DNA from: Burkholderiales bacterium 70-64
Lineage (GTDB): Bacteria; Pseudomonadota; Gammaproteobacteria; Burkholderiales; Burkholderiaceae_E
Reading direction: 5' to 3'
Length of the DNA stretch: 37,542 nucleotides
Assembly: GCA_001898645.1 (NCBI GenBank)
Contig: MKUQ01000048.1
Span: 1 to 37,542 of the forward strand
The position numbers and the translations under genes are program-made. Below are positions 1-37,542 of the stretch, one piece after another. Under the pieces are notes generated by a model. That model searched no databases. It was not told the DNA's origin and saw only the letters and a list, made by a program, of their open reading frames with translations. How positions within the stretch are numbered: the stretch's first letter is position 1; the number at the start of each line of letters is the position of its first letter.

Positions 1-83
1 AGCTGCACGGGCCGGTCTGGCCGCCTCATCGGCGTTCAGACTCTACCGTTCTGGCCTGGTCTGAACATACAAGCCGCCGCGCC

Positions 84-575
84 ATGACCAGGAGCGGCAC
101 AGCCGCCGTCAAGCCGTGGCTGTGGCTCGCCGCGCTGGTGATCGCGGCCGACCAGCTCACCAAGTTCGCCGTCGAGCGCAGCTTCGCCTTCGGCGAACGG
201 CTGGCGGTGCTGCCGGGCTTCTTCGACCTCACGCTGGTGTACAACCGCGGCGCGGCCTTCAGCTTCCTCGCCCGCGCCGCCGGCTGGCAGCGCTGGTTCT
301 TCATCGCGCTGGGGCTCGCTGCGGCCGTCTTCATCGTGTGGCTGCTGGCGCGCCACGGCTCGCAGCGGCTGTTCGCCTTCGCCCTGGCGCTGATCCTGGG
401 CGGCGCGCTCGGCAACGTGATCGACCGCATCGCGCGCGGCCACGTGGTCGACTTCCTCCTGGTGTACTGGCAGCGGCACCACTTTCCCGCCTTCAACGTA
501 GCCGACAGCGCGATCACCGTCGGCGCAGTGCTGCTGATCATCGATGAGCTGAGGCGGGTGCGGCGCTCGCGCTGA
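84..575 (+). CDS. lspA: Lipoprotein signal peptidase (signal peptidase II)
   Basis: Inner-membrane aspartic protease that cleaves the signal peptide from diacylglyceryl-modified prolipoproteins just before the lipidated cysteine. The 163-residue length is normal for the family. Four hydrophobic segments are visible, near residues 11-25, 45-63, 70-89 and 97-112, with a last one near 137-153. The family signatures are present: [15 protein letters not shown] at 110-124 and FNVADSAI at 137-144. Asp123 and Asp141 are the expected catalytic pair. The start at 84 gives the usual short basic N-terminus. No strong Shine-Dalgarno sequence is visible before it. In related bacteria lspA follows ileS and precedes coaBC, and coaBC does follow here. 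The first 83 bases show no recognisable ileS end. Identification is very secure. Confidence 0.97.
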
Positions 576-696
576 GAACGTGCGAATGAACCTACTGCGC
601 GGCCCGATCTCGCGCCTGCGATGCTCGCCGTACTCTCGTACGGCTGCGCTTCTCGGCGCGACCTCGGGCCGCTCGCTACGGTTCCTTCACACGTTC
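576..696. repeat. Gene-end inverted-repeat element, copy 1
   Basis: A 121-bp element that begins on the base after the lspA stop codon. Its right arm CGGTTCCTTCACACGTTC (679-696) is the reverse complement of GAACGTGTGAAGGAACCG. Its left arm (576-593) matches with three mismatches. The interior contains CGCGCC/GGCGCG and GTACTCTCGTAC dyads, so a long stem-loop is possible. Further copies lie at 3473-3490 (one arm only) and 7058-7129. The position directly after a gene suggests a role in transcript ends or mRNA stability. That role is inference. Confidence 0.8.
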
Positions 697-733
697 TGAG
701 CCGAAGATGCGCGGCCCGGGGACGCCCGGCTTG

Positions 734-748
734 TGCTATACAGCGCGG
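734..748 (+). promoter_or_regulatory. Extended -10 promoter of coaBC, possibly leaderless
   Basis: TGCTATACA at 734-742 fits an extended -10 element (TG-N-TATACA). Only six bases (743-748) separate it from the coaBC ATG at 749, so transcription would begin at or next to the A of the start codon. No Shine-Dalgarno sequence is present before that ATG and no good -35 is seen. A leaderless mRNA is inferred. Confidence 0.45.
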
Positions 749-1969
749 ATGAACCTCGACGGCAAGCACATCGTCCTCGGCGTCACCGGCGGCGTGGCCG
801 CCTACAAGGCGGCCGAGCTGGCCCGCGAGCTGCAGCGCGCAGGCGCAACGGTCCAGGCGGTGATGACCGCGGCGGCCACCCGCTTCGTCACGCCGGTGAC
901 GTTCCAGGCGCTCACCGGCAGGCCGGTGTACGTCGACCAGTGGGACGCGCGCATCGACGACAACATGGCGCACATCGAGCTGTCGCGCCGCGCCGACGCG
1001 ATCCTGGTGGCGCCGGCCACCGCCGACTTCATCGCGAAGCTGGCGCACGGGCTGGCCGACGACCTGCTCGCCACGCTGTGCGTGGCCCGCGACTGCCCGC
1101 TGCTGGTGGCCCCGGCGATGAACCGGCAGATGTGGCTGCATCCGGCCACGCAGCGCAACGTCGCGCAGCTGGCCGCCGACGGCGTGGCCGTCCTCGGCCC
1201 GGCCAGCGGCGAGCAGGCCTGCGGCGAGACCGGCCTGGGCCGCATGCTCGAGCCGCTCGAGCTGGTCGACGAGCTGGCGGCCCACTTCGTGCCGAAGGCG
1301 CTGGCCGGACGCCACGTGCTGCTCACCGCCGGCCCCACCTACGAACCGATCGACCCGGTGCGCGGCATCACCAACCTGTCCTCGGGCAAGATGGGCTTCG
1401 CGCTCGCGCGTGCATGCAGCGCCGCCGGCGCGCAGGTCACGCTGGTGGCCGGGCCGACCGCGCTGGTCACCCCGCGCGGCGTGCGGCGCATCGACGTGCG
1501 CACCGCGCAGCAGATGCACGATGCCGTGATGGCGACGCTCGATGCGCCCGCCGCCGATGAGCCGCGCCCGGACGTCTTCGTGGCGGTGGCCGCGGTGGCC
1601 GACTGGCGCGTCGCCAACGCCAGCGATCGCAAGCTGAAGAAGCGCGACGCCCATGACCTGCCGCAGCTCGAGTTCGTGCAGAACCCCGACATCCTTGCCG
1701 CCGTCGCGCGCCGCCCCGATGCGCCCTGGTGCGTCGGCTTCGCGGCCGAGAGCGAAGACCTCGAAGCCAACGGCGCGGCCAAGCGCGCCGCCAAGGGCGT
1801 GCCGCTGCTGGTCGCCAACATCGGGCACGCCACCTTCGGCCGCGACGACAACGAGCTGCTGCTGATCGACGCCCACGGCAGCCGGCGCCTGCCGCGCGCC
1901 GGCAAGGCGGAGTTGGCGCAGGCGCTGGTCGCGGAGATCGCCCAGCGCCTGCCGCCGCGCGGCAGCTGA
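749..1969 (+). CDS. coaBC: Bifunctional phosphopantothenoylcysteine decarboxylase / phosphopantothenate-cysteine ligase
   Basis: Cytoplasmic two-domain enzyme of coenzyme A synthesis. It joins cysteine to 4'-phosphopantothenate using CTP, then decarboxylates the product to 4'-phosphopantetheine. The 406 residues are the normal length. The N-terminal FMN-binding CoaC half shows GVTGGVAAYKAAEL near residue 10, a PAMNRQMW motif near 126 and the substrate-recognition segment GEQACGETGLGRM near 155. The C-terminal CoaB half opens with TAGPTYEPIDPVRGITN and contains NLSSGKMG and the KLKK motif near residue 295. The start at 749 was chosen because the family begins with MNLxGKxIVLGVTGG. An in-frame start 42 bases upstream would add 14 unconserved residues. 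The gene follows lspA after a repeat element and precedes dut with one small gene between. Confidence 0.97.
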   Translation: MNLDGKHIVLGVTGGVAAYKAAELARELQRAGATVQAVMTAAATRFVTPVTFQALTGRPVYVDQWDARIDDNMAHIELSRRADAILVAPATADFIAKLAHGLADDLLATLCVARDCPLLVAPAMNRQMWLHPATQRNVAQLAADGVAVLGPASGEQACGETGLGRMLEPLELVDELAAHFVPKALAGRHVLLTAGPTYEPIDPVRGITNLSSGKMGFALARACSAAGAQVTLVAGPTALVTPRGVRRIDVRTAQQMHDAVMATLDAPAADEPRPDVFVAVAAVADWRVANASDRKLKKRDAHDLPQLEFVQNPDILAAVARRPDAPWCVGFAAESEDLEANGAAKRAAKGVPLLVANIGHATFGRDDNELLLIDAHGSRRLPRAGKAELAQALVAEIAQRLPPRGS

Positions 1970-1982
1970 AGCGCCGCGCACG

Positions 1983-2519
1983 ATGAACACCCTCGATCGC
2001 GACGGACCGCCCGACGGCGACTTCGCCCGCTACGTCGAACGGCTCACCGGGGGGGTCGGCGCGCCCGGACGCGTGGGCGCCGGCGGGCCGGCCGGGCAAC
2101 GCGCACGCTCGCGTACCGCTGCCCCTGCGGCTACCGGCGGCACCGCGCCTCCCGGGGCGGTCGGCCGGCACGCATCGGCGGGACAGCGCGCACAGGCCGG
2201 GCAGCACGTATCGGCCGGACGGCGCGAGCCGGCCGGGCCGCACGGACTGGCCGGGCCGCAGGGACTGGCCGAGGAAGCCCGCCAGGCGCTGCAGCGGGCA
2301 GCCGGGCGGACACGCGCACAGGCCGGCACGCGCCCGGCCGATGACGCGCTGCGCGCCGCGGGACGCTCGGCGACGCGCCGGCTGAGCCGCTGGCTGGCGC
2401 TCGGCGGCTTCGCGCTGGTCGCTGCCGCCCTCCTCGATCTGTCTCCGGCGCTATCGCCGCTGCCCGGCTTCGTGCTGCTGGCGCTCTCGTTCATGCTGCA
2501 CAGGCTGTCCACCCGATGA
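1983..2519 (+). CDS. Low-complexity Ala/Gly/Pro/Arg-rich protein with a C-terminal membrane segment
   Basis: Not a family I recognise. The 178-residue frame starts 13 bases after coaBC, and its stop overlaps the dut start by four bases (ATGA), which fits a translated gene in one operon. Residues 1-20 are acidic/polar. Residues about 22-110 are low complexity, with repeated AGP, AGQ and AGR units written in GGCCGG-rich DNA, including two adjacent near-copies of GLAGPQ. Residues about 133-172 are strongly hydrophobic, about two helices ([15 protein letters not shown] and [12 protein letters not shown]) and then a short basic end. It could be a tail-anchored membrane protein with a disordered cytoplasmic arm. 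The repetitive DNA makes the exact frame less certain than for its neighbours. Confidence 0.55.
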
Positions 2520-2965
2520 TCAAGCTCGACGTCCGCATCCTCGATCCGCGCATGCTCGACCGGCTGCCCGCCTACGCCACCGGCGGCAGCGCCGGCCTCG
2601 ACCTGCGCGCGTGCATCGATGCGCCGCTCGTCCTCGCGCCGGGCGACGCGAACCTGATCCCCACCGGGCTGGCGATCCACATCGGCGATCCCGGCCATGC
2701 CGCCATGATCCTGCCGCGCTCGGGCCTGGGCACCAAGCACGGCATCGTGCTGGGCAACCTGGTCGGGCTGATCGACTCCGACTACCAGGGCCCGCTCATG
2801 GTGTCGTGCTGGAACCGCGGCCGCCAGCCGTTCACCATCGAGCCGATGGAGCGCATCGCGCAGATGATCGTGGTGCCGGTGGTGCAGGTGCAGTGGAACC
2901 CGGTCGAGGACTTCGTGCAGACCGCGCGCGGCGCCGGCGGCTTCGGCAGCACCGGCAAGACGTGA
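2516..2965 (+). CDS. dut: Deoxyuridine 5'-triphosphate nucleotidohydrolase (dUTPase)
   Basis: Homotrimeric cytoplasmic enzyme that hydrolyses dUTP to dUMP and pyrophosphate. This keeps uracil out of DNA and supplies dUMP for thymidylate synthesis. At 149 residues it has standard length. All five family motifs are in order: AGLDLRA near residue 27, [10 protein letters not shown] near 69, [10 protein letters not shown] near 83 (with the catalytic Asp), [10 protein letters not shown] near 110, and the glycine-rich [11 protein letters not shown] tail at 137-147 that closes over the substrate. The start overlaps the stop of the preceding small gene, and the next gene begins two bases after its stop, so the genes are probably co-transcribed. 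Confidence 0.98.
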
Positions 2966-2966
2966 C

Positions 2967-3461
2967 GTGAGCAGGCGGCTGCTGGCGGTCTGGTGGTCGA
3001 TGACCGGCGGCACCCGGCAGCTGGTCGAGGCGTTCTGCGAAGGTGCGCGCGGGCAGGAGGGCATCGAGCTCGACGTGCGCCGCGCCGACCAGGCCGATGC
3101 CGCGGCCGTGCTGGCCGCCGACGTCATGCTCTTCGCCACCCCCGAGAACCTTGCCTCGATGGCCGGCATGATGAAGGACTTCTTCGACCGGACCTACTAC
3201 GGGGTGCTCGGGCGCATCGACGGGCGGCCGTACGCGACCCTGGTGTGCGCCGGCTCCGACGGCGAGGGTGCCGCGCGCCAGATCGCGCGCATCGCCACCG
3301 GCTGGCGCCTCAATGCGGTGGCCGAGCCGCTGATCGTGATCACCCACGCGCAGACGCCCGAGGCGATCCTCGCCCCCAAGACCATTGCCGCCGCCGACCT
3401 GGCGCGTGCGCGCGAGCTCGGCGCGACGCTGGCCGCCGGCGTCAGCCTCGGCATCTGGTAG
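2967..3461 (+). CDS. Flavodoxin-like (NADPH-dependent FMN reductase-fold) protein
   Basis: A 164-residue protein with the layout of a small flavodoxin-fold oxidoreductase. It opens with a beta-strand and a phosphate-loop-like WSMTGGTRQLVEAF (residues 10-23). This is followed by an acidic strand, then FATPENLASMAGMMKDFFDRTYY (residues 55-77), which resembles the flavin-contacting loop and helix of NAD(P)H:quinone/FMN reductases, and VCAGSDGEG near 92. The start is GTG at 2967, two bases after the dut stop, so translation is likely coupled to dut. Its role is not known. Electron transfer with bound FMN is inferred from the fold only. A single repeat arm lies 12 bases after its stop. Confidence 0.75.
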   Translation: MSRRLLAVWWSMTGGTRQLVEAFCEGARGQEGIELDVRRADQADAAAVLAADVMLFATPENLASMAGMMKDFFDRTYYGVLGRIDGRPYATLVCAGSDGEGAARQIARIATGWRLNAVAEPLIVITHAQTPEAILAPKTIAAADLARARELGATLAAGVSLGIW

Positions 3462-3472
3462 GTGTGGGCTCG

Positions 3473-3490
3473 GAACGTGTGAAGGAACCG
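3473..3490. repeat. Gene-end repeat, single arm
   Basis: GAACGTGTGAAGGAACCG, identical to the arm of the element at 7058-7129. It fills the gap between two convergent genes (stops at 3461 and 3492). No second arm is present nearby. Confidence 0.8.
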
Positions 3491-3491
3491 T

Positions 3492-4430
3492 TCAGCGCGC
3501 CTGCGCGACCAGGCTTTCCAGCTTCACCGCGTCGGCCGCGAAGATGCGGATTCCCTCGGCGAGCTTCTCGGTGGCCATGGCGTCTTCGTTGACCGCATAG
3601 CGGAAGTGCTTCTCGTCGAAGCGCACCCGCTCGACGGCCTCCTCGCGCGCCTGGCGCGGGTCGAGCCGGCGCTCGACCTCGCGTTCGTCCTTGCTGAGCT
3701 GCTCGAGCAGCTCGGGGCTGATGGTGAGCAGGTCGCAGCCGGCCAGGGCGAGCACCTGGCCGACGCTGCGGAAGCTCGCACCCATCACCTCGGTGGGGTA
3801 GCCGAACTTCTTGTAGTAGGTGTAGATGCGCCTGACCGACAGCACCCCGGGATCTTCCTCGGGCGCGTAATCGTCGACGCCGTCGTGCTTGCGGTACCAG
3901 TCGTAGATGCGGCCCACGAAAGGCGAGATCAGCGTCACCCCGGCATCGGCACAGGCCACCGCCTGCGGGAACGAGAACAGCAGGGTCAGGTTGCAGTGGA
4001 TGCCCTCGTTCTCCAGCGCCTCGGCCGCGCGGATGCCCTCCCAGGTCGAGGCGACCTTGACCAGCACCCGCTCGCGCCCGAAGCCGGCCTCTTCGTACAG
4101 CGCGACGAGGTGACGCGCCTTGGCGATGGTGGCCTCGACATCGAACGCCAGCCGTGCATCGACCTCGGTCGATACGCGTCCCGGCACGATCGCCAGGATC
4201 TCGGCGCCGAAGCCCACCAGCAGCCGGTCGCACACCGCGGCCACGTCCTCGCCGGGGTGCGCCGCGAGCGTGCGCGTGAGCAGCGAGCGGTACTCGGGCT
4301 TGCTCACCGCCTTCAGGATGAGCGACGGATTGGTGGTGGCGTCGCGCGGCCCGTAGGCGCGCATGGTGTTGAAGTCGCCGGTGTCGGCCACGACGGTGGT
4401 GAAACGCTTGAGCTGTTCGAGTGCGTTCAT
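3492..4430 (-). CDS. tal: Transaldolase
   Basis: Pentose phosphate pathway enzyme that moves a dihydroxyacetone unit from sedoheptulose 7-phosphate to glyceraldehyde 3-phosphate through a Schiff base. The 312-residue protein has the length and motifs of the classical TalB-type family. These include [23 protein letters not shown]-like strands near the N-terminus, [12 protein letters not shown] near residues 127-138 with the catalytic lysine, [12 protein letters not shown] near 153, and [10 protein letters not shown] near 179. The start at 4430 is chosen because [11 protein letters not shown] matches the family and is preceded by a GGAGG ribosome-binding site. The open frame runs further upstream but is unrelated there. 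It lies 43 bases downstream of dsbB on the same strand. Confidence 0.97.
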
Positions 4431-4473
4431 GCGCAGGATCCTCCGGTTGCCCGTGCAGCCGCAGGCGATCGCG

Positions 4474-4983
4474 TCAGACCGCCGGCCGTGCCGCCGGCGC
4501 GGGCGGCCGGGCCCGCAGCGCCGCGCGCCCGGCCAGCAGCGCCAGCACCACGAACAGGGCGGCGCTCCAGAGGGCGAACGGCAGGCCCAGCAGCGCGACG
4601 TTGGCCTCGCTGCACGAAGCCGTGGCTTCGAACAGCCACGGCAGGAATTCATCGAGGCGGGTGTTCATCAGCACGCGATCGGCCAGCGTGAAGGCGCACG
4701 ACTGCGCCTGGGCCGCCACGAACTGCTGGTGCAGCGCCGCCCACACGCCGCCCACGGCCACCAGGCCCGCCAGCGCCGCGCACGCGGCAGCCGCACCGCG
4801 CACGCGGCCCAGCGCCCAGCCGGCCAGCGCCAGCACGGCCACCAGCAGGAACAGCAGGCGCTGGAAGGTGCACCAGGCACAGGGCCGCATGTCGAAGGCA
4901 TGCTGCAGCACCAGCGCGACGCCCACCGCGCCGACGGCCAGTACCGCGCACGCCAGGAGGGTCGGATCGCCGCGACGGAACAT
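4474..4983 (-). CDS. dsbB: Disulfide bond formation protein B
   Basis: Inner-membrane quinone reductase that reoxidises the periplasmic thiol oxidase DsbA and passes electrons to ubiquinone or menaquinone. At 169 residues it is of usual length, with four hydrophobic helices near residues 9-28, 40-58, 64-83 and 130-155. Both redox pairs are intact: Cys35-Cys38 in [10 protein letters not shown], and Cys96 with Cys124 in the second periplasmic loop. The start MFRRGD at 4983 fits the family. An in-frame ATG at 5001 and one at 5055 would add unconserved residues. No ribosome-binding site precedes any of them. A TATAGT box sits six bases before 4983, which points to a leaderless message. Confidence 0.93.
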
Positions 4984-4989
4984 GCAAAC

Positions 4990-4995
4990 ACTATA
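4990..4995 (-). promoter_or_regulatory. -10-like box of dsbB
   Basis: On the minus strand TATAGT is followed by six bases and then the dsbB ATG, so the predicted transcription start falls on the start codon. A matching -35 is not obvious. This is the same spacing as at coaBC and clpS. Confidence 0.35.
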
Positions 4996-5007
4996 CGGCA
5001 TCGCCGC

Positions 5008-5037
5008 GGCCGACCCGGAGGCGCCTTCGGGTCGGCC
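5008..5037 (-). terminator. Hairpin downstream of fccB
   Basis: Perfect 10-bp inverted repeat GGCCGACCCG / CGGGTCGGCC with a 10-base loop. It lies between the fccB stop (5086) and the dsbB start (4983), both on the minus strand. No run of T follows, so it may be a weak or Rho-assisted terminator for fccAB, or an mRNA-stabilising stem. Confidence 0.45.
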
Positions 5038-5085
5038 CGGAGCCAGCCGGGGCATCCGGGGTGCCCGCCCCGACAGGCCCTGGAG

Positions 5086-6411
5086 CTAGGTGAGCATGTC
5101 GTTCCAGATGTTGCGCGCCCAGGCGTTGGCGTACTGCCCCTCGAGCTCGCTCGGCGCGCTGGACAGGCCGCCGGCGCCGGCCACCGGCTCGATGGTCTTC
5201 TTCTCCGGCGAGTAGCGGTGCACCGACGCCACGTGCACCACGTTGCGGTCGTCGATGAAGCTGTAGCAGGTGTTGGCCATCATCTGCGGCTGCGGCGTGC
5301 GCCCGTTCAGGATCTCGACGATGGCCGCGGCCGCCGCCTTGCCGTGCTGGTTGGCCATGTGGCCGGACTTCGGCATCGCCGGCGCCGACAGCGTGGCGTC
5401 GCCCAGTACGTGGATGCCGGGAGCGGCGGTGGACTCCAGCGTGACCCAGTCGACCAGGCACCAGCGGTTGTTGGCGTTGACCAGCCCGGTCTTGGCGGCG
5501 ATGGCGCCGGCGCGCTGCGCCGGCACGATGTTGAGCACGTCGGCCTTGACCTTGTCGCCGAGCTCGGTGACCGCGACCCTGTTGCGCGCATCAACTTCGG
5601 TCACGTTCATGTTCGGCTGGTAGTCGATCAGCCCCTTGTACTGGCCGTTCCAGGCCGCCAGGAACAGGCCCTTCTTGGACTGGATGTCGGGATTGGCATC
5701 GAGCACCACGATCTTCGAGCGCGGCTTGGCGGTCTTGAAGTAGTGCGCGACCTGGCACACCCGCTCGTAGGGGCCCGGCGGGCAGCGATAGGGCGACTTG
5801 GGGATGGAGAGCACGTAGACGCCGCCGTCGGGCATCGCCTCGAGCTGGGCGCGCAGCGCCACCGTCTGCGGCCCCGCCTTCCAGGCGTGCAGGATGGTCT
5901 TCTGCGCCTCGGCGTCGAGCCCCTGCACCGAATCGAAGTCGAGCTCGATGCCCGGCGACACCACGATGCGGTCGAACTCCTGGTCGGCGATCTTGCGGAA
6001 GCTGGCGCGCCGGCGCGCCGCGTCGATGGCCTGGACCTCGTCGTGGATCACCACCACACCGGCCTCGCGCAGCCCGGTATAGGGCACGGTGAGGTCGGCG
6101 ATCCGGCGCGAGCCGCCGATCACCAGGTTCGACAGCGGGCACGAGACGAACGCGGTCTCGCGCTCCACCAGCACCACCTCCACGCCCGGGCCGCCCCACT
6201 TCTTGAGGTACTTCGCGGCGGTGGCACCGCCGTAACCGCCGCCCACCACCAGCACCCGCCCGAGCTTGCGCCCGGACGCCGCCGAGGGCTCGCCGCCCGG
6301 CGCGGCGCAGCCGGCCAGGGACAGGGCCGCGCCGCCGCCCGCGAGCGACAGCACCGGGCCCGAGCCGAGCGCCTGCACGAAGCGGCGGCGACCGATGCGG
6401 ATGCGATTCAT
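5086..6411 (-). CDS. fccB: Sulfide dehydrogenase (flavocytochrome c) flavoprotein subunit
   Basis: Periplasmic FAD subunit that oxidises sulfide and passes electrons to its cytochrome partner. The 441 residues are normal length. The N-terminus has a twin-arginine-like GRRRF (residues 7-11), a hydrophobic stretch and LAGC at 32-35, so Tat export is likely and lipid anchoring at Cys35 is possible. The FAD-binding VVGGGYGGATAAK starts at 55. Cys91 in SCPLSN corresponds to the cysteine that binds FAD covalently in Allochromatium flavocytochrome c. The two redox cysteines are present in YRCPPGPYER (near 224) and NTCYSF (near 386). The start at 6411 puts the Tat motif at the expected place. It lies 23 bases downstream of fccA in one operon. 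No sox genes are nearby. Confidence 0.93.
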   Translation of the reverse strand: MNRIRIGRRRFVQALGSGPVLSLAGGGAALSLAGCAAPGGEPSAASGRKLGRVLVVGGGYGGATAAKYLKKWGGPGVEVVLVERETAFVSCPLSNLVIGGSRRIADLTVPYTGLREAGVVVIHDEVQAIDAARRRASFRKIADQEFDRIVVSPGIELDFDSVQGLDAEAQKTILHAWKAGPQTVALRAQLEAMPDGGVYVLSIPKSPYRCPPGPYERVCQVAHYFKTAKPRSKIVVLDANPDIQSKKGLFLAAWNGQYKGLIDYQPNMNVTEVDARNRVAVTELGDKVKADVLNIVPAQRAGAIAAKTGLVNANNRWCLVDWVTLESTAAPGIHVLGDATLSAPAMPKSGHMANQHGKAAAAAIVEILNGRTPQPQMMANTCYSFIDDRNVVHVASVHRYSPEKKTIEPVAGAGGLSSAPSELEGQYANAWARNIWNDMLT

Positions 6412-6434
6412 GTCGTGGTCCTCCGCTGCCCGGC

Positions 6435-6770
6435 TCATTGGCCGGCCTTCTGTTGTCGGGAGAAGAACTCGGCCAGGGCGGCAAGCTGCTCTTCGCTGTA
6501 GCCCTTGGCGATCTGGTTCATGATCGTCGCCTTGCGCGTGCCGTCGCGAAACGCCTTCATCTGCTCCATGAAGTAGGTCTGCGACAGCCCCGCCAGCCCG
6601 GGCATGCCGCCGCCGCCGGCCGAACGCCCGTCGGTGCCGTGGCAGTTGGCGCAGTTGCCGGCCAGGTACCGGGCCTGCGAGTCGGCCTGGGCATGCGCGG
6701 GCCCCGCGCCTGCCAGGACGACGAACGCGGCCAGCACGGCCGGCGCGAAGATCGTCGATCGCATGGACAT
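6435..6770 (-). CDS. fccA: Monoheme cytochrome c subunit of flavocytochrome c
   Basis: Periplasmic class I cytochrome c of 111 residues that would take electrons from FccB. A Sec signal peptide is clear: basic MSMR, a hydrophobic core to about residue 20, then AHA just before the mature protein. One heme site, CANCH, follows in GNCANCHGTDG (near residues 38-48). A distal methionine candidate is in the MPGLAGL loop or MNQIAKGYS. The start at 6770 follows a strong GGAGGAG ribosome-binding site. A second ATG two codons later is also possible. Having one heme rather than two places it with the small c553/FccA-type subunits. It is the first gene of the fccA-fccB operon. Confidence 0.9.
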   Translation of the reverse strand: MSMRSTIFAPAVLAAFVVLAGAGPAHAQADSQARYLAGNCANCHGTDGRSAGGGGMPGLAGLSQTYFMEQMKAFRDGTRKATIMNQIAKGYSEEQLAALAEFFSRQQKAGQ

Positions 6771-7057
6771 TGCGTCTCCTCCTGAACGAAACGACGGATG
6801 CTGCAGGCCGGGCCGCGCATCTGCCACCTTTTGCATTCTGAACATATCGTCATGTACCGGCCCGGGCCACGATACCCGAGATGGCCGGACGGCGGAAAGC
6901 AGGGAAAACGAGGCAGCGAGGCAGCGAGGCAGGCGGACGCCTCACCACGCGGGGAAGATCACGCAACGCGAGCCGCGCCGGCGCGCACCAGACGGCGTCC
7001 CGCCGGCACCAGCCCACCCTCAGAAGGTCAGAAGGTCCCGTAGTCAGCCCACCTCCA
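6771..7057. other. Intergenic region upstream of fccA
   Basis: No gene is seen in these 287 bases between fccA and the repeat element behind clpA. They should hold the fccAB promoter. The AT-richest stretch is 6826-6852, but no clear -35/-10 pair can be assigned. Short tandem repeats occur: GAGGCAGC three times at 6910-6933 (last copy one base different) and CAGAAGGT twice at 7021-7036. Confidence 0.6.
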
Positions 7058-7127
7058 GAACGTGTGAAGGAACCGCAGCGAGCGACCGGAGGTCACGCCG
7101 AGAAGCGCAGCCGGTTCCTTCACACGT

Positions 7128-7129
<2 letters not shown>
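7058..7129. repeat. Gene-end inverted-repeat element, copy 2 (perfect arms)
   Basis: A 72-bp element with perfect 18-bp inverted arms, GAACGTGTGAAGGAACCG at 7058-7075 and its complement at 7112-7129. The right end overlaps the clpA stop codon (7128-7130, minus strand) by two bases. The interior is AGCGAGCGACCGG-like and can extend the stem. It can form a very stable hairpin at the clpA transcript end. Confidence 0.85.
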
Positions 7130-9433
<2,304 letters not shown>

Positions 9434-9437
<4 letters not shown>

Positions 9438-9742
9438 GCTTCCTCCATCACGCACTGCAGCGGATGCTGGTGCTGGCGTGAGTAACTGCTAACCTGTTCG
9501 ACCTTCGTGGACGCCACGTCGCGCGGAAAGACTCCACACACTCCACGCCCTTCCCGGTGCACCTTCAGCATCACCTGCGTCGCCTTCTCCCGGCCCATGC
9601 CGAAGAACTTCTGCAATACACCGACGACGAATTCCATAGGGGTGAAGTCGTCATTGAGCAACATCACCTGGTACATCGGCGGCGGCTCGAGCTGCCTCTC
9701 CTTGCGCTCGAGCACCGTGGAGGGATCGTGCCGCGTTGCCAT
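9434..9742 (-). CDS. clpS: ATP-dependent Clp protease adaptor ClpS
   Basis: Small adaptor that binds destabilising N-terminal residues and hands the proteins to ClpA. The 102 residues are typical. After a flexible N-terminal arm (residues 1-22) the core begins [20 protein letters not shown], which holds the conserved NDDxTPMEFV substrate-pocket motif. [14 protein letters not shown] carries the conserved histidine of the N-degron pocket. The start at 9742 has no Shine-Dalgarno sequence, and a TAGAAT box lies six bases before it. The gene is co-transcribed with clpA and divergent from cspA. Confidence 0.97.
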
Positions 9743-9748
9743 GGATCC

Positions 9749-9776
9749 ATTCTAGCGAGTCATGCTGCTGCTGCAA
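9749..9776 (-). promoter_or_regulatory. Sigma-70-like promoter of clpS-clpA, possibly leaderless
   Basis: On the minus strand TTGCAG (9771-9776) and TAGAAT (9749-9754) are separated by 16 bases. The -10 is followed by six bases and then the clpS ATG, so the predicted first base is the A of the start codon. No ribosome-binding site is present. Confidence 0.5.
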
Positions 9777-10079
9777 CAACGGATGAAACCGATCGTCGGA
9801 CGACCGTGATCGCCGTCACGCCCTGCTGCGCCGCACACCCCTGTCCTGCTTGACTCCGGAACACTTTTGCCAAAAAATCCGAGCGCTGTCCGGGGCCTTC
9901 CCCGGGCGAGGGCTTTCCGATTTTCCAAACAGAAATGGGGGGCCACGCCACCGGTTTCAAGCCGGCGACAGCATCGAGCTGGTCGCGTCAGAGGAGCCGG
10001 GCGGCGGTGTCCGCCGCGCTCCCCACAACCCTGGTGTCTGGCCGACCTTGTCCACAGGATGATTGGGGGATGGTTAGGC
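9777..10079. promoter_or_regulatory. Divergent control region and leader of the cold-shock gene
   Basis: About 300 bases without a gene between the clpS promoter and cspA. They should contain the cspA promoter and 5' leader. A 6-bp hairpin CCGGGG-CCTT-CCCCGG lies at 9890-9905. A long structured leader is usual for cold-shock genes. No canonical cold box could be assigned by eye. Confidence 0.4.
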
Positions 10080-10283
10080 ATGGCAACAGGCACCGTCAAA
10101 TGGTTCAACGACTCCAAGGGGTACGGCTTCATTACCCCTGACGATGGAGGGGAGGATCTGTTCGCGCACTTTTCCGCGATCCAGATGAACGGCTTCAAGA
10201 CGCTCAAGGAAGGCCAGAAGGTCCAGTTCGACGTGGTCGCTGGTCCCAAGGGCAAGCAGGCCTCGAACATCAAGGAAAACTGA
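10080..10283 (+). CDS. cspA: Cold-shock protein (CspA family)
   Basis: Single OB-fold nucleic-acid-binding protein of 67 residues that acts as an RNA chaperone. [18 protein letters not shown] opens it, with the RNP1 motif KGYGFITP near residues 14-21 and RNP2 DLFAHFSAI near 29-37. The C-terminal [10 protein letters not shown] matches the family. The start at 10080 is set by this conserved N-terminus. The open frame extends upstream with no similarity. Linkage to clpS-clpA is common in betaproteobacteria. Family assignment is certain, but the exact paralogue (cspA, cspD or other) is not. Confidence 0.95.
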
Positions 10284-10292
10284 TGCCGTCGC

Positions 10293-10321
10293 GGCTGCCG
10301 GCGGCCCGCGCCCCGGCAGCC
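10293..10321 (+). terminator. Hairpin after cspA
   Basis: Perfect 9-bp inverted repeat GGCTGCCGG / CCGGCAGCC with an 11-base GC-rich loop, starting 9 bases after the cspA stop. No T-run follows, so it is a candidate terminator or stabilising stem rather than a textbook intrinsic terminator. Confidence 0.45.
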
Positions 10322-10438
10322 CGATCGGCCGGTGCCAGGTGACCGCACCGGTACGGCGCGCCCTGAACGATTATCGATTCGGAATGCCCTGCGGGGCAAG
10401 CGGTCAGGCGTACTGCCGCCCGGCCGGAAATGCCCGCG

Positions 10439-11668
10439 TCAACCCGGATCGAGCGACGGCTCCGTAGCGGCCACGGGGCCGAAGGCTCCCCCGGCGCGCA
10501 TGGCGGCCAGCCGCGCGTCGTCGTAGCCGAGCACGGTCCGCAGCACTTCCTCGGTGTGCCGGCCGAGATGGGGCAGCACGTTTCGCGCCTCCGTACGGCT
10601 CTCCGAGAGCCGGTACGGAGGATTCGGGACCTCGAACGGCTCGCCCTGCGTCCCGATGGCGGCCATCGATCCGCGGTGCTGCGCCTGCGGATCCGACATC
10701 GCCTCGCCCACGGTCCGGTAGCGCGAGCAGGGAACCCCTGCCTGCATCAGCGTGCGCTCGCACTCGAGCGCGGTGCGCTGCGAGGTCCAGTCCTCGACGA
10801 TGCGCAGCAGCGCGTGCCAGTTCGCCTCCTTCTCGGCGACGGTGGCGAAGCGGGGATCGGTCTTGCCCTGCGGAAACCCGATCGCGTCGAACAGCGCCGA
10901 CAGGTTGCGCGGCGTGATGGCAGCGACCATCACCCAGCCGTCGCTGGCGCGCACCGGCTGGTAGACCTGGCGCTGCCGCTCGGCGGGGAATTGCGCGTTC
11001 TGCAATTCGTAGATCAGCATCCCCAGCACCGAGTCCATCAGCGACACGTCGATGCTCTGCCCGCGCCCGGTGCGGCATCGCTGCAGCAGCGCCGTCTGGA
11101 TGGCGCTCGCGGCGTGGATCGCCCCCAGGACATCGGCGATGAAGATGCCGTTGTTCGCCGGCTGCGAGCCTTCCCCCTGATAGCGCGTGAAGGCGTCCTC
11201 GTAGCCCGATGCCGCGTGGATGATCGGCGCATAGGCCGGCGCCTGGGACATCGGCCCCGTCTGGCCGAAGCCGGAGATCGAGCAGTAGATCAGCCGCGGG
11301 TTGGCGCGCGCGAGCGTCTCGTAGTCCAGGCCCAGCCGTTTCATCACGCCGGGCCGGAAGTTCTCGACCACGACGTCGGCCTGGCCGGCGAGCTCGAGCG
11401 CCGCCTGCCGCCCCGCCGGCGTGTGCAGATCGAGCACGGTGCTGCGCTTGCCGCAGTTCATGGAGGCGAAATAGGTGCTGATGCCGGCGCGAAACGGCGG
11501 GCGCTGGCGCACCATGTCGCCCTCGGGCGGCTCGATCTTGATCACGTCGGCGCCCGCATCGGCGAGGATGCGCGTGCACATCGGGCCGGACATCACGATC
11601 GTGAAGTCGACGACGCGAATGCCGGCGAGTGCGTCCACCCGCGCGGGCCCGGGACTGGATTCCATCAT
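10439..11668 (-). CDS. CaiB/BaiF class III CoA-transferase, copy 1
   Basis: Expected to move CoA between carboxylic acids without a free acyl-phosphate stage. The 409 residues are standard. Family signatures are present: VVDFTIVMSGPMCTRILADAGADVIKIEPPEGD-type N-terminus, VENFRPGVMKRLGLDY near residue 101, ISGFGQTGP near 131, and NGIFIADVLG with Asp179 in the position of the acyl-anhydride-forming aspartate. TGRGQSIDVSLMD follows. The start at 11668 has a GAGG sequence six bases upstream. It is the last gene of a minus-strand run that begins with an acyl-CoA dehydrogenase at 16228, and lies 11 bases after the fused dehydrogenase. It is clearly related, by eye about half identical, to the copy at 23534-24766. 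The acid substrate cannot be read from the sequence. Confidence 0.9.
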   Translation of the reverse strand: MMESSPGPARVDALAGIRVVDFTIVMSGPMCTRILADAGADVIKIEPPEGDMVRQRPPFRAGISTYFASMNCGKRSTVLDLHTPAGRQAALELAGQADVVVENFRPGVMKRLGLDYETLARANPRLIYCSISGFGQTGPMSQAPAYAPIIHAASGYEDAFTRYQGEGSQPANNGIFIADVLGAIHAASAIQTALLQRCRTGRGQSIDVSLMDSVLGMLIYELQNAQFPAERQRQVYQPVRASDGWVMVAAITPRNLSALFDAIGFPQGKTDPRFATVAEKEANWHALLRIVEDWTSQRTALECERTLMQAGVPCSRYRTVGEAMSDPQAQHRGSMAAIGTQGEPFEVPNPPYRLSESRTEARNVLPHLGRHTEEVLRTVLGYDDARLAAMRAGGAFGPVAATEPSLDPG

Positions 11669-11679
11669 TTGCTTCCTCG

Positions 11680-13953
11680 CTATCTGGGCAGGCCGAGCGC
11701 GCGCTGCGCGATCAGGCTGCGCTGGATTTCATTGGTGCCGATGCTGATCACCCACATCAGCGAGTGGCGCAGCTTCTGCTCGAGCCGCCCGCGCATCGGA
11801 GCCCCGGCGGCACCGGCCGACAGGGTCGCCTCCATGCCGAGGATGTCGAGCGCCGACTCGTGGAAGCGCTCCATCAGCTCGCCGGCGTACACCTTGGTGA
11901 CGGCCGCTTCCCAGGTCGGCATCCCGCCCCGCGCCAGGATCCGGACGCACTCGAGCGCGAGCTGGCGGCCCGCCTCGATCTGCGCCGCGTAGCTGCCGAT
12001 GACGTCGCGCACCCGCGGATCGAGCCGCAGCGGCCGGCCGCCGACCTCGATCCCGCGGATGCAGGCGCACAGCTCCTCGAACTGGCGTGCGAGCTTCATC
12101 AGGATGCCGGCGCCGACGTACGCGCGCTCGGTGCCCAGCGATCCGGTGAGGATCTCCCAGCCGCGGCCGGGCTCGCCCACCAGGGCATCGGCCGGAACGC
12201 GCACGTCGTCGAAGAAGGTGTTGCAGAACTCGCCGTCGTACATCGTCCTGATCGGCCTGCGCGTGATGCCGGGCGTGTCGGTATGCACGACGAACATGCT
12301 GATGCCGGCGTGGGGCGGCTTCGCGGCGGGATCGGTGCGCGCGGCCAGCCACATGTAGTCGCTCCAGTAGGTGGTGGTCCAGATCTTCTGGCCGTTGATC
12401 ACCCATTCGTCGCCGTCGCGCACGGCGGTGGTGCGGATCGAGGCCAGGTCGGAACCCGAGTCGGGTTCGCTGTACCACATGCCGTACATGACTTCGCCGC
12501 GCAGCAGCTCCGGCAGGTAGCGCGCCTGCTGTTCGGGGCGGCCGAAGCTCATCCACGCGGCCGCCTGGATCGGCGCGCCGGCACGGGGCGCATCGACGCG
12601 ATTCATTTCCTCCAGAAAGGCCATCCAGTGGTAAGGCGAGCGTTCCTGGCCGCCGAAGCGCGCCGGCCAGGTCAGGCCCAGCCATCCGGTCTCGCCGAGC
12701 TCACGGGCGAAGCGCGGCTCGTAGTCGCGATGCGCGTTCTCCGACGCCTCGTAGGCCTCGCGCCGCTCGCTCGGCCAGTGCTCGGCGAGCCATGCGCGCA
12801 CCTCCCGCCGGAACGCGTTGGCATCCTCGCCCAGGTCGAGCTCGGGCAGCTCGCCGGGAGTTTCCGCCAGGTAGCGCGCCGCGAGCGCCTCGTGCGCGGC
12901 GTGCGCGCCGCCGTGCCGGGCGACGTCCAGGTGCACGCGCCTGAAGTGGCGCGGCGCCTCGTGGTCCTCGGCATAGCCGATGGCGCCGAAGGCATGATGG
13001 GTTTCGAGCGAGACCTGGCGCAGCGACGGGCCCGCATGGGCGAAGGCGGCCGCCGCGAAGCTGCGCCAGTCGTCGACGCGGCGGTCGTGATGGGCGGCGG
13101 CGTTGTCCAGGCTCGCCTGCACCGCCCGCAGCGCGATCAGGTTGTTGGCGAGCTTGTGCTGGATCGCCTGGAAACGGCCGATCGGCTGGCCGAACTGCCT
13201 GCGCTCCTTCGCATACTGCACGACGAGCTCGAACGAGCGGTCCGCTGCACCCCAGGCGCGGGCGGCGTGCGCCAGGCGCGAGATCGACAGCAGATCGCGC
13301 AGGTGCGCCCGGTCCACCCCGACGACGACGGCGGGCACGTCGCGCAGGTCGACGCGGCACAGTCCATCCGTTCCCATCGCGCGAGTCGGCGTGATCGTGA
13401 CGCCCGCGGCCGTCGCCTGGACGATCGCGAGCAGCGGTTCGCAGCCGGCCACCACCACGACGAAGTGCGTCGCCGCCGGTGCGCCTTCGACGAAATCCAG
13501 CTGCCCGGATACGCAGCCGTGCGCAAGCGACGCCCTGCCGGTCGCGCGGTCGGGGTCGACGTCACCGAACGACAGGCAAGGATAGGCCTCACCGCCCTCG
13601 ATATCGGCGAGCAGGCGATCGATCGCCGCCGCGTCGCCGCGGCGATCGCCGAGCGCCAGGTTGAGGAGCACCGCATCGATCAGCGGCGCCGGGCACGCCG
13701 CCCGGCCCAGTTCCTGCAGCACCACCAGCAGCTCGCGCACGCCGCCCTCGGCCGGCTCGCTCCCGAGCGCCGCGACGCCCTGCCCGGCGAGCTGCCGCCA
13801 GATGCGCCGGAGCGCGGCATGGTCCGCGCCCCGCTCGACCGCCCCCGCGACCGGCCAGGCCTGCGCGAGGAAGCGCCGGACCGAATCCCGCAGCAGGCCC
13901 CGCTCCTCGTCGGTGGGAAGGATCGCGGCGGGCGATTGCGCATCATCGGGCAT
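11680..13953 (-). CDS. Fused double acyl-CoA dehydrogenase
   Basis: A 757-residue protein made of two acyl-CoA dehydrogenase units, about twice the usual 380. The first (about 1-365) is a divergent unit with AKERRQFGQPIGRFQAIQHKLAN near 262-284 and lacks the normal FAD-side motifs. The second (about 370-757) is more canonical: YSEPDSGSDLASI near 465, WVINGQKIWTT near 487, and a C-terminal IGTNEIQR. The glutamate usual in xEGTxxIQR is replaced by isoleucine. GTERAYVG near 617 may supply the base, as in isovaleryl-CoA-type enzymes. The layout recalls the heteromeric FadE pairs of steroid side-chain degradation, here joined in one chain. A bulky cyclic substrate is an inference. The start at 13953 follows GGAGAGA. 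Confidence 0.85.
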   Translation of the reverse strand: MPDDAQSPAAILPTDEERGLLRDSVRRFLAQAWPVAGAVERGADHAALRRIWRQLAGQGVAALGSEPAEGGVRELLVVLQELGRAACPAPLIDAVLLNLALGDRRGDAAAIDRLLADIEGGEAYPCLSFGDVDPDRATGRASLAHGCVSGQLDFVEGAPAATHFVVVVAGCEPLLAIVQATAAGVTITPTRAMGTDGLCRVDLRDVPAVVVGVDRAHLRDLLSISRLAHAARAWGAADRSFELVVQYAKERRQFGQPIGRFQAIQHKLANNLIALRAVQASLDNAAAHHDRRVDDWRSFAAAAFAHAGPSLRQVSLETHHAFGAIGYAEDHEAPRHFRRVHLDVARHGGAHAAHEALAARYLAETPGELPELDLGEDANAFRREVRAWLAEHWPSERREAYEASENAHRDYEPRFARELGETGWLGLTWPARFGGQERSPYHWMAFLEEMNRVDAPRAGAPIQAAAWMSFGRPEQQARYLPELLRGEVMYGMWYSEPDSGSDLASIRTTAVRDGDEWVINGQKIWTTTYWSDYMWLAARTDPAAKPPHAGISMFVVHTDTPGITRRPIRTMYDGEFCNTFFDDVRVPADALVGEPGRGWEILTGSLGTERAYVGAGILMKLARQFEELCACIRGIEVGGRPLRLDPRVRDVIGSYAAQIEAGRQLALECVRILARGGMPTWEAAVTKVYAGELMERFHESALDILGMEATLSAGAAGAPMRGRLEQKLRHSLMWVISIGTNEIQRSLIAQRALGLPR

Positions 13954-14020
13954 CGCTGTCTCTCCGATCGTGATGGCGCCGGGTCGTGATGGAGCCGGGC
14001 AAGGCGCGGCGATGGCCGCG

Positions 14021-14992
14021 TCACTCGGCCTTGATGCCGGCCTCCCGGATCACCGTTCCCCAGCGCTCGACCTCGGCGACGTTGCGCTCGCGCAGCTGCT
14101 CGGGCGTGCTGGACACCGCGACCAGCCCGAAGGTATTGAGCCGCTGCTGCAGGTCCGGCAGCGCCAGTGCCTTGTTCAGCGACTTGTTCAGCCTCGCGAT
14201 CACGTCGGGCGGCGTGCCGGCGGGAGCGAGCAGCGCGAACCACGACTCCGCCTGGTAGCCCGGCAGGACCGTCGAGACGGTCGGCGTGTCCGGATACAGC
14301 GGCGATCGCGCGGGCGTGCCGACGCCGAGCAATTTCAGCTTGCCCGAGGCGATATGGCTGTTCATCGCCGACGAGGGAGAGGTGATGAGCAGCTTCACCT
14401 CGCCGCCGAGCACCGCATTCAGCGTCGGCGCCTGTCCCTTGTACGGGACGTGCACCATCTGCAGCCCGGCAGCGCGCAGGAACAGCTCGGTGGAGAGGTG
14501 GCCGAACGAACCGGGCCCGGCGCTGGCGTACTCGAGCTTGCCGGCATTCTTCTTCGCGTAGTCGATGAACCCCTTCAGGTCGTCGACCGGCAGCTCGCCG
14601 TTGACGACGACGAGCATCGGCGAGGAAGAGACCATCCCGATCGGCGCGAAGTCGCGCAATCCATCGTAACCGGCGCCCTTTTGCAGGATCGGGGTGGTCG
14701 CGACCAGGCCGTTGTTGATGAACACGATCGTGTAGCCGTCGGGCGCCGCATGGGCCGCGTCCTTCATCCCGATCGCGCCGCCCGCGCCGGCCTTGTTGTC
14801 CACGACGATGGGCTGACCGAGATCCTCCTGCATCGGCACCTGCAGCACTCGCGCCATGATGTCGGTGGTGCCGCCGGGGGCATAGGGCACGACGAGCCTG
14901 ATCGGCCGCGACGGATAGCCCGGCTGCGCCATTGCGCCGGCAGCGAAGGCGCACAGCAGTACCGCGCCCAGATGTTGCAACAGTCTCTTCAT
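14021..14992 (-). CDS. Tripartite tricarboxylate transporter (Bug/TctC family) substrate-binding protein, copy 1
   Basis: Periplasmic carboxylate-binding protein of 323 residues. A signal peptide ends near AGAMA-QPG (residue 22). The mature part begins YPSRPIRLVVPYAPGGTTDIMAR, the carboxylate-binding beta-strand and loop of the Bug family. DNKAGAGGAIG near 65 and HVPYKG near 181 are also typical. The start has a strong TAAGGAGGAG ribosome-binding site. No TctA or TctB membrane gene is present, which is common for this expanded family in Burkholderiales. Such proteins may work with shared membrane parts or as sensors. Sitting between two acyl-CoA dehydrogenase genes suggests it binds the acid degraded by this operon. 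Confidence 0.93.
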   Translation of the reverse strand: MKRLLQHLGAVLLCAFAAGAMAQPGYPSRPIRLVVPYAPGGTTDIMARVLQVPMQEDLGQPIVVDNKAGAGGAIGMKDAAHAAPDGYTIVFINNGLVATTPILQKGAGYDGLRDFAPIGMVSSSPMLVVVNGELPVDDLKGFIDYAKKNAGKLEYASAGPGSFGHLSTELFLRAAGLQMVHVPYKGQAPTLNAVLGGEVKLLITSPSSAMNSHIASGKLKLLGVGTPARSPLYPDTPTVSTVLPGYQAESWFALLAPAGTPPDVIARLNKSLNKALALPDLQQRLNTFGLVAVSSTPEQLRERNVAEVERWGTVIREAGIKAE

Positions 14993-15088
14993 GGTTCTCC
15001 TCCTTAATGAAAACCGGGAACGGAATTCCGGAACGACGCAAGCCCGGCCGCGCAGCGGACGCGGCGCGGAGCCGGCATCTCCGGCGAC

Positions 15089-16228
<1,140 letters not shown>

Positions 16229-16291
16229 CCAGGCTGCTCCGGGAGGCGCCCTGCCCGCAGGCAGGGCGCCGATGACAAAGGGGTCTTGTAT

Positions 16292-16310
16292 TGAATGGAC
16301 CCTCCATTCA
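16292..16310. promoter_or_regulatory. Perfect 19-bp dyad, probable GntR operator
   Basis: TGAATGGACCCTCCATTCA: 8-bp arms around a 3-base centre, in the 126-bp gap between divergent genes starting at 16228 and 16355. The divergent unit encodes a GntR regulator, so autoregulation and control of both operons is the natural reading. The right half (TCCATTC) recurs in other promoters of the block. Confidence 0.65.
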
Positions 16311-16354
16311 TACTATTGCGACCCCACCCCGGATGTCAACAAAGGATTCGAAAG

Positions 16355-17158
16355 ATGGACTACTCCCGCTACGAGTGCCTGAAGATCGAGAAAGCCGATC
16401 GCGTCGCCACGGTGACGCTGAACCGCCCCGAGACGGGCAACCGCATCGAGCACCGCTTCCATGTCGAGCTGCAGGACATCTGGGCCGACCTGGCGCGCGA
16501 CAAGGAGGTCAACGCGATCCTGCTCACCGGCTCGGGCAAGTACTTCAGCGTCGGCGGCAACGTGAAGGGCATGCAGGACCGGCCCGGCGGCGACGTCTTC
16601 GAGGAAGGCGAGATGCTCGAGCCCAGCGGCGGCCGGCGCATCGTGCAGAACATCCTCGACTGCGAGCAGCCCATCGTGTGCGCGATCAACGGCGACTGCA
16701 TCGGGCTGGCGGCCACGGTGGCGCTGCTGTGCGACATCACGGTCGCATCGCGCACGGCGCGCATCGCCGATCCGCACGTGAAGATCGGCCTGGTGGCGGG
16801 CGACGGCGGGGCGGTGATCTGGCCGATGCTCGTCGGCCCGAACCGGGCGAAGGAGTTCCTGATGCGCGGCAACCTGATCGATGCGGTCGACGCCGAGCGC
16901 ATGGGCCTCGTAAACTACGCCCTGCCGCAGGAGCAGGTGCTGCCCAAGGCCCGCGAACTCGCGCAGGAGCTTGCCGACGGCGCCCCCTGGGCGATCCGCT
17001 GGACCAAGCTCGCGGTCAACAAGGCAATCAAGGACCAGTTCAACCTGATCATGGATGCATCCTACGCGCTCGAGATGTGCACCTTCCAGACCAGCGATCA
17101 TCGCGAGGCGGTCCGCGCCTTTGTCGAGAAGCGCAAGCCGCGCTTCACGGGCCGCTGA
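16355..17158 (+). CDS. Enoyl-CoA hydratase/isomerase family protein with atypical active site
   Basis: Crotonase-fold protein of 267 residues. VATVTLNRPETGNRI near residue 17, a GSGKYFSVGGNVKGM oxyanion-hole segment near 59-73 and CAINGDCIGLAATVALLCDITVA-type helix (109-131) place it in the family. Aligning by eye to rat mitochondrial hydratase, Glu144 is replaced by Thr121 and Glu164 by His141. An aspartate (Asp150, in AGDGG) is close by and may act instead, as in other branches of the superfamily. Hydration is therefore not assured. Isomerase, hydrolase or another CoA chemistry is possible. The start at 16355 follows AAGGA. The next gene starts one base after its stop, so it is co-transcribed with a GntR regulator. 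Confidence 0.88.
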   Translation: MDYSRYECLKIEKADRVATVTLNRPETGNRIEHRFHVELQDIWADLARDKEVNAILLTGSGKYFSVGGNVKGMQDRPGGDVFEEGEMLEPSGGRRIVQNILDCEQPIVCAINGDCIGLAATVALLCDITVASRTARIADPHVKIGLVAGDGGAVIWPMLVGPNRAKEFLMRGNLIDAVDAERMGLVNYALPQEQVLPKARELAQELADGAPWAIRWTKLAVNKAIKDQFNLIMDASYALEMCTFQTSDHREAVRAFVEKRKPRFTGR

Positions 17159-17159
17159 C

Positions 17160-17966
17160 ATGGACGCCCCCCCGCGCCCGATCGCCTTCGATCCGATCCG
17201 GCCGCGCCGCGCCTTCGAGGAGATCTGCGAGCGCATCCGCGACCAGCTCGCAGCCGGCGCGCTCAAGCCGGGCGACAAGCTTCCGGCCGAGCGCGAGCTG
17301 GCCCTGCAGCTCGGCGTGGGCCGCAACGCGGTGCGCGAAGCGCTGCACACGCTGGAGTTCGCCGGCATCGTCGAGCTGCGCAAGGGCGTCAAGGGCGGGG
17401 CGTTCATCCGCCAGGGCGATCCGGGCAGCATGACGCAGGTCATGCAGGACCTCATGCACCTGGGGTCGATCTCGCTGAGAGAGCTCACCGAGGCGCGCCT
17501 GCATATCCAGGACACCGTCGTGCGGCTCGCCTGCGAGCGCGCGACCCGTGCCGACCTGGAGGCGCTGGCGGCCAACGTCGACGCCACGGAGAAGGTGACG
17601 CGCTCGGGCGACTACGTCGCGCGCATCGAATCCTCGCGGGAGTTCTACCGCCTGCTCGCCGCCGCGAGCCACAACGCGGCGCTGTGCCTGATCGTCGATT
17701 CCCTGACCGACATCCTGATGAAGTACCTGCACGCCCGCGTGTCCGCGGGCGCGCGCCTGAAACCGGACCTGGTCCAGGCGCGCAGGCGCTTCCTCGGCCT
17801 GCTCGCCTCGCGCGACGCAGAGGCAGCGGCGCTCGAGATGCGCACGCATCTCAAGGGCGTGCACCGGCTGTTGACCGGCGACGACAGGGAGGTGGGTACC
17901 CCCGCCGGCGCGGCACCGAAGGCGGCCGGGCCGCCGTCGCGGCGCCGCATCCGGGCGGCCGCCTGA
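17160..17966 (+). CDS. GntR/FadR-family (FCD domain) transcriptional regulator 1
   Basis: A 268-residue regulator. The winged helix-turn-helix (about 14-80) includes GDKLPAERELALQLGVGRNAVREALHTLEFAGIVELRKG-type sequence, the GntR signature. An all-helical FCD ligand-binding domain (about 100-235) has the usual EARLHIQDTVVRLACERAT first helix. The C-terminus is a basic Ala/Pro-rich tail. The start at 17160 is one base after the hydratase stop, so expression is coupled. FCD regulators usually bind carboxylates, often with a metal ion, and are released from DNA. The perfect dyad at 16292-16310 is the likely operator. Confidence 0.93.
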   Translation: MDAPPRPIAFDPIRPRRAFEEICERIRDQLAAGALKPGDKLPAERELALQLGVGRNAVREALHTLEFAGIVELRKGVKGGAFIRQGDPGSMTQVMQDLMHLGSISLRELTEARLHIQDTVVRLACERATRADLEALAANVDATEKVTRSGDYVARIESSREFYRLLAAASHNAALCLIVDSLTDILMKYLHARVSAGARLKPDLVQARRRFLGLLASRDAEAAALEMRTHLKGVHRLLTGDDREVGTPAGAAPKAAGPPSRRRIRAAA

Positions 17967-17978
17967 GGCAACCCGGCG

Positions 17979-18818
17979 CTACGCCACGGCGGCCGATGGC
18001 GACCGCAGGCTGTCGCTCGAGCCGCCGCGCCTGCGCACGCTCTGCAGGCGGGAGCAGGCGAGCACGGCCGCACCGAGGGCGCCCGCGTACGGGCCCAGCT
18101 CCGGATCGAAATTGATCGGCTGCCCCATGCACCGTTCCAGGGCCATGCGCATCCCCGGATTCGCCCCGATGCCGCCGGTCAGGGTCACCTGCTGCTCGAC
18201 GCCGAGGCGCTTGAGCAGGGCCTGGGCGCGCGAGGCGATCGACATCATGGCGCCCATCAGGATGTCCTCGATGCGCTTTCCGGCCGTCACGAGATTGATG
18301 ATCTCCGACTCCGCCAGGACGGCGCACACCGAGCTGATCTGCTGAGGCTCCTGCGCTTCGACGGCCAGCGCCCCGATCTCCGCGATCGAGAGCTCCAGAT
18401 ACTTGGCCACGCGCACGAGAAAGGCCCCCGCCCCGGCCGCGCACTTGTCGTTCATGCGCAGCAGCTTCACTTGGCCCGTATCCGCGATGCGCATGGCGCG
18501 AGTGCTCTGCGCGCCGATGTCCAGCACGCTGCGGGTCTCGGGGAACAGGCAGCGGGCGCCCTGCCCGTTGGCAGTGAGGTCGGTCATCTGGATATGCCTG
18601 AAGGACACCGTGGACCGGCCGAAGCCGGTGCTCGCCACGTAGTCGACATCCTCCCGATTCGCCCCTGCCTGCGCCAATGCCTGGTCGAAAGCAGCTCCCG
18701 CGGCGCCTTCCAGGTTCGAGCCCGTACGCACCAGGCCCTTGCCCAGGATCGTCGAGCCGTGCTCCAGGACGATCGCCTTGGTGTTGCTGCTTCCTACGTC
18801 GATGCCGGCCGTGATCAT
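17979..18818 (-). CDS. Benzoyl-CoA reductase-like ATPase subunit (BzdQ/BcrD-like)
   Basis: ASKHA-fold ATPase of the BcrA/BadF/HgdC family, 279 residues. It would couple ATP hydrolysis to electron transfer from a [4Fe-4S] cluster into the catalytic subunits. GIDVGSSNTKAIVL (5-18) is the phosphate-1 loop, DIGAQSTRAM (100-109) the phosphate-2 region, and LTGGIGANPG (near 213) the adenosine motif. Cys126 in NDKCAAGAG and Cys165 in SSVCAVL are the two cluster ligands. GAQS in place of the GGQD of the companion protein suits the second, non-identical ATPase of class I benzoyl-CoA reductases. It is last in the minus-strand unit after three related genes, 34 bases behind its partner. Alternative: activator of a 2-hydroxyacyl-CoA dehydratase, less likely because two ATPases occur side by side. 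Confidence 0.83.
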   Translation of the reverse strand: MITAGIDVGSSNTKAIVLEHGSTILGKGLVRTGSNLEGAAGAAFDQALAQAGANREDVDYVASTGFGRSTVSFRHIQMTDLTANGQGARCLFPETRSVLDIGAQSTRAMRIADTGQVKLLRMNDKCAAGAGAFLVRVAKYLELSIAEIGALAVEAQEPQQISSVCAVLAESEIINLVTAGKRIEDILMGAMMSIASRAQALLKRLGVEQQVTLTGGIGANPGMRMALERCMGQPINFDPELGPYAGALGAAVLACSRLQSVRRRGGSSDSLRSPSAAVA

Positions 18819-18852
18819 CTCTTCCTCCGCAAATTTCGATCCGGACGGCCGG

Positions 18853-19644
18853 CTACGCCGTCGCCAGCGCCCGCTCGAGCGCGAACACGCAGGCGCCGAT
18901 CGCGCCGGTGTAGTGCGATTCCTCGCTGACGTTCAGGGAGACGTCCAGCCCCTCCTCGAGCGCCAGCACCATCCCCTGGTTGCGCGAGACGCCGCCGGTG
19001 AAGGTGACTTCGTCGTTCATGCCGACCCTGCGCAGCAGCGAAGCCGTGCGCGCGGCGATCGCATGGTGCATCCCCATCAGGATGTCCTCCAGCTTCTTCT
19101 TCTGCGCCAGGTAGGAGAGGATTTCCGTCTCCGCGAATACGGTGCACGTGCTGTTGATGTCCACCGGCCGCGTCGCCTGCAACGACAGCGGGCCGAGATC
19201 GTCGAGCGGCAGGTCCAGGACCTGCGCCGCCACGCCGAGGAAGCGGCCCGTGCCCGCCGCGCACTTGTCGTTCATCACGAAGTCGAGCACCTCGCCGTCC
19301 TCGCCGATGCGGATTCCCTTGGTGTCCTGCCCCCCGATGTCCACGACCGTCCGCGTGCGCGGGAAGATGAAGTGCGCCCCCTTCGCGTGGCAGGTGATCT
19401 CCGTGATCTGCGTATCGCCGAAAGTGATCTTGTAGCGGCCGTAGCCGGTGCCCACCGTGTACCGGATGTCCTCGCGGTCGAGCCCGGCATCGGCCAGCGC
19501 CGCCTCGAACGCCCGGTCGGCCGACTTGACCGTGTTCGCTCCGGTGTCCACCAGGCCGCGGCCCACGATGCGCCGGTGCTCGTCGAGGATGATGCCCTTG
19601 GTCTGGGTGGATCCCGAATCCACCCCCGCCGCGTAGACCGTCAT
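18853..19644 (-). CDS. Benzoyl-CoA reductase-like ATPase subunit (BzdP/BcrA-like)
   Basis: A 263-residue ASKHA ATPase, close in size to Bzd[15 protein letters not shown] at 7-20 binds phosphate, [10 protein letters not shown] at 102-111 is the canonical second phosphate motif, and [11 protein letters not shown] (near 215) the adenosine site. Cys128 (NDKCAAGTG) and Cys167 (NSTCTVF) should ligate half of a [4Fe-4S] cluster shared with the neighbouring ATPase. The start at 19644 overlaps the stop of the upstream catalytic-subunit gene by four bases, so the two are translationally coupled. By family knowledge such a pair forms the ATP-driven electron-activating module of benzoyl-CoA reductase. 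The actual substrate of this complex is not known. Confidence 0.85.
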
Positions 19645-21008
19645 TGCGCCCCCCCTTTCGACTCCGCCTTGTCCGCGGAGGCGCCGCGTATGTATTTCTT
19701 CTCCTGCAGCGCTTCCATGAACGCCTCGATGCGATTGCGGACCTGGGCTTCCGAGAAATAGCGCGGATCGGCGATGTCCGATTCGAGCATCAGCACGGGC
19801 ACGCCCTCGCGGCTGAGGTGCTCGCGCAGGTCGGCGAATCCGCCCGAGTTGAGCCGGCAGCTCTTGATGGCATGCAGCACGATGCCGTCCGCGCCGAAGC
19901 GCCGGATCAGGTCGAGCTGGTTTCCGATGTCGTCCTTGCCGCCCCACCAGCCCATCGACCACTGCGGCGCCTGCCGCGGATTGCGCGCGTGGAAGTAGTC
20001 CATCAGGCACTCGGCATAGCTCTCCAGGGGTCGATCGAGGTCGTACATGCGCGAGCGATAGGTGCCCCGCGTGCCCTGCATGAACTGCGGCGTGTAGACG
20101 AAGGTGGCTCCCCAGCGCCGGAACATCTCGGGGATCTTGCGGAAGTGCGGATAACAGGGCGCGCTCATCCACAACAGCCGGAACCGCTCCTCGGGCACGG
20201 CGCCGATGCCCTTGGCGATCCTGTCGTCGAGCTCCGCCTTGACCGACTCCAGGTAGGCCACGCCCTCCGGCGTCGCCTTGTGCGTCGTCATGGCGCCCAT
20301 GTAGCCGTAGCCGTCGAGCACGGCGTCGAACGGCGAAGGCACGTGCCGCGTCTTCTCGATGATCTCGCACCAGAGCTCGCCCATGCGATTGCCCAGGACG
20401 AGGTTGCGCTTGAACCTGTCTTCGTCGAACTTGCGCCCGGTCAGCTTCTCGCACGCGTCGATGAGCTCCTCGAGCTGCCTGACCACGTAGTCGCGGTCCT
20501 GCCGATACACCTCCTCGATGTCGTAGGGGTAGCCGCCGTCCTTCTTGAGGCGCACCGGATGATCCAGCGTGAAGACGGGGCAGCCCCAGAAGTCGTGGAT
20601 GACCTCCGACCACTTGTAGTAGGTATTGCACAGCGTATCGTTCACCACCAGGTCCGGCGGCGGAACCTTGCCGAGCGGATGCTCGTTCCCGCTCAGGTAC
20701 AGGCCAACGTCCGCGGTCACGTAGGAGCAGGTGTCGGCAGAGTAGCCGTAGTCCTCCGCCTTGCGGATGAAGGGCAGCGACGCCTTCTTGGCGGCCATGT
20801 TCGCGCTGCTGATCTCCGGGTAGACGAGGTACATGTCGAATGCCCTGAGGATCTCGACCGGGCCCAGCACGAACAGGTAGCAGATCTTGCGGCCTGCCTC
20901 CTTGGCCTGCCACGCCTCGGCGAAGGCCGAGTTCACGAGGTTCTTCGAAGCCCCTCGCACGGCGTCCGCCTCGCCCTGCGCGGCTGCCGCCGGTATCGAT
21001 GTGCTCAT
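19641..21008 (-). CDS. Benzoyl-CoA reductase-like catalytic subunit (BzdO/BcrB-like)
   Basis: A 455-residue member of the 2-hydroxyacyl-CoA dehydratase D-component / benzoyl-CoA reductase catalytic family. The size equals BcrB/BzdO. Visible landmarks are [19 protein letters not shown] near residue 38, [16 protein letters not shown] near 88, [11 protein letters not shown] near 122, [10 protein letters not shown] near 285 and [12 protein letters not shown] near 390. The cysteines in these strings are candidates for [4Fe-4S] ligands. The start at 21008 overlaps the stop of the upstream subunit gene by four bases, and its own stop overlaps the next gene. The gene order (C/N, B/O, A/P, D/Q) is that of bcrCBAD and bzdNOPQ. 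The enzyme family is oxygen-sensitive, but nothing in the sequence shows when it is made. Confidence 0.83.
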
Positions 21009-22228
21009 CGCGCTGCCTCCGTCGTCGTGATTTCCGCTACCGGCGCCGCCACCGGATCCGGCCTCTGCTCCTGCGAATAGAACAGGATCGCCTCGGCGAA
21101 GGTCTCGGTCTGCGTGCGCACGTTGTCGAAGTCCTTCATCCGCTCCTGGAACTCCATCTGCAGGCACGACACGCCCTCCTTCTCCGCGCGCTTCAGGTGG
21201 TGGACCTGATCGTCGAGGCCCGGCTCGCAGAACTTCGCCGGACTGAGGACGATCGCCTCCGCATTCGAGGATCGGTACTTCGCCATCAGCCCGTCGGACT
21301 TGAGCCGGCGCATGTCGTGCTGCACGGAGCTGTAGGTGGAGCCGTTGCAGTAGCTCGCGGCCAGATTCAGGATCGGATCGCCGTCCTCGGGCACGTCGCC
21401 GGAGAACAGCCTCGCCCCGACCGCGAGATCGTCGTCGACGACGTAGCACGCCTCCTCGATGGCCCGCAGGAAGTCGATGGGCGGCTGCTCGCAGAATCCG
21501 CCCTCGAAGACGACGCGGATCTTGTCGAGGGGGCGCGCCTCCCTCTCGGAGGCGAGCGCGATGAACTCCCGCAGCAGCGGCAGGTGCTCCTCGACCGGCA
21601 TGAGCATGCCCGCGCGCACCAGCACGTAGCACTCCACTGCGGAGACCAGCCACGGCGACGCGCGGCGCATCTCGTAGAGCCGGCGCACCAGGCGGCGGCT
21701 CTGGTTGTAGGTCCGGATGCTGTCGCGGATCTGCTCGTCGCCGACGGCATGCCCGACCTCGGTCTCGACGAGCACGCGCAGCCGGCCGAACTCCCGCTGC
21801 AGGTACGGAACCGCGAGCCCGGTCCGCAGGTTGGCCGGCAGGTAGAGGATGTCCGTCAGCAGCCCGGGGACATTGCGCTCCATCAGCCCGGGCATGTGCC
21901 GCGCGGCATCGCAGATCGGGGTTCCGATGAAGACGTCGAGGAAGTCGAACCGGCCGCTCAGGCCCTGCTCGAGCGTCGACTTGCAGATCGAGCACATGAA
22001 CGAATACATGTGCGTATCCGCGCGCTTGAGCACGACGCGATTGCCGCCGCCGAAGATGCCGATCGGCAGCATGCCCGCCGCGTGCGCGATCTCGACCGGA
22101 AAATAGACCGGGAAGTAGCCCAGCACCTTGTTGCCCGCGCGCCTGCCTTTCCACTGCCGGCAGGCGTTCAGCGATGCGTCCTCCACCTGGTCCCGGCACT
22201 GCCCAACGATGTCGTCGATTCTGCTCAT
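21005..22228 (-). CDS. Benzoyl-CoA reductase-like catalytic subunit (BzdN/BcrC-like)
   Basis: A 407-residue protein of the same catalytic family. The segments [20 protein letters not shown] (near 33-52), [14 protein letters not shown] (near 77), [19 protein letters not shown] (near 92) and [16 protein letters not shown] (near 249), followed by YVVDDDL, agree with what I recall of Azoarcus BzdN more than with 2-hydroxyacyl-CoA dehydratase subunits. Cysteines in these segments probably hold the catalytic [4Fe-4S] cluster. The start at 22228 is preceded by GAGAGAGG. This is the first gene of a four-gene operon. Its promoter region (22229-22320) is AT-rich and carries two copies of a GGTTGAWCC-type motif. 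A database comparison would be needed to separate benzoyl-CoA, substituted aryl-CoA and other reductases. Confidence 0.85.
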
Positions 22229-22292
22229 CAGGGTCCGCCTCTCTCCGATTGATCTGCCGATCGAAGGATCTCGGCAGCCGCTTGCCCTATTA

Positions 22293-22319
22293 TTGGTCCA
22301 ACCTTTATTTGGTTGATCC
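22293..22319. promoter_or_regulatory. Two operator-like motifs before the reductase operon
   Basis: TTGGTCCAACC at 22293-22303 (its complement is GGTTGGACCAA) and GGTTGATCC at 22311-22319, the latter followed by ATTTTATT. They lie 65-91 bases upstream of the bzdN-like start in an AT-rich gap. They match motifs at 22406 and 24822 and resemble GntR-type operators. Confidence 0.6.
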
Positions 22320-22405
22320 ATTTTATTAAAGAGATAGATCGGTGTCAACGCCGCCGCAATCCCATGACGCAATCATTGACTTTCGATCGAGCCATACCTA
22401 TCATA

Positions 22406-22418
22406 GGTTGATCCATTC
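22406..22418. promoter_or_regulatory. Operator-like motif before the second TctC gene
   Basis: GGTTGATCCATTC, followed by TATAC, about 95 bases upstream of the gene at 22513. It shares 12 bases with the copy at 22311. Confidence 0.55.
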
Positions 22419-22512
22419 TATACAACAAGAACAGTGCCACGCAGCGGCGACACGAAGCCGCAACGATCACGCAACGGGCTTCCCGAGTGCACGGACACCA
22501 AGGAGACAGGAG

Positions 22513-23478
22513 ATGGGACGATTGCTTTCGCGCATGGCGGCGCTCGCCGCATTCGCAGTGCTTGCCTCGCCTCTCGCGCAGGCGCAGGACTGGCCGTCGA
22601 AGCCGATCAGGCTGGTCGTGCCCTATCCGCCGGGCGGCACGACCGACCAGATGGCCCGCATCCTGCAGCGCCAGCTCACCGAGAGACTCGGGCAACCGAT
22701 CATCGTCGAGAACAAGGCCGGCGCCGCGGGCCTGATCGGCATCGAGACGGTCGCGCATTCCGCGCCCGACGGCTATACCCTGGCCTTCCTCAATACCGGG
22801 AACGTGATCGCGCAGGTCTTCAAGAAGGTGCCGTACGATCCGGTCAGGGACTTCCAGCCCATCTCGTTCGTGGCCACCTTTCCCCTCATCCTGTCGGTCC
22901 CCAATTCGCTGCCCGTCAACAACGTGCGGGACCTCATCGCGCTGGCGCGCACCAGGCCCGACCACATCAACTACGGCTCCACCGGAGTGGGCGGGTTCTC
23001 GCACCTCACCAGCGAGTACTTCAACGTGGCCGCCGGCATCAAGGCGACCCATGTGCCCTACAAGGGAGGCGCCCCCGGGGTCATGGCGCTTCGCTCCGGC
23101 GAGATCGAGATGATGTTCGTCACGCCGATCGACGGGGAGGCCCATCGGCGCGCCGGCGAGATCAAGTACCTCGGCCTGACCTCCACTGCGCCGAACGAGC
23201 TGCTCCCCGACGTACCTCCGATCGCCGACACGCTCCCGGGTTTCAACAGCGTGGTGTGGTTCGGAGTGCTCGCGCCGAGCGGCGTGCCGGCGAACGTGGT
23301 CGACAGACTCTCGTCGGCGATCGGTTGGGCAGTGCAGCAGCCCGACGTGAAGAGCAATTTCGCCAATCTGCGCGTGAATCCGGTCAGCAATACGCCGGGG
23401 CAGTTCCGCGACGTGATCAAGGCGGAAATCAGGCACTGGGCCGGCATCGTCAGGGAGGCGAACCTGAGCGCCGACTGA
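22513..23478 (+). CDS. Tripartite tricarboxylate transporter (Bug/TctC family) substrate-binding protein, copy 2
   Basis: Periplasmic binding protein of 321 residues. A signal peptide (residues 1-24, ending AQAQ) precedes DWPSKPIRLVVPYPPGGTTDQMAR, the ligand-carboxylate loop of the family. ENKAGAAGLIG and THVPYKGGAPG follow. The start at 22513 has AGGAGACAGGAG upstream. It is transcribed divergently from the reductase-like operon, with a shared motif in the gap. It is similar to the protein at 14021-14992 but not a recent duplicate. No membrane subunits are adjacent. Its place between the reductase and a CoA-transferase gene suggests it binds the same acid or a related one. Confidence 0.93.
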   Translation: MGRLLSRMAALAAFAVLASPLAQAQDWPSKPIRLVVPYPPGGTTDQMARILQRQLTERLGQPIIVENKAGAAGLIGIETVAHSAPDGYTLAFLNTGNVIAQVFKKVPYDPVRDFQPISFVATFPLILSVPNSLPVNNVRDLIALARTRPDHINYGSTGVGGFSHLTSEYFNVAAGIKATHVPYKGGAPGVMALRSGEIEMMFVTPIDGEAHRRAGEIKYLGLTSTAPNELLPDVPPIADTLPGFNSVVWFGVLAPSGVPANVVDRLSSAIGWAVQQPDVKSNFANLRVNPVSNTPGQFRDVIKAEIRHWAGIVREANLSAD

Positions 23479-23533
23479 CCCGTTCCCGCCGGATCGACCG
23501 GCGCCGCGGGGACATCCGCGGCGCCGGGCAAGC

Positions 23534-24766
23534 TCATTCACAACGAACGGCCGATTCCGCTTCCGCGGGCCAGATCATCGCGCCGCTGCGACCCAGGGCT
23601 GCGATCCTCTCGCCGCCATACCCGAGCAGGCCGGCCAATATCGCCGGACCGTCCTCCCCGAGCGCAGGCACCGAGTTGCGCGCGCAGGCAGCCGTGTTGG
23701 CGAAGCGGAACGCCGGATTGGGCACCTCGATCGGGCCGGCCCCGTCATCGATGATCGCCAGCGTCCCGCGCTCGCGCAGCGGCGGCAGCTGCATCGTCTC
23801 GCGCACGGTGAAATAGCGCGAGCAAGGCACGCCCGCCGCGTTCATCGCCGCCTCGCACTCGGCGGCGCTGCGCACGCCGGCCCACTCGTCCAGCAGCCGC
23901 ATCAGCTCCGACCAGTAGTGCTCGCGTGCACGGACCGTCGCGAAGCGCTCGTCGCCGATCCACTCCGGGTGACCCGTGCCGCGCGCAAGCGCCTCGAAGC
24001 TCTTCTGGCTCACCGGCGCGATCAGGAGGAAGCCGTCGCTCGCCCTGGTCGGCGTATACAGCGGCCGGCGACGCTCCGCCGGAAACTGCGCTTCCTGGCA
24101 CTCGTACACCAGCAGGCCCACCATCGCATCGAGCAGGGAAAGATCGACGCTCTCTCCCCTTCCGGTGCGCGCCACGCCCAGCAGCGCAGCCTGGATCGCG
24201 CCGAACGCGAGCGAGCCGCCGAGCACGTCGGCGACGAAGATGCCGTTCTTCATCGGGCGATCGAGGTCGCCTTCCTGGTAGTCGAGATTGGCCATGTCGT
24301 AGCCGCTCGCGGCGTGCAGCACCGGCGCATAGGCGCTGCGGCCCGCCCACGAGCCCTGCTGCCCGAAGCCGGAGATGGCGCAATACACGAGCCTCGGATT
24401 CAAGGCCGACAGTGCTTCGTAGTCGAGCCCGAATCGCTTCATCACGCCGGGACGATAGTTCTCGACGACCACGTCGCACTTGGCGGCGAGCTCGCGAACC
24501 AGCGCAACGGCTTCCGGACGTTTCAGGTCGAGAGCGATGCTCTTCTTGCCGGCGTTGAGCTGGGCGAAATAGGCGCTTCGGCCGTTGCGGCTCGGCGGCC
24601 GCGTGCGGACGAGATCGCCCTCCGGCGATTCGACCTTGATGATCTCGGCGCCCAGGTCCGCCATCAGCCGCGTGGCATAGGGGCCCGACATCATGGTGGT
24701 GAAGTCCAGCACCCGCACGCCGTCGAGAATGCCGGGCTTGGCGCAAGCGACCATCGGAGACTCCAT
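23534..24766 (-). CDS. CaiB/BaiF class III CoA-transferase, copy 2
   Basis: A 410-residue class III CoA-transferase. VLDFTTMMSGPYATRLMADLG near residue 19, VENYRPGVMKRFGLDY near 101, CAISGFGQQG near 129 and NGIFVADVLGG with Asp180 (the expected nucleophile) are all intact, so it should be active by itself. It matches copy 1 over its whole length, including the NGIFxADVLG and MKRxGLDYE segments. Two such proteins in one block could be separate enzymes or the two subunits of a heteromer, as described for succinyl-CoA:phthalate CoA-transferase. It stands alone on its strand, with a palindromic operator-like site 56-76 bases before its start. Confidence 0.9.
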   Translation of the reverse strand: MESPMVACAKPGILDGVRVLDFTTMMSGPYATRLMADLGAEIIKVESPEGDLVRTRPPSRNGRSAYFAQLNAGKKSIALDLKRPEAVALVRELAAKCDVVVENYRPGVMKRFGLDYEALSALNPRLVYCAISGFGQQGSWAGRSAYAPVLHAASGYDMANLDYQEGDLDRPMKNGIFVADVLGGSLAFGAIQAALLGVARTGRGESVDLSLLDAMVGLLVYECQEAQFPAERRRPLYTPTRASDGFLLIAPVSQKSFEALARGTGHPEWIGDERFATVRAREHYWSELMRLLDEWAGVRSAAECEAAMNAAGVPCSRYFTVRETMQLPPLRERGTLAIIDDGAGPIEVPNPAFRFANTAACARNSVPALGEDGPAILAGLLGYGGERIAALGRSGAMIWPAEAESAVRCE

Positions 24767-24821
24767 CGCGGGAGACCGGCTTGTGCCGCGGTCGGCGGCA
24801 GTCGCGCGATCTTTTTAATTA

Positions 24822-24842
24822 GGTTGAACCATTTTAAATGGT
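24822..24842. promoter_or_regulatory. Operator-like palindromes before CoA-transferase copy 2
   Basis: GGTTGAACC (24822-24830, perfect GGTT-N-AACC dyad) overlaps ACCATTTTAAATGGT (24828-24842, perfect 7+1+7 palindrome). AT-rich flanks on the minus strand (TAATTAAAAAG) could hold the promoter. GGTTGAACCATTTT is the same motif as at 22311 and 22406. Confidence 0.6.
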
Positions 24843-24896
24843 AGGGTCTCCGTGTAGCGCCTGTCAACGGCGAGCGTCCTCCTGCCCGCCGCCGGA

Positions 24897-25742
24897 TCAG
24901 CCTGCGGCCGGCCCTGCAGCGTTCTTGCGGCGCGACCGGCCAGGCAGGCGGGGAGCCGTCTTCCGTGCGGCTTCGTGCTCGCGCGGCTCGGCCTCGATGC
25001 GCGAGAGGTAGCTGCGTTGCAGGCGTTTCAGGCACGCTTCCATTTCACGGACCGCCGCATCGGCATCGCACTCCACCAGATGCTTCATGAAGCGGCGCCG
25101 GGACGGGAGCACGAAGGCGTTCTCCGAGTCGCCGATCTTCCGGATGAGATGCGCCAGCACCTCCAGCATGCCGTTCATCACGATCACCATGATGGGGTTG
25201 CCGGTCATCCGCGCGAGAATGCGGTGGAACTCGAGATGGCGCTCCGACCGCAGCGCGAAATCGCCCTGCCTGCCCGCCTCTTCCGCCAGCCGGATGTTCT
25301 CCTCGAGCTCGTCGATGCCCTGCTGCGTCGCGCGGACGCAGGCCTCCCGCACGATGATCGACTCCAGCCAGATGCGCGCCTCGGTCAGATGCGCCGGCCC
25401 GATCACGCCGAGGTGGTACATGTCGAGCAGGCCGGTGGTCACGGCCTCGCCGCCGCCCTCGCTGATGAACGCGCCGCCGGTGGCGCCCTTCTGCAGCCGG
25501 ATGAGGCCCGCGTTTTCCAGGGAACGCAGCGCTTCGCGCAGCGTGTTGCGCGAAACCCCGAACTGCTCCGACAAGGCGCGCTCCGAGGGCAACCGGCTGC
25601 CGACACGCAGCCGGCCCTCGGCGAGCTCGGTCCGGATCTGGGCGGCGATCTCCTCGAAGGCCCGGGCGGAACGTACGGCACGGAACTTGGCGTGGGGCGA
25701 AGCCGCGTCCGGATCGGAGGGGGAAGGATGGCTCTCCTGCAT
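24897..25742 (-). CDS. GntR/FadR-family (FCD domain) transcriptional regulator 2
   Basis: A 281-residue regulator. The winged helix (about 26-95) carries GSRLPSERALSEQFGVSRNTLREALRSLENAGLI-type sequence. The FCD domain (about 115-245) begins LTEARIWLESIIVREACVRAT. The tail after 245 is basic and low complexity. It is 18 bases downstream of the next regulator, so the two probably share a transcript. It is similar to regulators 1 and 3, including a GATGGAFI-type wing shared by all three. It may read one of the block's acids or CoA esters and bind the GGTTGAWCC motifs. Which regulator binds which site is unknown. Confidence 0.92.
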   Translation of the reverse strand: MQESHPSPSDPDAASPHAKFRAVRSARAFEEIAAQIRTELAEGRLRVGSRLPSERALSEQFGVSRNTLREALRSLENAGLIRLQKGATGGAFISEGGGEAVTTGLLDMYHLGVIGPAHLTEARIWLESIIVREACVRATQQGIDELEENIRLAEEAGRQGDFALRSERHLEFHRILARMTGNPIMVIVMNGMLEVLAHLIRKIGDSENAFVLPSRRRFMKHLVECDADAAVREMEACLKRLQRSYLSRIEAEPREHEAARKTAPRLPGRSRRKNAAGPAAG

Positions 25743-25760
25743 GGGGCGTTCCCGGCAGGC

Positions 25761-26576
25761 CTACGACGCAGCAGCCCTGGCCCTGGCGGGGCGAGCGGGC
25801 TTCGTGCGCGCCATGTTCTCCATGCTCTGCTCCTCGAGGTAGTCGTTGAGGAGCTTGAAATGCTGCGCCATGGCGCTGGTCGCCCGCTCGACGTCGCGGG
25901 CCCTGAGGTAGCGCAGCACGCGCCTGCGCATCTGGGGAACTTCCTTCAGCGGCTTCGGATCGATGCGCGCCAGCAGCGCCCGGACGATCTCCGAGAGCGC
26001 CTCGACCAGCATCACGATCACCTCGTTGTGCGTTGCGCGGGCAAGCAGCTGGTAGAACTGGATCACCGCGGGGCTGGTGCGCGACGCCCGGCCCTGCGCG
26101 AGCGATCGCTCGTAGCTCGTGATGTCGTCTTCGATCGCCTGCAGATCGGCCTCGGTGGCGCGCTCGCAGGCAAGCCGGATCGCCAGGTTGGTGAGCTCGA
26201 TGCGGGCCTCGGTGATGCTGGCAGTCGAAACCTGCCCGAGCGCGACCATGTCGCGCACCGCCTGCGCAATACCTGCGGAATGACCCTGCTCGATGAAATA
26301 GCCGCCGGTGGCACCCGTGCGGGTCCGGACGATGCCGGCCATCTCGAGGCTGCGCAGCGCCTCCCGCACCGTGCCGCGGCTCACCCCGAACTGCTCGGCA
26401 AGCTCGCGTTCCCCCGGCAGCCGATCGCCGGGGCCGAGCCGGCGATCGGCCACCAGCTGGCGGATCTGGTCGCAGACCTCCGTGGAGGCGCGCCGTGTGC
26501 GCACCGGGACGAATGTCGGCGACGGGCCGGCGTCCACCGGCGCCAGGACCGCCCGCTTGATTCTCGATTCAGCCAT
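25761..26576 (-). CDS. GntR/FadR-family (FCD domain) transcriptional regulator 3
   Basis: A 271-residue regulator with the GntR signature GDRLPGERELAEQFGVSRGTVREALRSLEMAGIV-type winged helix (about 30-98) and an FCD domain (about 118-250) starting ITEARIELTNLAIRLACERAT. The C-terminus ends in a Lys/Arg/Ala/Pro tail. The start at 26576 follows GAGGGGAA. In-frame codons further upstream give an unconserved extension. It is first in a two-regulator unit and closes the accessory block. Its 5' region contains AATGG-N5-CCATT at 26649-26663. Confidence 0.92.
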   Translation of the reverse strand: MAESRIKRAVLAPVDAGPSPTFVPVRTRRASTEVCDQIRQLVADRRLGPGDRLPGERELAEQFGVSRGTVREALRSLEMAGIVRTRTGATGGYFIEQGHSAGIAQAVRDMVALGQVSTASITEARIELTNLAIRLACERATEADLQAIEDDITSYERSLAQGRASRTSPAVIQFYQLLARATHNEVIVMLVEALSEIVRALLARIDPKPLKEVPQMRRRVLRYLRARDVERATSAMAQHFKLLNDYLEEQSMENMARTKPARPARARAAAS

Positions 26577-26811
26577 TTCCCCTCGTTCCGATGCACTACG
26601 CGCGCCGATCCGGCGATCCATCGACGAGCAGTTTATCAATGAACGACCAATGGCAGGACCATTCGCGCAAGCCCCCATCGGCCTCGACCGGCCGGAGGGT
26701 TCCCGGGACGACGAGCGAGCACGGACCGGACCGGAATTCGACCGCAAGAGCCGGAGTGTCTCGCGGCCGGATCGGCCCTACAGTCATGCCTATCGATAAT
26801 CGTCGACGGGA
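26577..26811. promoter_or_regulatory. Divergent region between regulator 3 and ada
   Basis: A 235-base gap. AATGG-CAGGA-CCATT at 26649-26663 is a 5-bp dyad whose right half (GGACCATTC) resembles the half-sites at 16304, 22315, 22410 and 24826, so it may be an operator for regulator 3. Near ada, CTATCGATAATCG (26790-26802) is the only AT-rich patch. No clear promoter can be assigned. Confidence 0.4.
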
Positions 26812-27942
26812 ATGACGATGAACAGGAAGACGAGAATCTTGCAGCCGCCTGCCGGCATCCGGCAGGACCCGCGCTGGGCCGCCGTGGTGGCCCGCGACCC
26901 GGCGGCCGACGGCCGCTTCGTCTACGCCGTGCGCACCACGGGGGTGTACTGCCGCCCGAGCAGCGCTTCGCGCCTGCCCAGCCCCGAGAACGTGGAGTTC
27001 TTCGACTCGGCCCAGGCCGCCGAGGCGGCCGGCTATCGCCCCAGCCGCCGCGCGGCCGGCGACCGCACCTCGAGCGCGACGCGGCATGCCGCGCTGGTGG
27101 CCGAGGCGTGCCGCCGCATCGAGGCCGCCGAGGCCATCCCCAGCCTGGACGAGCTGGCGCAGGCCGCCCGCCTGAGCCCGCATCACTTCCATCGCATCTT
27201 CAAGAGCGTCACCGGCCTCACGCCCAGGGCCTATGCGTCGGCGCACCGGGCGCAGCGAATGCGCGAGCGCCTGTCGGGGCGCGACGCATCGATCACCGAT
27301 GCGATCTACGCCGCCGGCTTCGGCTCCGGCAGCCGCTTCTACGAGGCCTCGGACCGCGTCCTGGGCATGCGGCCGAAGGACTATCGCGCCGGCGGCGCCA
27401 ACGCCGTGATCCGCTTCGCGGTCGGCCAATGCTCACTGGGCGCCATCCTGGTCGCGCAGAGCGAGCAGGGCGTCTGCGCCATCCTGCTGGGCGACGACCC
27501 GCACCAGCTGGTGCGCGACCTGCAGGACCAGTTCCCGCGCGCCGAGCTGATCGGCGGCGATGCCGCCTTCGAACGGCGGGTGGCGCAGGTGGTGGGGTTC
27601 GTCGAGGCGCCGCGGCTCGGCCTCGACCTGCCGCTGGACCTGCGGGGCACCGCGTTCCAGAAGCGCGTCTGGCAGGCCCTCAAGGACATCCCCGCCGGCA
27701 CCACGGTGAGCTACACCGACATCGCCCGGCGCATCGGGCGGCCCGAAGCGGTGCGCGCCGTGGGGCAGGCGTGCGGCGCCAACCGCCTGGCGGTGGCCAT
27801 CCCCTGCCACCGCGTGGTGCGCAGCGACGGCGACCTGGCCGGATACCGCTGGGGCGTGGAGCGCAAGCAGTCGCTGCTGGAGCGCGAGCGGCAGCAGGCC
27901 CGCGCGTCCGGCCGGACTGCGGAGGCGGCGGGCCGGCGCTGA
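26812..27942 (+). CDS. ada: Ada-type regulator / O6-methylguanine-DNA methyltransferase with altered zinc site
   Basis: A 376-residue three-part protein of alkylation repair. Residues 20-85 are the Ada N-domain, 100-195 an AraC-type helix-turn-helix, and 200-365 the methyltransferase, with the suicidal Cys332 in AIPCHRV. In E. coli Ada four cysteines (38, 42, 69, 72) bind zinc, and Cys38 accepts methyl from phosphotriesters. Here Cys47 (YCRPSS) matches Cys38, but the other three positions are Ser51, Ser78 and Ala81. The domain otherwise aligns well (FVYAVRTTGVYCRPS, ENVEFF, EAAGYRP). Repair of O6-methylguanine should work, while metal-dependent phosphotriester sensing probably does not. The start at 26812 has only a weak GGGA upstream, and ATG at 26818 is an alternative. 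Confidence 0.92.
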   Translation: MTMNRKTRILQPPAGIRQDPRWAAVVARDPAADGRFVYAVRTTGVYCRPSSASRLPSPENVEFFDSAQAAEAAGYRPSRRAAGDRTSSATRHAALVAEACRRIEAAEAIPSLDELAQAARLSPHHFHRIFKSVTGLTPRAYASAHRAQRMRERLSGRDASITDAIYAAGFGSGSRFYEASDRVLGMRPKDYRAGGANAVIRFAVGQCSLGAILVAQSEQGVCAILLGDDPHQLVRDLQDQFPRAELIGGDAAFERRVAQVVGFVEAPRLGLDLPLDLRGTAFQKRVWQALKDIPAGTTVSYTDIARRIGRPEAVRAVGQACGANRLAVAIPCHRVVRSDGDLAGYRWGVERKQSLLERERQQARASGRTAEAAGRR

Positions 27943-27945
27943 CGT

Positions 27946-29439
27946 TCAGGACGGCAGCGCGCGCGCCTGCTGCTGCGGCAGCCAGCGGCAGGCCAGCAGC
28001 GCCAGCAACGCGGCAGCCGCGGTGCAGGCGAACACCGGCTGCAGCCCGTGAGCCAAAGCTGAGGCGATCGCCTGCGCCACGGCGGCGGGCACGGTCGAGG
28101 CCGTCATCCGCCCTGCCCCCGCAGCGCCGGCCAGCGCGTGCAGCGGCGCCAGCTCGTCCTTCACCAGCCGCGCCAGCAGGGCCGCCAGCAGCGCCACCCC
28201 GCAGGCTCCGCCCAGGCTGCGCAACATGACCGGCGCGGCCGTGGCGATGCCCATGTGCTGCGCGGGCGACACGCGCTGCGCCACCACGGTGACGACCGGA
28301 AACAGCAGCCCCAGCCCAAGGCCCAGCGGCAGCAGGCCGGCCGAGAGCGCCATCGGCGTGCCCGGCAGCCAGTGCAGCACCGCCACCAGCAGGCCGAATG
28401 ACAGCAGCATCAGCGCGCAGGCCGCACGCGCCAGCACGGCCACGCGCATGCGCGCGCGCAGCAGCCTGCCGCTGGCGACGGCCGCCGCGGTGACACCCGC
28501 CATCAACGGCAGCAGATGCCAGGCCGAGGCAGTGGGCGACAGGTGCAGGCCGGCCTGCAGGTACTGCGGCAGGAACACCACCGCGGCGTACAGCGCCACG
28601 CCCATGGCCAGGCCGATGAAGCTGGCCGCCGCATAGGCCGGCCGGGCGAACAGCGACAGGGGCAGCAGCGGATGGGCGGCGCGGCGCTGGCGCCACAGGA
28701 AAGCCAGCGTGAGCTTGGCCCCCAGCACCAGCAGCAGCCACAGCGACAAGCGCTCGGGCAGGTTCAGGTTGCCGTGCTGGGTGGCCAGCAGCAGGCTGGA
28801 CAGGGCGCCGGCGAGCAGCGCGGCGCCGAGCCAGTCGATCGCCACGCGCCCCGGGGGCGGGTCTTCCGACGCCGGCCCCGAGGGCAACGTTTGCGCCAGC
28901 ACGCCCCAGGCCAGCAGCGCCGGCGGCACGTTCATCCAGAACGCCCAGCGCCACGACAGGTGCTCCACCAGCGCGCCGCCCACCAGTGGCCCGAACATCG
29001 TCGACACGCCGTAGGCCGCGCCCAGCAGCGCCTGGTAGCGGCCCCGCTGCTCGGGCGGGAACAGGTCGACCATGGTCAGCATGGTCAACGTCATCAGGCC
29101 GCCGCCGCCCGCGCCCTGCAGCGCCCGCGCCAGCACCAGCTGGGGCAGGTCGCGGCTCGCGCCGCAGGCCAGCGAACCCGCCAGGAACAGGCCGATGGCC
29201 GCGAGCAGCATGGGCTTGCTGCCCAGCAGGTCGGCCAGCCGCCCGTACAGCGCGATCACCACCGTGGCAGCCAGCAGGTAGGTGGAGAACACCCATGCCA
29301 GCGGCCAGCGGCCGGGCAGCTCGCGCGCCATCACCGGCAGCGCGGTCGACAGGATGGTCTGGTCGAGCGCGGCCAGCACCAGGACCAGCACCAGCATGCC
29401 GAACGGCAGCAGGGGCGGCCGATCGTTCGGGATCTCCAT
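27946..29439 (-). CDS. MFS transporter, DHA2 (14-helix drug:proton antiporter) type
   Basis: Inner-membrane exporter of 497 residues, the usual size for the EmrB/QacA group. Hydrophobic helices fill the sequence from residue 10 to about 485. LDQTILSTALPVM (near 25) is motif D1-like, YGRLADLLGSKP (near 65) is the loop 2-3 motif A, and ARALQGAGGGG (near 103) is motif B. AAYGVSTMFGPLVGG (near 143) is the antiporter motif C. The start at 29439 gives a proper first helix. The frame continues upstream without similarity. It is convergent with ada (3-base gap) and divergent from a LysR regulator that probably controls it. The substrate is unknown. Confidence 0.9.
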   Translation of the reverse strand: MEIPNDRPPLLPFGMLVLVLVLAALDQTILSTALPVMARELPGRWPLAWVFSTYLLAATVVIALYGRLADLLGSKPMLLAAIGLFLAGSLACGASRDLPQLVLARALQGAGGGGLMTLTMLTMVDLFPPEQRGRYQALLGAAYGVSTMFGPLVGGALVEHLSWRWAFWMNVPPALLAWGVLAQTLPSGPASEDPPPGRVAIDWLGAALLAGALSSLLLATQHGNLNLPERLSLWLLLVLGAKLTLAFLWRQRRAAHPLLPLSLFARPAYAAASFIGLAMGVALYAAVVFLPQYLQAGLHLSPTASAWHLLPLMAGVTAAAVASGRLLRARMRVAVLARAACALMLLSFGLLVAVLHWLPGTPMALSAGLLPLGLGLGLLFPVVTVVAQRVSPAQHMGIATAAPVMLRSLGGACGVALLAALLARLVKDELAPLHALAGAAGAGRMTASTVPAAVAQAIASALAHGLQPVFACTAAAALLALLACRWLPQQQARALPS

Positions 29440-29503
29440 GGAAAGGTTTCCGATGCAACGACGGCTGCCAGTGTCGGCCGCGGCATGGATTTTGTACAGT
29501 GCA

Positions 29504-29516
29504 ATGTTTCGAACAT
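29504..29516. promoter_or_regulatory. Dyad in the MFS/LysR divergent promoter
   Basis: ATGTT-TCG-AACAT, a perfect 5+3+5 inverted repeat 14 bases before the LysR start. A second palindrome, TTTCATGAAA, covers 29521-29530 and touches the start codon. Both could be LysR-binding sites controlling the 90-bp divergent promoter. Confidence 0.45.
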
Positions 29517-29529
29517 ACGGTTTCATGAA

Positions 29530-30501
29530 ATGAACACGTACGATCTCAACCTGCTGACCGCGCTCGACGCCCTGCTGGCCACCGGCAGCGTCACCGCGGC
29601 GGCCGGGCGCATGCACCTGAGCACGCCCGCCATGAGCCACACGCTGGCGCGCATCCGCGAGACCTTCGGCGATCCCATCCTGGTGCGCGCCGGCCGCAAG
29701 CTGGTGCCGACGCCGCGCGCGCTGGCGCTCGCCGAGCCGGTGCGCGCCCTGCTCGCCCAGGCGCAGGCGCTGCGCACGCCTGCTGACGGGCAAGGCCTGG
29801 CCGGCATACGGCGGCGCTTCGTGGTGCGCGCGCCCGAAGGCATCGCCGTGGTCTACGGCGCGAGCCTGTCGTGCGCGCTGGAGGCCGACATGCCGCTGGC
29901 CGCCCTGCAGTTCCTGCCCGAGACCCACGACGACCCCGGCGCGCTGCGCGAGGGGCGCATCGACCTGGACGTGGGCAGCTTTCGCAGCACCGACCCCGAG
30001 ACCGAGGCGGTGGTGCTCTCGCAGCAGGCGCTCGTGGGGGCGGTGCGAACCGGGCACCCCCTGCTGAGATCACGGAGAAAGACACCCATGACGGTGCAGC
30101 GCTTCGCCGCCGCGCGCCACGTCGGCGTCACGCTGCGCCCGGGCGAGGCCTCCGCGGTGGACACCGCCCTGGCCGCGCTCGGCCTGCAGCGCCAGGTGGC
30201 CCTGCTGGTGCCCAGCGCCTTCTCGGCGGCGATCGCCGCCTCGCGCATCGACCTGGTGGCCTGCATCCCCGAGCGCACGGCGCGCGCCCTCGCCGGCTCG
30301 CTGGGCCTGGCGGTGTTCACGCTGCCCGTGCCGGTGCACACCGAGCCCATGCGCATGGCCTGGCACCCGCGCCACAACGCCGACCCGGCCCACCGCTGGC
30401 TGCGCGAGTGCGTCCAGCGCGTGCTCAATGCCCCGCGTCGGGCGATGTCCGCGGTGACGTCGCTGGCGGGCAGCGCTCCGAAACCGAAATCACCTCGCTA
30501 A
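29530..30501 (+). CDS. LysR-family transcriptional regulator
   Basis: A 323-residue regulator with an N-terminal winged helix-turn-helix, YDLNLLTALDALLATGSVTAAAGRMHLSTPAMSHTLARI-type sequence (about 4-42), in which the recognition helix is clear, and DPILVRAGRKLVPT as the wing. The periplasmic-binding-like effector domain runs from about 90 to 305. The start at 29530 is fixed by the family N-terminus (MNTYDLNLL). An ATG five bases earlier is followed at once by a stop. It is divergent from the DHA2 exporter, a common regulator-target arrangement, and its stop overlaps that of the convergent hydrolase gene by three bases. Confidence 0.93.
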   Translation: MNTYDLNLLTALDALLATGSVTAAAGRMHLSTPAMSHTLARIRETFGDPILVRAGRKLVPTPRALALAEPVRALLAQAQALRTPADGQGLAGIRRRFVVRAPEGIAVVYGASLSCALEADMPLAALQFLPETHDDPGALREGRIDLDVGSFRSTDPETEAVVLSQQALVGAVRTGHPLLRSRRKTPMTVQRFAAARHVGVTLRPGEASAVDTALAALGLQRQVALLVPSAFSAAIAASRIDLVACIPERTARALAGSLGLAVFTLPVPVHTEPMRMAWHPRHNADPAHRWLRECVQRVLNAPRRAMSAVTSLAGSAPKPKSPR

Positions 30502-31631
30502 TCGAGCGGCCACGGCATCGATTTCGGCACCGGCACCGCCTCGGCCGGCCCGGCCGGTCCGGCCGGCAGGCTCTCTCGAATGGTCTCCTCGCCGCTGCGC
30601 CACCACGCAACCGGCTCCTGCCCATGCACCGGCTCCACCGGCTCGCCGAGGCGCGGCATCAGCAGCCGGGCCCCGCTCTTCGGGCCCAGCGCGAGCAGCG
30701 TCTCGGCCGGCTCGTCCCAGTCGTGCATCGCCAGCGCGAACGTACCCCAATGCACCGGCAGGAAGGCGCCGCCTCCCAGCAGGGCCAGCGCTTTCAGCGC
30801 GTTCCCGGGCCCCAGATGGACGTCGCCCCACGAGGGATGGAACCCGCCCACCTCGAGCATCACCAGGTCGAACGGGCCGAAGCGTTCCCGGATGGCCGCG
30901 TACTCGGTCGTCAGGCCGGTGTCGCCGCTGAAGAACACCCGGTGGCGCGCCGACTGGATCACCAGCGAGGACCACAGGGTGGCGTTGCGGTTCTTCAGGG
31001 TGCGACCCGAGAAGTGCTGCGACGGCGCGGCGTGAACGCTGAGCTCGGCATGCGGCAGCGTGTACGACTCCCACCAGTCGAGCTCGGTGATGCGCTCGGG
31101 CGGCACGCCCCACGCCTGCAGGTGCGCGCCGACGCCCAGCGAGGTGACGAAGGGCACCTGCAGGCGTGCGAGTTGCCGGATCGTGGGGTAGTCGAGGTGG
31201 TCGTAGTGGTCGTGCGACACGAGCACCAGGTCCAGCGGCGGCAGCGCGCGCAGCGGCACCGGCACGGGCTGGAAGCGCTTCGGGCCGGCCAGCCGCAGGG
31301 GCGATGCGCGCGTGCCCCAGACGGGATCGGTCAGCACGCGCAGGCCATCGATCTCGATCAGCACCGTCGAATGGCCGAGCCAGGTGGCCCGCAGGCCGCT
31401 CCCTGCCGGCCGGCGCCAGGTGTCGAGCGGATCCAGCGAGGGCAGCGGTGCCGGCGGCACGCGCCGGCCGCCGGGGAAGAGAACGTCGCTCAGCGACGGC
31501 CGCTGCACCGTGGCGCTGCGCAGGCCGGGAAGCACGGGATGAACGTTGCGGAAAGCCTCGCCGCCCCAGAGGGGAGAGGCTTTCATGCGCTCGAGCCGCA
31601 GGCCTTCCGCGCGCTTGCCGAATGACATCAT
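30498..31631 (-). CDS. MBL-fold metal-dependent hydrolase (NAPE-PLD/UlaG-like)
   Basis: A 377-residue metallo-beta-lactamase-fold protein. THLGHS-type first strand is seen as ATWLGHSTVLIEI near residue 82. The metal site HDHYDHLD is near 139, followed by a metal-ligand histidine in SQHFSGR near 204, FSGDTGLT near 231 and PVHWGTFAL near 288. This order and the W-rich WGDVHLGP segment match the bacterial NAPE-PLD-like/RomA group of lipid or lactone hydrolases. No signal peptide is obvious, so it is probably cytoplasmic. The start at 31631 is followed directly by a second ATG. The substrate is unknown. It is divergent from the biotin operon. Confidence 0.88.
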   Translation of the reverse strand: MMSFGKRAEGLRLERMKASPLWGGEAFRNVHPVLPGLRSATVQRPSLSDVLFPGGRRVPPAPLPSLDPLDTWRRPAGSGLRATWLGHSTVLIEIDGLRVLTDPVWGTRASPLRLAGPKRFQPVPVPLRALPPLDLVLVSHDHYDHLDYPTIRQLARLQVPFVTSLGVGAHLQAWGVPPERITELDWWESYTLPHAELSVHAAPSQHFSGRTLKNRNATLWSSLVIQSARHRVFFSGDTGLTTEYAAIRERFGPFDLVMLEVGGFHPSWGDVHLGPGNALKALALLGGGAFLPVHWGTFALAMHDWDEPAETLLALGPKSGARLLMPRLGEPVEPVHGQEPVAWWRSGEETIRESLPAGPAGPAEAVPVPKSMPWPLD

Positions 31632-31677
31632 CCCTGCATTATGGGTTCATGCGCGGAATGCCGTTCGCGCGCCGCTG

Positions 31678-31685
31678 TATAGAAT
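31678..31685 (+). promoter_or_regulatory. -10-like box of the biotin operon
   Basis: TATAGAAT lies 40 bases before the bioA start in the 93-bp divergent gap. No convincing -35 or BirA-type operator was found. Confidence 0.35.
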
Positions 31686-31724
31686 CGGGAACCGGCGACG
31701 GCCCTGTCGCACCGGATCCCGATC

Positions 31725-33045
31725 ATGGCTGGATCACCGACCACGAACCTGTCCCTGGCCCGACGCAGCCTGGATGCCGTCTGGCACCCCTGCACGCAGA
31801 TGGCCCGCGCCGAGCACGTGCCTCCATTGGCCATCGCCCGCGGCGAGGGGCCATGGCTGTACGACGCCGAGGGCCGGCGCTACTTCGACGCCAACAGCTC
31901 GTGGTGGGTCAATCTCTTCGGCCATGCGGATGCGGGGCTCAATGCCGCGGTCAAGCGCCAGCTCGATACCCTGCCCCACGTCATGCTGGCCGGCTGCACG
32001 CACGAGCCGGCGGTCCGCCTGGCCGAGCGGCTGGGCGCCCGCACGGGAGGCGCGCTGGGGCACGTGTTCTTCGCCTCGGACGGCGCCAGCGCGGTGGAGA
32101 TCGCGCTCAAGCAGAGCTTCCACAGCGGGCGCAACCTGGGCCAGGCCGACCGGCGCGAGTTCGTGTGCCTGAGGAACGGCTACCACGGAGAGACCATCGG
32201 TGCGCTGGCCGTGACCGACGTGGCCGTCTTCCGCGACGCCTACGACCCGCTGCTGATGCGTGCGCACATCGTCGAATCGCCGGACAGCCGGCTCGACAAC
32301 GAAGCCGAGGCGCTCGCCGCCCTGAGGCGCCTGCTGGCCGAGCGCGGCGCGCACATCGCAGCCGTCATCGTCGAGCCCCTGGTGCAGGGCGCGGCCGGGA
32401 TGGTCATGCACTCGCCGGACTATCTGCGCGCGGTGCGGGCCGCGACGCGCGAAGCCGGCGTGCACCTGATCGCCGACGAGATCGCGGTGGGCTGCGGCCG
32501 CACCGGCTCGTTCTTCGCCTGGGAGCAGGTGGATGCCGCTCATTGGCCAGCTCATTGGCCCGACTTCGTCCTGCTCTCCAAGGGCATCACGGGCGGCACC
32601 CTGCCCCTGTCGCTGGTGCTGACCACCGATGCGGTCTATCGCGCCTTCTGGAGCGAGGACGCCGCGCGAGGCTTCCTGCACTCCCATTCCTACACCGGCA
32701 ACGCCCTCGCCTGCGCCGCGGCCAACGCCGTGCTCGACCGGTTCGACGCCGGCCAGCTCGAGGCGAACCGAGCCCAGGCAGCCGCCCTGGCCGAAGCGTT
32801 CGCGCCGCTGGCCGCGCACGGCCGCGTGCGCCACCTGCGGCAGCGCGGCATGATCCTGGCCTTCGACGTCGAGGCGCCCGGCGAACGCTTCAGCGAGCGC
32901 TTCCACCTCGCGGCCCGGCGTCATGCGCTGCTGATCCGCCCGATCGGCGACACGGTCTACCTGATGCCTCCGTACCTGATCGATGCCGAAGCGGCGCACT
33001 TCCTCGCCGAAGCGGTCGCCGCGACCCTGGACGACGTCCTGAACC

Positions 33046-33056
<11 letters not shown>
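31725..33056 (+). CDS. bioA: Adenosylmethionine-8-amino-7-oxononanoate aminotransferase
   Basis: PLP enzyme of biotin synthesis that transfers the amino group of S-adenosylmethionine to 7-keto-8-aminopelargonate. At 443 residues it is slightly long. WHPCTQM near residue 20, DANSSWWVNLFGH near 55, SDGASAVEIALK near 118, NGYHGETIGA near 151 and DEIAVGCGRTGSFFA near 251 are diagnostic. Lys286 in LLSKGITGG binds PLP. Just before it, AHWPAHWP (272-279) is a tandem duplication at the DNA level that lengthens the loop. The start at 31725 gives the usual N-terminus but has no clear ribosome-binding site. It is first gene of bioAFDB. Its stop lies inside the next gene. Confidence 0.97.
32538..32561. 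repeat. 12-bp tandem duplication inside bioA
   Basis: GCTCATTGGCCA followed directly by GCTCATTGGCCC. It encodes AHWP twice and keeps the frame. Confidence 0.85.
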
Positions 33057-34265
<1,209 letters not shown>

Positions 34266-34269
<4 letters not shown>

Positions 34270-34958
34270 CGGCCTGCTTCGTGACCGGCACCGACACCGA
34301 GGTCGGCAAGACCGCCGTCACCGCGGGCCTCGCGCACCTGGGCGGCCAAGCCGGCTGGCGTACGGTAGCGGTCAAGCCGGTGGCCGCCGGGCAGGAATGG
34401 GTGAACGGCCGCTGGGTCAACGACGACGTGCGGCGTTTGCGCGCAGCAGCCAGCGTGCCGCTCGACGAGGCACAGGTCGGCCCATGCCAGCTGCGCACCC
34501 CCTGCGCGCCGCACATCGCCGCCCGCCTCGAGGGCGTGGCGATCGATCGCGCGCCGCTGCTCGAGGCGGTCCGCTCGACCCTGGCCCTGGGGGAGCTGGG
34601 ATTCGTGGAAGGCGTGGGCGGCTTTCGCGTGCCGCTGACCCAGGGGTGGGACACCGCCGACCTGGCGACGGACCTGGAGCTGCCCGTGATCCTGGTGGTG
34701 GGCCTGCGCCTGGGCTGTCTCAACCACGCTTTGCTGACCGCCGAGGCCGTGCGCGCGCGCGGCCTGCGCCTGGCGGGCTGGGTGGCCAACACCGTGGACC
34801 CGGCCATGCCTCACCTCGACGACAACCTGGCGGCGCTCTCGAGCGGCCTGGAGGCGCCCTGCTGGGGCTGCGTTCCTCGCCTGGAGGCGCCCACTCCCGC
34901 GGCGGTGGCCGCTCACCTGCGCCTGGAAGCCCTGCGCAACGCTCTGGAACTGCCATGA
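34266..34958 (+). CDS. bioD: ATP-dependent dethiobiotin synthetase
   Basis: Closes the ureido ring of dethiobiotin from 7,8-diaminopelargonate, CO2 and ATP. The 230 residues are normal length. The P-loop [14 protein letters not shown] (5-18) and VKPVAAG (near 40, with the catalytic lysine) are clear. [10 protein letters not shown] near 118 stands for the usual EGAGG motif. ANTVDP near 177 contributes to nucleotide binding. ATG at 34266 overlaps the bioF stop in an ATGA. It is third gene of the operon. Confidence 0.96.
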
Positions 34959-35968
34959 AAGCCGATCAAGCTCCGACCCTCGCTCCCGCCGCCGATGCCC
35001 GCCGCCGCAACGCCGTGCCCTGGACCGTGGACGAGGTGGCCCGACTGTTCGAGCTGCCCTTCAACGACCTGCTCTTCCGTGCCCAGCAGGTGCACCGCGA
35101 GCACTTCGACCCCAATGCCATCCAGCTCTCCACGCTCCTGTCCATCAAGACCGGCGGCTGCGAGGAGGACTGCAAATACTGTCCGCAATCGGCGCATTTC
35201 GATACCGGCCTGGAGGCGGGCAAGCTGCTGCCGCTCGACGAGGTGCTCCACGCCGCGCGCGCGGCCAAGGCCAGCGGCGCCACGCGCTTCTGCATGGGCG
35301 CGGCCTGGCGCTCTCCGAAGGAACGCCACATCGAAGTCATCGGCGAGATGATCTCCGGCGTCAAGGCCATCGGCCTCGAAACCTGCCTGACCGCCGGCAT
35401 GCTGGCCGACGGCCAGGCCGAGCAGCTTCGCGAGGCGGGCCTGGACTACTACAACCACAACCTGGACACCGCGCCGGAGTTCTACGGCCAGATCATCACC
35501 ACGCGCACCTACCAGGACCGTCTCGACACCCTGGAGCGGGTGCGCAACGTCGGCCTCAAGGTCTGCGCGGGCGGCATCGTCGGCATGGGAGAGACCCGCC
35601 GCCATCGGGCCGGCCTGATCGTGCAGCTGGCCAATCTCGATCCCTACCCCGAGTCGGTGCCCATCAACAACCTGGTGCAGGTCGAAGGCACGCCGCTGGC
35701 AGGATCCGAGGAGCTCGATCCCTTCGAGTTCGTGCGCACCGTGGCAGTGGCGCGCATCTGCATGCCGCAAGCGATGGTGCGCCTGTCGGCAGGGCGCGAG
35801 CAGATGCCCGAGACCATGCAGAGCCTGTGCTTCCTGGCCGGCGCCAACAGCATGTTCTACGGCGACAGGCTGCTCACCACGGGCAACCCCCAGACGGCGA
35901 AAGACCGCGACCTGCTCGAGCGCCTGGGGATGCAATGCGTGCCCGAGGAGCGGCTCAAGGGCGCGTAG
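34955..35968 (+). CDS. bioB: Biotin synthase
   Basis: Radical-SAM enzyme that inserts sulfur into dethiobiotin. The 337 residues are normal. The SAM cluster motif CEEDCKYC puts ligands at Cys69, Cys73 and Cys76. [10 protein letters not shown] near 110, [11 protein letters not shown] near 142, YYNHNLDT near 165 and [14 protein letters not shown] near 228 are family signatures. Cysteines in these segments and an arginine in [11 protein letters not shown] should bind the auxiliary [2Fe-2S] cluster. The start at 34955 overlaps the bioD stop (ATGA). It is last gene of bioAFDB. Its 3' end overlaps the convergent DUF3501 gene by 14 bases. Confidence 0.98.
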
Positions 35969-36611
35969 CCGGCACGAGCGGCAGCGCCGGGCGCCCGAGG
36001 GTCGGCAGCGCCACCAGGGCCGGTTCCCGTTCGGGCTCCAGGTCGACTCGCAGGCACGCGAGCGTCGCGGCCGGCAACGGCGCATGCCACGAATAGGCCG
36101 GATGCGTGCATCCGATGGCAACGGCCGCGCCGGCCAGGAGCTGCGCGCGCATCGGCGGCGGCAGCCGGAACCTCAGGAAATGCACTCCGCTCGGCCGCGA
36201 GCGATGGCGATCGGGCTGGTCCTCGTTGGCCGACACGAGCACCCGCGCCCGGCCCCGCGCCTGGACGTACAGGAAGTGGACCGCCTCGCTCAGCACCGGC
36301 ATTGCGCGGGCCCGCTCCGCGGCCTCGGGAAGCTCGATCAGCAGCGAGGCCGTCCATTCGGTGCCGTTCGGCAACAGGTGCGCATAGGCATGGAGCTCGT
36401 GCCGAGCCGCCTCCGGATCGGCCACCCGCTCCGCATGGAGCACCTCCTGGACCTGGTAGCGGATCGTGTGCGCATCCTCGAACTGCAGCCGCATCGCCGG
36501 GCCAAGCTGCACCGTCCGGGCGCGCCGGTGCGCGATGGCACGCTCCCGATACGCGGGGCGGCATGCGGCGTAGGCCTGGAGGCTCATGAGGTCGCGGGCG
36601 TCGAGGTTCAT
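35955..36611 (-). CDS. DUF3501 family protein
   Basis: A 218-residue cytoplasmic protein. [32 protein letters not shown] near the N-terminus, [19 protein letters not shown] near 45, [25 protein letters not shown] near 72 and the later GVHFLRFRL match my recollection of DUF3501. Its biochemical function is unknown to me. In many genomes such genes sit beside a rubrerythrin and an Fe-S oxidoreductase, but here it is alone. The start at 36611 has no Shine-Dalgarno sequence. Upstream are a perfect 12-bp hairpin and a Fur-box-like promoter, which suggests iron control. The C-terminal 25 residues are Pro/Ala-rich. Confidence 0.82.
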
Positions 36612-36656
36612 TAGGGATTCAGTCGGGGAAGGCGGCGGTGGGAGGCAGGGGCCCGA

Positions 36657-36685
36657 ATCGGTGGCCGAGGGGATCGGCCACCGAT
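36657..36685 (-). other. Perfect 12-bp hairpin in the DUF3501 leader
   Basis: ATCGGTGGCCGA and TCGGCCACCGAT flank a 5-base loop. On the minus strand it begins about where transcription from the promoter at 36691-36720 should start, so the mRNA would carry a very stable stem at its 5' end. Confidence 0.65.
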
Positions 36686-36688
36686 CCT

Positions 36689-36720
36689 GAATATTAGATG
36701 AGAATGGATTTCGTTCTCAA
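36689..36720 (-). promoter_or_regulatory. Sigma-70-like promoter overlapped by a Fur-box-like dyad
   Basis: On the minus strand TTGAGA (36715-36720) and TAATAT (36691-36696) are separated by 18 bases. Between them lies the dyad TGAGAA-N9-TTCTCA (36699-36719), which resembles the proteobacterial Fur box (about 15 of 21 positions). Binding there would block the promoter. The promoter faces DUF3501, whose start is about 80 bases away. Confidence 0.6.
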
Positions 36721-36810
36721 CTGAAATCTGCCGTCAGGATACGAGCAGGAGCAGATGTCCATCTTTGTCAGTTATTGATAACATGGGCTGCCTGCATCAG
36801 GGATCCGCAC

Positions 36811-37077
36811 ATGGGCATGAACGTCAACCTCACGCCGCAGCTCGAAGAGATGGTCCGCGCCAAGGTGGCGTCCGGCATGTACACATCGGCCAGTGAAGTC
36901 GTTCGGGAAGCGCTACGCCTGATGGAAGAACAGGATCGCCTGCGGGCAGCCAGGCTCGAGCAATTGCGCAGCGACATCCGCAAGGGGTTGGAAAGTGGTC
37001 CCGGCGAAGACTGGGCTGCGCACGAGATCAAGCGCCAGGCCCGTACGCGTCGCGCCGCCAAGGTCGCGCCGGCGTAG
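36811..37077 (+). CDS. parD: ParD-like type II antitoxin (ribbon-helix-helix)
   Basis: An 88-residue antitoxin of the ParD/CC2985 family. MNVNLTPQLEEMVRAKVASG (residues 3-22) is the DNA-binding strand and first helix, and YTSASEVVREALRLMEEQDR (24-43) the second helix with its conserved SEVVREALR. The rest is a charged toxin-binding tail. ATG at 36811 follows AGGGA. ATG at 36817 is also possible. It should repress its own promoter as a dimer. The toxin gene that normally follows is broken (see next entry), so this is an orphan antitoxin or one that acts on toxins elsewhere. Confidence 0.85.
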   Translation: MGMNVNLTPQLEEMVRAKVASGMYTSASEVVREALRLMEEQDRLRAARLEQLRSDIRKGLESGPGEDWAAHEIKRQARTRRAAKVAPA

Positions 37078-37078
37078 A

Positions 37079-37300
37079 TGCCGCCTGTCACGCGTCGGCC
37101 GCTAGGTAGACCTCGATGAGAAGTTCGTCCTGCTTGCGATGCAACCTCTGATGGGCCAGGCTCGGAGCGAACTCAGCCTGGGCCTGTGCAGCTTCCCCTC
37201 CGGCCGTGACGTGATCTTCTACGAGCCCGTACAAGAGGGGATCGATGTTGTGCTCGTGCTCCACGCGGCACGGGACATCGATATCGGGTTCGCCGGATGA
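37079..37300 (+). pseudogene. parE: Decayed ParE-like toxin
   Basis: Behind parD one frame reads CRLSRVGR, then TAG (37103-37105), then VDLDEKFVLLAMQPLMGQAR and further SELSLGLCSFPSGRD, VIFYEPVQEGIDVVLVLHA, ARDIDIGFAG up to TGA at 37300. RLSR matches the N-terminal strand of ParE toxins. The part from GQARSEL to ARDI matches the C-terminal half (typical G-R-SF-GR-FY-I-VLHGARDI). The central helices, about 40-50 residues, are missing, and a stop separates the two pieces. An ATG at 37139 could still start a 53-residue fragment. Loss of the toxin while the antitoxin remains is the direct reading. Confidence 0.72.
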
Positions 37301-37542
37301 GGTGTAGACGCATGCTCCTCAACGATGCTGTGGGAGGTTGTCCCGACGGATATGGTCGTTATCAGGTATCAGCCATCAACTGCCGTTCGAGGTTAGCAGT
37401 CTCCAGGGGGTTTCTATCTAGGACAAACAGGAGACGTGTCTTATTTGGTTTGGCTAGGCAGGGTTTTCGCTAATCTGTAGTAGTCACGACTTGATCTGAC
37501 ATATCCTACCCGAACAGGGTGCAACGGAGAAGTCAGATGACT
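37301..37542. other. AT-richer right end, no complete gene
   Basis: No coding pattern is seen in these 242 bases, which are visibly less GC-rich than the rest. At the edge, GGAGA (37526-37530) is followed by ATG at 37537, so a gene may begin on the plus strand and leave the window after two codons. AGTCAGATGACT (37531-37542) is a short palindrome over that start. An insertion-sequence end is possible but cannot be shown. Confidence 0.4.

Follow-up and report, generated by a model that had tools for sequence, protein, structure and literature searches.

The window analysed here, a stretch of 37,542 nucleotides from Burkholderiales bacterium 70-64, carries four minus-strand genes encoding two catalytic subunits (C and B) and two ASKHA ATPases (A and D), embedded among CoA-transferases and acyl-CoA dehydrogenases. 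The initial annotation described this arrangement, and Pfam agrees with it for the neighbours as well as for the set itself (HGD-D twice; BcrAD_BadFG twice, 1.1e-68 and 2.3e-52), with the final 407 codons of the 455-aa gene and all but one codon of the 263-aa gene in the run. In window coordinates, the cluster comprises:

10439-11668, minus: FrcI, class III CoA-transferase (Pfam)
11680-13953, minus: fACAD, two fused acyl-CoA dehydrogenase halves (Pfam; PDB matches)
14021-14992, minus: TctC1, second TctC receptor (Pfam)
15089-16228, minus: ACAD, acyl-CoA dehydrogenase (393 bits on its best NCBIfam model, that of cyclohexane-1-carbonyl-CoA dehydrogenase with a cut-off of 650)
16295-17158, plus: ECH, enoyl-CoA hydratase/isomerase (Pfam; 93% in PRO11; not dch by score)
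17160-17966, plus: GntR1, FCD-type regulator, module 1 (Pfam)
17979-18818, minus: D subunit, second ASKHA ATPase/activator, 279 aa (best PDB matches MbdQ, 4.5e-67, and MbdP, 1.9e-56)
18853-19644, minus: A subunit, ASKHA ATPase/activator, 263 aa (best PDB match MbdQ, 6.5e-104, then HadI, 5.9e-72)
19641-21008, minus: B subunit, BcrB/MbdO-like active-site subunit, 455 aa (HGD-D 4.6e-65; best PDB match MbdO, E 4.7e-82)
21005-22228, minus: C subunit, BcrC/MbdN-like electron-transfer catalytic subunit, 407 aa (HGD-D 1e-60; best PDB match MbdN, 9g87, E 1.7e-90)
22513-23478, plus: TctC2, periplasmic receptor of a tripartite tricarboxylate transporter (PF03401, 9.9e-67)
23534-24766, minus: FrcII, class III CoA-transferase, reductase unit (PF02515, 3.7e-101; 80% in PRO11, order kept)
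24897-25742, minus: GntR2, FCD-type regulator, reductase unit (Pfam; 78% in PRO11)

The start of TctC2 was shifted from 22342 to the Met preceding what we read as a signal-peptide-like stretch, and that of GntR1 was set at Met 17160, adjoining the ECH stop, by analogy with PRO11. As annotated, two of the three junctions within the four-gene set are 4-base overlaps (ATGA), the remaining one being a 34-base gap, and the ATPase pair keeps its cluster cysteines (Cys128 and Cys167 in A, Cys126 and Cys165 in D); two distinct ASKHA activators with bridging-cluster cysteines are a feature of the MBR type. The order of subunit types is that of bcrCBAD, with A scoring 232 bits on BcrA against 140 on BcrD and D scoring 162 bits on BcrD against 146 on BcrA. 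GC3 is about 0.9 in the C and D genes, the two measured. Among the neighbours, ACAD reaches 391 bits on the acryloyl-CoA reductase model, nearly level with its best model, and the halves of fACAD match separate chains of 6wy8/6wy9, the second half being best matched by 4x28.

Ring-pathway genes had been reported missing nearby, and Pfam showed no ligase, had, oah, dch or ferredoxin in the 27 stretches of the window that were run, from which small proteins could have escaped because short ORFs and several other stretches lay outside the run; on the dch model (cut-off 292.5) the neighbouring ECH reaches only 67 bits. Clustering with dch, had and oah is a context feature of MBR (dch matches at 21 of 32 mbd-type loci, dch and had matches at all three Ktedonobacteria-type loci), and its absence among the stretches run counts against a reductase reading.

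The order of the whole 10.4-25.7 kb cluster is kept in PRO11. Because dS differs twofold between its two halves, the idea of one inherited unit was dropped and only the reductase-bearing half is treated as a unit. There the order GntR2-FrcII-TctC2-C-B-A-D is kept at a dS of 0.83-1.03, and dN/dS against the PRO11 orthologues is 0.07-0.14 across the four reductase genes (our own Nei-Gojobori script), so the set is under purifying selection. Since module 1 occurs in other genomes without a B-subunit relative, it may adjoin the reductase here by coincidence. On the left, DNA homology with all four genus relatives compared (four fetched of eight searched for ClpA) ends at window 10,274-10,301; no right island boundary was found in the stretches taken. 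Viral contigs yielded no relative, and the best identity among 20 plasmid records was 33%. The fACAD neighbourhoods on plasmids of Variovorax paradoxus, Massilia and Sphingobium named no substrate, and the Variovorax sp. PDNC026 record has no annotated feature at its fACAD neighbourhood.

Other reductase sets in the two genomes

The idea of a genome with no benzoyl-CoA pathway finds no support: C39 carries bcrCBAD with dch and oah (had lay outside that search), and on C11 an mbd-type cluster includes had, oah and a ligase-like gene. A fourth set, on C33, is an orphan, and we read the DUF3470 protein beside it as a ferredoxin. Two NosZ fragments at contig ends, each under the cut-off, suggest that the genome comes from a denitrifier. 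PRO11, which is 83% complete, gave no further set in a B-subunit search (E 1e-10) or a C-subunit search. It does hold a bcr-type oah, and the contig bearing it, of 3,542 bases, ends about 400 bases behind that gene; the view of PRO11 as a genome with only the window-type set was dropped for these reasons, and bcr is probably present there but unassembled.

It had also been proposed that a complete pathway elsewhere would show the window set to be an ordinary duplicate. The pathway was largely found, on C39 and C11, but the consequence does not follow, because the set is too diverged, its C subunit being only 34-48% identical to those of the three other sets; simple duplication was ruled out on this ground. 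A surplus copy, redundant or in decay, of an ordinary benzoyl- or methylbenzoyl-CoA reductase would fit a genome with such clusters already in place, and PRO11 likewise keeps a bcr-type oah. Set against this are the separate lineage described below, purifying selection, pocket residues altered in both members and the conserved linkage to a CoA-transferase and TctC, and we regard an extra copy as very unlikely.

Placement in the family

All four subunits find their best solved-structure match by sequence in MbdONPQ, the 3-methylbenzoyl-CoA reductase of Thauera chlorobenzoica (PDB 9G87, 9GAI), which has the same tetramer composition. In a tree of 37 taxa the catalytic subunits fall in one clade with MbdNO (support 99/99), and the window and PRO11 sequences form a rare, long-stemmed, separate lineage that is the deepest branch of this MBR clade, whose other members hold together at only 87/66. 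The tree sample is biased: two motifs found 531 relatives, and the 80 most similar to the window set were taken. A sister grouping of the pair with the C33 type was not rejected by the AU test (p 0.12), and grouping with Bcr was weakly rejected (p 0.037). Membership in the clade of 2-hydroxyacyl-CoA dehydratases (HAD), represented in the AU tests by one solved HAD only, was rejected at p 2.2e-5 with HadCB and at 1.0e-4 with L149 and L150 added. These comparisons support the earlier suggestion of a new branch, placing the set as a separate MBR-clade branch of the class I benzoyl-CoA reductase (BCR) family.

The set nevertheless differs from each known system. Identity to MbdN and MbdO is only 41% and 37%, no mbd pathway genes were found beside it, and it puts the N-like gene first where the mbd operon and C11 put O first. 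With the Thauera-type BcrCBAD on C39 it has gene order, subunit types and family in common, but identities are 34/34/45/35%, the A subunit has 263 aa against 447 aa in the Bcr type, and all bcr equivalog cut-offs are missed (C 296/421, B 193/487, A 232/578, D 162/313 bits). The Azoarcus bzd type favoured by the initial annotation was ruled out by identity (27% to BzdN/BzdO, against 29-30% to HadC/HadB), by equivalog scores (BzdN 115/454, BzdO 125/449, BzdQ at most 179/380 bits) and by cluster ligands: the [8Fe-9S] ligands of BzdN are Cys at three of six aligned places in the window C subunit (C79, C106, C334), with P40, A269 and Y299 at the others.

Active site and the dehydratase alternative

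The functional roles of Glu65, Tyr97 and the three cluster cysteines of BzdO (Aromatoleum sp. CIB; PDB 8S02) have been described (PMC11971306), and the alignment places Glu65, Tyr96 and Cys94/127/384 of window B at these positions. The pocket lining is altered: Gln308, Gly312 and Asn387 of window B stand in place of the Tyr, Ala and Val seen in most MBR rows, and one residue is deleted, all four changes being present in both lineage members. In line with the earlier proposal of a reductase for a different aryl-, heteroaryl- or enoyl-CoA, these residues point to another substrate. BzdO His131 corresponds to Tyr130, and the loss of the thioester-binding Tyr of BzdO weighs against an aryl-CoA reductase.

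The main rival reading is a HAD-like dehydratase, in which the CoA-transferase would make an aryl- or alkyl-2-hydroxyacyl-CoA, the tetramer would remove water via a ketyl radical, and the acyl-CoA dehydrogenase would handle the enoyl-CoA. HAD operons follow this plan, with CoA-transferase-made hydroxyacyl-CoA, dehydration and an acyl-CoA dehydrogenase for the enoyl-CoA. In terms of chemistry, dehydratases of this kind are characterised by a catalytic use of ATP, and MBR-type enzymes by a permanent tetramer that spends ATP stoichiometrically on methylbenzoyl- or benzoyl-CoA. The neighbourhood resembles that style: by annotation, HAD-like three-gene sets also adjoin a CoA-transferase and an acyl-CoA dehydrogenase on plasmids of Azoarcus sp. 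KH32C and Rhodococcus ruber, and the missing ring-pathway genes would fit as well. Around its active-site Glu65, B has the YPE and AAKK motifs of HadB and a shortened pocket loop, and the AF2 model of B (pLDDT 85.8), whose best Foldseek match by E-value is 9gai_A, superposes slightly better on HadB (rmsd 2.6 against 3.2 for MbdO; target-normalised TM 0.92 against 0.86; TM 0.81/0.92 for the HadB fold). In addition, HadI is the PDB runner-up of A, ahead of MbdP. However, 2-hydroxyacyl-CoA dehydratases use a single homodimeric activator, as in HadBC-HadI (2-hydroxyisocaproyl-CoA dehydratase), whereas the window set has two distinct ones, and the grouping with HadCB was rejected. Moreover, Bcr and MBR rows share the C subunit's C246 and C261, for which HadC has no equivalents; B residues 41-80 are closer to C33 (45%), C11 (42%) and MbdO (38%) than to HadB (33%); and HadB retains the Tyr where window B has Gln308. 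On balance we consider a dehydratase unlikely.

The pocket also bears on a reduction of a non-benzoyl but known kind, namely reductive deoxygenation, dehalogenation or reduction of hydroxy-, halo- or amino-aryl-CoA or of a conjugated enoyl-CoA, with ring products passed to the C39/C11 pathways. Asn387 and Gln308, both polar, would go well with a polar substituent, ring-pathway genes exist elsewhere in the genome, and one class I BCR is described as promiscuous (PMC5742626). Against this idea, the unit has retained a CoA-transferase and a transporter receptor of its own rather than an aryl-CoA ligase, and we hold such a reduction to be rather improbable.

Proposed function and significance

Thus, we suggest with moderate confidence that the set is an ATP-dependent aryl-CoA reductase of the MBR branch, acting on a CoA-transferase-activated, larger or more polar acid. 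C-B-A-D would form a heterotetrameric class I enzyme, in which A and D, as an ATPase dimer bridging a [4Fe-4S] cluster through two conserved Cys each, would drive electrons from the ferredoxin that we infer as partner into C. From C they would reach B, whose three-Cys [4Fe-4S]-water site may reduce an aromatic acyl-CoA to a conjugated cyclic dienoyl-CoA. The substrate would be other than benzoyl- or methylbenzoyl-CoA, both manageable by the C39 and C11 clusters, and the packaging with its own uptake and activation genes suggests a new compound. It might be a larger or more polar aromatic acid, possibly dicarboxylic or ring-fused, imported via the TctC2 receptor and then activated by the adjoining FrcII, and ECH, together with the acyl-CoA dehydrogenases of the module next to the unit, might hydrate and oxidise the product.

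A bolder reading, in our view a long shot, is that class I ATP-dependent arene reductases include a fourth type, of which the sets in the window and in PRO11 would be the earliest known examples. Its remodelled pocket would accept a CoA-transferase-activated ring acid that is bulky or polar (ring-fused, side-chain or dicarboxylic), with Birch-type chemistry outside the benzoyl- and methylbenzoyl-CoA pathways feeding fused acyl-CoA dehydrogenases of the steroid-side-chain kind.

The class I BCR reaction ranks among the hardest reductions in biology, and the characterised substrates, as far as we found in the literature, are benzoyl-CoA and substituted benzoyl-CoAs. If the set were HAD-like instead, it would be a case in which function has crossed from one half of the BCR/HAD family to the other. 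Q308, G312 and N387 make the substrate question accessible to expression and structure work. The lineage is divergent but constrained and, in a genome that also holds the ordinary clusters, comes with a CoA-transferase and a receptor of its own; as such it leads directly towards a new substrate for the enzymatic Birch reduction.

Family assignment of the four-gene set

The four genes lie on the minus strand, where the initial annotation had placed them:

21005-22228, minus strand: C, catalytic subunit, 407 aa
19641-21008, minus strand: B, catalytic subunit, 455 aa
18853-19644, minus strand: A, ASKHA activator, 263 aa
17979-18818, minus strand: D, ASKHA activator, 279 aa

The annotated catalytic and ATPase pairs were recovered by Pfam (HGD-D on the two larger products, BcrAD_BadFG on the two smaller), both 4-base overlaps read ATGA, the third junction is a 34-base gap, and the activator cysteines Cys128/Cys167 (A) and Cys126/Cys165 (D) are present. 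However, the proposed bzdNOPQ order and type did not hold. Because equivalog scores place A nearer to BcrA and D slightly nearer to BcrD, the subunit order is that of bcrCBAD. The proteins fall below every bzd cut-off, and none of the four reached the cut-off of any bcr or bzd equivalog model. C and B are only 27/27% identical to BzdNO, compared with 41/37% to MbdNO of the 3-methylbenzoyl-CoA reductase type (MBR) and 29/30% to HadCB, the 2-hydroxyacyl-CoA dehydratase (HAD; HadB over 267 columns). In phmmer searches against the PDB, MbdN was the top match for C, MbdO for B and MbdQ for both A and D, with HadI the runner-up for A and MbdP for D. For B as predicted by AlphaFold2 (pLDDT 85.8; below 50 at residues 1-5 and 341-362), Foldseek ranked MbdO best by E-value (7e-31, rmsd 3.2, TM 0.83/0.86), and HadB gave E 1e-24, rmsd 2.6 and TM 0.81/0.92.

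Phylogenetic position and putative active site

A tree built from joined C and B sequences of 37 taxa (783 columns) supported an MBR clade including MbdNO with 99/99. Within it the window set pairs with that of one other genome, PRO11 (100/100, stem 1.39), and the remaining 27 rows join with support of only 87/66. The program flagged long branches in BzdNO, HadCB and, close to the window pair, the Bcr group; the outgroup as chosen does not form one side of a branch. FastTree with 85 taxa placed the pair identically (0.957). Grouping the pair with the set type found on contig C33 of the window genome was not rejected (AU p 0.12); grouping with the mbd type was (p 0.022), and grouping with Bcr weakly so (p 0.037).

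A HAD-like dehydratase is the rival assignment, and window B does share with HadB the YPE and AAKK motifs around Glu65. Placement of the catalytic subunits in the HAD clade, the outcome named at the outset as refuting, was not found: AU tests rejected grouping with HadCB (p 2.2e-5) and with HadCB plus two HAD-like three-gene plasmid sets (p 1.0e-4). Each of these sets has two catalytic subunits and one activase, with CaiB/BaiF CoA-transferase, SDR and acyl-CoA dehydrogenase genes annotated nearby:

L149:7944-11448: Azoarcus sp. KH32C plasmid pAZKH
L150:7977-11482: Rhodococcus ruber (an actinomycete) pmega_1

Window C retains Cys79/106/334 and Cys246/261. The latter two recur in Bcr and almost all MBR rows (82 and 80 of 82) and have no counterpart in HadC and BzdN. 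Of the six residues that ligate the [8Fe-9S] cluster in BzdN, window C lacks three, as do the MBR and Bcr rows shown. On sequence, tree and subunit composition, the set is a predicted tetramer of the class I BCR family, within the MBR branch.

In BzdO the catalytic cluster is ligated by Cys95/128/380, and Glu65 acts with His131 as acid/base catalyst; the thioester oxygen is held by Tyr97, Tyr298 and Gln274, and the residues lining the ring are Trp46, Leu302, Leu383 and Tyr97 (PMC11971306). Aligned to BzdO, window B retains Cys94/127/384, Glu65 and Tyr96; His131 is replaced by Tyr130, as in many MBR rows, and the loop before Glu65 is one residue shorter than in all eight other MBR/Bcr rows shown. 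The Tyr298 site is Tyr in 79 of the 80 other MBR-clade rows (one gap) and Gln308 in the window and PRO11, the Leu302 site is Ala in 78 of 80 (one Gly, one gap) and Gly312 in window B, and the Leu383 site is Val in 64 and Thr in 10 of the 80 and Asn387 in window B.

Among the best 80 of 531 relatives confirmed in genome contigs, PRO11 (JAHDYE010000034.1) shares 79% identity, and no other exceeds 53%. The lineage occurs in 2 of 18 genomes of the genus and 2 of 74 of the family, in each case the window genome and PRO11, and in a class sample of 369 genomes only the window's own passed E 1e-90. A literature search of titles and abstract openings, with subscription journals mostly outside its scope, returned no report of such a lineage.

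A probably composite gene neighborhood

The window order is FrcI, fACAD, TctC1, ACAD, ECH, GntR1, D, A, B, C, TctC2, FrcII, GntR2 (Frc, class III CoA-transferase; ACAD, acyl-CoA dehydrogenase, fused in fACAD; TctC, receptor; ECH, enoyl-CoA hydratase/isomerase; GntR, regulator). It is identical in PRO11 (locus L023) except for an insert of ~5.6 kb between GntR1 and D (L023:9569-14604). Matches within this insert, all below cut-off, are to the SdmA model (65 bits), which we read as a Rieske-type oxygenase, and to a PaaE-type reductase, a third CoA-transferase and an Ltp-like thiolase. A Variovorax paradoxus plasmid carries a Rieske/oxidoreductase/TctC/CoA-transferase group near a fused ACAD.

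Compared with PRO11, the six window genes spanning FrcI to GntR1 have dS values of 0.36-0.51, and the seven spanning D to GntR2 have values of 0.83-1.03, so that the two ranges do not overlap (exact p 0.0012). We read this twofold step between GntR1 and D as separating neighboring catabolic modules of different histories (10439-17966 and 17979-25742), and the reductase unit as GntR2-FrcII-TctC2-C-B-A-D, in which dN/dS is 0.14, 0.09, 0.07 and 0.14 for C, B, A and D. The FrcI-GntR1 half occurs in two genomes of another family, G207 and G244 (ACAD 88%, ECH 81-82% identical), where no relative of B was found at E 1e-10, and in part on a short contig of G124. DNA homology with four genus relatives ends at 10.27-10.30 kb of the window. 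One half of fACAD matches other chains of 6wy8/6wy9 than the second half does, and 4x28 is the best match of the second half; these structures are of steroid side-chain enzymes. As a conserved catabolic module without the reductase, the CoA-transferase, GntR, ECH, ACAD, TctC and fused ACAD genes lie at L141:8586-15940 and L143:5555-12949 in another family of the order, with ACAD 88% and ECH 81-82% identical.

Other reductase sets in the genome and beyond

The window genome (4.72 Mb, 63 contigs, of which the window is C48; 98.3% complete, 2.1% contamination) has eight HGD-D and eight BcrAD matches in four sets of four, the window's and three others:

C39: bcrCBAD (C, B and A, the three subunits scored, over bcr cut-offs); window identity C/B/A/D 34/34/45/35%
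C11: mbd-type cluster (C 69.7% identical to MbdN, B 52.8% to MbdO); window identity 43/41/60/37%
C33:93118-97497 (L019): orphan four-gene set beside a DUF3470 protein, which we read as a ferredoxin, and a hemerythrin; window identity 48/39/56/45%

Of the ring-pathway genes dch, had and oah named in the initial annotation, dch and oah were scored on C39 and all three on C11: dch and oah lie beside bcrCBAD on C39, and oah and had beside the C11 set, all over cut-off. A dch-like gene on C11 scores 175 bits (cut-off 292.5). Also adjoining that set are genes resembling an acyl-CoA ligase and a LivH permease, neither of which reaches its cut-off. The mbd cluster of Azoarcus sp. CIB acts on 3-methylbenzoyl-CoA (PMC4424350). 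Pieces matching nosZ, each below cut-off, lie at contig ends (C35:1-1050 and C44:24-677) and suggest a denitrifier.

Across 80 loci labeled by best hit at E 1e-15, context counts are lower bounds because flank lengths differ, and many oah matches are only 26-34% identical and possibly other crotonases. The 32 mbd-type loci include dch in at least 21, had in at least 13 and oah-like genes in at least 16 with one query and at least 5 with the other. All 3 Ktedonobacteria-type loci have both dch and had, and two further groups have oah-like genes in at least 4 of 5 and at least 3 of 9. The 30 C33-type beta-proteobacterial loci gave no dch, had or oah match at E 1e-15, a DUF3470 protein in at least 18 and a hemerythrin in at least 19; this widespread BCR-like set extends across Burkholderiales and Rhodocyclaceae (for example L035, L042 and L050). 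MBR-like sets were also seen in MAGs of Chloroflexi, Dormiibacterota, Gemmatimonadota, Ktedonobacteria, Acidimicrobiia and Marinimicrobia (L024-L031, L041, L085, L027, L033, L070, L095 and others), and in many of them a match to dch or had lies close to the set. A CoA-transferase match accompanies the set in PRO11, at least 1 of 30 C33-type and at least 2 of 32 mbd-type loci.

By lineage, predicted pocket and gene unit, we conclude that the window set is a putative new variant of the MBR branch.
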